Below, piece by piece: positions 1-64,000 of a stretch of DNA of 64,000 bases. Under the pieces are notes generated by a model. It made no database searches. It was not told the DNA's origin and was given only the letters and a program-made list of their open reading frames with translations. Position 1 is the first letter of the stretch, and every line of letters starts with the position of its first letter. A program made the translations under genes and the position numbers. Location of the stretch: NCBI GenBank assembly GCA_031269465.1, contig JAISZB010000138.1:1-64000 (forward strand). The letters run 5' to 3'. The stretch comes from Clostridiales bacterium (GTDB lineage Bacteria; Bacillota; Clostridia; Lachnospirales; WQUN01).

Positions 1-260
1 CAGCACAATCCTTCCGCTATAATCCCCTATTTCTAGGGCAGGCTGCCCTTCGCCAATGCTATTCCAAGGTTTTATATGCCTGGGGCACTGCCTCTTCCCC
101 TAGAGGACTGTTCAGCCGCAGGCTGTAGTGTCCGGAGCTGGAGCAAACGCTCCGGAGTACCTATATATTCTTGGACAGCGTAGCTTCTCGATGGAAGCTT
201 AGGCTAGTCAATCAGGGCTTATTGCTAAGCCCCTAGCTTTAGCTATGGGGTGATTGACAA
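1..260 (+). mobile_element. Probable right end of an IS200/IS605-type (TnpB) element, cut by the window edge
   Basis: No intact gene is visible here. The end of the stretch has the look of an IS605/IS1341 right end. An outer inverted pair GTCAATCA (207-214) and TGATTGAC (251-258) encloses a CCCCTAGCT/AGCTA-GGGG hairpin (230-250), which overlaps an alternative GGGCTTA/TAAGCCC hairpin (215-232). Upstream lies another hairpin, CCGGAG..CTCCGG (about 143-166). In such elements this region overlaps the tnpB 3' end and encodes the omega (guide) RNA. Short peptides in several frames suggest that any tnpB end here is decayed or lies left of the window. The assignment rests on resemblance of the terminal hairpin only. 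Confidence 0.4.
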
Positions 261-429
261 GTCACGCCTCTACTTGAAATAAGGGCAAAGGCGCATGCTT
301 TCACTCCTGCTTGCCAAGATGCCTTTGCCTAGCAGCTCCCCTTTCTAGAAATTTACGCCATTTCGCTCCTGTATTTCCTCAAAAGCCAGCGTTTTTAAGC
401 AATTGCTTTTCATCACGCATTTCCTCATA
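261..429. other. Short unassigned gap downstream of the ABC ATPase gene
   Basis: The 169 bases between the IS-like end and the ABC ATPase stop contain no convincing gene. Permease genes would be expected here in a complete nucleoside-uptake operon. No clear terminator hairpin was found. Confidence 0.5.
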
Positions 430-1995
430 TCAAGAATTCGGGAGAATCGGCATGCGCTCCGGTTCCGAAGCGCTTGGGAAATCTCGCTTGGAGCCTGCCA
501 TATAGAGGCCCAGCTCCTGATATGTGACGTTTTTCGGATTTACATCCGCCACCAGCTGGCCTTCGTATATCACAAGTATCCTGTCGCTGACGCTCATCAC
601 TTCATCCAGCTCCAGTGAAACAAGAAGGACGGCTTTGCGTTGATCCCTGACATTGACCAGCTGGCTGTGGATGTACTCAATTGCGCCTACATCCAAACCC
701 CTGGTCGGCTGAACCGCAATCAGAAATTTAGGATCCCTGTCTATCTCCCTTGCGATTATAGCTTTTTGCTGATTGCCTCCAGACATGCCCCTTGTGACTG
801 TTTTAGGCCCTTGCCCGCTTCGTATGTCAAACTTGTCAATGAGCCTGTCCGCATAGCTGTAGACGCTGTCATAGTCCAAGAATCCGCCGTGCTGAAACTT
901 GGTTTTGAAGTAGCTTTGCAATACCAGGTTGTATGCGAGGTTATACTCCAGAACCAAGCCATGCCTGTGCCTGTCCTCCGGTATATGCGCCATGCCGTGC
1001 TTATCTCTTCCCCTTATGTTTTCATGGGTTATATCGGCTCCATTTACAGTCATCTTGCCCGCGTCCGGAGGCACAAGCCCCGTCAGCGCATACACCAGCT
1101 CGCTCTGGCCGTTTCCGTCAATGCCGGCTATGCAGACTATCTCCCCCTCATGCACGGAGAAAGATACATTGTTTACGATATTTTTGCCTGAAGTCCTGCT
1201 TTTTACAGTAAGTCCCGAAGCCTCAAAGATGACTTTTCCCGGCCTGCTCTCTTCCTTTTGGACATTCAAGCTGACTTTCCTGCCGACCATCATCTCAGAA
1301 AGCTCTTCCTTGGAAGTAGTTGAAACATCTACGGTGCCTATGTATTTTCCGCCCCTTAAAACCGTGCAGCGATCCGCTACCGCCTTTATCTCATTGAGCT
1401 TATGCGTTATAAACAGAATGGATTTTCCCTCTGCGGCAAGCCCCTTCATGATGTTCATCAGTTCGCTGATCTCCTGGGGAATCAAAACCGCTGTTGGCTC
1501 GTCGAAAATGAGGATTTCATTGTCGCGGTAGAGCATCTTAAGTATCTCGGTGCGTTGCTGCATTCCGACTGTTATATCCGCTATATAGGAATCGGGTTCT
1601 ATGTCCAACCCATATTTCTTGGATAGCTCCATAACATGCTTGCGCGCATCGTCCATCTTCAAAATCCCGTGCTTTGTGGTTTCAACCCCTAGGATTATAT
1701 TTTCCAGGACTGTAAAATTGTGAACTAGCTTGAAATGCTGATGAACCATGCCGATTCCAAGCTTCGTCGCGTCACTCGGGCTGTGGATTCCAACGGCGGC
1801 GCCGTTTTTCATTATAGTCCCTGAGTCAGGCTGATACATTCCGAAGAGTATGCTCATGAGCGTAGACTTGCCTGCTCCGTTTTCTCCCAGCAAAGCATGG
1901 ATCTCGCCCTTTTTGAGTTGCAGGGTTATGTTGTCGTTGGCTATGACTCCGGGGAATTTTTTTGTAATGCCTTTCATTTCAATTATGTATTCCAT
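430..1995 (-). CDS. ABC transporter ATP-binding protein, duplicated, sugar/nucleoside (BMP-linked) type
   Basis: A 521-residue protein with two fused ATPase domains. It should energise uptake of nucleosides or similar ligands with the BMP lipoprotein encoded just upstream. The first domain has a clean Walker A (GENGAGKS, residues 37-44), the signature variant VGMQQR (143-148) and Walker B ILIFDEPTA (161-169). The second has the degenerate P-loop GIDGNGQSEL and a signature SGGNQQK, as is usual for the RbsA/YufO (NupO) class. The start is ATG with GGGG 7 nt upstream. The two permease genes that normally follow are not in the window: after the stop come about 170 unassigned bases and then the IS-like right end. 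A palindromic repeat separates it from bmpA, so co-transcription is likely but not certain. Confidence 0.92.
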   Translation of the reverse strand: MEYIIEMKGITKKFPGVIANDNITLQLKKGEIHALLGENGAGKSTLMSILFGMYQPDSGTIMKNGAAVGIHSPSDATKLGIGMVHQHFKLVHNFTVLENIILGVETTKHGILKMDDARKHVMELSKKYGLDIEPDSYIADITVGMQQRTEILKMLYRDNEILIFDEPTAVLIPQEISELMNIMKGLAAEGKSILFITHKLNEIKAVADRCTVLRGGKYIGTVDVSTTSKEELSEMMVGRKVSLNVQKEESRPGKVIFEASGLTVKSRTSGKNIVNNVSFSVHEGEIVCIAGIDGNGQSELVYALTGLVPPDAGKMTVNGADITHENIRGRDKHGMAHIPEDRHRHGLVLEYNLAYNLVLQSYFKTKFQHGGFLDYDSVYSYADRLIDKFDIRSGQGPKTVTRGMSGGNQQKAIIAREIDRDPKFLIAVQPTRGLDVGAIEYIHSQLVNVRDQRKAVLLVSLELDEVMSVSDRILVIYEGQLVADVNPKNVTYQELGLYMAGSKRDFPSASEPERMPILPNS

Positions 1996-2114
1996 TTATT
2001 AACCCCGACCTTCTAAAAAAAAGGGAACATTTGCACTTAGCAGACGTTCCCTCTCAAGCGTTTTGCCAATGTGGAGCGCACGCCAAATTACGCGGGCATT
2101 ATCCTTTTCATCAA

Positions 2115-2244
2115 TACCTATTTTCATTCAATGTTCCTTTTTTGTAGCTTGATTATCCACCAAGTGGTGTGAAATGCCGATATCAATCGCACTCGCTGTT
2201 TAATCAAGCTAAAAAAGGCAGCTTTCTATGAAAATCAGTGTATA
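2115..2244 (-). repeat. Interspersed palindromic repeat, TTTTCAT-end type
   Basis: An imperfect palindrome with arms TATTTTCATTCAATG and CTATGAAAATCAGTGTATA around the common core (AGCTTGATTATCC ... CACTCGCTG ... AATCAAGCT). It lies inside the transport operon, between bmpA and the ATPase gene, so it would be transcribed as a long hairpin. Confidence 0.8.
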
Positions 2245-2250
2245 GAACCG

Positions 2251-3375
2251 CTATTTGATCTCGTTCACTACGGCAATAGCAACGGGAACATTCGCAATTT
2301 CTACAGTCGCGCCGGTTGCGTCTACGTCTCTGACGATATCAACGGACTTGCTTACGAGCTTTGCGTATATGGCATCATAATCCGCCAAAGTGAATTTCTC
2401 GAACTTCGCAGTGTCCATCGCAAGGCCCACGCCGCTGTTTTCAGCCGCGAAGACAAGATCCTGCCCGCCAGCGAAGCTTCCGTCGTAGAAGCCTTTCACG
2501 CAGTCGTACACGGATGATCTTAGGCCTTTAAGCGCTGATGTAACGACTGTGGGCGATTCGGAAGACTGATCGACGTCAACTCCGATGACTTTCTTCCCCG
2601 CCTGCTCAGCCGCCGCCATAACGGAGTTTCCTACAGCTCCGCCCGCGGCGAAGATGATCTCCGTTCCGGCGTTATACCATGACGCAGCCATAGCCTGAGC
2701 TTCCGGACTTGCAACGAAAGCTCCTGTATAGTGGTACTGGATGGATACGCTGCCTGCGGCAAGCGAAAGCTCCTTCGCCGCATAATCAGCGCCTTGTATG
2801 AATCCGTATCCGTAGCGCATCACTGCTGGGACTGCCATTCCGCCCATGTATCCAAGCTGGGTATGCCCGTCTTTAACAGCGGCGTATCCCGCAAGGAATC
2901 CGGCCTCTTCCTCGGCGTATGTAACGCCTACGGTCTTCGGGCCTGTTTTGTATTCCGAGTAGTCCGCGCTATGCGGGCTCCCGTCTATAAGGACGAAAGC
3001 TACATCAGGATAGGTGTCCTGAGCGATGAATACAGGCGTCTCGAACAGGAAACCGGGTGTGATTATGAGCTTGGCGCCGCCTTTTACAGCCAGTTCTATG
3101 GTATTTAGGTACGAATCGTCAGACTGCTCCGATGGCTGGTAGTACTTGTGGGGAATATTGTTTTCCTCCGCATACTGAGCCATGCCTTCCCAAGCGCCTT
3201 GATTGAATGATTTGTCGTCTATTGTGCCGAGATCGGTCACAAGAGCCAGTTCATAAGTTTCAGTTTCATTTGCGGGGGCGTTTGCGCCTTCCGTTGACGC
3301 CGCCGACTGTCCTGAGCAGGAAGCAAGGCTAAAAATCAAAGCGGCGGCCAAGCCCAGCGAAAGAAACTTCTTCAT
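2251..3375 (-). CDS. BMP family lipoprotein, nucleoside/purine-binding component of an ABC transporter
   Basis: A 374-residue extracellular substrate-binding lipoprotein of the BmpA/PnrA-like family. The signal peptide MKKFLSLGLAAALIFSLASC ends in a lipobox (LASC). The mature part shows family blocks such as LVTDLGTIDDKSFNQ, GFLAGYAA and GVDVDQS. The start is the ATG at 3375 with GGAGGG 5 nt upstream; the frame is open 18 codons further but without a better site. The neighbours deoC, cdd and the ABC ATPase point to nucleosides or deoxynucleosides as ligand. An interspersed palindrome lies just upstream and another just downstream. Confidence 0.92.
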   Translation of the reverse strand: MKKFLSLGLAAALIFSLASCSGQSAASTEGANAPANETETYELALVTDLGTIDDKSFNQGAWEGMAQYAEENNIPHKYYQPSEQSDDSYLNTIELAVKGGAKLIITPGFLFETPVFIAQDTYPDVAFVLIDGSPHSADYSEYKTGPKTVGVTYAEEEAGFLAGYAAVKDGHTQLGYMGGMAVPAVMRYGYGFIQGADYAAKELSLAAGSVSIQYHYTGAFVASPEAQAMAASWYNAGTEIIFAAGGAVGNSVMAAAEQAGKKVIGVDVDQSSESPTVVTSALKGLRSSVYDCVKGFYDGSFAGGQDLVFAAENSGVGLAMDTAKFEKFTLADYDAIYAKLVSKSVDIVRDVDATGATVEIANVPVAIAVVNEIK

Positions 3376-3456
3376 AGAATCCCTCCATTTTTGGGAGCTA
3401 AAGCTCCAATTGCCGCGACAGCTGAACAAATGCGCATAGATTTTTCGATTTTGAGC

Positions 3457-3555
3457 TATACTGATTTGCAGCCAAATATACCTGTTTTTGAGTTCGATTA
3501 TCCATAGAGACGCAGCATAATCAAGCTCAAAACAGAAACTTCAGATGCAAGTCAA
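3457..3555 (-). repeat. Interspersed palindromic repeat, TTTGCAG-end type
   Basis: Arms TATACTGATTTGCAG and GATGCAAGTCA flank a shortened core (GAGTTCGATTATCC ... ATAATCAAGCTC). It is located between cdd and bmpA, upstream of the bmpA start. Confidence 0.65.
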
Positions 3556-3755
3556 ATAAACTGCGCATAAGTATAGTCTGAGGCGAATGCGCGCCAATAA
3601 GCGTTTTAAGTCCTGAAAGAGCTTGTCCCTTGCCTCGAAAGCTCGGAAAAGCGCAGACATAGTTCTTTAGGCGGCAAATCCAGCGCTTGATTGCGTAGTC
3701 CGCATGATAGAGCTGCGGCCATTGCACATTTATTATACAATAAAAAGCGAAAAAA

Positions 3756-4157
3756 TCAAAGACAGTTTGGGCCAAAACCGAAAGGTAAAATATCTTTCAA
3801 AAGATATATTTGGTATTTATCGACTGAGGAGGCAACAATGACTATAAATCTGCCAGGATCGCAAAATTCCATCATAACCTGCCTGCACACCCCGCAAGGG
3901 TATGCCAGCCCCGGCTCTCCGGCCCATCCAGAAACGGCTATGGCGACGAAATCAGCCTCCCCTTCCGAGACGGCTTTGAAGAAGGCTGTCCTCTCCGCGC
4001 AATTTGTTGGAGAGTAAGCCGCATTTTCTATGTTGCAGCCCGTATAGATCTTCCCGTTTCCGCACAAAAGAGCGGCCCCCACTTTAAACCCCGAGTAAGG
4101 AGAATAAGACATTTCCCTTGCCGCAATGGCTTTTTGAATAAGCTCAACGTTGTCCAT
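3756..4157 (-). CDS. cdd: Cytidine deaminase
   Basis: A 133-residue homotetramer-type cytidine deaminase that converts (deoxy)cytidine to (deoxy)uridine in nucleoside salvage. The zinc-site motifs are clear: CNIENAAYSPTNCAERTAF (Cys and the catalytic Glu) and PCGVCRQ (two Cys). An upstream in-frame TTG exists, but the ATG at 4157 is preceded by GGAGGAG and begins the conserved region, so it is preferred. The gene lies 85 bp downstream of deoC on the same strand and probably shares its transcript. Confidence 0.95.
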   Translation of the reverse strand: MDNVELIQKAIAAREMSYSPYSGFKVGAALLCGNGKIYTGCNIENAAYSPTNCAERTAFFKAVSEGEADFVAIAVSGWAGEPGLAYPCGVCRQVMMEFCDPGRFIVIVASSVDKYQIYLLKDILPFGFGPNCL

Positions 4158-4177
4158 GCACTCCTCCAAGCTTTTTT

Positions 4178-4245
4178 AACCGCCGTGCGGGCGCGGCCAT
4201 AACCGCCGTGCGGGCGCGGCCATCCCGCCGTGCGGGCGCGGCTAT
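4178..4245. repeat. Three tandem copies of a 22-23 bp GC-rich unit between deoC and cdd
   Basis: The unit CGCCGTGCGGGCGCGGC occurs three times in a row (4178-4200, 4201-4223, 4224-4245). The last copy overlaps the deoC stop codon. Read on the minus strand each unit can form a small GCCG/CGGC hairpin. The block is much more GC-rich than its surroundings and lies immediately upstream of the cdd ribosome binding site. Confidence 0.85.
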
Positions 4246-4886
4246 CCCAGAATCTTAATCGCCTGGCTTGTCCCAATCCGCTCGCATCCCGCTTCGAGAT
4301 ACGCCTCAATGTCCTTTTTAGTCCGTATGCCGCCGGCGGCTTTTATCTTTACATTCTTTCCAATATGCTTTTTAAAGAGGATTATATCCTCAATCCGCGC
4401 CCCGCCGGAGCCAAAGCCCGTTGATGTCTTGATGTAGTCCGCCCCGGCGTCAGTCACGGCTTTGCACATGGCAATCTTCTCATCTTCGCTCAGATAGCAA
4501 GCTTCTATAATAACCTTTATAAGCTTGCTCCCGGCAGCCTTTTTGCACTCGCTTATCTCTTGAGCCGCATACTCAAGCATCTTGCTCTTTAGCGCCCCAA
4601 TGCTCACCACCACATCCAGCTCGGAAGCGCCGTCCTTTACAGCCCGCTCAATTTCCGCAGCCTTTATCCCCGGCGCATTATAGCCTAAGGGAAAACCTAT
4701 TACTGTGCATATATTCAGAGGCCCTCCGAATATATCTTTCATAGGCTTTACAAAAAGAGGAGGCAAGCATACAGACGCCATACTATACTCTAAAGCCTCT
4801 TCGCAGAGTTTTTCTACTTCCTCCATAGAAGCTGCAGCTTTTAGTATTGTATGATCTATATGAGGAAAAATGTCAACTGCTTCCAT
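4242..4886 (-). CDS. deoC: Deoxyribose-phosphate aldolase
   Basis: A 214-residue class I aldolase that splits 2-deoxyribose-5-phosphate to glyceraldehyde-3-phosphate and acetaldehyde in deoxynucleoside catabolism. The family signatures are present: IDHTILKA at the N terminus, the ELDVVVSIGAL stretch, the Schiff-base lysine in DYIKTSTGF and the second lysine in KIKAAGGIRT. The start is ATG with AAGGAG 7 nt upstream. It is first in the order deoC-cdd-bmpA-ABC ATPase, consistent with a deoxynucleoside uptake and degradation operon. The length is normal for the family. Confidence 0.96.
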   Translation of the reverse strand: MEAVDIFPHIDHTILKAAASMEEVEKLCEEALEYSMASVCLPPLFVKPMKDIFGGPLNICTVIGFPLGYNAPGIKAAEIERAVKDGASELDVVVSIGALKSKMLEYAAQEISECKKAAGSKLIKVIIEACYLSEDEKIAMCKAVTDAGADYIKTSTGFGSGGARIEDIILFKKHIGKNVKIKAAGGIRTKKDIEAYLEAGCERIGTSQAIKILG

Positions 4887-5248
4887 TTAAACACTCCTTT
4901 AGCTTTTACTGTGCAAAGAGCCAGCTGATTTCTGAGCTTTCTCATTTGCCGATGAGCACATGAAAGCTCCGAAGCTGCGTTTGGCTGCGAAGCGGATATC
5001 TATACCGCTTCACGCTATATCACTCCAAAACAGAAGCTCTTAGAGATAGCCCGCAGGCTTTAAACGCCGCCTTCATGCGATTAATGATAGCGTCTAAACG
5101 GCTTGTTGTCAATGGCTGATAAAGCTTTGACTTATGCGGTTTATGCTGACGGTCTGTCAAATGAGCAGATTTCAAAGCATTAGCCTTTGACGCAACGCGT
5201 TATCAGTCGCGAATTCGGAACTTGCAGATCCGTACAGCAGGCTTATAT
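4887..5248. other. Intergenic stretch upstream of deoC
   Basis: No gene, riboswitch or clear promoter was recognised. A weak, decayed relic of the interspersed palindrome may lie around 4958-5040 (ATGAAAGCTCC ... ACTCCAAAACAGAAGCTC). The deoC promoter should be in this interval. Confidence 0.4.
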
Positions 5249-5296
5249 ATGAAAAGGAGAAGCGGAGGCTTTGAGCCTTCGCTTCTCCTTTTCATC
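5249..5296 (-). terminator. Probable intrinsic terminator after the small exported protein gene
   Basis: A long inverted repeat, GAAAAGGAGAAGCG-AGGCT / AGCC-TCGCTTCTCCTTTTC with a short TTG loop, begins at the stop codon. The tail on the minus strand is CCTTTTCATAT, only moderately U-rich. Confidence 0.6.
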
Positions 5297-5762
5297 AATC
5301 ATTCTCCTTGTGCTTTTTTTGCAGGGCTTCTTTTATCGAATCAGACTCAGCTTGAGTAATGATTCCTTCATTTACCATCTCAGTCCAAATGCCTACTCTA
5401 GGAGTCTTTTTCTTGCTTTCGAAAAAAGCGTCTCTATCTTCAGGACTCATTTCCTTTATTTTCTCTTTTTCAGCCAAGCGCTTTTCATGCCGTTCCTCAA
5501 GGTATTTATTTATCTTTTCAGCAGTTTCTTTAGAAATGACGCCTTCATCAGCCAATTCGCTGAAATCTGGCTTTTGCCTGTCAGCTTTCTTCTTGAAGCC
5601 GAATCCTTTTTTCTCTTTTTCGCTTTTCGAACTCCTTTTAATCTCAGCGTTCGATTCCTTGCCGCATCTCAGTTCAGAAGCCAACGCTTCGGATGGAACC
5701 GACAATGCTACGGCTATGGCCGCCATGACAAGAAGAGCCGGTTTTTTAATGATCTGGAACAA
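5295..5762 (-). CDS. Small exported charged protein with two related helical motifs, unknown function
   Basis: About 155 residues. The best start is the TTG at 5762, with AAAAAGGAG 10 nt upstream. It gives a typical signal peptide (MFQIIKKPALLVMAAIAVAL ... ALA). An upstream ATG at 5828 is open but would place about 20 basic residues before the signal. The mature part is lysine/glutamate-rich. It holds two similar segments, FSELADEGVISKETAEKINK and WTEMVNEGIITQAESDSIKE, each a loop-helix of the kind seen in small secreted clostridial proteins such as DUF2680; that family link is tentative. The gene stands alone with its own terminator. Confidence 0.7.
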   Translation of the reverse strand: MFQIIKKPALLVMAAIAVALSVPSEALASELRCGKESNAEIKRSSKSEKEKKGFGFKKKADRQKPDFSELADEGVISKETAEKINKYLEERHEKRLAEKEKIKEMSPEDRDAFFESKKKTPRVGIWTEMVNEGIITQAESDSIKEALQKKHKEND

Positions 5763-5930
5763 ATGAAGCCATCTCCTTTTTCTTTGGTTTTTTTGCGCAG
5801 GATGAATTAGCTTTCTTCCTTGCGCCATTATTGATTGACGATGTTAGTATGGATTTATTTTGCGATTCTTATAGGTAAAATATGTGAGAAAATGATGAAT
5901 TATACGTTTTATATTAAAGAGAACCTTAGC

Positions 5931-6063
5931 TATACTGCTTTTCATATAAAATTACTTTTTAGAGCTTGATAATACAGCGAGTGCAAAATGCCGATATCGG
6001 CATTTCGCACCATTCAATGGTTAATCAAGCTCCAAAAAGGTACATTTGATGAAAAGCGGAATA
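5931..6063 (+). repeat. Interspersed palindromic repeat, CTTTTCAT-end type
   Basis: A near-complete copy. The left end is TATACTGCTTTTCAT and the right end ATGAAAAGCGGAATA. The centre is ATGCCGATATCGGCAT, flanked by AGCTTGATAATACAGCGAG and CAATGGTTAATCAAGCTCC. The rest of 5829-6280 shows no gene. Confidence 0.88.
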
Positions 6064-6280
6064 AAGCAAAATCCTCAGCTTAGGCGAGGATTAGACCTAT
6101 TCAATCAAAAGCGACGTTTTTGAGGCTGCATTATGCGATGAAGAGTTGAATATTAAGAACAGAAATTCGAAGCTTTCCAAGCATCCTTATTGCAACCATA
6201 TTCACGCTGATTTGAAAATGAAACATACAAGATGCATAAAGCTGCAAATCCGTGTATTATATAGGGCGTCCGCTCTTAGA

Positions 6281-6318
6281 AAAAGGCGGTGGGGATTGCA
6301 ATCCCACCGCCTTTTTTT
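6281..6318 (-). terminator. Intrinsic terminator of the SIMPL gene / sigma operon
   Basis: A 12-bp GC-rich stem (GGCGGTGGGATT/AATCCCACCGCC allowing one extra G) has A and T runs on both sides. It begins 1 nt after the stop of the SIMPL gene. It could work in both directions. Confidence 0.9.
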
Positions 6319-7038
6319 CTAATATTCAAAAACTGCCGTTATGTTGGCAGAAACTGCTAAATCTCCTGACTGAATAGGCACTGCTGCGGCTGCATCCTCT
6401 TGGAGCTTCATATTTGCGTTTCCGTATAGCACTGGCGTATAGCTGCCGCCGGATTCTTGGATCTCTACCGGCCTTCCTATCGTAACGCTCAAGGACTTTC
6501 CAATTGCGCCGGCTTTGGATATGGCGTTTTTAATGGCCAGATCCATTGCCTGCTCATAGTAGGCTGAAGAGTCGGCTATAGTAAATTGGATTCCGCCTCC
6601 GGAATTCGCTCCGGCGTCAACCGCCTTCTCCAACACCTCTCCCGTCTGCTCCAAATTCCTCACAGTTATCTTCAGGGTGTTTGAAACGGTGTATCCAGTT
6701 ATTCTATTGTCGTTTTGATAGTCAGTCTGAGGATAGATGTTGTATTCGACTGTCTGTATGTCCTTTTCGGCTATGCCCATATCCTTGATGGCAGCGATTA
6801 TCTTTTCCATCTGAGCCGTATTGGCGGTCTGAGCTAATTTAGGATCTGCGTTCTGATTGGTGCATCCGACATTTACATATGCTATGTCAGGCTTGGCATT
6901 TATGGAGCCGTAGCCTGTCACCGTAATCTTCCCGCTTCCTTCAGCAGCATCGACGCGGGTCAAGCCTGTCGCCCAGACAGCCGAAGCGCCTGCAGCGATC
7001 AGCGCAGCCACGCAGATAATTGGTTTTTTAAGTTTCAT
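6319..7038 (-). CDS. SIMPL (DUF541) domain protein, exported
   Basis: 239 residues. A signal peptide (KPIICVAALIAAGASAVWA) precedes a SIMPL domain with the family pattern ITVTGYGSINAKPDIAYVNVG and later ITGYTVSNTLKITVRN. Members are periplasmic or extracytoplasmic, form ring-like assemblies in some cases, and have no assigned enzymatic role. AAAGGA precedes the ATG. It is the last gene of a same-strand run after the sigma factor, anti-sigma and DUF4349 lipoprotein genes, with a terminator directly behind it. Membership in an envelope-stress regulon is an inference from this context. Upstream (7039-7254) only faint palindrome relics are seen. Confidence 0.88.
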   Translation of the reverse strand: MKLKKPIICVAALIAAGASAVWATGLTRVDAAEGSGKITVTGYGSINAKPDIAYVNVGCTNQNADPKLAQTANTAQMEKIIAAIKDMGIAEKDIQTVEYNIYPQTDYQNDNRITGYTVSNTLKITVRNLEQTGEVLEKAVDAGANSGGGIQFTIADSSAYYEQAMDLAIKNAISKAGAIGKSLSVTIGRPVEIQESGGSYTPVLYGNANMKLQEDAAAAVPIQSGDLAVSANITAVFEY

Positions 7039-7254
7039 GAAAAATCATCCTTTCAGAAGTTCAAATGCGCATTTATATGCTGTTTTGACGCACCTATTTT
7101 GTGGTTTGCACTTTCCATCGCGAATCAGCATGCTTATAGGCATTAATACTTAAGCGCGCGGTCAGCGCCTATTTTGAGCCAGGATTATTCACTTGCAAAT
7201 GCATGAACCCGCTTCAAAATCGAAGCTCTCAAATGCGCCTCAGAAACGCTGCGC

Positions 7255-8232
7255 CTAATTGCCCGCAGGCTTTTTGACGCGGCTCTTTTTCAATATCAAA
7301 ACCGCCACCGCACCCAAAATCGCTATGATGGCAAGAGGTATTGAGGCCCCCGCCAAAAACACGGCCAAATTCTCAAAAAACCTGGCCGTTTGCGCGGCTG
7401 ATCCTCTAAAGCTTTGGGCTGCGCGCTTTGCCAGGGTCTCGCGGCTGGTCACCGCTATCAAAAGCTCCTTTACTTCTTCGATATCTAAATATATGGTGGA
7501 GTATGAAGCCAGGCTGTCAATGTTCTTGAGCCTGCTCTCGTAAATTTCTATGTCCGCGTTTATAGCTCCGAGACGCTCTTCGAGATAGAGAATGTCCTCT
7601 ATATCCGTGGCGAGCTCCCTCATTTCTATGACGCGCTCCCTCTCTATATACTTGACATCCAGCCTGCCCTTCGCGTCATAGTACTGCCCGGTCATGTCGT
7701 CCGCACTCTCGTTGGAGCTTTGGAGCTGGCCCAAGGCCTCCACCCGCTTTTTAGCTTCGCTGAATCTTTCGCTTGGAACCCTGATTACGCCGCTATAGGT
7801 TCTCCTGGCATCCTCTCCATCGCCGTAGCTGTAAATAGAAGAGCTTTCGATGTACCCTCCGCAAGAGTTCGCTATTTCATCTAAATCCTCCATGCTTTCA
7901 TCGAAGGACTCAGTTCTCAATATTACATTTCCCGTTTTTACGATTTTCTCACCCTGATGCTTTGCGTCAGCGGCATGCGCGGACATATCCGCTTCAGGCG
8001 CGGACATATCCGCTTCAGGCGCTGGCATATTAGATTCACCCGCATAATCATACAGCGCCTTTTCCTCTTGCCAAGGCATCTCAACCGTGTCTTGCGCTTG
8101 GGAATACGCAACGCTTGAGGCGCCGTTTAACGACTCCTGCCTGGAAGCGGATGCGGAGCAGGCTGCTAGAGCCAGACTGGCTGCGGCTGCGAGAACAGCT
8201 GTTGAAACCGTGTTTAAATTTCTCATATTCAC
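7255..8232 (-). CDS. DUF4349 domain lipoprotein
   Basis: 325 residues. The N terminus is a lipoprotein signal (LAAAASLALAACSAS, lipobox LAAC). Residues about 60-85 carry three near-identical short repeats of the type PAPEADMSA. The DUF4349 region follows (VKTGNVILRTESF ... YSGVIRVPSERF) with a coiled coil (about 195-245), and a transmembrane segment ends the protein before a basic tail. It resembles the extracytoplasmic part of the anti-sigma factor encoded 98 bp upstream, so the two products may interact. The start is GTG at 8232 or ATG at 8226, both served by GGAGGT. Confidence 0.87.
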   Translation of the reverse strand: MNMRNLNTVSTAVLAAAASLALAACSASASRQESLNGASSVAYSQAQDTVEMPWQEEKALYDYAGESNMPAPEADMSAPEADMSAHAADAKHQGEKIVKTGNVILRTESFDESMEDLDEIANSCGGYIESSSIYSYGDGEDARRTYSGVIRVPSERFSEAKKRVEALGQLQSSNESADDMTGQYYDAKGRLDVKYIERERVIEMRELATDIEDILYLEERLGAINADIEIYESRLKNIDSLASYSTIYLDIEEVKELLIAVTSRETLAKRAAQSFRGSAAQTARFFENLAVFLAGASIPLAIIAILGAVAVLILKKSRVKKPAGN

Positions 8233-8242
8233 TGCAACCTCC

Positions 8243-8260
8243 GCCGCTTTTTAAAGCGGC
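8243..8260 (-). promoter_or_regulatory. Hairpin immediately upstream of the DUF4349 lipoprotein ribosome binding site
   Basis: A perfect 8-bp inverted repeat, GCCGCTTT/AAAGCGGC with a 2-nt centre, abuts the GGAGGT ribosome binding site in the gap after the anti-sigma gene. It could be an mRNA processing or stabilising element, or an attenuator. Confidence 0.5.
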
Positions 8261-8329
8261 TTCTCCTTTCCTATTTCTGATTATGGTTAAATGAGCTTAT
8301 CAGCGCAGATTCACGCGCATTTTAAAAAA

Positions 8330-9520
8330 CTACTGCTTTTTGCGCCGAAGCGCTCTAAAAATATATAAGGCGCCCGCACCAAAGAGAGCTATCAGTGCGA
8401 CTGGCAAAAACGCTCCAGAAGCAAAGACTACCACCGCCTCCATGAAAGCGGCTGTGCCGTTGAAGGAGCTTACAAAGCTGTTTCTCATTCTGAGCCCGAA
8501 GCCGCTTTCAGGCATAACCGCCTCTGGCTTATAAGTCTCATCAAGCGTTATGCTTATTATAGGCATGCTGGCCTGAGCTTCAATTGAATTGAGTTCACCC
8601 CTCATCGCTTCATACTGCTCCTGAACCGATGACAGCTGAGATTCTACGCGTATCATAACGTCCATGGAGGCGCTTTTTCCCAAAAGCTCCTCAAGGCGCT
8701 GCTTTTCTACTGCCTTGGCGGCCATCTGAGCGTTCAGATCCATTTCCCTGCTGGCGTAGCTTGAAACGGCTTCGCCTTCATATGTCACTTTCCCAAGAGA
8801 CTTAAGAAGCGCCTTAGCTTCATCATATTCCGACAAGTCAATCCTGCGGTATATATGGCCGCTTCCCGCGTATCCGCCCCTGCCCGCGTCTATTCCGGAG
8901 CTTTCATTGTAGCCCCCCATCGACTCGATTGCGGACACCGCTTCTTCTATGTCATCAACTCTTATCGAGATGTTATACGATAAAGCGTTTATCCCCTCAG
9001 GCGGTCCATAGGATGAAGGGGCAGCTCCACTAGAAGCGGGGGCTGGCGATTCACCAAATGAGGATGGTTCTGCTGAAGCATCCGAGAGCCTCGCTTGAAC
9101 TGCGGCGGAGTTCATTTCAGCCTTTAGCGCGATACTGCCTTGTGCATCTTCTGCTGATGCATATAATTCAGGTTTTGAGGATGCCGCAGAATGTATGGCT
9201 GAGACTAAAGCGCTCAGAACAAGCAATGTCGCCGCCATTCCAGCTGCGGCCGCAGCCAGCCTGCTGAAAAAGCTGAGAGTTTTTTTATCCTTCTTTGTTT
9301 CTGCGGAAATTTTCTTCATAACTTCAATGTGAAAGTCCATTGGCGGCTCAATCTGAGGAATGCCATGAAGCGCCTCAATCATTGACGACATTTCCAACAA
9401 AGACTGCTTGCAGGCCTCGCAGGTTTCAAGATGCTCCTCCAAGCGCTTTTTATCTTCGTCATCCAACGCACCGTCTATGAATTGGGGGATCAGCTCCTCC
9501 AAATCACTGCAGGTATGCAT
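8330..9520 (-). CDS. Anti-sigma factor with zinc-finger (zf-HC2) and DUF4349 sensor domain
   Basis: 396 residues. The N terminus is a cytoplasmic anti-sigma zinc domain with the HxxxCxxC motif (HLETCEAC, residues 30-37). A transmembrane segment follows at about 84-108. An alanine/serine-rich linker leads to a DUF4349 domain (ALSYNISIRVDDIEEAVSAI ... GHIYRRIDLSEYDEA) with a coiled coil, and a second transmembrane segment lies near the C terminus. The presumed topology is cytoplasm-outside-cytoplasm. AAGGAGG precedes the ATG. It follows the ECF sigma gene on the same strand, the standard arrangement for a sigma and its membrane-bound inhibitor. The sensor domain is shared with the next gene's lipoprotein. 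Confidence 0.92.
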   Translation of the reverse strand: MHTCSDLEELIPQFIDGALDDEDKKRLEEHLETCEACKQSLLEMSSMIEALHGIPQIEPPMDFHIEVMKKISAETKKDKKTLSFFSRLAAAAAGMAATLLVLSALVSAIHSAASSKPELYASAEDAQGSIALKAEMNSAAVQARLSDASAEPSSFGESPAPASSGAAPSSYGPPEGINALSYNISIRVDDIEEAVSAIESMGGYNESSGIDAGRGGYAGSGHIYRRIDLSEYDEAKALLKSLGKVTYEGEAVSSYASREMDLNAQMAAKAVEKQRLEELLGKSASMDVMIRVESQLSSVQEQYEAMRGELNSIEAQASMPIISITLDETYKPEAVMPESGFGLRMRNSFVSSFNGTAAFMEAVVVFASGAFLPVALIALFGAGALYIFRALRRKKQ

Positions 9521-9630
9521 CCCTCTAACCTCCTTTCACAGTATAAGACGCAGCCTTTAAAGTTTAGTTCCAAGAGCGCGTGAATATTTTCAAAACGCTC
9601 CCCATTGATTTCCGAGGGCGTATTCATAGT

Positions 9631-10164
9631 CTATATACCGCCCTCCAGCTCGCTCAAAGTCTTTCTCATAAGGATCCTTGCTCTAGAGAGCTTCGATTTG
9701 ACCGTGCCCAGAGGAAGCTCCAGCGTCTGCGCAAGCTCTTCATAGCTGAAGCCCTGCAGATCCCTTAGGATTATTAAGGTTCTGACCTCTTCCGGAAGCA
9801 TTTTCAAAGCTTTTGCTACAGCCCTTAATGTTTCGTTGCGCTCAGCCGTTTCTTCAGGCAAATCCGGGGACGCCAACGGCAAATCATCTATGGGCTCAAG
9901 CTTAACCTTCCGTTTTCTTAGGAAATCGATTGCGGTATTAGAGGTTATCCTCGCCGCCCACGACTTGAACTTGTCCATGGACTTGCAGATTGAGATGTTC
10001 TTGTAAATCTTTAAAATGGATTCTTGGGCCACGTCCTTGGCGTCTTCAGCATTTCCCATGTATTTGTAGCTGACGCTGTAAATCAATTTCTCATAAAGCA
10101 AAATTATCTCTTCGAAGGCCTTGACATCGCCCTTTTTTGCCCGGGCAAGTGTTAATTCGCTCAT
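9631..10164 (-). CDS. RNA polymerase sigma factor, sigma-70 family, ECF type
   Basis: A 177-residue ECF sigma factor. Region 2 is visible at about 15-85 (LLYEKLIYSVSYKYMGNAED, DVAQESILKIYKN, KFKSWAARITSNTAIDFLRKRK). Region 4 is at about 120-170 (MLPEEVRTLIILRDLQGFSY, ELPLGTVKSKLSRARILMRK). It should direct transcription of its own operon and other envelope genes when released from the zinc-finger anti-sigma factor encoded downstream. AAGGG lies 9-10 nt before the ATG. The target promoters cannot be told from this window alone. Confidence 0.95.
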   Translation of the reverse strand: MSELTLARAKKGDVKAFEEIILLYEKLIYSVSYKYMGNAEDAKDVAQESILKIYKNISICKSMDKFKSWAARITSNTAIDFLRKRKVKLEPIDDLPLASPDLPEETAERNETLRAVAKALKMLPEEVRTLIILRDLQGFSYEELAQTLELPLGTVKSKLSRARILMRKTLSELEGGI

Positions 10165-10887
10165 TTAAGATCAACCCTTCAAAATTGCGTGTATGTACGC
10201 GCCCTTAGATAGCCATGCCTCAAGAAGCGCAGACGAATGAGTTGATGCGCATAACATTTAATAAACATTGAATCTGCCGGCTTAAAAAGCGTCAGGGCGC
10301 ATGAGGCATGCGGAATCGCAGTCAAATGCACCTATTTCATTTGCAAATCAGCCAGTATAGATTGCAAACGCGAGGAGGGCTCTATTCGACTCCTACTTAG
10401 CCTGACTTCCAGCTTTTAGGGCGCGAAATGCCGATATCAAAAAATCAATCTCCAAAAAAGGCAGTTTAGTACGAAAATACATTTTATGGACATTTGTCCA
10501 TGCCTCAAACACACAAATTACTTAATATTTTCACCCTTGGCGGTGAAGCGTAGCGTCATAGGGGTTCATATGAAAATCGGTATAAGTAAATCTGTTTATA
10601 TGCGATTGAAAAATCGCTTTAAACCTCTATGCAGGGAAGCCTCCAGCTTAAGCTCGGATTAAGAAGGCGCCATAAATCGGCAAGGGCTTAAATAGGCGCG
10701 CGATAAGCCGCTTTTATTTCCATGCCGACGATTTGCTGTCAAATGCGCCTAAGAGCTTTCATATGCAAATCATCGGGCAGGCTTTCTTTAAATTTCCTTC
10801 GGCATGCAAGGCAGCGCTGGAAAGTTCAGGCTTAAAATCTCTAATTAGGCCGGATCAGTTTAACTGCGAGCAGCATAAATAAACCTC
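10165..10887. other. Intergenic stretch with decayed palindrome relics, no gene
   Basis: There is no convincing ORF. Fragments of the interspersed palindrome are visible (GTCAAATGCACC at about 10323; GCGAAATGCCGATATC ... TCCAAAAAAGGCAG at about 10430-10475). So is one copy of a short motif, GTGAAGCGTAGCGTCATAGG (from 10541), that recurs near 45.3 kb and 55.0 kb. Confidence 0.5.
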
Positions 10888-10929
10888 GGAAAAAAAGCAA
10901 GCGATCAGCGCCGATTGCGCTGATCGCTT
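10888..10929 (-). terminator. Intrinsic terminator downstream of 6S RNA
   Basis: A perfect 13-bp stem, AAGCGATCAGCGC/GCGCTGATCGCTT, with a 5-nt loop is followed on the minus strand by GCTTTTTTTCC. It lies about 45 nt beyond the mature 6S 3' end. Confidence 0.9.
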
Positions 10930-10974
10930 ATTTTCGCCTTCAGGCATTCCAGATGTTCGGGCTTGGAAAATTTT

Positions 10975-11168
10975 AAAAAAGTCCCAAGGTGCCGGTCCTA
11001 TATTTTGACACCTAGCTCGCGCTAGGTGGGTGTCCGCATAATAACTTTCGCCTTCCACCGCCCAAAGGGAATTAGATTGCGGCCTGACGTAGGTTATAGA
11101 ATATAGGACTCCCGTTTTCCATCTGTAGGTTCAAAATTATAGGTTATCGAACATCTCAGGATCTCTTT
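10975..11168 (-). ncRNA. ssrS: 6S RNA
   Basis: A 6S RNA sequesters the housekeeping RNA polymerase holoenzyme by mimicking an open promoter. On the minus strand the 5' part reads AAAGTC..CCTGAGATGTTCG and the 3' part GGCACCTTGGGACTTTT. AAAGUC pairs with GACUUU and CCUGAG with CUUGGG to form the closing stem. The block CTGAGATGTTCG matches the 5' block of the well-known 6S RNAs. GGACACCCACCTAGC/GCTAGGTGTC forms the conserved internal hairpin. A consensus promoter precedes it and a strong terminator follows. The ends are estimated to within a few bases. A 67-codon ORF across it is an artefact. Confidence 0.87.
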
Positions 11169-11174
11169 GACTTT

Positions 11175-11203
11175 ATTATAAACGAATTTGACAGAAAGTG
11201 CAA
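11175..11203 (-). promoter_or_regulatory. Sigma-A type promoter of 6S RNA
   Basis: The -35 TTGCAC (11198-11203) and -10 TATAAT (11175-11180) are separated by exactly 17 nt. They place transcription initiation near 11168, at the start of the paired 5' end of the 6S RNA. Confidence 0.88.
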
Positions 11204-11223
11204 TAGTCTATATTGAATATTTG

Positions 11224-13035
11224 CTATTCTATTTTTTCCAGCCATTCAAGAAAGAGTCTGCCGCTTCCGCCGTCAGTCCAGTTCTTGAACACATAATATC
11301 TTTTCCCATTCGCTTCGAAAATTTCCATCCAATATTTAGCTTTTCCGTCCACAAAGCGTTGGTTTCGCATGCCGTCGGCAGGATTCAGCTCTTTTAGGGC
11401 GGCGCACTTTATTCCGAAAGTTTTTCTGGAGAAGTCAACAGACGTCAATTCGGCGATTGCGCTCTCAGGCATTGCGCCTGAAGCGAACATCTCCCTCATT
11501 CTCTGCCTGACCAAGCGGCGAGTCCCGGGAATTATAAATACTGGCCCAGCCTCGTCGTCCTCTTCGGCAATCTCGGACTCATCCAGAGATCCTAGCGCAA
11601 TGAGTCCGCTGAATTCCTCATCTTGCTCGTCAATGTCTATCATAGAGCTTTCATCTGCCGAGTCAAGTGCCATCTCGAAATCATCGATGGAAGCATCTGC
11701 TATGGAAACTTCCTCAAATTTTCCGTCTCTTCCAGTTTCGGGGAAAATGTACATTTCCCCGAAGCCTTCAGTGGAATCAAAGAAAGCCTCTTCAACTTCA
11801 GCCGCGGCTGCTCCCTGGGCGAAAGCTTCCTGCCCCTTTTGCTCCGCAAGCTCATCTTCGCCTTTCTTCGCCATTTGCTTTTGATCGCTGCGGAAGGCAT
11901 ATGTGAATGCGCTTTGCTCATTTACCTTAAAAAGCGAATCAAATGTCCGTCCATCCGCCATGATGATGGAAAGCGAAGAAACATCGGGCGCTATCTGCTT
12001 CTTGTTCTTGGCTACGCCTCGAAGCATGGCTTTGTACGTGGTTCCATTCACGCAGCACATGCAGTAAGGGCTCTGCGTGAATATAAAGCGTATGAAGTCT
12101 ATGAATCTCTTGCATCTAAAGCGCGTAGAGCGAAAGTCTGGAACGTAGAATCCGATGTAAGTCTTCAGCTGGGAAATGTTAAGCTCTAGCTTCGCGTTTT
12201 TTGGGTTTTGAAAGATGGCGTCTATGACCTCTTTCACTTTTAGGAGAACTGCCCAGTCTTCCTGCTTCTCAGGCAATACGCTCAAGCCCGCGGCATTTAG
12301 AGCCTCAGTAATGGTATTCTTCGGAAAGCTCTTAGGAAGCGTTTTAGCGACAGGCTTTTCTTCCTTAGCCGACTTCCTGGATGATTTTGACTTCTGCTGT
12401 GGTTTTGGCTTTTCAGGCTCTACAGTTTCCTGCGCCTTGTCAGGCGCGGAGCCAAAATCCTCGGAAACGGCCTCATCTGCTGCAAGAGGCGGAGAAATGG
12501 CTTCCAAAACCGCCTCTGAAACTTCCTTAACGCAGTGTATGCAACTGACAAGAGCCTTGTCTGAGTATTCCAAATCAATGAAATAGTCGCAAGATGCTTT
12601 GAATAGGTTGTTCACATTTTGCGTGAAACCGCATCCTATGACCCGTTTGCCGTGTTCATGCAGCTTTTTTGAGAGAAAGGCGAATATGCCGTCTCCGGAA
12701 GCTATGACATAATTGTCTATATCCGGACGCTTCATAATAGTCTCGACGACATCTATTATGAGAATGACGTCCGCGGCATTTTTCAGCTTGTCATTTGGGT
12801 TGGTGTTGAAAACCTGCACCGGATCAATGCCTATCTGAAGTATTGAGGCCCTCAGGTTCCTGTGCGGTATGGAAGCCCAATCAGCATAAGCTCTCTGAAT
12901 GGTTATTCCTTGAACTCCATCTACTTGCTGGACTCGCTTGTACACTTCATGCAGCTGCAAATACTGCTTGTTCTTATTCGTGAAAAGGCCGTTCAAATTT
13001 TCAATGTCATAGAAAATCGCGGTATTGCAATTCAT
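11224..13035 (-). CDS. NYN (PIN-like) domain protein with OST-HTH/LOTUS domain
   Basis: 603 residues. Residues 1-165 form a NYN/LabA-like nuclease fold with the acidic residues expected for metal binding: D10 in FYDIEN, D95 in ILIIDVV and D115 in SGDGIF. A basic linker (PQQKSKSSRKSAK) follows. Residues about 235-330 look like an OST-HTH/LOTUS RNA-binding domain (FPKNTITEALNAAGL ... LELNISQLKTYIGFY). An acidic low-complexity middle leads to a C-terminal domain of unknown type (about 500-603). The overall design suggests an RNA-directed nuclease or RNA-binding regulator; the substrate is unknown. AAGGAT precedes the ATG. It stands alone, with the 6S promoter just after its stop. Confidence 0.82.
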   Translation of the reverse strand: MNCNTAIFYDIENLNGLFTNKNKQYLQLHEVYKRVQQVDGVQGITIQRAYADWASIPHRNLRASILQIGIDPVQVFNTNPNDKLKNAADVILIIDVVETIMKRPDIDNYVIASGDGIFAFLSKKLHEHGKRVIGCGFTQNVNNLFKASCDYFIDLEYSDKALVSCIHCVKEVSEAVLEAISPPLAADEAVSEDFGSAPDKAQETVEPEKPKPQQKSKSSRKSAKEEKPVAKTLPKSFPKNTITEALNAAGLSVLPEKQEDWAVLLKVKEVIDAIFQNPKNAKLELNISQLKTYIGFYVPDFRSTRFRCKRFIDFIRFIFTQSPYCMCCVNGTTYKAMLRGVAKNKKQIAPDVSSLSIIMADGRTFDSLFKVNEQSAFTYAFRSDQKQMAKKGEDELAEQKGQEAFAQGAAAAEVEEAFFDSTEGFGEMYIFPETGRDGKFEEVSIADASIDDFEMALDSADESSMIDIDEQDEEFSGLIALGSLDESEIAEEDDEAGPVFIIPGTRRLVRQRMREMFASGAMPESAIAELTSVDFSRKTFGIKCAALKELNPADGMRNQRFVDGKAKYWMEIFEANGKRYYVFKNWTDGGSGRLFLEWLEKIE

Positions 13036-13255
13036 TGTTATCCTTCCCTGTTTGCAGTCATATCGCTTTAAGGATGACCCCAGCGACTTTTTTTATGGGA
13101 TTTGACCTAAAAAACGATGGAAAAGGATAAAGCTATTTTCCACTGCATTTTAGGGTTTTTGCCTTTTTCTCGGAGAATTGCCTGCGTCTTAACAAAGAGC
13201 TCGCTCAAATAAAATAAACTCAGTTTATGAAACCGGCTTGAAGCTAGTCCGTAAA

Positions 13256-13388
13256 TATACTGCTTTTCATATAAAATTACCTTTTTTGGAGCTTAATTGT
13301 ACAGCGAGTGCAAAATGCCGATTTCGGCATTTTGCGCCATTCAATGGACAGTCAGCAAAAAAAGGAGCATTTGATGAAAAGCGGCATA
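13256..13388 (+). repeat. Interspersed palindromic repeat, CTTTTCAT-end type
   Basis: The ends are TATACTGCTTTTCAT and TTTGATGAAAAGCGGCATA. The core is GTACAGCGAGTGCAAAATGC ... GCATTTTGCGCC. The right arm has lost part of the ATCAAGCTCC block (reads CAGTCAGCAAAAAAAGG). Confidence 0.87.
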
Positions 13389-13695
13389 AGCGGCAGGGCT
13401 ATTTCGGGCCGCTTGATTTCAAAGCATCCTCAGTTAAGGCGTTTTCCTTCTTTACTTATAAACTCTTAATGTCGAGGACGAAATCAAACGGATCCTTGAC
13501 TTTAACTCGACCATAATCTTAGAAGCGGCCTGCGGGAGAGATGCAAAGGGCAAGCATTAACTGCTATAGCCACGCAGGATCTGCCATGGAATGCTCGGAC
13601 GCTGACAGGCATGCGCGCAAGGCTATAGCTGCTCAAGCACGCTATAGCGTTTAAACCTCCGAAAGCGCATATTGATAAATAATCTCTCAGGGGTA

Positions 13696-13751
13696 TATAC
13701 TGATTTTCATAGAAAATTACCTTTAGGAAACATTGAATGAAAATCGGTATA
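13696..13751. repeat. Solo short palindrome, outer arms only (ATTTTCAT type)
   Basis: A 56-bp form with only the outer ends: TATACTGATTTTCATAG ... AAATTACCTTTAGGAAACAT ... TGAATGAAAATCGGTATA. The whole central core is missing. It matches the 57-bp form at 26927. Confidence 0.8.
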
Positions 13752-14133
13752 AGTGAATTGATTAAAGCAGAAAAGAGTTTTATGATTGGCGGCGTTTAAG
13801 CAATTTTCAAAAAGCGGAATGCATGCCTAGCGCCGAAATGCCTCCAGCATTTCGGTTTGATGGGATTGATGCGCAATCAAATGCACCGATTCGCGTGATT
13901 ATCCAATATAGCAAGGTATAATTCAGCGTTAAGATCGGAACTTTCCAATGCGCGTCAGCATCGCATAAGGCCTTTCAAGCAAGAGCTTGCTGAGCTTGGC
14001 ATTAGGATTTAAGCAAAGGGCGTGCCGATTTGCGGTCAGATGCGCCTATTTTAGCTTGAGCGTCCACAGGAGTTGAATCCTAAATGCGCGCATTCAGCGC
14101 TTTAAAGGCGGGAAATGCCGATATCAATCGCTC

Positions 14134-14242
14134 TATACCGCTTTTCATTTAATGTTCCTTTTTTGGTTGATTATCCATATCGGCATTTTGCACTCGCGGT
14201 ATAATCAACTAAAAAAGGTAATTTTATATGAAAAGCAGTATA
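14134..14242 (-). repeat. Interspersed palindromic repeat, CTTTTCAT-end type
   Basis: The ends are TATACCGCTTTTCATTTAAT and TATATGAAAAGCAGTATA. The core (TTGATTATCCATATCGGCAT, TTTGCACTCGCGG) is in inverted orientation and lacks part of one arm. Confidence 0.85.
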
Positions 14243-14287
14243 GCTGTACAGCCAGCTCGAAAAGGGAACTTTCATATGCAAATGGCC

Positions 14288-14415
14288 ATATGCCGATTTT
14301 CATCTGCACATCCTTTATTTGACGATTATCCACTGAGCGGTGCGAAATGCAGATATCAATCGCACTCTCTGTTTAATCAAGCTAAAAAAGGCAGTTTTCT
14401 ATGAAACTCAGTATA
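14288..14415 (-). repeat. Interspersed palindromic repeat, ATTTTCAT-end type
   Basis: The ends are ATATGCCGATTTTCATCTG and CTATGAAACTCAGTATA. The core is GATTATCCACTGAGCGGTGC ... AATCGCACTCTCTG. It lies only about 45 bp after the previous copy. Confidence 0.8.
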
Positions 14416-14944
14416 ACCAGAGACAATCTGGCTAAACCAGCAAAATCGCCGCAACAATTGCCCTTAAACGCCTCTTGGGCCGCCCAGCTATTTAAGGCGC
14501 GCTGAAATGCCCTTTTTCATGGCAGGATTAAAGTCCCCAATGGGGTATCCGTCATTGTCCAGGCTATTATTCCGCGCCTTCATCAGCGGGCATTTAAATG
14601 TCTGGACTATCAGTTGAGGCAAATATCCGCGCACTCATCCGGCGCTCTTCATTGGAGGCAAGCGGAGCTTTATGCTCAAAGCCAGCATTGTTTCAGAAGC
14701 GCTGCCTTAAAGAAGAGCGAAATTCAGCATGAACCTTGCTTCCATTATGAATTGACGCTAATCCTATATTGAATACGGCAACTTTTTGGCGAAGTTTGTG
14801 AATTGCTTCAATTAATGCTTTAGCTGCATATTTCTCTAGAATTGAGAATTTCCAGCAAAATCCCTAAGTTTTGGGGTTTTCTCTGTGTTTCTTCTCTTCT
14901 CAATACAGAATCAGTATGTCGATTTGCAGCCGAATGTACCTTTT

Positions 14945-15071
14945 TATACTGCTTTTCATATAAAATTACCTTTTTTGGTTATACAGGTAGTGCGAAATGC
15001 CGATTCGGCATTTCGTACCCTCAATGGATAATCAAGCTCCAAAAAAGAAACATTTGATGAGAAGCGGTATA
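14945..15071 (+). repeat. Interspersed palindromic repeat, CTTTTCAT-end type
   Basis: The ends are TATACTGCTTTTCAT and GATGAGAAGCGGTATA. The left AGCTTGA block is deleted (reads TTTTTTGGTTATACAGG), while the right arm is complete. Confidence 0.86.
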
Positions 15072-15803
15072 GCATGACTGAACAATGCTTCCAAGATGCG
15101 AAGCGGCATACCGCACTCGCTTTAAAAAACTCCGTAAGCTCTCCCTAAAAGAAAGCATGCTTAAGGTTCCGCATTCACCTAGATTTTAAGCCAGCCATAA
15201 TACAGTATACGCTATGCTAAGCTGGAAAAATCATAAATTATCTCCCATGCATCCCCTAATTTTGTTTCCTTAGGCAGCATCATCATTTCCACTTATAGCA
15301 TTAATTAGAAATCTACGCCCTTTGGATTTCCAAGCTTTTAATATCCTTACACTTACTATAGACTAAATCAGCAAAATCTGCAACTATTCTTGCGCATGCG
15401 CTTTAGACGGGCCAAATGAGATTTAACTGAATGATAGTAAGAATTAATCTTTATTGACGTATTTTGATATTAAAAAACCGTAAATAGTGTATAAGACATT
15501 ATAACTCTAATGTTGAAGTTTTACAATTTCTTTATAATGGAATATAACTATTATTAATAAAACAGCGATAAAATTTAGGTTGCTTTTAACTAAGTTACTG
15601 CACAAAGTTCGCTTTTATGAGGATCAAAGCTTAATTCCAGCGCATTTCGCCAACATCTTTGGGAATATTTACACAAGTAATTTATATCAAAATCAAGTCA
15701 TAAAACATGTCCTTAATTCATAAATATAATTGAAATAAATCAGGCTTTAAACCAAAGCCTCTCAAACCGGCGGGGGGCTAGAAGAAATGGAGCTGAACAG
15801 CAA

Positions 15804-18422
15804 ATGAAATGGCAGAGCGCATCGGTCGCTGATGCTTTGCGCCGGCTTGACACGGACGCGGCTAAAGGGCTTTCGGATGAGCAGGCGGAAAATCGCTTCT
15901 TGGAATTCGGGCCAAACCAGCTCAAGTCAAAGAAGAAGACGAATATACTTGTAAAATTCCTCCGGCAGTTCAACGACTTCATGATAATAATACTGCTCTT
16001 CGCGGCGGCAGCCTCGTTCGCCGTCTCCTTTATAAACAACGAGGGAGGCTATGCCGATCCAATCATCATTTTAGCGATAGTAATCCTCAACGCGGTCCTG
16101 GGCCTTGCGCAGGAAAGCCGCGCCGAGAAGTCGCTGGAAGCTCTGAAAAGCCTTTCAGCCCCCATGGCTCGGGTTATAAGAGGCGGGAGGGCAAGGCATC
16201 TGCCCGCAAAGGATCTCACGATAGGAGACATCATAGTCCTGGAATCCGGCGACAGCATACCCGCCGACGCCCGGCTTGTAAGCGCAGTGAACCTGAAAGT
16301 CGAGGAATCCGCGCTGACGGGCGAATCAGAGCCCGTATCGAAATATTCAAACATTCTGATCCCGGATGAAGCTCCCATCGGCGACTGCAAGAACATGGTC
16401 TTTTCCGGCGGCCTTGTAGCCTACGGAAGAGGCAGGGCTTCGGTTGTCGCCATAGGAATGGATACCGAGGTCGGAAAAATCGCGGGCATGCTCATGGAGC
16501 ATGAAGCTCCTGAAACCCCTCTCCAGAAAAAACTGGAGCAGACCGGAAAAACGCTCGGCTTGGCGGCGCTGGGAATCTGCGCTCTCATTTTCATCATGGG
16601 CCTTCTCAGGAACATCCAGCCATTTGAAATGTTCATGACCTCAGTCAGCCTGGCCGTAGCCGCAATACCGGAAGGTCTTCCGGCGATTGTCACCATCATG
16701 CTCGCTCTAGGCGTGCAGAGAATGGCCAGGGAGAACGCGATAATAAGAAAGCTCCCGGCTGTTGAAAGCCTGGGGGGCGCAACTGTCATATGCTCTGACA
16801 AAACGGGGACCCTGACCCAGAATCAGATGAGAGTCGTAGAAACATACGGAAATGCCATGAAGGAAATGATTCTATCATACGCCGTTCTATGCAATAACTC
16901 CATCGTCGAGCAGAACGGCGAGGTGATTGGGGATCCTACGGAAAACGCCTTGGTCTACGCCGCGCTTGACGCGGGGATTGATAAAAATGAGCTTGAGGCG
17001 CTCTGGAAGCGCGTCGGCGAGCTGCCGTTCGACTCCGAGAGGAAAATGATGAGCACCCTTCACAAAATCAAAGGAGAAGGCGCCGTATCCATAACCAAAG
17101 GCGCTCCCGACGTGATTCTAAAAAGGTGCGCTCATTACAGCGACAAAGGGGCCGCGCGCGCAATGGACGCGGAGAAGCTGCGGGAATTCGAGGCGGCGAA
17201 CGCAAAGATGGCCGGCAAGGCCCTGAGGGTGCTTGCTGTAGCATATGGCAAGCCCGATAAGTTCGGATGCGGCATCAGGGAAACAAACCTTGTGTTCGCA
17301 GGCTTGATAGGCATGATGGATCCTCCCAGGAAAGAGGCTTCGGAAGCTGTCGCCATTTGCAAGGAAGCAGGCATAATGCCCGTCATGATTACAGGCGATC
17401 ACATAGCGACGGCCCGGGCTGTCGCCAAGAAAATCGGGATTTTAACCATCGGGGATCAGTCCATGACCGGACAGGAAATCTCTGAAATGACAGAAAGGGA
17501 ATTCGAAGGCAGGATAAGCAAATGCACGGTTTTTGCCAGAGTATCTCCCGAGCACAAAGTGAAAATTGTCAAGGCTTTTCAAAAGATGGGCCATGTGGTG
17601 GCGATGACGGGCGACGGCGTCAATGACGCGCCCGCGCTAAAAGCCGCCGACATCGGATGCGCCATGGGCATAAACGGCACTGACGCCGCTAAAGAGGCGG
17701 CGGACATGGTGCTTACGGACGACAATTTCGCCACTATCGTAAAAGCGGTAAAAGAAGGGCGCGGCATCTTCGACAATATAAAAAAGGCGGTTCATTTCCT
17801 CCTCTCCAGCAACATAGGAGAGATTATAACGATATTTACTGCCATCTTCATGGGTTGGCAGACTCCGCTTCTGGCCATACACCTGCTCTGGGTCAACCTT
17901 GTCACCGACTCCCTCCCCGCTATAGCCTTAGGCATGGATCCGGCCGCGCTAGACATAATGAAGCGAAAGCCCAGGGCAAACAACGAAAGCCTTTTTTCCG
18001 GCGGGCTTTGGCAGAGGATTGCCTCGGAAGGCTTTATGATAGGGGCTCTCGCCCTTCTGGCTTTCGGCATAGGCGCCGTCTACTTCGACACGGACGGCTC
18101 AAACCGCATTGCCACCACCATGTGCTTCGCAACGCTCAGCATTTCCCAGCTCTTTCACGCGTTCAACATGAGAAGCGACGAGTCCATACTAAAGATTGAC
18201 CTACTTGGAAACCCCTACTTGATAGGTTCTTTGGCAATCGGCATCGCCATGCAGGCGTCCGTCATCAGCATTCCGGCGCTTTCGCTCATATTCAAAGTGA
18301 CCCCCCTCAACCGCCATCAGTGGTTCGCCGTATTCATGCTGAGCCTGATGCCCATAATCATAGTGGAGATTCAGAAATTTTTCAACAGCCTTTGGATTCG
18401 CAGGAAAAAAGCGTACGCCTAG
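15804..18422 (+). CDS. Calcium-translocating P-type ATPase
   Basis: An 872-residue P2-type cation pump, most like bacterial SERCA/PMCA-type Ca2+ ATPases. Visible features are the N-terminal cation ATPase domain, the actuator motif ALTGESEPV, the membrane ion-site motif [10 protein letters not shown], the phosphorylated D332 in [13 protein letters not shown], the nucleotide-domain KGAPD, and the hinge [12 protein letters not shown]. The C-terminal helices contain [17 protein letters not shown], with the N and D typical of the Ca2+ site. GGAG lies 11 nt before the ATG. It is monocistronic: a palindromic repeat follows directly. It should export Ca2+ from the cytoplasm; Mn2+ is an alternative substrate. 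Confidence 0.95.
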
Positions 18423-18496
18423 TCTCTATGCTAATTTATATATGAAAGCTTCGATATTGCAGCTTAATACGCCGATTTGCATTGAAAGCTCCTATA

Positions 18497-18632
18497 TATA
18501 CTGCTTTTCATATAAAATTGCCTTTTTTGGAGCTTGATTATACAGCGAGTGCAAAATGCCGAATCTGCATTTCGCACCATTCAATGGATAATCAAGCTCC
18601 AAAAAGAGGAACATTTGATGAAAAGCGGTATA
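18497..18632 (+). repeat. Interspersed palindromic repeat, CTTTTCAT-end type
   Basis: One of the most complete copies. The ends are TATACTGCTTTTCAT and TTTGATGAAAAGCGGTATA. The left core is TTGGAGCTTGATTATACAGC and the right core AATGGATAATCAAGCTCC. A fragment with the other end type (ACTGCAAATCGG ... GCAAATCAGTATA) follows at about 18642-18698. Confidence 0.9.
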
Positions 18633-18696
18633 AATAGGTGCATTTGACTGCAAATCGGAGTATAATCAAGCTCCAATCAGAGCCTGCAAATCAGTA

Positions 18697-18742
18697 TAAA
18701 AGGCTGCGAACAAGCGATCGCGCCGCTTGCTCGCAGCCTTTC
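18697..18742 (-). terminator. Intrinsic terminator of the fructose-bisphosphate aldolase gene
   Basis: A 16-bp stem (AGGCTGCGA-CAAGCG / CGCTTG-TCGCAGCCT) is followed on the minus strand by TTTTATA, 13 bp past the stop codon. Confidence 0.88.
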
Positions 18743-18750
18743 CCATTATT

Positions 18751-19695
18751 CTACAGACTGTCCTTTGAACCGAGAACATCATTTATCTTAGCCTCTACAA
18801 GCCTTTGAATGGCCTCTCTCGCATCGCCCAGGTAGCCTCTCGGATCAAACGACGACGGCTTCTCTCCAAAATGCTTGCGAATAGCCGCCGTCATGGCCAA
18901 GCGTATGTCTGTATCCATATTGATTTTGCAGACTGCCATTGACGCAGCTTTTCTCAGCATCTCATTGGGGATTCCGCTCGCTCCGTCAATCTTCCCGCCG
19001 AACTCGTTGCAGGTCGCAACGCACTGCGCATCGACGCTCGAAGCTCCGTGAAGGACTATCGGATACTTGGCGAACCCGGCTTTTTCAAGCTTCTCCGTTA
19101 TATTTTCCAGCCTGTTGAAATCCAGCTTCGCTTCGCCCTTGAACTTGTACGCGCCGTGGCTTGTGCCTATGGCTATGGCAAGTGAGTCCACGCCCGTGCG
19201 CGAAACAAAGTCCACGGCTTGATCCGGATCTGTGTAGGTGGCGTTTGCCGAGTCCACATTCACCTCATCCTCGACGCCCGCAAGCTTGCCGAGCTCCGCT
19301 TCCACGACCACGCCTTTAGAGTGCGCGTATTCCACAACTTCCTTGGTTTTTAAGATATTGGTTTCATAGTCATAGTGCGAGCCGTCGAACATGACGGAAG
19401 TAAACCCATTTTCTATGCACAGCTTCGCCGTCTCGAAGTCCGGTCCGTGATCCAAATGCAGAGCGACATCTATTCCAGTCTCCTCGACAGCCGCCTCAAC
19501 CATTGCAAGGAGGTATTTCGGACCGGCATATTTCAAAGCGCTGCGGGAAACTTGCAGAATTACAGCGGAGTTGTTGGCCTTGGCGCCGCGAGTCACGGCT
19601 TGGATAATTTCCATGTTGTTGATGTTGAAGGCGCCTATCGCGTACTTGCCTTCAAACGCCTTGCGAAACATTTCCTTTGATGTAACTAAAGCCAT
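18751..19695 (-). CDS. fba: Class II fructose-1,6-bisphosphate aldolase
   Basis: A 314-residue zinc-dependent aldolase of glycolysis and gluconeogenesis. Motifs: GAFNINNMEIIQAVTRGA near the N terminus, HLDHGPDFE (catalytic Asp and zinc His), EAELGKLAGVEDEV, the phosphate-site region LAIAIGTSHGAYKF, LHGASSV and KINMDTDIRLA. The start is taken at 19695 (MALVTSKEMF), with AAGGGAGA upstream; an ATG two codons earlier is possible. It is a single gene with its own terminator. Confidence 0.96.
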   Translation of the reverse strand: MALVTSKEMFRKAFEGKYAIGAFNINNMEIIQAVTRGAKANNSAVILQVSRSALKYAGPKYLLAMVEAAVEETGIDVALHLDHGPDFETAKLCIENGFTSVMFDGSHYDYETNILKTKEVVEYAHSKGVVVEAELGKLAGVEDEVNVDSANATYTDPDQAVDFVSRTGVDSLAIAIGTSHGAYKFKGEAKLDFNRLENITEKLEKAGFAKYPIVLHGASSVDAQCVATCNEFGGKIDGASGIPNEMLRKAASMAVCKINMDTDIRLAMTAAIRKHFGEKPSSFDPRGYLGDAREAIQRLVEAKINDVLGSKDSL

Positions 19696-19936
19696 ATTCA
19701 TTCTCCCTTCGAATTCCTTGGAATGGATTTAGGCGTTTCAAGAACGCCGGCGCGCCAGATTATTCGCATGCCTTAATAGGATAATCCAAGCTCCATCTAG
19801 CCGCGCAGCGGCATAATTAATGCGGGAGGCTGCTCTTCTTATAGCGCCGCCCGGGCCTGTCCCAATCAGAAGCGCCAGAAAAAGCACTCGCAACTTTGCT
19901 GGCGCGCATTGGAAAGCGCCGACTTTGAGTCCTGGC

Positions 19937-20066
19937 CATACCGATGATTAATGTACCGATTTTGGGCTTGACTGTCCATAGAGCGGTGCGAAAGGCCGAT
20001 TCGGCATTTCTGCTCGCCGTATAATCAAGCTCCAAAATCTGGCTGCCGCATGCAAATCATAATATA
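19937..20066 (-). repeat. Interspersed palindromic repeat, TTTGCA-end type, diverged
   Basis: The core is GGGCTTGACTGTCCATAGAG ... GCCGTATAATCAAGCTCC, with right end CATGCAAATCATAATATA. The left end is poorly preserved. A further left-arm fragment (ATACTGATTTGCATATGAAA) follows from 20065. The rest of 19696-20410 shows no gene. Confidence 0.6.
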
Positions 20067-20410
20067 CTGATTTGCATATGAAATTTCCTATTAATAGATG
20101 CAAAGCTTCAGCGGATTATCCGGCCTCAAAATCGATGCCTTTACCTGCGCATCAGTATATCTTAGTATATTACATGAAAAGGGGCGTGTAAACGTAAATT
20201 TCAAAATTTTATTACGGTTATTTATTTAAGTCTAAAATTATGCTTATAATCCAAGTAAAATTATACTTTTGCATTCCCAGTTGGGAATAAAATCAGTCAG
20301 AGCAGGATGCCTTTTAAAAATGACGTCGTGTCGCTAGTAAAGCTTCAAAATCGGCGCTTTCACAAGCAGGAAAATACGCTGATTGGAGTCAAAGACAGCC
20401 AGGAAATTTC

Positions 20411-20548
20411 ATATGAGGATTTTCATCAAATGTTCCTTTTTTGCAGCTTGATTATCCATTGGGTGGTGCAAAATGCCGATTTCGTCATTTCGCACTTGCT
20501 GTTTAGCAAAGCGGCAAAAAAGGTAGTTTTCAATGAAAATCAGCATAT
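20411..20548 (-). repeat. Interspersed palindromic repeat, ATTTTCAT-end type
   Basis: The ends are ATATGAGGATTTTCATCAAA and TTCAATGAAAATCAGCATA. The core GATTATCCATTGGGTGGTGC ... TTTCGCACTTGCTG is inverted. Confidence 0.83.
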
Positions 20549-20550
20549 TT

Positions 20551-20576
20551 AAAGGCGCCGGCAATTCGCCGGCGCC
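20551..20576 (-). terminator. Probable terminator of the GrpE-like coiled-coil gene
   Basis: A perfect 9-bp stem, GGCGCCGGC/GCCGGCGCC, with an AATTC loop is followed on the minus strand by TTTAAATAT. It lies about 35 bp past the stop; the U tract is weak. Confidence 0.65.
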
Positions 20577-20609
20577 TTGCCTAGTCCCTAGGACGGATCA
20601 AACGCGTCC

Positions 20610-22841
20610 TTACCACGGCTCTATGGATACGCATGGTCTCTTTAAAAGCTTGTCCTTATAAACGAATCCATGCGCTTTTACGCCGGATACCCTGTATTTC
20701 ACGCCGTAGTCGTATTCTTCCTCCACCTCGTGCTCCTTGGGATCAAAGACCTCGCCTATCCTCGGAGCATACGAGAGCAGCCCCAGCCTTTTGACATTCT
20801 GCAAGAAGCGATTTTCAAACCGCGTGACTTTTTTATAAAATTCATCGCCGTTATATATATCCCTATGAAATTTTATGCTTTTTTGAAGGATGGAGAAGGA
20901 TACAAGCAGATCTTCGAATTCCCTCTGAGCCAGATTTGATTCCAGCTCAGCCATGCGATTCACTACGCTCTTCATCCTCAAATCGAGTCCATCCTGCTTT
21001 TGGTTTACTTCTCCAATTATGGCGCCGAGATCTTTCGCTAAATCCATCTGAGAGGGCTGCCCCGGATCCTGCGCGCTGGCTGGGAGGCTTGAAATCCTCG
21101 TCAAGACGTCCAGCATTTTTCCCGCCTCGATTTCAGCTTTCTCCAAAAAAGTGAATATCTCTGAAATCTTCTGCGCCTCTTTTTTCGCTCCTGTCACTGC
21201 GGAATTGATTATCCCGTCCCTTTCCTCTTCGGCCCTTCGCATAACTTCCTGCCTGGCATTGCGCAAACTTTCATATTCTTCCGCAAAGCTTGAGAGTATG
21301 GCGCCCATGGGGCCGCTGTCCATGCTGGCCTGGATGATCCGCTCAATTTCCTCCGCTTTTTCCCTGTAGCTGTAAGCTTCTTCCTTATACTTGGCAGCTT
21401 CCGACTCCATCCTTGATTTTTCAGCGTTGACCTTTTTTATCTCTTCCTTTGCCGCATCTATTTCAGCGCGTATGGCTTTAAGGGATATTTCAGCCTCCAG
21501 CCTGTCCTTCTCCAATCCGGCTTCAATTTCAGCCCTTTTGGCTTCATTCTGCTTCAGGCTCCGCTCATACTCAGCCTCAAGCTCTGCGGTTTTAGCCTCT
21601 ATCTCTTCCTGCAGGCCGCTCTTCTTGCCTTCAAGCCTTTGTATCTCAGCGCTCAGCTTTTGGATTTCTACAGTTTGCGCATCTATTTGAGCCTTTGAAT
21701 GATCGAGCTTTCCCAGTTCTTCATTTATCAGAAGCTTGATTTCACTCAGCCTGTCCTCCGAATTTTTCCTGGCAGTATCTATCATTGAGAAATTCGCCGT
21801 CGATTTTCCCAGGAGCTCATTCAGATCCCATAAATCCTTCCGGGTCTCTTCAAGCTTTGACTCATTGCTTCTGCACTCCGCCTGCAAGGATCTAAGCATG
21901 GACTTCTGCTCTTCAATTTCCCGCTCGAGGGCTTGCTTGTCATTCATCGAGAAATTCTTTTCAGGGTAGGATCCCATGCTGTCTGAAAACTTGAGGGAAT
22001 CCTGAAACGCCGGCTGAGAGAATTGGCTGCTTGACGGCGGCTGAGAGAATTGGCTGCTTGACGGCGGCTGAGGATATTGGCCGCTTGACGGCGGCTGAGG
22101 ATATTGGCCGCTTGACGGCGGCTGAGGATATTGGCCGCTTGACGGCGGCTGAGGGAATTGGCTGCTTGACGGCGGCTGAGGATATTGGCCGCTAGACGGC
22201 TGCGGGGGATATTGTCCGCTTGGCGGCTGAGCAGGATATTGGCCGCTTGAATTTTCGGAATACAAAGCCCTCTCAGAGAACTGTATGGACGGCTTTTCCG
22301 CGTACTTGGGCCTTTCAGGGAATTGGCCGGGGGATTTTTCGAGGTACTGAATCCTCTCAGGAAATGCCGCGGGCCTTTCCATAGGTATGGAAAGCTTTTT
22401 CTCAGGTGCGGCGCCTATGTCCTTAGGCTGATTCACCTTTGAGAACATGGGGGAAATCGCCCCGGAATTCCTGGCCTTGCGCCCTGCGCTGTCGTTTATG
22501 ATCGTCTCCAGATCGCTTCTGATATAGATGACATCCTCAGGCTTCACCGGAGCCCATGGATACCTGTACTGCTGAGCGTAGGCTTCAGGTTCGGGCCATT
22601 CGAAATTATCTATTCTAGCCATGCACATTTCAATGATTGATTTCGCGAAGTAACGGCACAATTCTTTTGATTTATAGATGGCATCCAGCAAAGTGCAAGA
22701 ATATAAGGAATCAAGCTCAACCTGCACTCTTCTCAGGATCTCAAGCGCATAAGTCTCCCCGGCATTGTTGTCTATGCTATAAACATAATAGTCGTATGCG
22801 CTTGCGTCAGCAGGCAACGCATATAGCTGGCTCAAAAGCAT
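20610..22841 (-). CDS. Long coiled-coil protein with proline-rich repeats and a C-terminal GrpE-like domain
   Basis: 743 residues. The N-terminal 125 residues are a helical region of unknown family. A low-complexity region contains about nine copies of a nine-residue repeat (QYPQPPSSG, residues about 196-275). A very long charged coiled coil spans about 295-600. The last 85 residues resemble the C-terminal beta-wing of the Hsp70 nucleotide exchange factor GrpE: GLLSYAPRIGEVFDPKEHE, with the FDP-H pattern, and VSGVKAHGFVYKDKLLKRPC ending in a hydrophobic strand. Classical GrpE proteins have about 190 residues, so this would be a large fusion. No dnaK or dnaJ is nearby. ATG at 22841 has a close GAGG; the TTG two codons on would be better spaced. 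Confidence 0.7.
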   Translation of the reverse strand: MLLSQLYALPADASAYDYYVYSIDNNAGETYALEILRRVQVELDSLYSCTLLDAIYKSKELCRYFAKSIIEMCMARIDNFEWPEPEAYAQQYRYPWAPVKPEDVIYIRSDLETIINDSAGRKARNSGAISPMFSKVNQPKDIGAAPEKKLSIPMERPAAFPERIQYLEKSPGQFPERPKYAEKPSIQFSERALYSENSSGQYPAQPPSGQYPPQPSSGQYPQPPSSSQFPQPPSSGQYPQPPSSGQYPQPPSSGQYPQPPSSSQFSQPPSSSQFSQPAFQDSLKFSDSMGSYPEKNFSMNDKQALEREIEEQKSMLRSLQAECRSNESKLEETRKDLWDLNELLGKSTANFSMIDTARKNSEDRLSEIKLLINEELGKLDHSKAQIDAQTVEIQKLSAEIQRLEGKKSGLQEEIEAKTAELEAEYERSLKQNEAKRAEIEAGLEKDRLEAEISLKAIRAEIDAAKEEIKKVNAEKSRMESEAAKYKEEAYSYREKAEEIERIIQASMDSGPMGAILSSFAEEYESLRNARQEVMRRAEEERDGIINSAVTGAKKEAQKISEIFTFLEKAEIEAGKMLDVLTRISSLPASAQDPGQPSQMDLAKDLGAIIGEVNQKQDGLDLRMKSVVNRMAELESNLAQREFEDLLVSFSILQKSIKFHRDIYNGDEFYKKVTRFENRFLQNVKRLGLLSYAPRIGEVFDPKEHEVEEEYDYGVKYRVSGVKAHGFVYKDKLLKRPCVSIEPW
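22012..22259. repeat. 27-bp in-frame tandem repeat (about nine units) coding a Pro/Gln/Ser-rich linker
   Basis: The unit TTGACGGCGGCTGAGGATAT and variants repeats every 27 bp. Some units are identical over their full length, which points to recent expansion by slippage or recombination. All copies keep the reading frame of the GrpE-like protein. Confidence 0.9.
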
Positions 22842-22933
22842 CACCTCATTTCATGGATTTTCCGATATGCGTCCTAGCATGATTTACGCCGCCGCGCATT
22901 CAAACGCTCCGTCCTTAACATCTTGCCCCCTGC

Positions 22934-23059
22934 TATACTGCTTTTCATATAAAACCGCCTTTTTTGGAGCTTGATTATACAGCGAGTGCGAAATGCATTT
23001 CGCACCTTTCAATGGATACTCAAGCTCCAAAAAAGAAACATTTGATGAAAAGCGGTATA
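22934..23059 (+). repeat. Interspersed palindromic repeat, CTTTTCAT-end type
   Basis: The ends are TATACTGCTTTTCAT and TTTGATGAAAAGCGGTATA. The centre is shortened to GTGCGAAATGCATTTCGCAC, itself a perfect palindrome. It lies in the gap upstream of the GrpE-like gene. The remainder of 22842-23422 holds no gene. Confidence 0.9.
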
Positions 23060-23422
23060 ACAGCAGCTGTATTTGACGGGCTTTGGCATAAAGAATACAG
23101 ACGCTTAAGAACCTTCGCTCTACTGACTGAAATAATGAGCTGCATTGACTGCAAATCGGCATTTATCTGCAAATCGATCGTATAGCCGCGTTTTTTCAAC
23201 TCCAACAAAAGCAACTTTAAAAAGCATCTATGCCAAATTTTATCATTTAATCGCGTTTTGCGCAAGATAAATTTGCTGAAGGCATTCACTGGCTTTAAGG
23301 AGGCTGTTTAGCATGAAACTACAATTTTCCCCACCTATCATGTTAACACTTTAAGAATTTTAAATCAATGTTTTTGTGCGTTTTTGCCTTTTGTCAACCA
23401 AATAGCGCTTAAAATCCAAATT

Positions 23423-23454
23423 AAAAGGCCTCGGCTAAAGTCGAGGCCTTTTTT
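23423..23454 (-). terminator. Intrinsic terminator of the duplicated-domain stalk protein gene
   Basis: The stem AAGGCCTCG/CGAGGCCTT has an 8-nt loop. It is flanked by an A run and a T run (usable in both directions) and abuts the stop codon. Confidence 0.88.
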
Positions 23455-25517
23455 CAACCTAAATTGACATTTATATAAACCGCTCTCTGCTCCGCATTCC
23501 ATTCCACGCTCGCTGCGAAGCTTTCCGCCACCGCCCTCACCGGAACTAACAGCCTGCCGGCCTCCGTCAATTGCGGAGGAGCATCCAGGGGGATATAGCG
23601 GCCGCCAATTGTCATTTCATTGACTCCAACAGTCATCTCCACTATCGCGCCCCCCTTCTCAACTTCCACGGTCTTGGCCTGGCTGTCCCAGTTGACGGTT
23701 GCGCCGAAGCTTTCAGATATTCCCCGGATCGGAACGAATATCCTGCCGTTATCATTTATAGGCGCCTGATCGAAGGCAACTTCATTGCCATTTAGGAATA
23801 TGCGTATTCTGACTCCCGGCTCGGCTTCATATGAATCCATAAATTCTCTGACCGCGCCCTGGGCAAAGGTTGTTCCAGACGCCTTGCTGTAGAGCGGAAG
23901 GGCGTCGCCCCGGAGGCTTGCCACCTTATAAGAGGATTTTTCATACTGGGCTTTGAAGCCGGCGTATTTTTGGACGTACTCGCTTCTTGGGATATCCTCT
24001 CCATTGTACTCGTATCTAGACAGTCCCGTTTCGGAATTCTCGTACCAGTTGAACACCCTGTCATCGCTTCCGAGAATTTCGTTGGGCCGGTAATAAGAGT
24101 CAATCATTTTGCTGAGATCTAGGTCTTTCCTGAAAAGGATTTTGTCAGATTCCACATGGGCGGGGCTTGTGTTATATGAGGTTGATATGTAAGTGAAGCT
24201 TCCGTCATTCACATTTTGGTATAGATTGAGGAATTCGGAGTATATGTCATAGGGATGCGAGATTGAAGAAAGATAGTTTAAATCCTCAACTTTCGGATGA
24301 GGATTTCCGGAATCCAGATAGAACAGCTTGGCCTTTTTCTCTATGATGGTGTAAGCCGCAACTGTGCCGCTCGCTCCGCCTATGTCGCCGTAAATGAACA
24401 GTTCGGGCGTCCCGTCGAAGTTTACGTCAGCCAGCTCCAATGCGGTGATTTCGATGTGAATCCCTTGAAAGTAAGAGTTTTCCAAGAGATCGTAGGCTCT
24501 GATGTCATTTATGGTATCATTTATCCTTTTTTCGTATATGCTTTTCCACTGAACGCCCGCTTCATAAGAAGCTGCGCCCGCAGGCCTGGGAGTGGGGGCG
24601 GCCGCGCTTGTGGGCGCCGCGCTGGGATTGCTGGGTTCCGGAATGTAGGAATTCAAGAAATCCAGAACCAGGCTGGAATCATCCAGCGTTTCATATCTCT
24701 CGCGGGAAGATAGCCTGTATAGGGGGCCGTATAGGCTTTGAAGGCTTGCCACTTCGTATGCGGATTTTTTGTAAGCAGACTTGAATTCTTCGTATTTTGC
24801 CAAATACTCGGTTTTCGTCAAGGCTTCGCCTGCTATTTCGTATTTGAACTCACCAGTATTAGAATCCTCGTACCAATGGAATAATCTGCCGTTCGTTATT
24901 GTCTGGTAATAGCTGCCTATGTTCCTGCTAAGATCCGTGGCCGGCCCAAATAGGATTTTGTCGGATTCCACGATAGATCCATTGCTGTTAAAGGAGGTTG
25001 AAACGTAAACTAGGCTTCCATCCTCAGGGTTCTGGTGCAAGTTGAGAAATTCACTATATATGTCTGCGGGATGAGGGATTGCAACTTCAGCAGCCGAATG
25101 CGGATTTCCCCAATTCAAGCTGAATAATTCGGCTGAACCGCCTATTATGGTGTAAGCTGCGACTGTGCTGGCAGCTCCGTCCGGATCGCCGTATATGAAG
25201 AGTTCAGGCGTTTTGTCAAAGTTGATGTCAGCCAGCTCCACTGCTTGAACTTCATGGTTCATGCCTTTATAAGCCGAATAGCCCGATGTTTCGTTTTCCT
25301 TAAGATACGCCACCTGATCGCTTATAACCTTAAGGTATATGCTTTTCCAATCATCGCTGGCCAAAACAAAGGTTGAGGCATGAAGCAAGAGCGTCGCCAA
25401 GGCAACTGCCAAGAATGCTCCCAGGATAGACTTAAAAATGATTAATGATTTCGGGAATGAAAAAGATTTTGGAAGCAAAAATGGTTTTGGGGGCAAATAT
25501 GATTTCAGTCCTTTCAT
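23454..25517 (-). CDS. Exported protein with two duplicated ~270-residue domains and C-terminal copper-amine-oxidase-N (stalk) domain
   Basis: 687 residues from the proposed ATG at 25517 (the frame is open to 25694). A hydrophobic segment (SILGAFLAVALATLLLHAS) acts as signal or anchor. Two homologous domains follow, each starting WKSIY and containing ELADINFDKTPELFIYGD or ELADVNFDGTPELFIYGD, an EF-hand/FG-GAP-like acidic loop that suggests Ca2+ binding. A proline/alanine linker separates them. The last 120 residues are a Cu_amine_oxidN1 (stalk) domain (INDNGRIFVPIRGISESFGA, TEAGRLLVPVRAVAESF). The start is chosen because AAAGGAGG (25563-25570) is joined to this ATG through a stable hairpin; the upstream ATG at 25694 lacks a ribosome site. 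Function unknown, probably at the cell surface. Confidence 0.8.
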   Translation of the reverse strand: MKGLKSYLPPKPFLLPKSFSFPKSLIIFKSILGAFLAVALATLLLHASTFVLASDDWKSIYLKVISDQVAYLKENETSGYSAYKGMNHEVQAVELADINFDKTPELFIYGDPDGAASTVAAYTIIGGSAELFSLNWGNPHSAAEVAIPHPADIYSEFLNLHQNPEDGSLVYVSTSFNSNGSIVESDKILFGPATDLSRNIGSYYQTITNGRLFHWYEDSNTGEFKYEIAGEALTKTEYLAKYEEFKSAYKKSAYEVASLQSLYGPLYRLSSRERYETLDDSSLVLDFLNSYIPEPSNPSAAPTSAAAPTPRPAGAASYEAGVQWKSIYEKRINDTINDIRAYDLLENSYFQGIHIEITALELADVNFDGTPELFIYGDIGGASGTVAAYTIIEKKAKLFYLDSGNPHPKVEDLNYLSSISHPYDIYSEFLNLYQNVNDGSFTYISTSYNTSPAHVESDKILFRKDLDLSKMIDSYYRPNEILGSDDRVFNWYENSETGLSRYEYNGEDIPRSEYVQKYAGFKAQYEKSSYKVASLRGDALPLYSKASGTTFAQGAVREFMDSYEAEPGVRIRIFLNGNEVAFDQAPINDNGRIFVPIRGISESFGATVNWDSQAKTVEVEKGGAIVEMTVGVNEMTIGGRYIPLDAPPQLTEAGRLLVPVRAVAESFAASVEWNAEQRAVYINVNLG

Positions 25518-25570
25518 GAAGGCTGCGGCAGGCCGTCTCCGCTGAGCCGGAGAAGCCTCCGCCCTCCTTT
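25518..25570 (-). promoter_or_regulatory. Ribosome binding site with hairpin in the SD-to-start spacer
   Basis: SD AAAGGAGG (25563-25570) is followed at once by a hairpin. GCGGAGGCU (25554-25562) pairs with GGCCU-G-CCGC (25525-25534, one bulged G). An inner stem UCUCCG/CGGAGA (25548-25553, 25536-25541) has loop GCUCAG. Seven nucleotides separate the hairpin from ATG 25517. Confidence 0.65.
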
Positions 25571-25963
25571 CCGTCAATCGACATTTTTCTTTTTTCAGCT
25601 TTTCCAGCGGCGCCTTGCCTTTTCTTTCAAGCATCACTCCCTCTGCAAGCGTTCGCCTTTGGAGTATAATAGATATATTGCATTCCGTTTTCATTATATC
25701 CCATTTAGTTTAACAGCAAAAGACTTAATTTGTAATTTTTAGGTATTATTTCTGTTTTATGGTTTGATTCGATAATCCCGCACTGCCGCTGTAAAGAAAT
25801 GGGAAAGGAGGCCGATATTCTCCTCATTCTTTTATGGGAAGCATAATCTTCACGGCCTCATTGGCATTGGAGCCCTTAAAAATTTCTTTCCACTCATTGC
25901 GAGTTTAGTACAAACATGATAAAATGGCTAAAGAAGAAAAACCGTCGAAGTAGGAGGGCATTT

Positions 25964-26860
25964 ATGAACTACCTGAAGAACAATCCGCGCAAATGCATCA
26001 CAGTTGCGGCCTATCTAGCCGCAGCGGCAATCTGCGGCCCCATCCTGCATGTTTCCGGAGTCGTTATGATCCTTACGCTAGCGCTTCTTACATTAGCCCT
26101 TATTATAATTTTCCTCCCTGCAACCCTTGCCGTTGCTGGCAATTACCTCTATGCCACAGGAAGCGCCGAGCGGGCTGTCCCCATTCTAAAAAAAGCCATA
26201 GACAAAAACACGCCAAGCCCCGCCGCCCACGTGAATTACGCCATATACCTGGTGAGGGGCGGAAAGGGAGAAGACGCCCTCTACTACTTGGACAAGGCCT
26301 CAAAGCTTAAGCCTGACATCATGACTCAAAAAAATATCGAACTGACTAAGGCCAGTTGCTTTTGGACCATCGGCAAAGTCGATGACGCCGTAAATATCTT
26401 GGAGGCTATGAGGGAAAAATTTGAATATGTAAATGCCCATGTGCTTACAACCCTGGGATATATGCACTTTCTTCAGGGAAATCTAGAAAAGGCTGAAGAC
26501 ATCACACGGCAGGCGATAGAAGACTCGCCTGAAACCGGTTCAGCTTGGGATAATTTAGGGCAGATAAGCTTCAAGCGCGGAGATTTCGAAAGCGCCAAGG
26601 CGCATTTTGAAAAAGCCGTCGAGTACAAGGCCGACCTCCCTGACAGCCATTACTACCTAGGACTCCTCGCAGAGCGGGAGAACAGTCTTTTCGAGGCTAG
26701 AGACTGCTATTTAAGAGCTTCATCATGCAATATATCAGCCCTTAACACTGTCACAAGGCAACAGATAGACGACAGGCTGAGAGCGATAAAGGAAGCCTTG
26801 GATGCTCAGGATGCAGGCGAAGAAGCTGAGAGTCCGAGTGATGAGGAGGAACCCAGCTAA
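25964..26860 (+). CDS. TPR repeat protein, membrane-anchored
   Basis: 298 residues from the ATG at 25964, which is preceded by AGGAGGG; the frame is open from 25916 but lacks a good ribosome site. Two adjacent hydrophobic stretches (about 13-55) form an N-terminal membrane anchor. Tetratricopeptide-type helical pairs follow, for example SPAAHVNYAIYLVRGGKGED, VLTTLGYMHFLQGNLEKAED, SAWDNLGQISFKRGDFESAK and DSHYYLGLLAERENSLFEAR. The C terminus is acidic. It is likely a cytoplasmic or surface scaffold for protein interactions; no partner is evident from neighbours. Confidence 0.85.
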   Translation: MNYLKNNPRKCITVAAYLAAAAICGPILHVSGVVMILTLALLTLALIIIFLPATLAVAGNYLYATGSAERAVPILKKAIDKNTPSPAAHVNYAIYLVRGGKGEDALYYLDKASKLKPDIMTQKNIELTKASCFWTIGKVDDAVNILEAMREKFEYVNAHVLTTLGYMHFLQGNLEKAEDITRQAIEDSPETGSAWDNLGQISFKRGDFESAKAHFEKAVEYKADLPDSHYYLGLLAERENSLFEARDCYLRASSCNISALNTVTRQQIDDRLRAIKEALDAQDAGEEAESPSDEEEPS

Positions 26861-26926
26861 AAGCGCTGCGCCCGCGAAGAGGAATGGCCGGGCCGCTTCC
26901 TCATTGAACCCGATTGCTTCCTTTTC

Positions 26927-26983
26927 TATGCTGATTTTCATGGAAAATTACCTTTTAAAGAGCATTGAATGAAAATCGGCATA
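26927..26983. repeat. Solo short palindrome, outer arms only (ATTTTCAT type)
   Basis: A 57-bp form, TATGCTGATTTTCATGG ... AAATTACCTTTTAAAGAGCA ... TTGAATGAAAATCGGCATA, with the core missing. It lies just after the TPR gene. Confidence 0.8.
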
Positions 26984-27112
26984 GCGGCAATGGAACCCTC
27001 CATTTTAAGGCATAGGCGGCCCGCCATAGTTTTTGGCATTTGCTAAGAAAAATGAAGCTGACCGATGAGATTTAAGAAACAATAATATAAAGTCAACATA
27101 GGAGGTTAATTA

Positions 27113-29209
27113 ATGAAAATCTACTCGTCCGGCAACATCAGAAACGTGGCCGTCCTGGGCCATAGCGGCTCTGGCAAAACTACAATCATGGAGGCCGCGC
27201 TGAACATCGCAAAGATTACAACGCGCCAAGGCCGGGTCGAGGACGGAAACACCGTCAGCGACTACGATGCGGAGGAAATCCGCAGGAAGGTCTCCATCAG
27301 CGCTTCGATCATCCCGATAGAATGGCTGGACAATAAGATAAATTTCATTGACGCTCCAGGCTATTTCGATTTTGTAGGCGAGGTGAAAGAAGCCCTCGCG
27401 GCTGCGGATCTCGCGCTTATAGTCGTCTCAGCTAAATCCGGAGTAGAGGTAGGCACTGAAAAAGCTTGGGAATTCGCCACAGAGCTTGGAATTCCCAAGA
27501 TCATTTTCGTAAATAGCATGGATGATGAAAACGCTGATCTTGACAAGGTCGTTGACGAACTGAAAAACTCATTTGGAAAGAGCATCGCGCCCTTGCAGGT
27601 GCCTTTCAAGGAAAACGATAAATTCGCGGGATTTGTAAACGCCATCAAAAAAGAGGGCAGAAGATTTGTAAACGGCAGGACTGAGCCGTGCGAAGTGCCT
27701 GAGGGCATGGAAGCCGAGGTGGAAGTCATGCATGCGATGATAGAGGAAGCGGTTGCGGAAACCAGCGATGAGCTTATGGAAAAATTCTTTATGGAAGAGC
27801 CTTTCACTGTGGAAGAAATCCATGAAGGCATCCGCTCCGGAATTGAATCAAACTCTGTAACGCCAGTATTTTGCGGCGCGGCCGTAAGCCAGATAGGCGT
27901 GCGCGTCCTCATGAACTCTATAATAGAGTACGCTCCGTCAGCTGAGCGCATGAGAAAGGCAATTGACGCGCTGGATGTCAAGGCCGGCAAAGAGGCTGAG
28001 ATCGGCTGCACGGACAATGATCCTCTCGCAGCCTTCGTCTTCAAGACGATCGCTGATCCTTTCGTAGGGCGCCTGAGCATCTTCAGGGTTTTCTCAGGGA
28101 TGATAAAAAAAGACACGCCTCTTTACAACGCAAGCTCAGACGCTTTTGAAAAAGCCGGGCATCTGTATATAATGCGAGGCAAAGAGCAGATTGAAGTCGA
28201 TGAAATACACGCCGGTGACATAGGAGCGATAGCCAAGCTCCAAGCCACCGCGACTCAGAACACATTAAGCTCGAGGGAGCGCCCCTTGGAGCTGAAAAAA
28301 ATCGACTTTCCAGAGCCCCTTCTATCCATGGCAGTCGTGCCAAAGGGCAAAGGCGACGAAGACAAGATCTCCCAAGCTTTCTCGAAGCTTCTTGAAGAGG
28401 ATAAAACCATGCGCTTCGAGATAAACAAGGATACGAAGCAGACAATAGTCTACGGCCAGGGCGACAGCCATTTGGATGTGCTCGTCAACAAGCTGAAAAA
28501 CAAGTACAAAATAGATGTAGCCTTGGAAACTCCCGTCATTCCTTACAGGGAAATGATAAAGAGCAAAATCCGCGTCCAGGGCAAGTACAAGAAGCAATCC
28601 GGCGGCCACGGCCAGTACGGCGACGTCCATATGGAATTTGAGCCTTCCGGGGATTTAAGCGCGCCCTATGTATTTGAAGAGAAGATCGTAGGCGGCGTAG
28701 TGCCGCGCCAGTATTTTCCGGCTGTTGAAAAGGGCATACAGGAGTGCGTAAAGGCAGGCCCCCTTGCGGCCTTTCCTGTTGTAGGCATAAAGGCTACCCT
28801 TGTATTCGGCTCGTACCATGCTGTCGACTCATCGGAAATGGCGTTTAAAATGGCAGCATCCATGGCCTTCAAGGACGGGTTCATGAAAGCCAAGCCCACT
28901 ATTTTGGAGCCGATCGCAAAGGTCGACGTCTATGTGCCAGACGACTACACCGGAGACATCATGGGTGATATGAACAAGCGCAGGGGCAGAATCCTGGGCA
29001 TGGACAAGGTAGGCGCGAATCAGAGGATATCAGCTGAGGTTCCGATGGCTGAAATATTCAAATACACCTCTGACCTGCGCTCGATGACTCAAGGCAGAGG
29101 CCGCTACACTATGGAATTCCTCCGCTATGAGGAAGCGCCCGCAGAGGTGCAGCTGAAGGTCATTGAAGCCAGGAAGAAAGAGCTCGAAGCTATAAGGGAT
29201 AAAGAGTAG
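27113..29209 (+). CDS. Elongation factor G-like GTPase (EF-G paralogue)
   Basis: 698 residues with the five-domain layout of EF-G. The P-loop is GHSGSGKTT (16-24). The G3 motif is DAPGYFDF instead of the canonical DTPGHVDF. The G4 motif is NSMD instead of NKMD. Switch I lacks the usual QERGITI and reads DYDAEEIRRKVSISAS. Domain IV keeps GGHGQYGDVHMEFEP and the C terminus MAEIFKYTSDLRSMTQGRG. These changes mark the EF-G-like paralogue common in Clostridia, not the main translocase. Its role (ribosome recycling, stress or other) is not established. AGGAGG lies 7 nt before the ATG; a terminator follows. Confidence 0.9.
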   Translation: MKIYSSGNIRNVAVLGHSGSGKTTIMEAALNIAKITTRQGRVEDGNTVSDYDAEEIRRKVSISASIIPIEWLDNKINFIDAPGYFDFVGEVKEALAAADLALIVVSAKSGVEVGTEKAWEFATELGIPKIIFVNSMDDENADLDKVVDELKNSFGKSIAPLQVPFKENDKFAGFVNAIKKEGRRFVNGRTEPCEVPEGMEAEVEVMHAMIEEAVAETSDELMEKFFMEEPFTVEEIHEGIRSGIESNSVTPVFCGAAVSQIGVRVLMNSIIEYAPSAERMRKAIDALDVKAGKEAEIGCTDNDPLAAFVFKTIADPFVGRLSIFRVFSGMIKKDTPLYNASSDAFEKAGHLYIMRGKEQIEVDEIHAGDIGAIAKLQATATQNTLSSRERPLELKKIDFPEPLLSMAVVPKGKGDEDKISQAFSKLLEEDKTMRFEINKDTKQTIVYGQGDSHLDVLVNKLKNKYKIDVALETPVIPYREMIKSKIRVQGKYKKQSGGHGQYGDVHMEFEPSGDLSAPYVFEEKIVGGVVPRQYFPAVEKGIQECVKAGPLAAFPVVGIKATLVFGSYHAVDSSEMAFKMAASMAFKDGFMKAKPTILEPIAKVDVYVPDDYTGDIMGDMNKRRGRILGMDKVGANQRISAEVPMAEIFKYTSDLRSMTQGRGRYTMEFLRYEEAPAEVQLKVIEARKKELEAIRDKE

Positions 29210-29215
29210 GAAAAG

Positions 29216-29270
29216 AAAAAGGATCCGGGAAGGCAAGGGCGAAAGCCCAAGCTCAGCGGATCCTTTTATA
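29216..29270 (+). terminator. Intrinsic terminator of the EF-G-like gene
   Basis: The outer stem AAAAAGGATCCG/CGGATCCTTTT has a nested GGGCGAAAGCCC hairpin. The downstream T run is short (TTTTATA). Confidence 0.82.
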
Positions 29271-29395
29271 ATGATTTGCAGCAATGCGCATTTGGAGCTT
29301 GAGCAACCGCTTTCAATGCGCGAAATGACAGCGTCAATCGCACCGCTGTATAGCCAAGCCCCAAACCAGGCAGCTTCAAATGCAAATCAACGCTA
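29267..29395 (-). repeat. Interspersed palindromic repeat, TTTGCAG-end type
   Basis: The ends are TATAATGATTTGCAGCAATG and CAAATGCAAATCAACGCTA. The core contains TGCGCGAAATGACAGCGTCA and ATCGCACCGCTGTATAGCC. It overlaps the tail of the EF-G terminator. Confidence 0.7.
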
Positions 29396-29432
29396 GATGC
29401 TATGAATAATCCTGCCTGAAAGACATTTCATT

Positions 29433-29521
29433 TATACTGATTTGGACTGAAAGCTGCTCTTTTGAAGCCTCAATTGATAATCGAGCTCCAAAGAAGGCAT
29501 GCTTGAGAGCAAATCGACATG
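29433..29521. repeat. Interspersed palindrome, shortened and diverged
   Basis: The left end is TATACTGATTTGGACTGAAAG and the right end GAGAGCAAATCGACATG. Only the outer arms and GATAATCGAGCTCCAAA remain. Confidence 0.55.
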
Positions 29522-29543
29522 TCCGCGTGAAATTTCAAGCCTT

Positions 29544-30206
29544 CTAAGACAAGCCCAGTCTTAGAAGGAAGAACATTAAAACTATATGGAAAGCGGTGCC
29601 TCCCATGACAAACAGGTGAAACAGCTCATGAAAGCCAAACCATTTGAAATTCAGCCTAGGCCACTTAACGGCGTAGATCACCGCTCCCAGTGTGTATGTC
29701 ATGCCGCCCGCAAATAAAAGCCAGATTCCCGCAGCCGGCAGGACGCGTATAAGAGGGTACAGAGCTATGAGGACTATCCAGCCCATTGATACGTAAATGC
29801 TTGTGGAAAGCCATCTTGGAGCGTCAATCCAAAAAGCTTTGAGCAGAATCCCCGCCACGGCGATAGCCCAAACCAAGCCGAAAAGCGTCCAGCCCCAGGC
29901 GCCTCGAAGCGGCACCAGGCATATCGGCGTATACGTCCCGGCTATCAGAACGAATATCATCATATGATCTATCCTGCGCAAAATGTTGCTGGCATGCTCT
30001 GAGATAGGAAGCATATGATAAATGCTGCTTGCGGCGTACAGCAGAAGAAGCGCCGCGCTGAAAATGGAGAAAGAGACTACATGCCACACAGTGGCGTGCA
30101 GGGCGGACTGAATGATGAGAAGCACTGAGCATGGAATAGCCAGCATAAATCCCACCAAATGCGTCAGGCAGCTTATTGGATCCTTCAATTTTGACAATGG
30201 CTTCAC
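29544..30206 (-). CDS. Hemolysin III / PAQR family membrane protein
   Basis: 220 residues with seven hydrophobic segments. Conserved family positions are DPISCLTHLVGF at the N terminus, AASSIYHML, RIDHMMIFVLIAGTYTPICL, and the C-terminal HELFHLFVMGGTAFH with the metal-binding histidines. The family (YqfA/HlyIII) is related to eukaryotic adiponectin receptors. The bacterial function is uncertain: haemolysis was reported for one member, and a hydrolase-like metal site is conserved. The start is GTG at 30206 with GAGGAC close upstream. Confidence 0.92.
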   Translation of the reverse strand: MKPLSKLKDPISCLTHLVGFMLAIPCSVLLIIQSALHATVWHVVSFSIFSAALLLLYAASSIYHMLPISEHASNILRRIDHMMIFVLIAGTYTPICLVPLRGAWGWTLFGLVWAIAVAGILLKAFWIDAPRWLSTSIYVSMGWIVLIALYPLIRVLPAAGIWLLFAGGMTYTLGAVIYAVKWPRLNFKWFGFHELFHLFVMGGTAFHIVLMFFLLRLGLS

Positions 30207-30571
30207 CGTCCTCTTCTACAATCTGAAATTCACTGTTATTCCGGTTCGCTCTAAATAGGCGTTCGCCTCATCCTCTGCCGCGGGCTTAATCAAGATGCAA
30301 AATCGAGACTTTCTCATTCTCTTCAATATATGCAAATGCGCGTTCAAACGAGGCAATTTCGAAGAGATTTTCCTCTCCAGTATTTTTCGAAGAACATTGC
30401 TATATTATCAAATACGTATAAATATCATGCATGTCTGTCAATTTGCTTATTTTTTTATTTAAATTGAAAAAAGAAATGAGAAAATTTTATCTTGGCTTTC
30501 CTAGCTTTCAAAAGTTTTATTGGAGCTTTTTCTGCGCTTTTTGGAATGCATTGAAGCTTTGGGCGGAGGAT
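30207..30571. other. Intergenic stretch without a gene
   Basis: AT-rich in its second half. No gene, RNA or repeat copy was recognised; it should contain the HlyIII promoter. Confidence 0.4.
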
Positions 30572-30673
30572 TATGCGGATATACGTCAAATGTACCGGCT
30601 TTAGAGCTTGACTGCGCACTTCCGCTCTGTATAATCAAGCTTCAAAATGGGAACTTTCATGCGCGATAAGCAT
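30572..30673 (-). repeat. Interspersed palindromic repeat, diverged
   Basis: The left arm is GATATACGTCAAATGTACCGG, followed by AGAGCTTGACTG and TCTGTATAATCAAGCTTC. The right end GCGCGATAAGCATG is poorly matched. Confidence 0.55.
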
Positions 30674-30798
30674 GCAAGGCCCTTTGGCGTCAAATGAGCC
30701 TGATTTACAGCTTGAATGAAACTTTCACGTTTTATGGCATATCTACTGCGGGTTAAGTGCAACTATTTAGCTAGGCCATCCTCTTTCACCTTGCAAGC

Positions 30799-30930
30799 TA
30801 TAATGCTTTTCATAGAAAACTGCCTTTTTTGGAGCTTGACTGTACAGCGAGTGCAAAAGCCGATATCAATCGCGCCACTCTATGGATAATCAAGCTCTAA
30901 AATCGGTACATTTGACTGCAAATCGGTATA
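30799..30930 (+). repeat. Interspersed palindromic repeat, hybrid ends
   Basis: The left end is of the CTTTTCAT type (TATAATGCTTTTCATAG). The right end is of the TTTGCAG type (TTTGACTGCAAATCGGTATA). The core is complete (GTACAGCGAGTGCAAAAGCC, GGATAATCAAGCTC). The mismatched ends suggest recombination between two subtypes. Confidence 0.83.
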
Positions 30931-31572
30931 ATAGAATAGGCGGGCAGTGTCATATGCAAATTAGAAAGGCATGCAAACCTCAATTGTATTGTCTCTAATC
31001 CCGATGATATTATACCGCATTATTCACTGATTTTCATATGACTGAAAATCAGCATATGATGATGGCTGCTGATTTTGGCGCTTGACTGTCCAAAGAGCTG
31101 TTTCCTCTTTTAGCCGTTCAAAATCTCTCTTTGCTCAGATTTTTTGGAACTGTTCCGACAAATCTATTTGCATTATTCACCAGTCAAAAGAGCATAAAAT
31201 TCTTGCAGAAAAGTTAAAAATTTAAGAGAATATATGTTTGAATTTGAAAAACTTATCAATGAATTTGTATAATTCTTAGATGATGTATATGTTTAAATAA
31301 ATTATATGGATAAATATAGCAGCATTATCGACAAAATTATTCAAAATGACAGTCACTTTGCAAAACGTCGGAATAGCTATGATTTTTTCGGCAATGCCAG
31401 AAATTCTATTTACGACGATATATTTGATTGCGCATGCATCTAAACTGCATTTCTTTGCAGACGATGCTAAATGCTTGCGTCTGCCGTCGGATCTGCGCCC
31501 AGGGTTAATCCTAAGCCGGTTTATCTGCCTTGACGCGTTGCAGGACGCCGGCGGTACAATCGTGGGAGCAGA

Positions 31573-32646
31573 ATGAGCCGCGACCGGGGCGAGAAGGTCT
31601 TGCCGGCCTGCGGCGAAGCGTACTTGCCGGTTGATCCCAGCATGCCGCAGAGCTTCATTTTCCTCCGCAACGAGGCGAAGCGCGCTCGCAAGTACGGGGC
31701 GTGGCTGAAATTATGATTCACTTTCGGATCCTAAGCCTGATCTCGGCGGAGTGTCGCTGGAGAAGTGAATGGAAGAGCTTGAAGCGGTTATAGACGCTAT
31801 GCTGGGAGGCGAGAAAAATGGGCAGTCTTGCGAGGGCGAGGAAATAAATTCGATGCGCAACGCAAGCTGGCGCTGATGAGATGCGGGGCCGATGTGAAAA
31901 TCTATCGGGACGAGCTTTCCGAAGGATTCGCCGCTCCCGCTAACGGCTGCGAATGGGGTCCTGGATCGCGGCGCTATAATGATTATCATAGAAAATCCCT
32001 TTTTTAGCTTGATTATACAGTGTCTCGATGGACAAGCTAAAAAAGGAGCATTGAATGAAAAACGGTATATGCTGGATCCAGGCTAGCGCATGACGGGTAA
32101 ACTTATGAAGCAGTTCAAGCGCGCATGGCTCAGTCCTGCTGGCTGCCCGCCGACTCTTTACAGGGAGCCCGCGCGAATGCTTCCGAGTGGAAGCAACCCG
32201 CTGGAACCCACGCGCTTACAGAAAAGGCGATATTGCATCAAACCAGCGAGGGATAAGGAGATCAGCGTTAAAAGGAAATGCCCATCCTCCGAAGACTGTT
32301 CCCGAACAGCGGGAGGAAATCTAATTCAGACGCGGAAGCTGGCTATAGCGCGGATCCTAATAGAGGCCTGGCGATGGTTCTATGGCCCCACATTATGCTT
32401 GCAATCTCTCAGAGCCGGCATCTTCCGGGCTATAGGCTTATTTGGAAAGGAAACTTGAGAAAAAATAATGCAAAACAGAGCTTCTTCGCAACATCTCTTG
32501 ACCGGATTGCAAGTTTGGGGATGCCCTATTTTGATGGAGGGTTCGTGATGCAGGATGAGCGCGTGAATCTCGAAGCATATTTGTATAGGCCATGCCCTGG
32601 GCTAGAGGGCAACGGCATCGCGTCAAGGATTATGGATGAGGTTTAA
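31573..32646 (+). pseudogene. Decayed coding remnants, possibly of phage origin
   Basis: No intact gene, but coding-like peptides occur in shifting frames: SMPQSFIFLRNEAKRARKYG (31573-31716), a stretch starting MEELEAVIDAML (about 31769), KFDAQRKLALMRCGADVKIY in another frame (about 31844-31985), and a longer frame from 32278 (122 codons). A palindromic repeat (31975-32069) interrupts them. The pieces are reminiscent of small phage structural proteins, but that is an impression only. Base composition is higher in GC than the flanking AT-rich DNA. Confidence 0.3.
31975..32069 (+). repeat. Interspersed palindromic repeat, shortened core
   Basis: The ends are TATAATGATTATCATAG and TTGAATGAAAAACGGTATA. 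The core is reduced to AGCTTGATTATACAGTGTC ... GATGGACAAGCT. It sits within the decayed coding region. Confidence 0.78.
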
Positions 32647-32748
32647 AAGGGCCCGATAAAACGCACGGCTATCATTAAAAATAGAAACCCGGGAATGAAA
32701 GGGCATAAGACTTGCTGGAAGAGATGGAGCAGACGAAGAGTAAGAAGC

Positions 32749-32899
32749 TATGCTGATTTGCACTGAAAGCATCTATTTTGAAACTTGTTCCTATTTTGGA
32801 GCTTGATTATACAGAAAGCGCGATTGATATCGGCATTCCGTACCTGCAAAGTGGCTCGTCAAGCTCCAAAATAGGTGCATTTGACTGCAAATCGGTATA
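32749..32899 (+). repeat. Interspersed palindromic repeat, TTTGCA-end type
   Basis: The ends are TATGCTGATTTGCACTGAAA and TTTGACTGCAAATCGGTATA. There is a partial duplication of the left arm (CATCTATTTTGAAACTTG then CCTATTTTGGAGCTTG). The core is ACAGAAAGCGCGATTGATAT ... TCGTCAAGCTCC. Confidence 0.82.
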
Positions 32900-32954
32900 T
32901 ATATTTAAGGTTGGAAAATCCAGCATTTGTAGAGCAGGAGCTTTCTGCCTTAAA

Positions 32955-34946
32955 TCAACTGAGCCTTTTTAGAATCTCCACGGCTTTCTCCGCGACACGC
33001 TCCGCGTCAAAGCCGAACTTCTTGAACAGAAGATCCGCAGGCGCCGATGCTCCAAATGTTTCCATGCCAATTACGTCTCCGTCCAAGCCCGTATACTTGT
33101 GCCATCCAAACGAAGCTCCTGCTTCCACGGCGAGCCTCGCCCTCACCTTGTTCGGCAGGATTGATTCCTTGTACGATTCATCCTGCTCTTCGAAGACTTC
33201 AAGCGAAGGGGCGCTGATTGCCCTGGCGTTAACGCCTTTCTCCTTTAGGAGAGAGGCGGCCTTTAAAATAAGCTGAACCTCGGAGCCTGTGGCTATGAGT
33301 ATGATATCAGGCGTCTCCTTGACAGAGTCCTTTATTACATACGCTCCTCTTAAAGCGCCTTTGCCCGTTTCCGGCATCAGCGGGAGATTCTGCCTGCTAA
33401 GGGCCAATGCCGTGGGGCCTTTTCGGGTCAAGGCCAGATACCATCCTGCGGCAGTCTCATGGGTGTCGCATGGCCTTACGACAGTAAGTCCAGGAATGCT
33501 TCTCAGCGCCGCCAAATGCTCGATGGGCTGGTGGGTTGGCCCGTCCTCCCCCACTCCTATGCTGTCGTGGGTCATGATGTATGTGACAGGGAGCTTCATC
33601 ATTGCAGCCAGGCGGATAGCGGGCTTCATGTAGTCAGAGAACACGAAGAAACCCGCAATGTACGGCCGGAGCCCTCCATGAAGCGACATGCCGTTTGCGA
33701 TGGCGGTCATTGCGTGCTCCCTTATGCCGAAATGCAGGTTGGCTCCGGAATGATCTTCCGGAGAGAAGTCGCCTTTGCCTTTCATCAGGGTCTTGGTAGA
33801 CGGGGCCAAATCGGCTGAACCTCCGATGAGATTTGGGATCCAATTGGAAAGCTTATTCAAAACCTGCTCAGATGAGATGCGGGTAGCTAAATTCCCCTCA
33901 TAGCTCCAAAAATCTTCTTTCGTCAGAAGATCCAGCGGCAACTTGCTTTCATGCCATATATTCCACTGCTCAAAGTCTTCAGGATGCTCTATGGAATAGC
34001 TCTTCATAAGGCGGTTCCATTTGTCTTCTTCCAAGGCCTTTTCGGATGAGATTATTTCAAAGTGCTTGCGAACTTCTTCAGGAACGAAAAAATCCTCCTC
34101 ATAATCCCATCCAAGGCCTTTCTTCGTTAGCGCCAGTTCATCCGCCCCCAAGGGCTCTCCGTGAGCAGAAGCCTTGCCCTGCTTGTTAGGCGCGCCATAT
34201 CCGATAATGGTTTTTATCTCTATTATTGAAGGCTTGCCTTTTTCTTCTTTGGCGCTTTCAATTGCCTGGGATATGGAGGAAACATCGTTTCCATCATCAA
34301 CCCTTTGAACATGCCATCCGTAGGCGTCAAACCTTTTAAGCGCATCCTCGCGAAATGCTATGCCAGTGCTTCCCTCTATGGTTATATTGTTCGAATCATA
34401 GAGAAGAATAAGCTTCCCCAGGCCCAAAGTTCCGGCAAGAGACGCGGCTTCAGCGGAAATGCCCTCCATGAGGCACCCGTCCCCGCAAAGAGCATACGTG
34501 AAATGATCCACAATCTCAAAGCCGGGCTTGTTGAATCTGCTTGCAAGATAGCTTTCGGCCCAGGCGAAGCCCACGGCGTTCGCTATGCCTTGCCCTAGAG
34601 GGCCGGTGGTGACTTCAACCCCTGTTGTATGGCCGTATTCTGGATGTCCCGGCGTAAGGCTTCCCAGCTGCCTGAAATTCTTAAGATCCTCTATTTCAAG
34701 GCCGTATCCGAACAGATGCAAAAGAGAGTAAATGAGAGTAGAGCCGTGCCCTGCCGATAAGACGAATCTGTCTCTGTCCTTCCAGCAAGGATTAGCGGGG
34801 TTGATTTTTAAAAACTTGCTCCAAAGAGCGTAAGCTGCGGGCGCTGCTCCCATAGGCAGTCCCGGGTGGCCGCTTTTGGCCTTCTGGACAGCCTCAGCGC
34901 TAAGAATTCTTATAGTGTTTATTGCCAGCTGGTCGATTGGCTGCAT
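32955..34946 (-). CDS. tkt: Transketolase
   Basis: A 663-residue thiamine diphosphate enzyme of the pentose phosphate pathway. It moves two-carbon units and supplies erythrose-4-phosphate. Motifs: [40 protein letters not shown], the TPP/Mg motif GDGCLMEG...[31 protein letters not shown] and the C-terminal ATGSEV. The start is ATG 34946 (MQPIDQL), with AAAGGTG 6 nt upstream; earlier in-frame codons lie inside the preceding gene. The talC stop codon ends 1 nt before this ATG, so translation is probably coupled. Confidence 0.97.
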
Positions 34947-34947
34947 T

Positions 34948-35601
34948 CTATTCACCTTTCTTAGGAACTGACTCCCAGTCCGTAAGGAACTTGGCAATTC
35001 CCGCGTCTGTCAGAGGATGCTTGATCATTTGGACTATAACGCTGTAAGGGACGGTAGCGATATGCGCGCCTATCCTGGCGGCCTCTATCACATGTATCGG
35101 ATGGCGTATGCTTGCCGCGATTATTTCGGTTTTTATTTCGTGGATGTTGAAGATATCGACTATCTCTTCAATAAGGTTCATGCCGTCGAATCCGATGTCA
35201 TCCAGCCTTCCCAAGAACGGGCTGACGTATGTGGCGCCCGCCCTAGCCGCAAGGAGCGCTTGCGTTGAAGAAAAGATGAGGGTGACATTTGTCTTGATGC
35301 CTTCCGACGTCAGGATTTTCACAGCCTTCAAGCCTTCCGCCGTCATAGGTATTTTAATGACGATATTTGGATGGATCTTAGCCAAGGGCCTTGCCTCTTC
35401 AACCATTCCCCTGTAGTCCAGCTTAATGACCTCGGCGCTTATGGGCCCGTCCACAATTGATGTTATTTCCTTTACGACCTCGACAAAGTCTCTGCCTTCT
35501 TTGGCTATTAAAGACGGGTTTGTGGTCACCCCGCAAATGACTCCAAGATCATTGGCTTCCCTGATATGCTCGGTGTTGGCCGTGTCCAAGAATAGCTTCA
35601 T
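34948..35601 (-). CDS. Transaldolase-like protein (TalC/fructose-6-phosphate aldolase family)
   Basis: 217 residues, the usual length of the short decameric TalC/FSA family. The N terminus [13 protein letters not shown] and [11 protein letters not shown] are family signatures. The Schiff-base lysine is in [14 protein letters not shown]. It either transfers dihydroxyacetone units (transaldolase) or cleaves fructose-6-phosphate; adjacency to tkt favours a transaldolase. The ATG at 35601 has only GAAAGA nearby, but a strong AAGGGAGGA lies 31 nt upstream, separated by a 9-bp hairpin. The frame is open back to a TTG at 35643, which is less likely. Confidence 0.92.
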
Positions 35602-35640
35602 ATTCTTTCGCGCATGCGTTTGCGCACGCGCTCCTCCCTT
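35602..35640 (-). promoter_or_regulatory. Ribosome binding site with hairpin in the SD-to-start spacer (talC)
   Basis: SD AAGGGAGG (35633-35640) and one A precede a perfect 9-bp stem. GCGCGUGCG (35623-35631) pairs with CGCAUGCGC (35610-35618) across a CAAA loop. GAAAGAAU (8 nt) then leads to ATG 35601. Folded, the SD-to-ATG spacing is 9 nt. Confidence 0.75.
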
Positions 35641-35736
35641 CAAATTCTGATGCTGCGCTTTTAATTATTCCATAGCACTCATTTTTCCCATTTGCTTGGG
35701 AACGCAATCCTCATTCCATAAGATGCATGCCGATTT

Positions 35737-35805
35737 ATATGCTGATTTGCATATGAAATTTCCTGTTTTGGAGCTTGACTGTACAGCGAGTGCGCTCTTA
35801 AGATA
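35737..35805 (+). repeat. Left arm of an interspersed palindrome, truncated
   Basis: TATATGCTGATTTGCATATG and GGAGCTTGACTGTACAGCGA are present; the right arm is missing. Confidence 0.6.
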
Positions 35806-35887
35806 TGGGGCTTGCTTTAGGCAATATATAAAAAGGTGCAAGCCTTATGGCTGCGCCTATTGCTTTCGTTTTTCAGATGTTCAGCCT

Positions 35888-35980
35888 TATACTGAAGATC
35901 TGCATATGAAAGTTCCGATCATGAAGCTGATTATACAGAGCTTACTCCATAATCAGCACATTTGACTGCAAATCGGCATA
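35888..35980 (+). repeat. Interspersed palindromic repeat, shortened
   Basis: The ends are TATACTGAAGATCTGCATATG and TTTGACTGCAAATCGGCATA. The core is reduced to AAGCTGATTATACAGAGC ... CCATAATCAGC. A further decayed fragment may lie at 36065-36165 (TTTTGGAGTTTGATCATCC). Confidence 0.68.
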
Positions 35981-36206
35981 CTTGGATTTAAGGATCTCAT
36001 TATTCACTTTCACGCTGCAAGTCCGGACTTAAGACCGGACTCCTATGCACAGGCCGTCATATTTCTATTTGAAGTCATATGCTCCCATTTTGGAGTTTGA
36101 TCATCCACTTTCAAGCATTGCCGCCACCATGCTTCAAAACAGGCGGCTTCATGTGCAAGTGAAAATGCATCCGCTGTAAAAGAGCATTGTACAGCTGTTT
36201 AACCTC

Positions 36207-36245
36207 AAACCATGAAAAGCGGGCTTCGCCCGCTTTTCATGGTTT
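36207..36245 (-). terminator. Perfect 18-bp hairpin after the TolC-like gene
   Basis: AAACCATGAAAAGCGGGC pairs perfectly with its complement across a 3-nt loop. It lies 13 bp past the stop codon, where a terminator is expected, but no U tract follows (TTTGAGG). The stem contains ATGAAAAGCGG/CCGCTTTTCAT, the terminal sequence of the interspersed palindromes, so it may derive from two fused repeat ends. Confidence 0.6.
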
Positions 36246-36257
36246 GAAATCAAGCTG

Positions 36258-37769
36258 TCACTCCGCCGAGCTTGTTCCGGCAAGAAGGAATGGATGAAGG
36301 ACTGCAAATGCAAGCGTCCAGTGATTGTATTCATTTTTGGCGAGAGCGGTCTCAGCGCTGAGTATTCCAACCTTCGCCTGGTCAAGATCATACAGGGTTA
36401 CCAAGCCCGCCTTGTAGTTCGTGGTCATTGTATTGTAGGTGTTTCTGGCTTTTTCCAGATCAATCTTTAAAGACTTTTCATTTTCCTGCAATTGGCTTAA
36501 CTTGTTGTAAGAGGTCCGCACGGCTGATTCCAGGTTCCTTCTTGTATCCTCAAGATCTCTAGCCGCCCTGTTGTATTCAGTTTCCTTTTCAAGCTTTGAA
36601 TGGACCTCTGTATCAGAGTAATTATCGATTGCGTATTTCGCGGCTTCCATCGCTATCTGCTTTAAAAGGAGCGTGGGATCCTTGTTCACAGCGTCATTTA
36701 TCAAAGCTGTGGTGTTAGCGACTGAAACCGGCGCGACCACCGGCTCAAAATCAACGATGTACTCCTTGTCCAATGGGGCAAGCAGCACTTTATTCAAAGA
36801 GCTCTTGTCATTTTGAACGCGAAGGGCCAGAAGCTCCACGTTAACCTTGTCTTGATCAAGTTCCTGCTGAGCCTTCGTCAAGTCATTTTCGCTTGTCATA
36901 CCCAGGTCAAGCTTGAGCTTGAGATTCTTGATGTTCTGCTCTTTCAGCTTAATGGTTTCCTTTAGCATCTGCAAGTCCATCTCATCTGCGGCAAGCGTAG
37001 AGAGTGAGTTTCTAAGCATGTACTCGGTGGTATGCTTTACAACTTCCTCATTGTGAGGTATGTTTTCCAAAGAGTCCTCAATCTGCCTCAAGCCTCGAAG
37101 CGCTTCAATGAACTGGGCGCTGAAAAGATCAAGGTTTTGAGAACCCAGCATTCTTGTCGTATCAATCGCGTCGTTGTGCTTCTCATTCAGGTAGTCGATG
37201 CTTTCCTGAAGGTTTAGCAGGGTTGAATTCGCGGAAAGGGCGTTTTTAAGCGCCTCTTCATAGGTTAAAATTACCGAGTTGGCCTGAGTGGGCTTGTTTA
37301 TCGCCATTATCTGAAGGGGTTCCAGGCCGGTGTCAAGCAGTATCGTTTTCGTTTTATCCTCCCAGCCTACAGTCGCTCCGAAATACTCGGCTACAAAGCG
37401 CAGGGGAACCATGAGATCCTGCGTGCTGTTTCCGTTTATGAAAGAAGGCGCAACCGGCATCGGAGCAGGCTTCTCGCCATCCCCGTCAATGTAGGCTGTT
37501 TTGTTTGCGACTATCAGAGTCAGCTTTTTATCCCCTTTTGTAAGCGTAGCTGTTCGGGTGACGTCTTTCCACTCAACCTCTACATCAAGCAATTCGCAAA
37601 GCTCCCGCATGGCCATGGTTACGGTGCCGTCAACTGTCAACGGCCTTGTTCTGAAGGCTTCGAACAGCCCGTTGAATTTCAGCGTCAGATCCTGCGAGTA
37701 AGATAGAGTTGCGCTGGTCAGAACCAGCAGTCCTATCATTATTATAATGAGCGGGCCTCTTTTTTTCAT
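36258..37769 (-). CDS. TolC/OEP-like coiled-coil protein with N-terminal copper-amine-oxidase-N (stalk) domain
   Basis: 503 residues. A signal peptide (GPLIIIMIGLLVLTSATLSYS) is followed by a stalk domain (about 30-165: LTVDGTVTMAMRELCELLDV, DLMVPLRFVAEYFGATVGW). Long helices then run from about 180 to 495. They have features of outer membrane efflux (TolC-like) proteins: LTYEEALKNALSANSTLLNL, LKEQNIKNLKLKLDLGMTSE and ending YKAGLVTLYDLDQAKVGI. Such proteins are unexpected in a single-membrane Bacillota cell, where their role is unclear. The ATG at 37769 is preceded by AAAGGAGG joined through a hairpin. The gene follows two stalk-domain surface protein genes on the same strand. Confidence 0.83.
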   Translation of the reverse strand: MKKRGPLIIIMIGLLVLTSATLSYSQDLTLKFNGLFEAFRTRPLTVDGTVTMAMRELCELLDVEVEWKDVTRTATLTKGDKKLTLIVANKTAYIDGDGEKPAPMPVAPSFINGNSTQDLMVPLRFVAEYFGATVGWEDKTKTILLDTGLEPLQIMAINKPTQANSVILTYEEALKNALSANSTLLNLQESIDYLNEKHNDAIDTTRMLGSQNLDLFSAQFIEALRGLRQIEDSLENIPHNEEVVKHTTEYMLRNSLSTLAADEMDLQMLKETIKLKEQNIKNLKLKLDLGMTSENDLTKAQQELDQDKVNVELLALRVQNDKSSLNKVLLAPLDKEYIVDFEPVVAPVSVANTTALINDAVNKDPTLLLKQIAMEAAKYAIDNYSDTEVHSKLEKETEYNRAARDLEDTRRNLESAVRTSYNKLSQLQENEKSLKIDLEKARNTYNTMTTNYKAGLVTLYDLDQAKVGILSAETALAKNEYNHWTLAFAVLHPFLLAGTSSAE

Positions 37770-37824
37770 AATTCGCGCGGCAAGGTTCAATCCTATTTCT
37801 AGGTCTGCATTGCCGCCCTCCTTT
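37770..37824 (-). promoter_or_regulatory. Ribosome binding site with hairpin in the SD-to-start spacer (TolC-like gene)
   Basis: SD AAAGGAGG (37817-37824) directly abuts a stem. GCGGCAA (37810-37816) pairs with UUGCCGC (37777-37783). A nested CCUA-GAAA-UAGG mini-hairpin with a GNRA-type loop lies at 37792-37803. GCGAAUU (7 nt) follows, then ATG 37769. Confidence 0.7.
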
Positions 37825-38100
37825 CTGCTTAAAAATGCTTTTTCGGTCTTCACAGGCGTTAAAAATTCGAAATTCTTTTCATCATTCCAAAACGTGAGAG
37901 GACTTGCGCTTGTAATTCGCAAGGCATTTGGGAATGATTCGAATCCCGCTTTTACGAGTCATTTTCACTGTCGGCATTAGTTAAAAGCGTCTGTCGGACA
38001 AGACAGGCTCAATGATGCATGGCTAGAAGCGCATCCATACCTAAATTATATTTTAAGTTCTCTTTATTTTCAACCCCCTTCAAATTATAACATAATGAAA

Positions 38101-38136
38101 AAAGCAAAAAAACCCCTTGCGGGGTTTTTTTGCTTT
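38101..38136 (-). terminator. Intrinsic terminator of the first surface protein gene
   Basis: The nested stem AAAGCAAAAAAACCCC/GGGGTTTTTTTGC has a TTGC loop and begins 6 bp past the stop codon. Confidence 0.92.
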
Positions 38137-38141
38137 TTAGT

Positions 38142-41138
38142 TTAAGCCACTGCCGGGCCGCTGGGATTTGGAAGCGGCGTAGGGGTAGGCTCGGCGTTGT
38201 TTGCAGCCGCGTTTGAGTTCGTGTTCGCGCCTTTGTTGAATATTGCGGTCTGGGTGTCTACATCCCAGTCAACAGGAACGCCGAATGCTACTCCAAGATG
38301 CCTAAACGGAATATACATTCTGTCGTCTCTGATCTCGGGAACAACAAGCAGTCCGTCAGGGCTGAGCATTGTTATCGAGGCGCCGTTTATTATCATGGTA
38401 GGCTTGTTCAGCGTGAACTGAATAGTCCTTGTAGGCGCGAAGATGGTTGCCGTCTTGTTTGCGTCATCCCAAAGGATCTGGCTGTCGTTGTCCAGGCCAA
38501 AGGCGTTTGAAAGAGCGCGAAGAGGTATCATGGTGCTGTTGCTGTAGGTTGAAATATAAGCCTTTCCGTCAAACGAGAAGCTCTTGCCATTTACAATGTA
38601 GTAGCTCTCGCCGATAGGCACTCTTACTTCCTGAGTGAGGATGCCAGTCTGGTCGTCCGCAGGAGATACAACATTTATATACGGCTCGGAGACGCCTGCT
38701 GTATTAAAGCCAGCTTTCCAGACTCTTCCGTCGTCATCCTTGAGGCCGTAGTTTTCAGCGATTGCCGTGCCCCAAACGATTGCGGCGTAGCTTTCATAGT
38801 TTGTAAGAGGAATGCTGCGGTTTGTCTTCACGCCTACATTTGATACAGTGATCGTGGACGCGGTGGTCGATACGCGATCAATGTCAAATGAGAGGCTTGA
38901 GCCTACAGAATTTCCGCCGAGCCAGCTGTTTGTCTGGGATGTGAATCCGCCCTGGCCGGAAGTGGTGACATTCTTAATCTTAAGATCGCCCTTGGTTACG
39001 GCTATCTTAGTATCGGTAGCGAAAATGATGTCGTCGGTTATCATGTCGGTAACGTCAACTTTTACAGTTTTGTCTTTTAGCAGGTATCCTGCGCCGTTTT
39101 CATCAATCTGGATGTCAGCGGTCTGCTGGAACTGATAGCCTATCTTAATGTCGCTAACTTTAGTCGTGACTTTGATAGGATCAACAACGTGAGCTATGAC
39201 AGTTGAAGGAAGCGAATCAGAATATCCGACGAATGACGTCGTCTTAGGATCTACTGCAAGCTTCAAGTCGCCTGTCTGCTCGCCAAATCCGAGCTCGACG
39301 CTGACCCAGAGGTCAAACTCAAGGGTAGCCTTGCTGTTAGTGTTTATTCCCAGGCTTCTGAGAGTGATTACATTCTCATTGATTGACAGGTGGGAATAAG
39401 ATTTTCCGTCATTCAGGAAGACGCCGTCGTCAACGCCGTCCAGTTCCGGATAGAAGGACGAATAGTCATGGCCTCCTGTAAGGTCAGCCTCAGTCACATC
39501 ATCGAATCCATCGGCCTTTGTAACTTTGACTTTGCGGAATTTTGCGCCTTTTACTTTGCTGTTGTCTGTAGGAGGCAGGTAGAGAATGGTTTCCCTTGTC
39601 GCCCACCAGGCATTAGGAGTGCTTTCATACAAAACTACATGCGCAGTCTTGTGGGTTGCGTCATTTGCATCGTTGCCGTGCCTTGAAGGCCCGATGTAGC
39701 GGCCTGAGACAAGCGTCGGAATGTCTCCCGTCGTTTTAAGGGTGACGGCCCAATCAACGCGCTGGCCTATTAAGACGTCCTGCTCAGTTATCTTGTCTCC
39801 GGAAATGTGCAGCTTGATGTCGTCTGTCTGTCCAGGAGCGGGCATAGGAGCTTCGTCAGTGGCCGCGAATTTCAGGCCTGAAATGTATATGATTCCAGGA
39901 AGGGTCTTTGAAGGCTGGAAGTCGTCAGAGAGCTTAATCCACAATTCATTGTTGGAGATCTCGTAAGTGTAGCCGGTTCCCTGAAGCTTATCTCCGTAAG
40001 TTGTAGACTCTTTGTAGAAAATGTTAAAGTCGTGTTCTACAACTTCCAGTTCCGGTTCACCGACGTGGGTTCCTCTATTGCTGGAAATGAAATCTCCTAC
40101 TCCGGGGCCGTAGCTACCCGAACTCGAATTCCAAGCGAAGCCTTCAAGGCCTACCTTTATTTGGGGCTTGCTGGAATCCGTTTCATTTATCATTTTCTCA
40201 ACGTCAATAAAGCTGTAGTAATAGGGAAGCCTAAGCTTTATAATCGCACCGGGACGTATAGTTCCCACTCTGTTTTCTTGAATGACTACGTCTCCAGGCT
40301 CAAATATATCGCGGGATATAGCGACATCTTTTACCGTCGTAGTCGTGTCGGCTTTCACCGCGGTCGCGAACTTCAGAGTCTGAGAGCTTATGCCTGAATT
40401 GTAGCCGGGATTGAGCTTAATCTGGCAGTCGCCCTCTTCTTTAACTTTAGTTACCAGAGGTATTCTTATCGTATATGAGGCGTAAAGCGCTTTCTCAAGA
40501 TTTACACCCTCCAGAACTTTCAATGTCGCGTTGCTCTTGTTTGAATAAGGTATAATCAGTTCATAAGGAAGCTCGATCAGGTCTCTATCGACATCTCTCA
40601 CTTCAGCGCGGTAATATACCCCGTATTTTCCGTCAGATCCAGACTCGGGAAGGAATAGTCCCTTTTTGACATCATATGTCGCAGTCACCGAAGTGCTATT
40701 AACACCGCGGAAATCAGCAGATTTATTGGCTTTATTGCTTGTTTTAAAGTCATCGTCATCTACACCTGAAGGTATCAGCGCTCCAGCTGATGATACATCA
40801 AGATTTTTATAGTCATCAACTGCTGCAATGCTTCTAAAAAACCATTCAGAATTAGTCAAGGACAAGCCAAGTTCAATATTATCAGTATCTTTAGGACTGG
40901 TCGTAAATTTGATGATAAGATCAGAGCCGTCCATGAAAAACTCGGCTTCGTTGCTGCCCTTATCACTAGCTGTGTTAGGAGTGTTCTGAACGCCCAATAC
41001 CCCATCTTCCAGCAAGACAGTATTGCCTGTGGTAGTAACAATGTCAATGGGCTCATTTGTTGTGTTTGCCTTTACCGTTACTGGCGCTAGAGAGAAGCTG
41101 ATGACAGCCGCCAGTAGAAGAGCAAACTTTCTCTTCAT
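38142..41138 (-). CDS. Large exported surface protein with C-terminal copper-amine-oxidase-N (stalk) domain, paralogue 1
   Basis: 998 residues. The signal peptide is MKRKFALLLAAVISFSLAPV...KA. The ATG at 41138 has AAAGGAGG 7 nt upstream. About 830 residues of beta-rich, threonine/aspartate-rich sequence of no family I recognise are followed by a stalk domain (YISTYSNSTMIPLRALSNAF, RDDRMYIPFRHLGVAFGVPV) and a proline tail. It aligns along most of its length with the next gene's product: both have LVSGRYIGP or LVTGRYIGP, VKGAKFRKVKVT or VKGAKFRKIKVT, and ATLEFDLWVSVELGFG or VTFDLWVSVEYGFG. It is probably an abundant cell-surface or S-layer-associated protein made from its own transcript. Confidence 0.82.
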   Translation of the reverse strand: MKRKFALLLAAVISFSLAPVTVKANTTNEPIDIVTTTGNTVLLEDGVLGVQNTPNTASDKGSNEAEFFMDGSDLIIKFTTSPKDTDNIELGLSLTNSEWFFRSIAAVDDYKNLDVSSAGALIPSGVDDDDFKTSNKANKSADFRGVNSTSVTATYDVKKGLFLPESGSDGKYGVYYRAEVRDVDRDLIELPYELIIPYSNKSNATLKVLEGVNLEKALYASYTIRIPLVTKVKEEGDCQIKLNPGYNSGISSQTLKFATAVKADTTTTVKDVAISRDIFEPGDVVIQENRVGTIRPGAIIKLRLPYYYSFIDVEKMINETDSSKPQIKVGLEGFAWNSSSGSYGPGVGDFISSNRGTHVGEPELEVVEHDFNIFYKESTTYGDKLQGTGYTYEISNNELWIKLSDDFQPSKTLPGIIYISGLKFAATDEAPMPAPGQTDDIKLHISGDKITEQDVLIGQRVDWAVTLKTTGDIPTLVSGRYIGPSRHGNDANDATHKTAHVVLYESTPNAWWATRETILYLPPTDNSKVKGAKFRKVKVTKADGFDDVTEADLTGGHDYSSFYPELDGVDDGVFLNDGKSYSHLSINENVITLRSLGINTNSKATLEFDLWVSVELGFGEQTGDLKLAVDPKTTSFVGYSDSLPSTVIAHVVDPIKVTTKVSDIKIGYQFQQTADIQIDENGAGYLLKDKTVKVDVTDMITDDIIFATDTKIAVTKGDLKIKNVTTSGQGGFTSQTNSWLGGNSVGSSLSFDIDRVSTTASTITVSNVGVKTNRSIPLTNYESYAAIVWGTAIAENYGLKDDDGRVWKAGFNTAGVSEPYINVVSPADDQTGILTQEVRVPIGESYYIVNGKSFSFDGKAYISTYSNSTMIPLRALSNAFGLDNDSQILWDDANKTATIFAPTRTIQFTLNKPTMIINGASITMLSPDGLLVVPEIRDDRMYIPFRHLGVAFGVPVDWDVDTQTAIFNKGANTNSNAAANNAEPTPTPLPNPSGPAVA

Positions 41139-41621
41139 AAACTTTCCTCCTTTGGAATAGTAAACGCTTTCGCCGCTCCAGTTTTTCGCCCGGAAGCGGA
41201 TTAACAGGCGAAAAACAAAAACAGGCGGGTTATCTCCAGTTTTACTGGATCTAAGTATCACTACAGATATATCTGACCATTGAAAAAATCAAAGCAAACG
41301 CAGGCAGGCAAGTATATGAACGCCTTGCACAGAGCCATTCACAGCTTTGTCTGATGGTATTTGATTTTGATTTCTTTTGACATATCTGTTGAGACTATTA
41401 TTTGTTTGAGCGCATATATTATTCCTAAAAGAAGAAAATGAAACATTTTTGTAACTAAAGCTAGATTTTTAGCATATGCCGTTGTCGAATCCATGGCTAA
41501 AATCTGTGCATTTGACTGAGCATCCATAATCCAGCAAGGCTCAGAGCTATCCCAATGAGCGCATTGATAAATGAAATGAACCATTCGTTTTTCATCCGCC
41601 CAAGCGTTTCAAAGACAGTCA

Positions 41622-41655
41622 AAAAAGAGGACTCCCAAAGGGAGCCCTCTTTTTA
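41622..41655 (-). terminator. Intrinsic terminator of the second surface protein gene
   Basis: The stem AAAAAGAGG-CTCCC/GGGAG-CCTCTTTTT has an AAA loop and lies 15 bp past the stop. The rest of 41139-41621 shows no gene; an 81-codon frame at 41339-41584 looks spurious. Confidence 0.92.
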
Positions 41656-41669
41656 TCTTAAAGCATTAA

Positions 41670-44426
41670 TTACGGAGTAACAACAGGAGTGGTGTTTGTC
41701 TCGGCAGCAACAGCATTGGCATTTGCGCCTTTATTGTAGATAGCTGTTGATGTAGCGGCATCCCAATCTACAGATACGCCAAGAGCATAACCGAAAGCTC
41801 TCATCGGAATGTAGATTCTGTCGTTCTTGATTTCAGCGGCGACTGCCTTGCCGTCCGGGCTTACCATAGGAACCGCAACTCCGTCAACAATCATGTTGCT
41901 GTTGTTAAGCTGGAATTGGATTACTTTGCTAGGAGCCAAGAAGGTAGCGGTCTTGCTGACATCGTCCCAAGTGATGGAATCATTTCTGATGCCAAGGGCG
42001 TTTCCAAGGAAACGGGCAGGCACCATTGTGCTGTTGCTGACGGTGGAGATGTAGCTGGCGGCTTCCATTGAATAGGTTACGCCATTTACAGAGTAGAAAG
42101 CTTCGCCGATAACAAACTTGACTTCCTGGGTAAGGATGCCAGGCTGATCTTCAGCGGCGCTGATTACGTTGATGTAAGGAACGATCTCGCCGACAGTATT
42201 GAAGTCTGCTCTCCAAACTCTGTTGCCATGCTCTGCGTCGTCTACCAAGCCATAGTTCTCAGCTATAGCGGTGCCCCAAATGACAGCCCTGAGGCTCTCT
42301 TTGTTCGTGACGGGAACTGTGCGGTCAAGCTGGACAGCCGCGTTTGCGATTGTTATGGTAGAAGCGACAGTGGATTCTTTCTCAATGTCAAATGACAATG
42401 TTGAGCCAGAGGTTCCGCTGCTGAGCCAAGATTCAGACTGGCTGGTGAAGCCGCCGATTCCTGACGTGGAGATGTTTTTGATCTTCAGGTCGCCAGAGGT
42501 GACTTTAATTGTCGTCTGAGGAGTGAAGATGATGCCTGCGGCTACAAGGTCAGTGATGGAAACTCTGACGGTCTTGCCTGCAAGCAGGGCCTTCGCCAGA
42601 TTCTCAGTAATCTGGATGTCGGCGACCGGCTGATACTGATAGCCAATCTTAAGGTCTGTTACCTTTGTAGCGACAGTAATAGGATCAACAGTATGCGCAA
42701 TCACAACAGAAGGATAGTCAGTGTAATTTACAGCTGTAGTTGAAGGATCAATGGCGATCTTCAGATCTCCTGTTTGCTTTCCAAAGCCATACTCAACGCT
42801 GACCCACAGATCAAATGTCACTGTAGAGGACTTTGTTGTGTCAAGGCTCAGATTGGTGAGAACGATCTTGTTGTAGTCAAGGGAAATGGGGCCTTGTGCG
42901 ACTCCATCCGCAAGAACTACGGTATCCTTGCTGATATTGGCAATGTTATCTACGTCAGTTACTTTAATCTTGCGGAATTTTGCGCCCTTTACGGTGTTGT
43001 TGTCAGTTGCCGGCAGTGAAAGGACGGTCTGCCTTGCGCCCCACCAAGAATTGGCGACAGCTTCTGTAAGCTTTACGCCAGCGGTCTTATGGGTTCCGTC
43101 AGCTGCATCGCTTCCGCTCCATGACGGGCCGATGTAGCGTCCGGTTACAAGTGTCGGGACAGTTCCGATAGCTTCAAGTACAAGATTCCAGTCGACGCGC
43201 TTTCCGATTACAGGAGAGCCGCTGTATGTTCCGTCAACAGTTACTTTGATGTCTCCAAACGGAGCGCCCGAGAAAGCGTCAAACCTGATGCCGTCAATGT
43301 ACAGAGCGCCAGGAAGCTGCTCAGAGCGATTAATTCTCTTTAATGTTATCCTTAATTTGTTTGTGCTGGTAGTAGTTGTGGTTCCTTGCGCCAATTTATC
43401 ATTTTGGGATGTAACTGAAGCCCATTCATAAGTCCAGTATGCAGTGCTATCATCAGCGGAAGAACCTACAAGAGCACCGTACTTCAAGCCCTGCGTACCA
43501 TCAGCCCAGCTAAGTCCTGGCTCAAGACCGATTTGAATTCTGGCAAGATCGTTGAATGCGTAATCAGAAGGCAACTCCAAAGTGATTATGTCGCCGCTCT
43601 TGATTGTTGAAGGCCTCAGCTCAGTCAAAACAACCGAACCTGGATAGAATGTATCGCGTGATGTTGCGGGATCTTTAACTGTGACGTTGACTTTGTTCGT
43701 GTTGGCTGACGCAAACGCCAGCCTCTGGCTGGAAACTGTCGAGCTGTTGCCGCTTACAATGGAAACTGTAGCGTCGACGGTATCGTCCGCAACCAGCGAG
43801 ACCAGCGGAATTTTCACTTCAAAGCCACCGGCTGCGGTTGGAACATGGTCACCTTTAATAGTAAGTGTAGCTCTCGATTGATCCACATAGGAAACTAGCA
43901 GGCTATAAGGAACCTCTTCATATTGGATGCCGCCGATGTAATCAGCATCGCCGCCCCAGCGATAATATGTTCCATATTTGTAGTTTGTCGGCGACGTAGG
44001 ATAATATGCTCCAAGTTCTGTATCGTAGGTAGTAACTTGCGTCCCTTTATAATCGTCTCCAGTTGCAACAAGTGTAGTGGGTGCTCCCAACGCTTGAGCT
44101 GATGCTGTGTTTATGTCTGTAGTGTTGAGCTGCCTGAAAAACCATTTTGCGTTTGTCAAATTCAGTTGGAATTGAAAGCCGTCTTTTACCGAACTCTTAA
44201 GCGGGATAACAAGATTCGTGCCGTCTACATACCACTCGGCGTCACCGCCATTATTATTCTCCTCAATATAGTTACCGAGGCCGAGCAAACCTTCTTCAAA
44301 CAGCAATGACTTTGCAGGTACAGTAAGATTATTGACTGTTACATTGTCTGTTGCCGCAAATACATTCATTGGCAAGAGCGACAGAGTCATGATCACTGCC
44401 AACAAAAGCGCAACTTTTTTCTTCAT
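41670..44426 (-). CDS. Large exported surface protein with C-terminal copper-amine-oxidase-N (stalk) domain, paralogue 2
   Basis: 918 residues. The signal peptide is MKKKVALLLAVIMTLSLLPM...FA. The ATG at 44426 follows AAGGAGG. The architecture is as in paralogue 1. The N-terminal part is shared (LLFEEGLLGLGNY; LTNAKWFFRQL against LTNSEWFFRSI in paralogue 1). The middle contains RYIGPSWSGSDAADGTHKT, and the C terminus is a stalk domain (YISTVSNSTMVPARFLGNAL, KNDRIYIPMRAFGYALGVSV). The pair clearly arose by tandem duplication with considerable divergence. A consensus promoter and strong ribosome site suggest high expression, consistent with a major surface layer component; this is inference. 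Confidence 0.82.
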   Translation of the reverse strand: MKKKVALLLAVIMTLSLLPMNVFAATDNVTVNNLTVPAKSLLFEEGLLGLGNYIEENNNGGDAEWYVDGTNLVIPLKSSVKDGFQFQLNLTNAKWFFRQLNTTDINTASAQALGAPTTLVATGDDYKGTQVTTYDTELGAYYPTSPTNYKYGTYYRWGGDADYIGGIQYEEVPYSLLVSYVDQSRATLTIKGDHVPTAAGGFEVKIPLVSLVADDTVDATVSIVSGNSSTVSSQRLAFASANTNKVNVTVKDPATSRDTFYPGSVVLTELRPSTIKSGDIITLELPSDYAFNDLARIQIGLEPGLSWADGTQGLKYGALVGSSADDSTAYWTYEWASVTSQNDKLAQGTTTTTSTNKLRITLKRINRSEQLPGALYIDGIRFDAFSGAPFGDIKVTVDGTYSGSPVIGKRVDWNLVLEAIGTVPTLVTGRYIGPSWSGSDAADGTHKTAGVKLTEAVANSWWGARQTVLSLPATDNNTVKGAKFRKIKVTDVDNIANISKDTVVLADGVAQGPISLDYNKIVLTNLSLDTTKSSTVTFDLWVSVEYGFGKQTGDLKIAIDPSTTAVNYTDYPSVVIAHTVDPITVATKVTDLKIGYQYQPVADIQITENLAKALLAGKTVRVSITDLVAAGIIFTPQTTIKVTSGDLKIKNISTSGIGGFTSQSESWLSSGTSGSTLSFDIEKESTVASTITIANAAVQLDRTVPVTNKESLRAVIWGTAIAENYGLVDDAEHGNRVWRADFNTVGEIVPYINVISAAEDQPGILTQEVKFVIGEAFYSVNGVTYSMEAASYISTVSNSTMVPARFLGNALGIRNDSITWDDVSKTATFLAPSKVIQFQLNNSNMIVDGVAVPMVSPDGKAVAAEIKNDRIYIPMRAFGYALGVSVDWDAATSTAIYNKGANANAVAAETNTTPVVTP

Positions 44427-44490
44427 GTTCCTTCCTCCTTGTGATTTAAATAGGCTGTTGGAATTATAGCAAGCATCTCCCAACAAATGC

Positions 44491-44519
44491 ATTATAGCAT
44501 TTTAAGAAAGGGTAGTCAA
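44491..44519 (-). promoter_or_regulatory. Consensus sigma-A promoter of the second surface protein gene
   Basis: The -35 TTGACT (44514-44519), a 17-nt spacer and the -10 TATAAT (44491-44496) give a start near 44484, about 58 nt before the ATG. A second TATAAT occurs at 44464-44469. Confidence 0.8.
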
Positions 44520-45410
44520 CAAATGGGGCAAAATGTCATGTGAAAGTAATAAAGGCCATGCCATCTATTCATTCATGTCACCCATTCCTGTCGCCAAATC
44601 TAATATATCACGGCTTCCCAGTTTATTCAAGTGTTTTTTCATAATGTAATGCACATGTAATAAATTTTTATTCCTTTTAGAGCATTAATTGGTTTCAAAT
44701 CTCTTTTTTAGACAAGCCCAAATGAAGCAAAATTACAAGTAAATCGGCTAATAGTTCAACATTAAAATGTTAAATGGCATTATTAATTCATCTGAAATTA
44801 CCATTTTGAAATGGCTGCTCAATAAATACTTGCATTATCTTAATAGATCTTAACGCAAACAACCTCGCATTCTGCCAGCAACTCCATTAAATATCGATAA
44901 ATCTTGCATTACCTCGCATTTCTAGCTTTCAACTCCCAATACGGGCTCCCTGCTTGAAAAATGCCGCTTCTTGCATCACCTCGCGCCTCTTGCCTCTTAG
45001 GCGCCCTCCCGCCTTCAATACTGCGCGCACGAAAGCCAAGTCATTCTCCCGTCGCCTTAAAACCTTAATTCAGCTTCTTAAGCCGACGTCAGCCTATCAA
45101 AATCTCAGGCGCAAACGCCGCAACGCCAGTCCGTCAAAAGCGCTTACATGTTATTTTACAATAAAGCCATACTATCCATAAGAGCAAAATGCCTCATTGC
45201 GCCTTGACAGGCATCATTCACCCGCGATGGACAGCGTCGGCATATCAGCATGAGCCGCGAGCATCTTCATATCCGCCCGAACTTGAGTTTTTGGCTCCGC
45301 CTGCGCTCGGATATACTGTTTTGCATATGAACCCTATGACGCCGCGCTTCACCATCAATGATTAAAGCTGTCGAGCTTTGAATCTTTGCGCTGAAATCTT
45401 GCGGGAGCTT
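44520..45410. other. Intergenic stretch without a gene
   Basis: AT-rich up to about 44950, then mixed composition with no convincing gene. A decayed repeat left end (GATATACTGTTTTGCATATG, at 45311) and a reverse copy of the short motif GTCATAGGGTTCAT (45331-45356) are present. Confidence 0.45.
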
Positions 45411-45532
45411 TCGTACCGGCGCTTATTTTGGAACTTGACTGTACAGCGAGCGCGATGCCGATATCGGCATTACGCACCTTGAAAGCAGACAGTCCAACTC
45501 TTAAACAGGCAATGCGGCTGCAAATCAGTATA
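45411..45532 (+). repeat. Interspersed palindromic repeat, TTTGCAG-end type
   Basis: The core GGAACTTGACTGTACAGCGA ... GATGCCGATATCGGCATTAC is well kept, with right end GGCTGCAAATCAGTATA. The left end is diverged. Confidence 0.72.
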
Positions 45533-45663
45533 GCTGGAATTGCCAGCTCATGCCGCCCGACAAAAAATCCGCCTCCGAAGGCTCAAGGCGCTTGCCGTTT
45601 CTGAATGCCCGCCAAAGGCGAATGGAATCTCCCCCACCCTTACTACGAAATGAGGATTATCCA

Positions 45664-46446
45664 ATGACTGCATTCTTTATGATATTTTCCTTCGGCGCCC
45701 TGATTATTGCGTTCATGCTGGATGGAGGCCATATAGGAGGCCTCTTGAGCCCCACGGCATTCATGATAGTCGTAGGCGGCACAATCGGCGCCACCGGCGT
45801 TACGATACCGCTTCAGACTCTGAAGAGCACCGGAAAGCTCTTCGCCATCTCCATGAGCAATAAGAAGAGAGATCTGAACGCGCTTATCGCCTATTTCAAG
45901 CAACTTTCCACAAAGGCCCGGAAAGAAGGCCTTTTAGCTTTGGAAAGCGACATGAATGAAGACAGCGTCGATCCTTTCATCCGAAAGGGAATATCCTTGG
46001 CAGTTGACGGCACAAACCCAGAGCTTATAAAGTCCATCCTTGAAACTCAGATAGAGCAGATGAGCAAGCGCCACAAGGCGCAGATCCAAATCTTTGAATC
46101 AGCCGGAGGATACGCTCCCACCATGGGCATACTGGGCACGGTCATGGGCTTGGTGCATGTCCTTTCAAACCTTGAGGATGCGGGATCTTTGGGAGAAAAG
46201 ATTGCGGTGGCCTTCCTCGCCACCATGTACGGAATAGGAACAGCCAATCTCCTGTGGCTCCCCATAGCGGGAAAGCTCAAGGCGCTGGATGCCGCCGAGC
46301 TCAAGGAAAAGCTGATGGTAATTGAAGCGGTACTGTCTATAACTTCCGGAGACAATCCCCAGATCATGGTCCAAAAGCTCAAGGTTTTCCTCGATCCTCA
46401 GTCCCTGGCCGAGCTGGAAGCCGGCGAAGGGAGTGAAAAAGCATGA
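45664..46446 (+). CDS. motA: Flagellar motor stator protein MotA
   Basis: A 260-residue inner membrane stator subunit (MotA/TolQ/ExbB family) that with MotB forms the ion channel powering flagellar rotation. There are four hydrophobic segments. The family block GGYAPTMGILGTVMGLVHVL carries the functional proline, and the last helix contains YGIGTANLLWLPIAGKLK. The ATG at 45664 has GAGGA 8-9 nt upstream; the frame is open to 45550 without a ribosome site. The stop overlaps the motB start by 4 nt (ATGA). No other flagellar or chemotaxis gene is in the window. Confidence 0.94.
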   Translation: MTAFFMIFSFGALIIAFMLDGGHIGGLLSPTAFMIVVGGTIGATGVTIPLQTLKSTGKLFAISMSNKKRDLNALIAYFKQLSTKARKEGLLALESDMNEDSVDPFIRKGISLAVDGTNPELIKSILETQIEQMSKRHKAQIQIFESAGGYAPTMGILGTVMGLVHVLSNLEDAGSLGEKIAVAFLATMYGIGTANLLWLPIAGKLKALDAAELKEKLMVIEAVLSITSGDNPQIMVQKLKVFLDPQSLAELEAGEGSEKA

Positions 46447-47210
46447 AGGAAGAGCCCGAACCTCCGGAGAATCATGAACGCTGGCTTATATCATACGCAG
46501 ACTTCATAACCCTCCTAATGGTCTTTTTTGTCGTCTTGTATTCAATGAGCAAAGTGGACGCAGGAAAATATGAAGAGCTGTCCCAGTCGCTAAATTCCGC
46601 CTTAAGCGGCGGCGCGGGAATACTTGACGGCAATCCGGGAGACATCAGTCCCGGCAATTCAGGAATTTTGAAAAAGCCGACCCCCACTCCCTCAGAATCC
46701 AGTGGAAGCGAAAAAGACGCCGCTGAATCTCAAGACATGGAAAAAATAGAGGGGCAGCTGAAAACCTATTTCGATCGCGAAGGCTTCAGCGGTTCTGTAT
46801 CAATGAACATAGATGAAAGGGGGCTTGTCGTAAGCCTTAATGACACGGTCCTGTTCGATCTGGGAAGCTCCAGCATCAAGCCTGAGGCGCGCAACGAGCT
46901 GATTCAGATTGGCGAAGCCCTAAACGCGGTGGACAACTATATAAGAGTTGAAGGCCATACGGACAACCTGCCGATAAGCACCGGCCGATACGCCTCCAAC
47001 TGGGAGCTTTCAGCGGAAAGGGCGACAAATGTAGTCAGGCTCCTGATTGACGCCGCGGGGGTTTCCCCGCAGAAGCTCTCAGCCGTAGGATACGCCGAAT
47101 ACAAGCCTGTTTCAGACAACTCCACAAGCGAGGGAAGAGCAAAGAACCGCCGGGTGGACATTATTCTCCTCAGCAGCAGATACAATGAGCTTGAACAGCA
47201 GATCCGATAA
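46443..47210 (+). CDS. motB: Flagellar motor stator protein MotB
   Basis: 255 residues. A short cytoplasmic tail precedes one transmembrane helix with the ion-coupling aspartate D20 (WLISYADFITLLMVFFVVLY). A Gly/Pro/Ser linker (about 50-95) leads to a C-terminal OmpA-like peptidoglycan-binding domain (SSIKPEARNELIQIGEAL, RVEGHTDNLPI, NRRVDIILL). It anchors the stator to the wall. AAGGGAG lies before the ATG inside motA, and the ATGA overlap implies coupled translation. Confidence 0.95.
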   Translation: MKEEPEPPENHERWLISYADFITLLMVFFVVLYSMSKVDAGKYEELSQSLNSALSGGAGILDGNPGDISPGNSGILKKPTPTPSESSGSEKDAAESQDMEKIEGQLKTYFDREGFSGSVSMNIDERGLVVSLNDTVLFDLGSSSIKPEARNELIQIGEALNAVDNYIRVEGHTDNLPISTGRYASNWELSAERATNVVRLLIDAAGVSPQKLSAVGYAEYKPVSDNSTSEGRAKNRRVDIILLSSRYNELEQQIR

Positions 47211-47306
47211 GGCAAAAACCGCCAAGCGCTTTCGCTATGCTGATTTGAATGTAAAACGCCTTTGCTGGAGATTGACTGTCAAGCGGTATTCAGCTTCCAA
47301 GACAGG

Positions 47307-47405
47307 CATGCTGATTTGCATGTGAAATTCCTATTAAGGAGCTTGATTGCACATCTCTATAGATAATCAAGCTCCTAATCAGGTGCATTTGACTGCAAAT
47401 CGCTA
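47307..47405 (+). repeat. Interspersed palindromic repeat, TTTGCA-end type, preceded by a second fragment
   Basis: ATGCTGATTTGCATGTGAAA ... GGAGCTTGATTGCAC ... GATAATCAAGCTCC ... TTTGACTGCAAATCGCTA. A diverged partial copy (TATGCTGATTTGAATG ... ATTGACTGTCAAGCGG) lies directly in front at 47236-47300. Both are within the transcribed region before the motAB terminator. Confidence 0.75.
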
Positions 47406-47426
47406 CGCCAGCGCCAATGCGCCTCG

Positions 47427-47465
47427 AACCCATGAGCGGGGCATTACCCCTTCATGGGTTTTTTA
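47427..47465 (+). terminator. Intrinsic terminator of motAB
   Basis: The stem AACCCATGA/TCATGGGTT has an internal GGGG-CATTA-CCCC extension and is followed by TTTTTTAG. A repeat copy lies between it and the motB stop. Confidence 0.88.
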
Positions 47466-48123
47466 GCTATGCGGATTTGCATACGCCGGGGCGCTCCGGC
47501 TTTTGAGCTAGGCTGTAAAGCGAGTGCGATTGATATTGGCATCCCACATTGAAAGCGGACAGTCCCTCAGATTTGCAGTCAAACGCAGCAATTTTGAGAT
47601 CTGATCACCTACTTTCAATGTGTGATTGATATCGGCTTTTCACACTAATTGTATAATCCGAGTTCAAAACCGGAACTCTTAAGTGCACATCTGTAAAGCT
47701 AAACTCGGTACGTTTGACTTCGCATAGGATTTCATCCTTAAATTCTCAGCATGCTCCGGAGACAAAGCTTATTTTAAGCTTCTATCTCCAGTAATTTAAG
47801 CTTTTCATTTATCATAGGCATTATATTACATACTTTCATATATAAGGCATGGCTATCATAACATATTTATTTGAAAGGCAATAAATTTGTAAGTTTCATT
47901 GCATGGCTGACGCAAAATATGCTATTTTAAGCTGCGTTTCATTATAGCTGTTTTCAGCTATTTTTGAGCGTTTATTTATATCCGCCCAATAAAATCCTTA
48001 AATATTTTCTCTAAATATCTATACAAATTCCGAATAAAACCTTATAATGACATTAGCGTATCGGTCTTTTGCCGCACTTTTGGGGTGAATAAAATTCTTA
48101 GCAGAAATGTAATCATTTTGTTA
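47466..48123. other. Intergenic stretch with decayed repeat material
   Basis: Diverged palindrome pieces fill 47468-47705 (GAGCTAGGCTGTAAAGCGAG, GATTGATATTGGCATCCCAC, TGTGTGATTGATATCGGC). Beyond that the DNA is AT-rich with no gene. Confidence 0.45.
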
Positions 48124-48151
48124 TTGATATTTGTCCAAAAGAGCGTAAAAT
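48124..48151 (+). promoter_or_regulatory. Candidate promoter of the 285-residue stalk protein gene
   Basis: TTGATA (48124-48129), a 16-nt spacer and TAAAAT (48146-48151). A small GCCCGTCGGGC palindrome follows at 48169-48179, in the untranslated leader. Confidence 0.5.
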
Positions 48152-48214
48152 TGATACGTAGGTATATGCCCGTCGGGCATAAATATTTTATCTCAAAGTG
48201 TAGGAGGGTACGGA

Positions 48215-49072
48215 ATGAAGAGAATCAAGTTTTTATCCGCTTTACTTGCAATCGCGTCATTGACGCTGGCTTCAGCATCCTTTGCGTTCGCAGCCGAAGT
48301 AGTAGTAGACGACAAGGCTGTAGTTGTTTCCGCTCCAGTGAAAGTGTACGACGACCTTAAAGTAACCGACAAGCATTTCTACAATGTAAGAGCATACGAC
48401 CTTGGAGTATATCCCGCTGTCGACGGCCTTGACGATCTCAATGCAACCATCCTCAAAGATCTTGAAGCCGCTTACTCCTTGTCGACGGATCAGCCTTCAA
48501 CAGACGTAAAGAACATTTTCTCAGTGGAATACAAAGTAAAAAACGAGGGGCGGTACGGCATTCTTGAAGTTACATACAATTTCAAGCTAACTGCTATCAA
48601 GACAGAGCCTTATTCAGAGACCAAGACCTACTATGTAGACAAGGAAGCGAATGCCGCCATTTCCGCTGAAGCTTACGAAGCGGCTAAAAAAGTCGTAGAG
48701 GAAAAGCCGGCGGACGCAACTGATAATCCGGAAGTTAAGGAAGATGAAGAAATCGTTGGTGAAATAGATGAAATCGTTCTCGTCCCGTTAAGATCTTATG
48801 CCGAAGCCCTTGGCTACACCTTGGCCTGGGATGCTGAAGCTCAGAAGATCACAATTCTTGACGGCGTAGAGCTTGTCACAACGCTTGCGGTTGGCAAGAA
48901 TGAATACATCGTCGACAACGCCGTCGTTCCCCTTGAAGCAGCTCCTGAGATCCAGGATGGTTATACCTATGTTCCTGTATCCTTCTTCGAGAAGGTTCTT
49001 GGCGCTGTATATTCTGTTGATGAAGATGGCGAAATCGTAATCACAGCCGCTCCTGAGGCAGAAGCAGAGTAA
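48215..49072 (+). CDS. Exported protein with DUF4163/DUF3298-like N-terminal region and copper-amine-oxidase-N (stalk) domain
   Basis: 285 residues. The signal peptide (KFLSALLAIASLTLASASFA...FA) is clear. Residues about 30-155 (FYNVRAYDLGVYPAVDGLDD, YGILEVTYNFKLTAIKTEPY, ETKTYYVDKEA) resemble the DUF4163/DUF3298 region found in PdaC and RsiV-type proteins. The last 100 residues form a stalk domain (EIVLVPLRSYAEALGYTLAW, QDGYTYVPVSFFEKVLGAVY). The C terminus is acidic. AGGAGGG precedes the ATG and a terminator follows, so it is monocistronic. The function is unknown; lysozyme or peptidoglycan interaction is a possibility from the related families. Confidence 0.82.
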   Translation: MKRIKFLSALLAIASLTLASASFAFAAEVVVDDKAVVVSAPVKVYDDLKVTDKHFYNVRAYDLGVYPAVDGLDDLNATILKDLEAAYSLSTDQPSTDVKNIFSVEYKVKNEGRYGILEVTYNFKLTAIKTEPYSETKTYYVDKEANAAISAEAYEAAKKVVEEKPADATDNPEVKEDEEIVGEIDEIVLVPLRSYAEALGYTLAWDAEAQKITILDGVELVTTLAVGKNEYIVDNAVVPLEAAPEIQDGYTYVPVSFFEKVLGAVYSVDEDGEIVITAAPEAEAE

Positions 49073-49097
49073 GAAAGCAACCGCTTGCGGTTCTATA

Positions 49098-49135
49098 GGA
49101 AAAAGCCCTGGGATGAATCCCAGGGCTTTTTTTGG
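49098..49135 (+). terminator. Intrinsic terminator of the 285-residue stalk protein gene
   Basis: The 12-bp stem AAAGCCCTGGGA/TCCCAGGGCTTT has a TGAA loop followed by TTTTTTT. Confidence 0.93.
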
Positions 49136-49204
49136 TTTAGCGAGGATTATGGATGCCTATTTGCAGTCAAGCTCCAAAATCGGAGTATTCATATGCAAAT
49201 CAGC

Positions 49205-49342
49205 ATATGCCGCTTTGCAGTCAAATGAACCGATTTTGATGCCTGAGAGTCCATTGAAGGGTGCGAAATGACTATATCCGCATTTCGCGCTAATTGTATA
49301 ATCAGACGTCAAAATCGGAACTATCCAATGTAAAGCAGTATA
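49205..49342 (-). repeat. Interspersed palindromic repeat, GCTTTGCAG-end type
   Basis: The ends are ATGCCGCTTTGCAGTCAAAT and CAATGTAAAGCAGTATA. The inner arms are GATTTTGATGCCTGAGAGTC and TGTATAATCAGACGTCAAAA. It is a close relative of the copy at 61152 and shares a distinctive GATGCCTGA/CAGACGTC variant of the arm. A fragment precedes it at 49160-49204. Confidence 0.82.
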
Positions 49343-49492
49343 GCATGCAGCCAAATGATCTATGGAAGCAGATGATTATGCGGTTTACGGATGCTCCGCC
49401 ATAAAATAAAATCGGCAGGCCTGGCCGCGCGTCTGCATATGCAAGCATCAATTGATTTAGCGCCCATTTCCGCAAGGCTATCCAGGAGAACC

Positions 49493-50251
49493 TCAATCAA
49501 GCTTGCTTCCGCAATTTCCGCAAAACCTCGTTCCCTGCGGATTGCGCGTACCGCATGATTGGCACTGCGCTTCACTGTCCGCTTCCTGAAGGCTGTTGCC
49601 GCAATTGTTGCAGAATCTCACAGCCACCGCGTTTTTCGCTCCGCACCTCGGACATGTCTTAAGCTCCATGCTTGCTCCGCAGTTATTGCAGAATTTGCCG
49701 CTTCCCGCAGGCTTTCCGCACTGAGGGCATATTGTGGTTTTGCTTTCTATATCGCCCTTCCAGACAGACGCGCTGCCTCCGGCGTCGCTGATGTTTCGCT
49801 TCATCGCGTCCGCCCGGGTCTTGGCTACGAGAATCTCCTGCCTGGGGGCGCATTTTACGCACAAGCCTTCGTCTTCATTCCAGCAGTGGCTGCATACATA
49901 CTTATTGCAGTGGGGGCAGCGGAAGAAATGCTCCTCAGCCTCATTCTGAGCATTGATGAAGGACTGCTCATGCTCCTTGCGCCATTCGGGGCTCCTGCTC
50001 TCAAATCGCTCGGACAGGACGCTTGTCGCCCGGCTGGCGCTATAGCCTATGCTAGAAACCCTTCCGCCAAGGAGGCTTCCCAAAATGCTCGCGCCTTGCC
50101 CGAGGCCGCGCAAAAGGCCTTTCTTCTTGTATGTTTCGCTTTCTATAAAGCTGGTCTTATACCCGTCTGCGCACACGTCGCATTCGAAGGTAAACTGGAA
50201 GCCCGCTTCTGTTGAATTGTCTCTGTAATTTCTCGTGAAGGCTTGCAGCAA
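49493..50251 (-). CDS. Zinc-ribbon protein with five CxxC-type clusters
   Basis: 252 residues. An N-terminal CDVC pair, a glycine-rich segment (GLLRGLGQGASILGSLLGG) and a CPHCNKYVCSHC...CVKC cluster in the middle precede three zinc ribbons at the C terminus: CPQCGKPAGSGKFCNNCG, CPRCGAKNAVAVRFCNNCG and CQSCGTRNPQGTRFCGNCG. The start is TTG 50251 with AAGGGGG 8 nt upstream. It lies 58 bp downstream of another zinc-ribbon gene on the same strand, presumably one operon. Such proteins are often adaptors; the function is unknown. Confidence 0.8.
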   Translation of the reverse strand: MLQAFTRNYRDNSTEAGFQFTFECDVCADGYKTSFIESETYKKKGLLRGLGQGASILGSLLGGRVSSIGYSASRATSVLSERFESRSPEWRKEHEQSFINAQNEAEEHFFRCPHCNKYVCSHCWNEDEGLCVKCAPRQEILVAKTRADAMKRNISDAGGSASVWKGDIESKTTICPQCGKPAGSGKFCNNCGASMELKTCPRCGAKNAVAVRFCNNCGNSLQEADSEAQCQSCGTRNPQGTRFCGNCGSKLD

Positions 50252-50309
50252 TGAAAAAACCCCCTTCTGAAATCATGACTTGGAAGTAAAAAACCGGAAT
50301 CGCTTTCCT

Positions 50310-50642
50310 CTATCTAATTCGCAATTTTTTTCCGCATTCGGTGCATTTTACATTCTCAAAAAACTGCAGGCGCCCGCACCGTTCATTGGAGCAGCGAACC
50401 ATCAGATCCGCTTTGCACCTTTCGCAGCGCTCTCCGACAAATGTCTTTGAGCCGCATGACGGGCATGAGGCATAAAGTGAACGTCCGCACCCTGAACAGA
50501 CCAAATCGCCCTTTTTAATCACTTTCCTGCATGCGGGGCAGCGCAGAGAAAACGGGCTTTGGCTGCCGCATGACGGACAAAAGTGCGAATCTCTGCCGAT
50601 ATACTCTCCGCAGTGAATGCACGGCTCTCTGTAAGTCGCCAT
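50310..50642 (-). CDS. Small multi-zinc-ribbon protein
   Basis: 110 residues carrying at least four cysteine clusters in a row: CIHCGEY...CPSCG, CPACRKV...CSGCG, CPSCGSK...CERC and CSNERC...CTECG. There is no signal peptide. GGAGGG lies 7 nt before the ATG. It is the first gene of a two-gene zinc-ribbon unit. The function is unknown. Confidence 0.8.
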   Translation of the reverse strand: MATYREPCIHCGEYIGRDSHFCPSCGSQSPFSLRCPACRKVIKKGDLVCSGCGRSLYASCPSCGSKTFVGERCERCKADLMVRCSNERCGRLQFFENVKCTECGKKLRIR

Positions 50643-50714
50643 AGGCTTTCCCTCCAGTCAGGCAGGCGCTTAACATATTGCAGCCATAGCGCGCCTATTT
50701 TACTTCATCCCAAC

Positions 50715-50810
50715 TCTACTGATTCGCATATGATAAATTTAAGCTTGATTATACAAGGCCTCAATGGATAATCATGCTTCAAAATCGATGCATTCAACTG
50801 CGAATCAGCA
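50715..50810 (+). repeat. Interspersed palindromic repeat, TTCGCA-end type, short core
   Basis: The ends are CTACTGATTCGCATATG and ATTCAACTGCGAATCAGCA: GATTCGCA is matched by TGCGAATC. The core is AAGCTTGATTATACAAGGCC ... GGATAATCATGCTTC. Confidence 0.75.
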
Positions 50811-50813
50811 AGT

Positions 50814-50835
50814 CAGAACGCGCTTAAGCGCGTTC
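50814..50835. repeat. Perfect 22-bp palindrome
   Basis: AGAACGCGCTTAAGCGCGTTCT is completely self-complementary. It follows the repeat copy by 3 bp in a gene-free gap (50643-51497). It could be an operator or a hairpin without a loop. A diverged repeat copy (CTGATTTGCAGTCATATG ... ATATAATCAAGTTGC) follows at about 50950-51090. Confidence 0.6.
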
Positions 50836-51284
50836 TTGGCTTTATAAGGCTCTTTAGTGTTTAAGCGAATAATCCTTAATGAGGCGAACTCTCTTCAATT
50901 GCTCCGCTATCCGCCCGTGGCTGACGCGCTTAGGTGCAATTTAAGGATATAACTGATTTGCAGTCATATGCGACTGTTTCGAAGGCGGATCATCCATCGC
51001 CATATAATTACGCGGGTGTCAAAAGCCCTTTTTTTGATACCCTTATCATATAATCAAGTTGCAATAAGGCAGTCTCAAGCCATCAGTATAATACAAATAT
51101 ACGAAACAACAGGCACTTTGTCTAGCGATAGATTATATCGGCGCATTCTGCCGCATAAATTCCCACTGAACAAACAATGCCCGCTGTATAATTGATGCTG
51201 AGCTGAAAGCGCCGATTTTAGAGTTATGACTATTCATCGCAATTTCCGTTGCGCGGCTCAATCCTGCGCAATATAACTTCTGGC

Positions 51285-51354
51285 AATATAGGCATTTCGC
51301 ACCCGCTGTATAATCAAGCTTCAAAAAAGGCAGTTTTCAATGAAAATCAGTATA
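51285..51354 (-). repeat. Right part of an interspersed palindrome, left arm lost
   Basis: CATTTCGCACCCGCTGTATA, ATCAAGCTTCAAAAAAGGCAG and TTCAATGAAAATCAGTATA are present. No matching left arm was found. Confidence 0.65.
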
Positions 51355-51452
51355 TAATGCAGCCCCCAGACCCCTTGCCAAATCATATGCGGTTGGAATA
51401 TACTCAAGATGAAAGGCAACTTTTACATTCAACTATCTCAATGAAAAGATCC

Positions 51453-51497
51453 GGGAGGTGAAGGGCTGCCGCCTGACATGCTTGGCGGCAGTAAAAT
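51453..51497 (+). promoter_or_regulatory. Ribosome binding site with hairpin in the SD-to-start spacer (glycine-rich protein gene)
   Basis: SD GGGAGG (51453-51458) and a second purine block AAGGG (51461-51465) precede a perfect 8-bp stem. CTGCCGCC (51466-51473) pairs with GGCGGCAG (51484-51491) around a 10-nt loop. TAAAAT (6 nt) then leads to ATG 51498. Confidence 0.68.
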
Positions 51498-51992
51498 ATG
51501 GGAATATTCAAGCCTTTAGGTGAAATGGTCTTCGGCGTTGCCGGAATAGTCGCTGGCGGAGGCGTTAGCCTTGCAGGATCCCTCCTGAACATCGGCTTGG
51601 TCAAGGAGATCGGCGAAGGCATCAGCAAAAGCGGGATCAAGAGCGGAGCAATAGTAGGCCAGGCGATAGACGGCGCGTTCGGCGTAACTGAAGGCGCCCT
51701 GATGGGCGATCTTTCGACTCTGAAGCGAGGCGCCGGCGAGATAGCAGGTTCCGCAGTGAGCATAGTCTCAGGCGCCGCAATCAATGCCGCCAACGTATTA
51801 AGCGGTGTCGCGGAATCCGTAAACGCCCTGGCTGACGGGGACAAAACCCGCGCGGCCAGTTCTGCGAAAAAAGCCGTGAAAACTATTGTAGTTTCTATGT
51901 TTACGGCGGGCGAGGCAGCGATTGCCGATTCAGCTGATGATGGCGCTGCGGAACCCAGCAAAACCCCAGAAAATTCCGATGGGGATATTTAG
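51498..51992 (+). CDS. Glycine/alanine-rich hydrophobic protein, unknown function
   Basis: 164 residues without recognised family. Much of it is small-residue-rich amphipathic or membrane-like sequence (MVFGVAGIVAGGGVSLAGSL, IAGSAVSIVSGAAINAANVL), reminiscent of glycine-zipper segments, and the C-terminal tail is acidic. There is no classical signal peptide. ATG 51498 lacks a nearby SD, but a strong SD is placed upstream of a hairpin. A strong terminator follows, so the gene is a single transcription unit. Confidence 0.72.
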   Translation: MGIFKPLGEMVFGVAGIVAGGGVSLAGSLLNIGLVKEIGEGISKSGIKSGAIVGQAIDGAFGVTEGALMGDLSTLKRGAGEIAGSAVSIVSGAAINAANVLSGVAESVNALADGDKTRAASSAKKAVKTIVVSMFTAGEAAIADSADDGAAEPSKTPENSDGDI

Positions 51993-52014
51993 AGGCTGAT
52001 TGCTTCTATGAACG

Positions 52015-52059
52015 AAAAAAGGCCCGAAGGGTAAGCAAGCTTACCCTTCGGGCCTTTTT
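52015..52059 (+). terminator. Intrinsic terminator of the glycine-rich protein gene
   Basis: An 18-bp stem (AAGGCCCGAAGGGTAAGC with its complement) is followed by TTTTT and preceded by AAAAAA. Confidence 0.94.
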
Positions 52060-52130
52060 CAGCCGCTTATCAAGTTTGCCGGCTTGCATATGAATGCTTC
52101 CTGTTTGCGAGCTTGATTTATACATCAACG

Positions 52131-52266
52131 GATATTCTGATTTTCAAAGAAGACTGCCTTTTTGAGCTTGACTGCGCCGCGAGTGCGAAATGCCGATATG
52201 GGCAATTCGCACCGCTAAATGGACAGTCAACCTCAAAAAAAGGAACACTTGATGAAAATCGGGATA
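52131..52266 (+). repeat. Interspersed palindromic repeat, ATTTTCA-end type
   Basis: The ends are TATTCTGATTTTCAAAG and CTTGATGAAAATCGGGATA. The core is GAGCTTGACTGCGCCGCGAG ... CAATTCGCACCGCTAAATGG. Confidence 0.85.
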
Positions 52267-52331
52267 ATCAAGCTGGCGCAACGCTGCAAACCAAGTCATA
52301 TCCTTGAGCCGAACCCTGGCCTCATGCGCCG

Positions 52332-53753
52332 CTATTTCAGCAGCTCATACGCTTTGCTCAGGGCCAGATCGCTTTTATAGTAGTTTCTGTACACTGCGAT
52401 ATCCATTTCATAAAGCGTTATATCATCTAAAGTTCCGCTTGCGGGAAGCTGGCTGGCTTCCTGAAATTTGACTACAGCGGCTTTCAGCTTTTCGTCGTAA
52501 AGATTCTTGTTGTCAATAATAGGCACGTCATAGCTCAGATAGCTTAAGATCTCCCTGACAAGGGGAATGTCCGGGGATGAATTGTTTTCATCCAGCTTAA
52601 CTTGGGTTACAATTTGAGGCATGTCCACGAGGATGTCAGGAGTAATTCCAATTTTGTCCAGTTCCTCGCCGCTTCTTCTCAAATACCTCTCAGTCGTCAA
52701 TTTAAGCGCTCCGCCCAGAGGCATCTGATACAAAGACTGGATTACCCCTTTGCCGTACGTGACTCCTCCGACTAATACGGCGGCTTTTGAGTCTTGAAGT
52801 GCTGACGCCAGCACTTCAGCCGCGGAAGCCGTGCCTGAGTCCGTAAGCACTATTATCTTTTCGAAGGGAACCGTCTCGAGCTTGGAGGATATTACAGATC
52901 TATTCCCGTTCTTGTCTATGGTGTACATGATAGGGCCTTGAGGCACAATCAAATTGCAAATCTCCACGGCGACATCCGCGTATCCTCCGGGGTTTCCCCT
53001 GAGATCCAACGCAATTCGCTTCACGCCTTCTTCTTGAAGCCTTGTTATCATCTGCTTGAATTCTTTGGCTGTATCCTCGGCGAACTCGGTGATTCTGACA
53101 TAGCGCGCCTGCGAATTGGACGCCGCGCCTTCAATCAGATCCTCAAAGGCTTCGTCGGTTACAGTATCTATCTTAATGGCTTCCTTCTTGATGCTCAGGC
53201 TTCTCTTGCTAGATCCCCTCGAGAAGGAAATCTCAACGCTCTGAGTGGAGGAGTCGCCTATGAGCAGAATCACATCATCCAATTTCAAGCCTTCGACAGA
53301 TTTACTGTTTATGGATTCTATGATGTCTCCAGCAATCAATCCTGATTTCTCAGCGGGAGTTCCAGGCATGACATAGATGATTTCAGGCTTGGAGGCGCTA
53401 TTCATCTCGACTCTGACGCCAATTCCATACATTGAGCTTGAAAGGGACTGCTCAAGGCGGGCTAGCTCCTCCTCATTGAAATACTGGGTGTAAGGATCAA
53501 GGATGAGCGTCATTCCCCTGACCGCCGCCTCATAGAGCATCTCTGTATTGACCTCGTCTCCAACATACTTTGAGTTAACAAGATCAATGATGCCGGCCAA
53601 GAGCTCTCCTGCGACAACAGCCTTTTCCTCTTCTGTCAGTTCGTTTGAACCGCCTTGCTCAGCGCTCAACTCAGCCGCAAACGCGGCTGCGGGAGAGAAG
53701 CTCAATGCCAGCGCGAGTAAAAGCGCAAGCAGGGATTGCCCCCATTTCTTCAT
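52332..53753 (-). CDS. Carboxyl-terminal processing protease, S41 family (CtpA-like)
   Basis: 473 residues. Signal peptide (SLLALLLALALSFSPAAAFA). A PDZ domain (about 100-180: YGIGVRVEMN, IIYVMPGTPAEKSGLIAGDI) precedes the S41 catalytic core with VKRIALDLRGNPGGYADVAV, the nucleophile region DSGTASAAEVLASALQD and the lysine in GGVTYGKGVIQ. The C-terminal ~70 residues look like a peptidoglycan-binding-type helical domain (YDEKLKAAVVKFQEASQLPA), as in other Bacillota CtpA/CtpB proteins. ATG 53753 has GGAGGAG 5 nt upstream. It probably processes envelope or signalling proteins outside the membrane. Confidence 0.94.
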   Translation of the reverse strand: MKKWGQSLLALLLALALSFSPAAAFAAELSAEQGGSNELTEEEKAVVAGELLAGIIDLVNSKYVGDEVNTEMLYEAAVRGMTLILDPYTQYFNEEELARLEQSLSSSMYGIGVRVEMNSASKPEIIYVMPGTPAEKSGLIAGDIIESINSKSVEGLKLDDVILLIGDSSTQSVEISFSRGSSKRSLSIKKEAIKIDTVTDEAFEDLIEGAASNSQARYVRITEFAEDTAKEFKQMITRLQEEGVKRIALDLRGNPGGYADVAVEICNLIVPQGPIMYTIDKNGNRSVISSKLETVPFEKIIVLTDSGTASAAEVLASALQDSKAAVLVGGVTYGKGVIQSLYQMPLGGALKLTTERYLRRSGEELDKIGITPDILVDMPQIVTQVKLDENNSSPDIPLVREILSYLSYDVPIIDNKNLYDEKLKAAVVKFQEASQLPASGTLDDITLYEMDIAVYRNYYKSDLALSKAYELLK

Positions 53754-53779
53754 TATTACTCCTCCACTCTGTTTCTTGA

Positions 53780-53910
53780 TATACTGATTTTCTTTGTAAA
53801 CCGCCTTTTTAAGCCTCATTGTACAGCGAGCGCTAAATGCAGATATTGTCATTTCGCACTGTCCAATGGATAATCAGCAAAAAAAGGAGCATTTGATGAA
53901 AATCGGTATT
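53780..53910 (+). repeat. Interspersed palindromic repeat, ATTTTC-end type
   Basis: The ends are TATACTGATTTTCTTTG and TTTGATGAAAATCGGTATT. The core is TTGTACAGCGAGCGCTAAAT ... GTCATTTCGCAC. It lies immediately upstream of the CtpA ribosome site, so it probably overlaps the leader or promoter. Confidence 0.86.
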
Positions 53911-54169
53911 GGACGCGCCAAAAAATGAATCTAATCATGCGAGCTGCGCATATATCTTTGAATGCGTCCCCATGCGGTTGGCTCAATGATAATCAAACTC
54001 AACCCATTGGCTTAATTAGCGGCCTGACCTCTTGCCCTCCGCTTCTTCTATTCACGCGAAATAGCTTGTATGTACTGAGAACAGCGCTTTCGATGTGTTT
54101 TCGCGAAAATAAGGATTTGCTAGCTGATGATAGATTATCTTAAGCGCCTCTAAATCCTATGCCGGTGTA

Positions 54170-54305
54170 TATACTGTTTTTCATTTAAAACTGCTTTTTT
54201 AGAGATTGATTATACAGCGAGCGCGAAATGCCGAGATCGGCATTTCGCACCGCTCAATGGACAAGCAATCTTCTAAAAAAGGAGCATTGTATGAAAATCG
54301 GTTTA
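54170..54305 (+). repeat. Interspersed palindromic repeat, TTTTTCAT-end type
   Basis: The ends are TATACTGTTTTTCATTTAAA and TTGTATGAAAATCGGTTTA. The core is GATTATACAGCGAGCGCGAA, ATGCCGAGATCGGCAT and ACCGCTCAATGGACAAGCAA. The arm carries a matched variant: AGAGATTGAT on the left, CAATCTTCT on the right. Confidence 0.85.
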
Positions 54306-55503
54306 GAACGGTTTCAATTCAGGCTATTCTCTAAACTTAATATCAAGATTCGCAGTCAATGATGCTGCTTTCGATCTTGATTATCTATTGGTACGCTTTG
54401 TAATCAAGATGCAAGGAAAGCTTTCACATGCGAATCTCAGTTTATCGGACAGCTGAATGAGGCCTTTCTGCCAGGTTCTTAAGACTTGGCCCTAATATGC
54501 GCTTTTTATGCTGATTCGCATATTAAAGTTCCGATGCTGGCTTAATGCTGATCCGCTTCTCATGCTCTGCATTCAGATGCGCCAATACAGGAGCTTCCAT
54601 ACGCAAATCAGCATCCTGTTTCAGAGCCTTTGCGCAAAGCGAGCGCGATGCCGCCATTTCGCAGCTTGAAAGCAGACAGTCTCCAAACTAGGTGCATTAG
54701 CCAGCGAATCAATATATGCATAGCCTTGAAGGATAGAAAAGGCCTAAAGCCTACTCATTCAACTGCTCATGGGCACGAAGCGGCAAGAATTGGCATCCTT
54801 TAAAGCCCATTTAAGCCATCGTGAAATAAATTGACGCGTATCATATTATGCCGATTTTGCAGCGTGACTATCCATTTAACCGACACAATATCAAGCCGCA
54901 AAGATGGCGCTCCCCATTTTAGCGCCAAAGCGCCTGCGGAATTTGGCAAAGCCAACCGCTGAGATTTGCTTTTCGAAAAAGCGCAGCGTCATAGGGGTTC
55001 ACGTGAAAGCTCCCACTTTGGATCTTTAATGTAGAGCGAGCCCGATGCCGATATCGGCATTTAGCGCCTTGACAGCGCTGAATTCACGCATTTAGGATTC
55101 AGCGCCAGAGAACGGTCAAGATCCGAAACAGGTGCATTTGACCGCATGCCGGCACGCATTATTATGGCCAAGCATATTTATCCGTTTATCAGCGGCTCGG
55201 CTTAAAAAATATCGATGCAATCAAAAAAGAATATGATCAAAAATTATAACATACTTATCCGTAGCAATCTATAGGAAAATGCTTTTACAGGATTAAAGTT
55301 GAATTAGGAACTTGAATTTCCTTCCAGCGGCCACTCTCAGCCCTCGAGTCCCCTTTCGCCAGACGACATCAGCGATGGCGGCTTTAAACCCTTAGGGGCT
55401 GATTTAATATCTTCATATTATAATGCGCCGAAAATGCCTTCCATGCCGAGCAGGCGCCTAATGAGCCGGGCAGTTTCATATGCCAATCAGCGCAAATGGC
55501 AAT
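54306..55503. other. Gene-free stretch with decayed repeat pieces
   Basis: No convincing gene. Fragments of the palindrome are scattered through it (for example GCGAGCGCGATGCCGCCATT at 54639, GATGCCGATATCGGCATTTA at 55043). A copy of the short motif AAGCGCAGCGTCATAGGGGT begins at 54977. Codon-like order is absent. Confidence 0.45.
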
Positions 55504-55639
55504 TATACCGCTTTGCATTGGATAGTTACGTTTGATGCCAGATTATACAATTAATGCAAAATGCCGATGTCGGCATTTCGCACCTTGAAAGTGGACAGTC
55601 AGGCATCAGCATCGGTGCATTTGACTGCAAAGCGGTATA
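55504..55639 (+). repeat. Interspersed palindromic repeat, GCTTTGCA-end type
   Basis: The ends are TATACCGCTTTGCATTGG and ACTGCAAAGCGGTATA. The arms have the variant TTGATGCCAGATTATAC / ACAGTCAGGCATCAGCAT. The centre is ATGCCGATGTCGGCAT. It ends 24 bp after the SLH protein stop. Confidence 0.85.
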
Positions 55640-55662
55640 ACTTTGCAGCGCGCATCAGCATA

Positions 55663-57222
55663 TCATCCGAAATTTACGATATGCTTGGAATAATCCTCCG
55701 ACAGCCCGCTTCTCATGTAATCCACCAGCCTTGACAGAAACGCCGCGGCCTCCGCCTTTGAGACAAATTCGACAGGGCGCGCCCTGCCGCTTTCATCAGG
55801 AAGCAGCAAGCCCAGCCTCCTGGCCGCGTCCAATTCTCTCCTGGCCCAGTACCCAATCTCATCATCATCTGTAAAAGGCGTCATGGCTGTTGGATCCAAA
55901 CCCAAGTTTGCAAGGCCCAGGGATCTTATCATAGCAGCCACGGCTTCCTGCCGCTCCAGGGGAGCGTCCGCATAGAATGTGCCGTTGTCCCTGCCGATAG
56001 CCACGCCGTTTCTGTAAGCCGCCATAATGTAAGGATAGTCCGGGCGCTGTGACGTTACATCCGGAAAGACGATTAAATGCGCGTCTACTTTTCTGGAGGT
56101 TCTTGCTGTTTTTTGCGCTTCAACGGGAAGCTTGACCGCCTTGGAAAGAGCCGTCACAAACTGCCCCCTTGTAATCGCCTGGTGTGGTTGATAGTATTTT
56201 GGGTCGCCGTCCAGAATCTGCATGCTGAAAAGCTTCTTAATATCCTCCTCGGCATAATGGCCCTTGAGGAAGGCCATATCGGGAGCCGTCAGCTGCTCGA
56301 ACGCGTTTCTTCCCGGTATGCTTATTCCTCCCGACATCTTCTGATCGGGATATATATGGGGCGCTATGAATATATCATACTTCAAGCCGCTTTCATTTTG
56401 AATCACTTCTTTATAATTGCCCTCGAAGCTCATGGCCGAAGGCTCGTTCCGAGAGTACTGCAGAAGCTTGTTCACGGAGACCCCGGGCCTTACTTGAACT
56501 TGCATCTGCCAATCGCCGCTAGATACAGTCTGATCCATCCTGTGGGCTTCAGAGCTTGACCATGCGCAGGCATAGCCGTAGAAAGAATCCGCGCCCTCTA
56601 CGACTGTAATGCTCGAACCGTCTTCTGGAGAGCCTCCTCCTGAAGAATAAACCGATCTCGTTGAGATATCGCCCCGATAATATGTTACCCCAGGCGTTTT
56701 GTCTTTTATTACGCTCGCCCCGAAATCGGAGAGCCTCCTATCCAGAGTGAATGAGGCGCCTCCCGCCTGAATGGACTCCGACCACGACTCAACCGCGTAG
56801 TCTTCTATCACCTGGTTGTATTCCTTGCGGTAGTTTACACGAAGAGTCATGCTTCTTTCTATGGAGGCCTCCTCTGTTGTCGCGGCGCTTGGATAGACTC
56901 TGAATGTTTGGATGTAGGTACCTGCATCCAAGTCGTCTTGGATGCCGCCGTTTGCCGCCACATCAATCAATCCTTCGAAAACCGCTGGCTTTCCCGATAG
57001 GAATACAACCTCCTTATAAATGAAGGTTCCTGTCTGGCCTTTAGCCTTGCGGCCGGTTTTCTGAGAGGATTTGCTTATGATGTCTTCGGTAGTCTTGGGA
57101 AGTCTCCGGCCTTCTGAAATGCCGCCGAAAAATCCCATGTCTCCGACATCCGCGTACACGCTCGCGCTCAATGAAAAGACTGCGAGGATCGAAAGCGCGA
57201 GCGTCTTTATGAGCTTTCTCAT
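55663..57222 (-). CDS. S-layer homology (SLH) domain protein with unknown N-terminal region
   Basis: 519 residues. Signal peptide (TLALSILAVFSLSASVYA). About 300 residues without recognised family (possibly a beta-rich adhesin-like part) precede three C-terminal SLH modules: GHYAEEDIKKLFSMQILDGD with ITRGQFVTALSKAV, FPDVTSQRPDYPYIMAAYRN with LERQEAVAAMIRSL, and FTDDDEIGYWARRELDAARR with VSKAEAAAFLSRLV. SLH triplets bind pyruvylated secondary wall polymers, so the protein should be cell-wall attached. GGAG lies 10 nt before the ATG. The next SLH protein gene upstream is on the same strand but 840 bp away. Confidence 0.87.
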   Translation of the reverse strand: MRKLIKTLALSILAVFSLSASVYADVGDMGFFGGISEGRRLPKTTEDIISKSSQKTGRKAKGQTGTFIYKEVVFLSGKPAVFEGLIDVAANGGIQDDLDAGTYIQTFRVYPSAATTEEASIERSMTLRVNYRKEYNQVIEDYAVESWSESIQAGGASFTLDRRLSDFGASVIKDKTPGVTYYRGDISTRSVYSSGGGSPEDGSSITVVEGADSFYGYACAWSSSEAHRMDQTVSSGDWQMQVQVRPGVSVNKLLQYSRNEPSAMSFEGNYKEVIQNESGLKYDIFIAPHIYPDQKMSGGISIPGRNAFEQLTAPDMAFLKGHYAEEDIKKLFSMQILDGDPKYYQPHQAITRGQFVTALSKAVKLPVEAQKTARTSRKVDAHLIVFPDVTSQRPDYPYIMAAYRNGVAIGRDNGTFYADAPLERQEAVAAMIRSLGLANLGLDPTAMTPFTDDDEIGYWARRELDAARRLGLLLPDESGRARPVEFVSKAEAAAFLSRLVDYMRSGLSEDYSKHIVNFG

Positions 57223-57324
57223 TTTTTATCATCTCCGGAAGGCAGGGCGCGATTATCGCTTCTTTTGTGCTGATTGAAGATGGAACCGCCTATTGGGCGC
57301 TTTGCCATGCAGAGTCCCGCAGAA

Positions 57325-57446
57325 TATACCGATTTTCATAGGAACATGCCTTTTTTTGTTGATTATACAGCGTGGGCGATTGATATAGAAATCTCTCACC
57401 GTTCAATGGATAATCAGCAAAAAAGGAAACCTTGATGAAAATCATT
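57325..57446 (+). repeat. Interspersed palindromic repeat, ATTTTCAT-end type
   Basis: The ends are TATACCGATTTTCATAGG and CTTGATGAAAATCATTC. The core is TTGATTATACAGCGTGGGCG ... ACCGTTCAATGGATAATCAG. Further diverged repeat material lies at 57680-57780 and 57830-58000; otherwise 57447-58064 holds no gene. Confidence 0.83.
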
Positions 57447-58064
57447 CTCCAATGCAGGCGCGTTTGAATGCAAGCCGGCAAAATATATGATTCCCCAGAA
57501 CCATCCGCCTGCAACGCAACAGCTTTGGCGAGCGGGACTCGAGGGCTGCATGTTCGACAGGTTTCCAAGAGAAACTGCGCCGCAGGGCCGTCCGCCGGCG
57601 GACTTATTGAGCGAGAAGCCCCCCGATTCAAGCGCCAAAGGCGCTTAGGCGGCTGGAGTATGCCGACGCCTAGCCAAACGCACCGGTTTTTATGCTGGAT
57701 TGTCCATTGAGCAGCGCGATATGCCGACATCAATCGCACTCGCAGTATAAGCTTAGAATAAGAGCTTTCCTATGGGCGCAAGCATATGGTCACGTCTTTA
57801 GTTTGCTGTTCGGCTTCCATATTATACTGATGTGAAGCCGAAAGTTTCTAAATGGGGCCGGATTAGGCAATCCTTCAGCGGATAATCCGGCATCCAATTA
57901 GGCGCATTGAATGAGCTGCATATTCGATTTGCATATGGAACTGCCTATTCTAAATCTTGAAAATAAGGCGCTGAAGCGGGCACTCAAGCTCGGAACTGCT
58001 GATTTGCAGCCAAATGCGCCGATTTTGGGAACTTAAACAGTGCGCGCAAATCTGGTTGGAAAGA

Positions 58065-61052
58065 TCATTTCTCTACTAAAATGATGTATCCCGCAACTCT
58101 CATTCCGCTAGCCGGCGCGTCAGGAAGCTTGTCAGTAAAAACCCTGACCTGATCCCCTATCTCCAATTCTTCAAATCCGACAATCCTGCTGTTTTTCACT
58201 ATTATGCCGTTTTGAGGCGCTTCCGCCTCCGCAGTCGCGTTTGTCAGGCTTATTCTTTTCCAAACGCCTGAACCGGCGTCGAAGCATGCGGCATCCTTAA
58301 GAAGAAGAGTCGATTCGGTTTTTCCGTAGACCGCGCCTTTTACGGCTTTTCTGGAATGCGGCGCGTCTATTATCCTGGCGGCTTTCGCCCCGTCAATTAC
58401 TATATTGAATACTTTATTTAGAGCCGTTTCCTCGGTATAGCCGATAAAGCTGCTATTTGACGCCACGCCCCCCGCATTTATATACAGAGTCTCCCCGTCT
58501 ATCGGAAAGACTCGCCTGACCGGAGTGTAAACCCAAGAGCTTCCAGCCAGAATCGACATGGATTCGACTCTGAAGCGCTTCCCTTCCTCAATGCTTTCCA
58601 CCCTGCCTCTGGCGATTCTGACCCCGGATGTTCCAGGCATCTCCTTTATGTCCACAACGGCGGCTCGGTTCATGCCGTTCAGGCAAACCACGGCGTAGTC
58701 GAAAGGAAATATGCGCCCTCCGTCCACGAGCCTTCCGAACCTCCTTACGATCGTGCCTGCATCAGCGTTTATGGCGCCGCTTGAGTTGCCGGCTACGAAA
58801 AAGCTGCCGTTAAGGTCTGAGGATAGGACAGTGTCGGCATTCAGGATTTCATTCCGGCTTTTCCTGAAGGAGATTTTTCTTGCTTTCTCGCCGGAATAGC
58901 TGTTTTCAAGCGCCAAATACACATCCGCGGCCCTTTTCAAGCGCTTTTCGCAGTAATCCAAAGAAACCGGAACGCCTTCATCGAAAAAGCCCGCGTCTCC
59001 TTCAAAACTGTATCTTGAAATCTGCCTGTATCCGGTCCAGCCTTCCTTGGTCAGCTCATAGGAGTTTTGGATTATGATTTCTCTCTGGATAGGATCAAAC
59101 CCCGCCAGCTGGCCCGTGACGACATTCGTTATTTCATGCCCGCCCGACTCCACTTCAATTTCCCTGACTGACTCCAGAAATCTCCCCGGCGCCAAGACTG
59201 CTTGGCAGACAATGAATTTCCCGTAATCTCCGGACATTACATCCTCCGGCTTTATGGGCCTTCCGCCCTTTGAGATGAAAATGCTCTTAGGGGCCGTAAA
59301 TGAGGATGTCTGGCCGTCTTCGAGCTCTATAAGGATATGCGAGGCATTTTCATGAACCTCAAACTCCTTAATCCTGCCGTACGCCATCCTGAAATTTTCA
59401 CTGGCGCTTATGGAAAGAATCCTCTCTGCATCCTCAGGATCAGGATGGTATGAAATGACATCCCCCGGCATTACGCTTGAAGGCCCCGCGTCTCTTGGAT
59501 CATGCTTGAAGCTGGGAAAGACGCTGTCTATGTTGCCGATTTCATCTGACAAGTCGTAATAGTTCTGGCGCTCCACCTTTATTTCAAGAGGGTTGTAGAT
59601 TTTAGAATATTCCTCCCCGTCACCGCTTAAAAGCGTCATGAATCCTACGTTCGCGTCATTTTCCAGCACTATGGCCATCCGCTCGTTTCTGACGGCCTGC
59701 TCCCCCTTTAATTCCAGCGCGTCCGCGACATTGTTCTTAAGAGAGATTTCTATAGCGCTTCCCAGCGGGAGCTTAGACGCCTCTATCTTTTCATTTTTAA
59801 AACGCACGTATTCTATGCCGTCTTCAGTTAAAGCCAAGCTTTTTACCATCGGATACTCAAATGTCTTGCCGTTTGCGTCCACTATGCTGACGGTTCCGCC
59901 CGCAGCGTCAATTGACTTGAGCTTTCCGTAGACTTTCTTGATTTCAAGATCAGAATTTTGGACCGAAACATAAAGGACAGTCTTTTCAGCCTCGCGGACA
60001 AGATATTCTATCCTATCGCCTTCTTTAAGGCTTCCCAGGCCTGAAGGCTCGCCTTCCCTGAGAACCACCGCGTCATATTCCGAGGCCTCTTCAGACTTTC
60101 CCCGGTTCATAAAATACCTGAAAACCTCGATTCCCCCATCAGGGGTTCTGATGTAGATGTCTCTTTCAAGGCTGACTCCATCCGCGCCTCTTGATTGAGC
60201 ATCTTTAAAGCTCCCCACAGTGCCCGTTTTCTTCGCTATGCCTCGAGAGTTCAAGTAAATGGCGCCGAGCCTCTTAATCGCGTCCATCATCTCAGCTCTC
60301 GTCATGCTCCCCTTCGGCCTGAACCTGCCGCTCCCGTCTGCGGGCATAATATTATTGGCCAGGAAAATCTCCACGGTTTCAATGAGTTCAATAGATATCG
60401 ACTTCCAGTCGGAGATTTGATAGATCGACTGCTCAGTCGAAGGCATGGGAAACTGCCCCGCGCCTATGCCGCGCAGGAGCCAGTCCGCCACACGCTCTCT
60501 TGGAGCGGGAGCGGATCTGACAAAATCAAGCTCTGGATCAAGGATCGCTTGATCATAAACTAGAGCTGTGGAGAATTGAGCCTGATTTATCAAGCCCATT
60601 TGCATGGCTTGGTTGAGATAGCCGAGAGACCAAATGACATCGGTAGGATACTCAGGCGGCAGCTGATTCGCCATTGCAGCTCCAGCCGCGTGCGCCTCCT
60701 GCTCCATTCCCAGAAGCCTCAGTATGAAAGCCAGCGCTTCCTCATTGGTAAGGACGGCGTCAGGCCTGAAAGCTTTGCTTGACCCTTTCACTATGTCAAG
60801 CGCTCCAGCTCTGATTATGGCGTCTTTCGCCCAATAGCCTTCTGGTACGTCGGAGAATTTCAGGTTCTCTATCATTTTCCTTGCTTCCAAGCGTCCGGAA
60901 TATACATTTGACAATGGATCCGTAAAAAGGAAGTCATCTGTAGCTCCATAAGCTGATTCTATGAAATTTGCCAGGGGCGTCCTTGGAGGAAGCGTCGACA
61001 AATAAAGTGCGCTTAAGAGCAAAGCTATAATCCTAGCGGCGTATTTTTTCAT
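58065..61052 (-). CDS. Large S-layer homology (SLH) domain protein
   Basis: 995 residues from ATG 61052 (GGGAGGT 4 nt upstream). Signal peptide (AARIIALLLSALYLSTLPPR). N-terminal SLH modules occupy about 45-290 (FSDVPEGYWAKDAIIRAGAL, LTNEEALAFILRLLGM, FRPKGSMTRAEMMDAIKRLG); the middle module is degenerate. The remaining 700 residues are beta-rich with several related segments of the type GKLKSIDAAGGTVSIVDANG, GQLAGFDPIQREIIIQNS and GRVESIEEGKRFRVESM, suggesting a chain of small repeated domains. It is probably a wall-anchored structural protein. No enzymatic motif was seen. Confidence 0.86.
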   Translation of the reverse strand: MKKYAARIIALLLSALYLSTLPPRTPLANFIESAYGATDDFLFTDPLSNVYSGRLEARKMIENLKFSDVPEGYWAKDAIIRAGALDIVKGSSKAFRPDAVLTNEEALAFILRLLGMEQEAHAAGAAMANQLPPEYPTDVIWSLGYLNQAMQMGLINQAQFSTALVYDQAILDPELDFVRSAPAPRERVADWLLRGIGAGQFPMPSTEQSIYQISDWKSISIELIETVEIFLANNIMPADGSGRFRPKGSMTRAEMMDAIKRLGAIYLNSRGIAKKTGTVGSFKDAQSRGADGVSLERDIYIRTPDGGIEVFRYFMNRGKSEEASEYDAVVLREGEPSGLGSLKEGDRIEYLVREAEKTVLYVSVQNSDLEIKKVYGKLKSIDAAGGTVSIVDANGKTFEYPMVKSLALTEDGIEYVRFKNEKIEASKLPLGSAIEISLKNNVADALELKGEQAVRNERMAIVLENDANVGFMTLLSGDGEEYSKIYNPLEIKVERQNYYDLSDEIGNIDSVFPSFKHDPRDAGPSSVMPGDVISYHPDPEDAERILSISASENFRMAYGRIKEFEVHENASHILIELEDGQTSSFTAPKSIFISKGGRPIKPEDVMSGDYGKFIVCQAVLAPGRFLESVREIEVESGGHEITNVVTGQLAGFDPIQREIIIQNSYELTKEGWTGYRQISRYSFEGDAGFFDEGVPVSLDYCEKRLKRAADVYLALENSYSGEKARKISFRKSRNEILNADTVLSSDLNGSFFVAGNSSGAINADAGTIVRRFGRLVDGGRIFPFDYAVVCLNGMNRAAVVDIKEMPGTSGVRIARGRVESIEEGKRFRVESMSILAGSSWVYTPVRRVFPIDGETLYINAGGVASNSSFIGYTEETALNKVFNIVIDGAKAARIIDAPHSRKAVKGAVYGKTESTLLLKDAACFDAGSGVWKRISLTNATAEAEAPQNGIIVKNSRIVGFEELEIGDQVRVFTDKLPDAPASGMRVAGYIILVEK

Positions 61053-61151
61053 GAAGACCTCCCGGTTTGCGCGCATGGCTGATGAATTCTGAGCTTTTTA
61101 GATTTTTTAGATTTGGTTGAATGGAATGAGAGTGCATTTACTCCAAGATGT

Positions 61152-61287
61152 TATACCGCTTTGCAGTCAAATGTACCGATTTTGATGTCTGAGAGTCCAT
61201 TGAAGGTTCGAAATGACTATATCCACATTTCTCACCAATTGTATAATCCGACATCAAAATAGGAACTATCCAATGCAAAGCAGTTTA
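61152..61287 (-). repeat. Interspersed palindromic repeat, GCTTTGCAG-end type
   Basis: The ends are TATACCGCTTTGCAGTCAAA and CAATGCAAAGCAGTTTA. The inner arms are GATTTTGATGTCTGAGAGTC and GTATAATCCGACATCAAAAT. It is nearly the same as the copy at 49205. Confidence 0.83.
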
Positions 61288-61575
61288 GTAAGCATTCACT
61301 CTATAGTGTGAGCAAAAAAATGGTCAAAATGCATTTTTGAAGCAATTAAGTTTTTTTGGGATGCTTCAAGCATCCTTATCATTAAGATCGTAGCATAAAG
61401 AGCATGTCATTAAGAGCTTTCCGTTAAATGTTTGCTCTAAATAAGTCAAACTTATATTTAAATATTCTATGCAGTTGCGAGCAACACGAATTTGCCCTAT
61501 TATGAACAGGTCGCCACATAAATGCCTGCAACTGCATAAGAAAAGCTCCTCTAGTTCTCTTCTGCCATAATATAA

Positions 61576-61881
61576 GGTTATTGCAGAATCAGAAAAAGGA
61601 AATACTACTTATCTAAACGCTCAAATACAGTTGGGCGAGACGATGCAGCGGCGCTTGCAACAGGCTTCAATGCGTCTAAGCTGGACTCCCTAAATCCTAA
61701 AGCGCTGGACAGTACGCCTATCGCAGTTGATGACATGACGCTGCTCAGCTGCATGATCGACCGCACTGATTTGGATATGGTCTATGAAGTCATGATCAAG
61801 TTCGGTGTTGCGCTAGCCAAAGGCGTTGCGGATGATGCTGCGATGGCGAATGACCATTATGCGCTGGAAAAAAGGGCGTAG
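61576..61881 (+). pseudogene. 5'-truncated gene fragment
   Basis: An in-frame open stretch of about 100 codons ends at TAG 61881 but has no start codon or ribosome site. Its last part reads like real protein (MTLLSCMIDRTDLDMVYEVM, IKFGVALAKGVADDAAMAND). The LDMVYEVMIKFGV pattern recalls C-terminal parts of type III restriction-modification methyltransferases, but this is only a resemblance. The DUF6630-like gene begins 31 bp later, so the two may have come in together. Confidence 0.35.
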
Positions 61882-61911
61882 ATTTGAAATTTGTGTGAGG
61901 AGGTTGCGCTT

Positions 61912-62478
61912 GTGGGACTGTTTGACAAGCTGCTTGGCAAGAAAAACGTGGAGCCGCTGCCGACCGGCAGTGCAGCCTTTATTGAGGCGGCGCGGCTGAT
62001 TTCAGGTGACGACAGAGAAGCTGCATCCAAAGTTAGCTATTGCATGGAACATACCAAAGAATACCTAGAAACCGAAGGCCGCCCAAATCGCGGACTGACA
62101 AAGGATGTCAAAGGCTGCGAACTCTGCATGTTCGCAATGATCGATACACTTATAGACAATGGTTTCGCTGTGGAATTTGACTGGAAAGAGGAGCAAGACG
62201 AGATTCTGCATGGTATTCGCGCAGTCGCGCAAAAACTCGGCCTTGCATTCACGCCTGAACCGGATTACAGCTTTCTAGACGACAATGAGGATAGAGACGA
62301 ACTGGAGCCTGAAAGGGTATTTACGCTGGTTGCGCTGAATATCAGAAGCTTTCACTACCGCCTCGCCTGCATTGATATAGGCAGCGATAGTTATGTGATT
62401 TGCTTTCTGCAGCATAAGGATTACGACCGATGTGAAAAAATGTTGGCTGGAATGAAAGCAAGGCTATACAGTTTTTAG
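61912..62478 (+). CDS. DUF6630-like cytoplasmic protein
   Basis: 188 residues from GTG 61912, with AGGAGG 8 nt upstream; the frame is open from a TTG at 61891. It starts MGLFDKLLGKK, a common opening for such proteins. The rest shows KGCELCMFAMIDTLIDNGFA, VEFDWKEEQDEI and an acidic segment (DDNEDRDELEPE), and ends in a compact alpha/beta part. The DUF6630 assignment is tentative. It has no signal peptide. Function unknown; lying behind a gene fragment, it may be part of a horizontally acquired remnant. Confidence 0.6.
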   Translation: MGLFDKLLGKKNVEPLPTGSAAFIEAARLISGDDREAASKVSYCMEHTKEYLETEGRPNRGLTKDVKGCELCMFAMIDTLIDNGFAVEFDWKEEQDEILHGIRAVAQKLGLAFTPEPDYSFLDDNEDRDELEPERVFTLVALNIRSFHYRLACIDIGSDSYVICFLQHKDYDRCEKMLAGMKARLYSF

Positions 62479-62544
62479 AAAAATAGAAAAACGGGTCGGC
62501 TCCATGAAACTAGCATCAAGCGCAGGCAATACCTGACAGACGTG

Positions 62545-62668
62545 ATTCAGATTTTTCATCAAATGCTCCTTTTTTGTTGATAATCCATTGAGAGGCGTGA
62601 AATGCCGATATCAATCGCACTCGCTGTACAATCCAGCTCCAAAAAAGGCAGTTTCCAATTCAGCATAT
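62545..62668 (-). repeat. Interspersed palindromic repeat, TTTTTCAT-end type, right end damaged
   Basis: The left arm GATTCAGATTTTTCATCAAA and the core TTGATAATCCATTGAGAGGC ... AATCGCACTCGCTG are clear. The right end TTTCCAATTCAGCATAT has lost the GAAA of AATGAAAATC. Confidence 0.8.
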
Positions 62669-62814
62669 CTCAACACATAAGTTTAGCCTTGGATAACCCA
62701 GGCAAAAGAACTTCAATTGATAAACGGAAACTGTTATGCTATAATTTATCACCAAGGCGGCAAAAATCAAGAAGGCCTTCAAGGGCTCTTCTTTGTAAAG
62801 AGGCATCTGATGCG

Positions 62815-62925
62815 CGGTCGTATGCAACTGCTTGCAGGTTGATTATCCGCTTTCAAGATGCGAATGCCGATATCAATCGCACTCGCCGTACAATCATCCT
62901 GCGGAATCTGAGCTTTCATATGCGC
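62815..62925 (-). repeat. Interspersed palindromic repeat, diverged
   Basis: The core GTTGATTATCCGCTTTCAAG ... GCCGATATCAATCGCACTCG is good. The ends (GGTCGTATGCAACTGC, TTTCATATGCGCG) are diverged. It lies 80 bp upstream of the pheA ribosome site. Confidence 0.7.
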
Positions 62926-63006
62926 GCCGGCATGACAATCTCCATGTCATGCGCCGCACGCTCAGACGCATGCCCTCTGCAGGCGTTGCCGCCAATAATC
63001 CCCGAC

Positions 63007-63046
63007 GGGAGGTGCATGCGCCCTAACCCTGAGCGCATGCGTAAAA
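63007..63046 (+). promoter_or_regulatory. Ribosome binding site with hairpin in the SD-to-start spacer (pheA)
   Basis: SD GGGAGG (63007-63012) and one T precede a perfect 8-bp stem. GCATGCGC (63014-63021) pairs with GCGCATGC (63033-63040) around an 11-nt loop. GTAAAA (6 nt) then leads to ATG 63047. Folded, the spacing is 7 nt. The stem shares GCGCATGC with the talC hairpin. Confidence 0.75.
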
Positions 63047-63925
63047 ATGAAAATTGGATATTTAGGCCCTCAAGGCACTTTTACCCATCAAGCGGCGCTG
63101 ATTATCAGAGATGATTGGCTGGAAAGCTGCAGGGATTCGATGGCGGATGCGCTCCCGGAAGAGGAGAGCTGCTCCTCTTATCCCGAAGTTTGCGATCTCC
63201 CGGCAATTGAAGATGTCATGCAGGGAGTTTCTGACGGGATTCTCGATTTGGCAGTAGTTCCGCTTGAAAATTCAACTGAGGGCGTTGTAAACATCACTTT
63301 GGATTCTCTGATTTTTGACCAGGACTTGCATATCAAGCGCCAGTTGACCTTGCCTATATCGCACTGTCTGATGCGCAAGCCCGGAGCCATTCAAGGGGAT
63401 CCCGAAAAAATCTATTCCCACAGCCAATCGCTTGCTCAGTGCAGGCGTTATCTCCGCTCCCGCTTCCCCGGCGCGGAGCTTGTCCATATGCCCAGCAACG
63501 CAGAAGCCGCGCGGTTTGTAAAAGGCAGCGGCGGCAACTTCGCCGCCGTCGGCCCAAAGCTCGCCGCTCAAATATACTCTCTTGAGACTGAAGCATGCGG
63601 AATACAGGATCAGGCGAGCAATTCAACTACCTTCGCGGCGCTTGCCAAAGGAAGCGGCTCGAAGGCAATAATCGCAGGAAAGACCACAATCGCCTTCTCC
63701 ACCTTGAACAAGCCTGGCTCCCTTTACAAAATCCTGGATATCTTTTCGCTATGGGACATAAACATGACGAAGATAATAAGCAGGCCTATGAAAAACAAGC
63801 CGGGCGAGTATGTATTCTATGTGGATCTCGAGGATTACGTCGCCAAGGATTTGGAGGACGCGCTGACCATGGTCCGCCGTAAAACCAACTTTTTCAAATT
63901 CTTGGGGTCATATCCTTATCCCTAG
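63047..63925 (+). CDS. pheA: Prephenate dehydratase
   Basis: A 292-residue monofunctional enzyme converting prephenate to phenylpyruvate in phenylalanine synthesis. The N terminus is KIGYLGPQGTFTHQAAL. The VVPLENSTEGVVNITLD block is typical. The catalytic threonine motif, normally TRF, reads STTF here (DQASNSTTFAAL): the threonine is kept but the arginine is replaced by threonine. A C-terminal ACT domain (NKPGSLYKILDIFSLWDINM, TKIISRPMKNKPGEYVFYVD) provides phenylalanine feedback. A segment of about 25 residues after the first helix (LESCRDSMADALPEEESCSS) looks inserted relative to the typical protein. No chorismate mutase domain. The start has an SD only if the spacer hairpin is folded. Confidence 0.92.
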   Translation: MKIGYLGPQGTFTHQAALIIRDDWLESCRDSMADALPEEESCSSYPEVCDLPAIEDVMQGVSDGILDLAVVPLENSTEGVVNITLDSLIFDQDLHIKRQLTLPISHCLMRKPGAIQGDPEKIYSHSQSLAQCRRYLRSRFPGAELVHMPSNAEAARFVKGSGGNFAAVGPKLAAQIYSLETEACGIQDQASNSTTFAALAKGSGSKAIIAGKTTIAFSTLNKPGSLYKILDIFSLWDINMTKIISRPMKNKPGEYVFYVDLEDYVAKDLEDALTMVRRKTNFFKFLGSYPYP

Positions 63926-64000
63926 AGATTTTGAGTCTTCATGATCGTCGGTTTATTGGGTTTTTCAAATTTTCTAGCGCTGGTTTTCATCAAGCATCCC

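Follow-up and report, generated by a model that had tools for sequence, protein, structure and literature searches.

A divergent GrpE domain on a long coiled-coil stalk, encoded without an Hsp70 gene on its contig in a Clostridiales bacterium

What does a GrpE-type protein serve when no Hsp70 gene lies near it? This question is raised by a gene located on the minus strand of a 64,000-nucleotide stretch of Clostridiales DNA (contig JAISZB010000138.1, positions 1 to 64,000, hereafter the window). The window genome (G000) comprises 7.70 Mb in 391 contigs and is 91.7% complete. It was compared with its sister species (G001) and with other genomes of the order.

The open reading frame covers 20610..22844, i.e., 744 aa from a GTG or 743 aa from the ATG at 22841. 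Since both codons fall within an AGGTGA Shine-Dalgarno-like stretch, the TTG at 22835 is the likelier start. The gene and the parts of its product are as follows.

20610..22835, minus strand: grpE-fusion gene encoding 741 aa if translated from TTG, the likely start; frame open to 22844
22842..22847, minus strand: Shine-Dalgarno-like AGGTGA, identified by eye, preceding the TTG start
22464..22835, minus strand: N-terminal helical domain (head), residues 1-124, common to the sister ortholog (profile A2)
21939..22463, minus strand: Pro/Gln/Ser/Tyr-rich low-complexity linker, residues 125-299
22007..22250, minus strand: 27-bp tandem repeat with SSGQYPQPP-type units (TRF, 9.0 copies, 89% matches)
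21036..21938, minus strand: charged helical/coiled-coil stalk, residues 300-600 (heptad periodicity against shuffles)
20613..20987, minus strand: GrpE domain, short helices and beta-wing, residues 617-741, FDPKEH at 697 (PF01025, A1 profile, hhalign)

The frame is real and coding. Its codon log-odds is +0.36 bits per codon, versus −0.50 and −0.51 for the other two frames; the nine genes used for training score 0.25-0.47 themselves. Codon usage is native in all four segments (head, linker, coil and GrpE) and the 741 codons are intact. The order of domains in the protein is thus helical head, repeat linker, long coiled coil and GrpE.

Homology to GrpE, on which the initial annotation made its claim depend, holds by sequence profile. 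PF01025 gives 29.1 bits with the whole protein, 34.1 bits with its last 116 residues and 30.8 bits with the domain in a six-frame search of G000 (curated cut-off: 25.8). A profile (A1) was made of the C-termini of the window protein and of two sister-species proteins of 551 and 419 aa. Its two best PDB matches are GrpE structures (4ani, E 3.8e-5; 3a6m, E 2.2e-4), the remaining 14 of the 16 chains being at E 0.049 or more. Compared by hhalign with 30 canonical GrpEs, A1 reaches 94% (E 1.1e-7) and the window sequence alone 90%, versus 0.43% for the protein's own coil and 0.24% for an unrelated coiled-coil protein. A chance resemblance is ruled out by these three comparisons, and the C-terminus (about 115-130 residues) is, as judged from the profiles, a true but divergent GrpE domain. 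On the negative side, NCBIfam yields no family for the domain, and for the full protein none of GrpE type (the canonical GrpE of G000 matches 26 families); phmmer with the last 116 residues alone retrieves nothing from the PDB at E<=1. For the C-terminus, AlphaFold2 run on the single sequence gave a poor model (pLDDT 46); a Foldseek search with this model has no match at E<=0.001, and the 50 matches listed include no GrpE. Two other identities were rejected: SMC/Rad50-like coiled coil (SMC/AAA matches are coil-driven and far below cut-offs) and defence coiled coil (PADLOC gives weak coiled-coil matches only, E 5e-4).

The pattern first noticed in the last 85 residues (FDP..H, HG, RP..V) belongs to a match that extends over about 115 residues. 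In the alignment with canonical GrpE, FDP..H (F697), the G of «HG» before an aromatic residue and the final V.I occupy canonical positions, but the «RP» is displaced by one residue relative to the canonical LRP. Moreover, the short-helix motif LLPVxDxLERAL, taken from the canonical GrpE of G000, is replaced: canonical LLPVFDNLERAL becomes LLVSFSILQKSI in the window protein, so that lobe IIB of Hsp70 is probably contacted differently. According to passages of cryo-EM reports (PMC10803776, PMC11685456), the Hsp70 contacts of GrpE are on the beta-wing and the short helices, the beta-wing contact of GrpEL1 being at the FDP proline. The window protein would thus have kept one predicted contact surface and changed the other.

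The canonical family and the window protein are therefore homologous over the beta-wing and the preceding helices (about 115 residues, with FDP..H, the G and the terminal V). They differ in that the window protein has 741 aa with a head, a repeat linker and a long coil, and has neither the short-helix motif, nor an adjoining dnaK, nor an NCBIfam GrpE match.

No HSP70 was found by Pfam on the 66-kb window contig. A profile of 11 Hsp70s from G000 and G001 gives a best E of 0.38 on its 300 ORFs, and tblastn with the Hsp70 and Hsp70-like proteins of the sister locus a best E of 0.79; no Hsp70 pseudogene remnant was thus detected in the window. Of the 12 window proteins scanned with Pfam, all are of metabolic, transport, surface or TPR type, and none is GAP1-N2 or FNIII. 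Two neighbouring features permit the comparison with the sister species.

23454..25694, minus strand: protein with a Cu-amine-oxidase-N1 domain, its gene flanked by the GrpE fusion and the TPR gene
25916..44492, no single strand: flank with TPR, EF-G-like, HlyIII, transketolase, transaldolase and other genes, collinear with G001 (tblastn, Pfam)

The homologs of this flank have the same order on contig C607 of G001 (positions 1-17244, a block of about 17 kb by tblastn), with identities of 81% for the EF-G-like protein, 80% for transaldolase, 74% for transketolase and 48% for the TPR protein. Past the TPR gene, the G001 contig encodes three Hsp70s of 516, 521 and 556 aa (HSP70 Pfam matches of 85-108 bits), then the 551-aa protein, which is also built as head, coil and GrpE, then the 419-aa GrpE protein (28.2 bits with Pfam GrpE). 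The end of the latter is overlapped by a 597-aa protein, without Pfam match, the N-terminus of which looks Hsp70/actin-like by eye. The interval between the TPR gene and the GrpE fusion is thus filled by Hsp70 genes in G001 and by the Cu-amine-oxidase-N1 protein in the window. Between the 551-aa protein and the window protein, homology is found at E 2.4e-20 over coil plus GrpE and at E 1.45e-6 over the head; the repeat linker is missing from the former. From gene order and these matches, the window locus looks like an Hsp70-less version of the Hsp70 cluster found at the matching position of G001. No outgroup carrying this locus was found.

The two orthologs share 36% identity in the GrpE domain and 26% in the head, versus 74-81% for the neighbours. 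Such fast divergence beside conserved genes fits either a changing partner or a relaxed constraint. The second case would make the gene the leftover of a lost Hsp70 operon, its exchange activity gone and its product now a structural coiled coil or adaptor, or simply drifting. This divergence speaks for it, together with the lack of any detected Hsp70 gene or remnant where the positional ortholog has three, the absence of the canonical short-helix motif, and a 27-bp repeat that is not present in the ortholog. Nevertheless, 741 intact codons of native usage across four segments and the retained FDP..H, G and terminal V speak against it. Moreover, it is the orphan that still scores 29.1 bits against Pfam GrpE, whereas the ortholog, in spite of its adjoining Hsp70s, has no Pfam match at E<=0.01. 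Finally, the difference between the loci reflects either a loss of Hsp70s in G000 or a gain in G001. A leftover is considered rather unlikely.

The head profile A2 finds 3 of the 392 genomes of the order at E<=0.01, strongly only the window genome and its sister; the third match (G117) is weak, E 0.008. The head is modelled as all-helix at low confidence (pLDDT 58.5, single-sequence AlphaFold2). By hhalign it resembles the 419-aa GrpE protein of the sister weakly (16%, P 0.0016), and no homology to a 403-aa GrpE of G197 was found (0.3%). In the wider contig search for relatives, a single Subtercola match of 23 residues was taken as spurious.

In the repeat part of the linker, Pro+Gly rises up to 43% and there is no heptad signal. 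The nine-unit repeat noticed at first is confirmed by TRF as a single array of period 27. For the coil, also proposed from the start at about 300 residues, heptad power was compared with shuffles in 56-residue windows. Heptad power exceeds the shuffles with a fraction <0.05 in 5 of the 9 windows across 309-588 (309-364 and those starting at 449, 477, 505 and 533) and of 0.08-0.15 in the other 4 (starts 337-421). The fraction is also <0.05 in both windows covering 561-644. The proposed length is thus a fair description by charge and heptad power, the signal being strongest in 449-644.

If the gene is functional, which Hsp70 does it serve? In G000, 5 GrpE matches exceed the PF01025 cut-off and a sixth falls below it. 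Hsp70-type ORFs with a length of at least 480 aa number 12, none of them on the window contig. About 20 Hsp70-type ORFs are found in G001, some being contig-end fragments. The genomes of the genus are large (7.7 Mb for G000 and 8.8 Mb for G001, versus about 2-3.7 Mb in the family). In the kin group, 59 of 61 genomes have GrpE at E<=0.001, and 40 of them two or more matches. Sixteen stretches around GrpE matches, selected blind to Hsp70 and mostly because their frames were long or unusual, were analyzed with the G000 and G001 loci. This sample holds 22 GrpE ORFs: 4 canonical ones, all beside dnaK, and 18 extra (non-housekeeping) ones from 13 genomes. A same-strand Hsp70 lies within 2.4 kb of 17 of the 18 extra GrpEs, and within 80 bp for 13 (overlaps included). 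The eighteenth, on G001 contig C146, ends 2 bases from the contig end. An extra GrpE of G005, under the thresholds and left out of the 18, is by eye 48 bases from an Hsp70. The Hsp70s that accompany the extra copies examined are divergent. What is new here is the genomic setting, i.e., an extra GrpE without Hsp70 on its contig.

One answer is the housekeeping DnaK (C356), a general Hsp70 that the fusion would tether to a site. DnaK is the one Hsp70 certainly present, the beta-wing residues are of canonical type, and a grouping of the window type with canonical GrpE is compatible with the AU test (p-AU 0.338). On the other hand, the short-helix contact motif is non-canonical, the other extra GrpEs are accompanied by their own Hsp70 in 17 of 18 cases, and part of a review (PMC4753570) restricts modern GrpE to its cognate Hsp70. 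Service to DnaK is considered unlikely.

The other answer is a dedicated Hsp70 encoded elsewhere. Within G000, the paralog nearest to the window GrpE domain is the GrpE of contig C205, where an island encodes vWA, PP2C, kinase, GrpE and a 484-aa Hsp70. A careful Hsp70 tree was calculated on 42 of 55 rows; the 13 omitted ones were long, divergent or redundant and included two divergent G000 Hsp70s (C272; C329 12739-14280). One clade of 8 rows, supported 100/100, unites the three Hsp70s of the G001 locus with those of C205, G145, G286, G197 and G033; the same eight rows are recovered at 100 in a quick tree of all 55. Among the Hsp70s in the tree, that of C205 is the sole G000 member of this clade. 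In the GrpE tree, built on 29 rows and 138 columns, the window type and the C205 type are neighbours at a weak support of 84/48. None of the groupings submitted to the AU test is rejected (C205-type, 0.235; DUF5717-island type, 0.201; canonical, as above). The Hsp70 tree thus points to C205 as partner, and the GrpE tree is neutral and compatible with the pairing. Another member of the clade could lie within the missing 8% of G000. As for the dedicated DnaK homologue that the initial annotation proposed to look for elsewhere in the genome, the C205 Hsp70 is the predicted candidate among the 12 ORFs. The idea of the same annotation that the protein could bring Hsp70 to a site gains indirect support from the three Hsp70 genes preceding the sister ortholog and from the Hsp70 linkage of other extra GrpE genes.

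An even call, in our opinion, is that the window protein is a specialised, stalked, pathway-specific exchange factor of the GrpE type acting in trans. Its likeliest partner is the C205 Hsp70, the only G000 member of the clade linked to the sister locus. In this mechanism the stalk of an ordinary GrpE would be extended into a coiled coil of about 300 residues, through which the protein would dimerise. The beta-wing would open the ATPase cleft of one particular Hsp70, most likely that of C205, and the head, on its flexible Pro/Gln/Ser linker, would dock on a partner, so that Hsp70 would be cycled there.

The comparison with known systems leads to the following observations. (i) Eukaryotic BAG-type exchange factors, which are also domain-fused, offer an analogy for the outline of this mechanism. 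Part of a review (PMC4753570) describes their exchange domains as fused to varied domains, probably recruiting Hsp70 for specific purposes. They are however eukaryotic and of an unrelated fold. (ii) Myxococcus xanthus has a second DnaK-GrpE pair, MXAN_6671/6672, in a bicistronic operon, from what parts of two papers report (PMC11019930, PMC10313047). There too a second GrpE is dedicated to a second DnaK, but this GrpE is ordinary-looking and its DnaK adjoins it. (iii) The C205-type island, for which no published name was found, contains the closest G000 paralog and an Hsp70 of the sister-locus clade. In C205, G145 and G286 another N-terminal region precedes GrpE, with a charged helical stretch between the two in G145 and G286. 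The island differs from the window gene by this N-terminal region and by its adjoining Hsp70. (iv) In part of the description by Kaur et al. 2020 (PMC7159879), some 14% of GAP1-N2 neighbourhoods contain Hsp70 plus GrpE, for the most part in actinobacteria and firmicutes. An extra GrpE outside housekeeping is common to these systems and the window, and such a locus exists in G025. On the contrary, no GAP1-N2 (the defining gene), FNIII or Hsp70 gene was found near the window gene, and its head and coil are absent from that part of the description. In the parts of the literature on GrpE domains and fusions that were covered, no long-stalk bacterial protein of this architecture was found.

Points (iii) and (iv) bear on a last alternative, i.e., that the protein is a regulatory part of an Hsp70-centred conflict or stress-signalling system, either GAP1-N2-like or kinase/PP2C/vWA-like. 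The neighbourhoods of Kaur et al., the G025 locus, where GAP1-N2 (57.5 bits) lies beside GrpE and Hsp70-vWA, the related GrpE in the vWA/PP2C/kinase/Hsp70 island of C205 and the fast divergence are all in line with it. However, the 12 window neighbours examined by Pfam are of the metabolic, transport, surface or TPR kinds given above, and PADLOC yields only the weak coiled-coil matches at E 5e-4. We regard it as very improbable.

A wider picture, in which the stalked exchange factor would be one case among several, can be drawn tentatively, though it is rather unlikely. The genus would have several dedicated Hsp70 systems, in each of which the domains added to the GrpE variant would set the site of action; the window gene would have lost the Hsp70s of its locus and would borrow that of C205 in trans, its head docking elsewhere. 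If true, it would be a bacterial counterpart of the eukaryotic targeting exchange factors. Should the site of action of bacterial Hsp70s be chosen by exchange factors, as fused domains may choose it for the eukaryotic ones, the window protein would be a clean test: it has a single stalk and a single head, its locus is free of Hsp70, a candidate partner can be named, and the sister species has the Hsp70 genes in place.

Other Hsp70 loci of G000 were noticed. Contig C329 (L029, 2853-19573, plus strand) carries DUF5717, Hsp70, a 645-aa GrpE protein, a degenerate Hsp70, Hsp70 and Hsp70-vWA; homologous GrpE or Hsp70 genes occur in several families of the order, and a literature search by DUF5717 found no paper on this type of island. 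Contig C23 (L028, 6048-8975, minus strand) encodes a 975-aa protein with an N-terminal GrpE and a long acidic tail, with two Hsp70s nearby. Contig C272 (L034, 5993-8626, minus strand) has a very divergent 542-aa Hsp70 followed by a 330-aa coiled-coil protein without GrpE match, possibly another type of stalk partner.

The window also contains three non-coding elements.

38-258, minus strand: HEARO RNA, 140.3 bits (gathering 83), at the window edge
10977-11165, minus strand: 6S RNA, 57.3 bits (gathering 46.4)
22954..23034, no strand assigned: palindromic repeat copy, intergenic, upstream of the grpE-fusion gene (motif match)

The last one is a copy of an interspersed palindromic element of about 80 bp, TTTTTTGGAGCTTGA ... 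TCAAGCTCC. Its core motif, with up to 2 mismatches, has 23 matches in the window versus 0.38 expected. A longer exact pattern is found in G000 211 times forward and 206 times reverse (each palindromic copy being counted once per strand) and has no match in the sister genus member or in 19 other relatives. The element is MITE-like and apparently the product of a species-specific burst. The 191-nt stretch that holds the copy upstream of the GrpE gene has a strong RNA fold (z −7.0).
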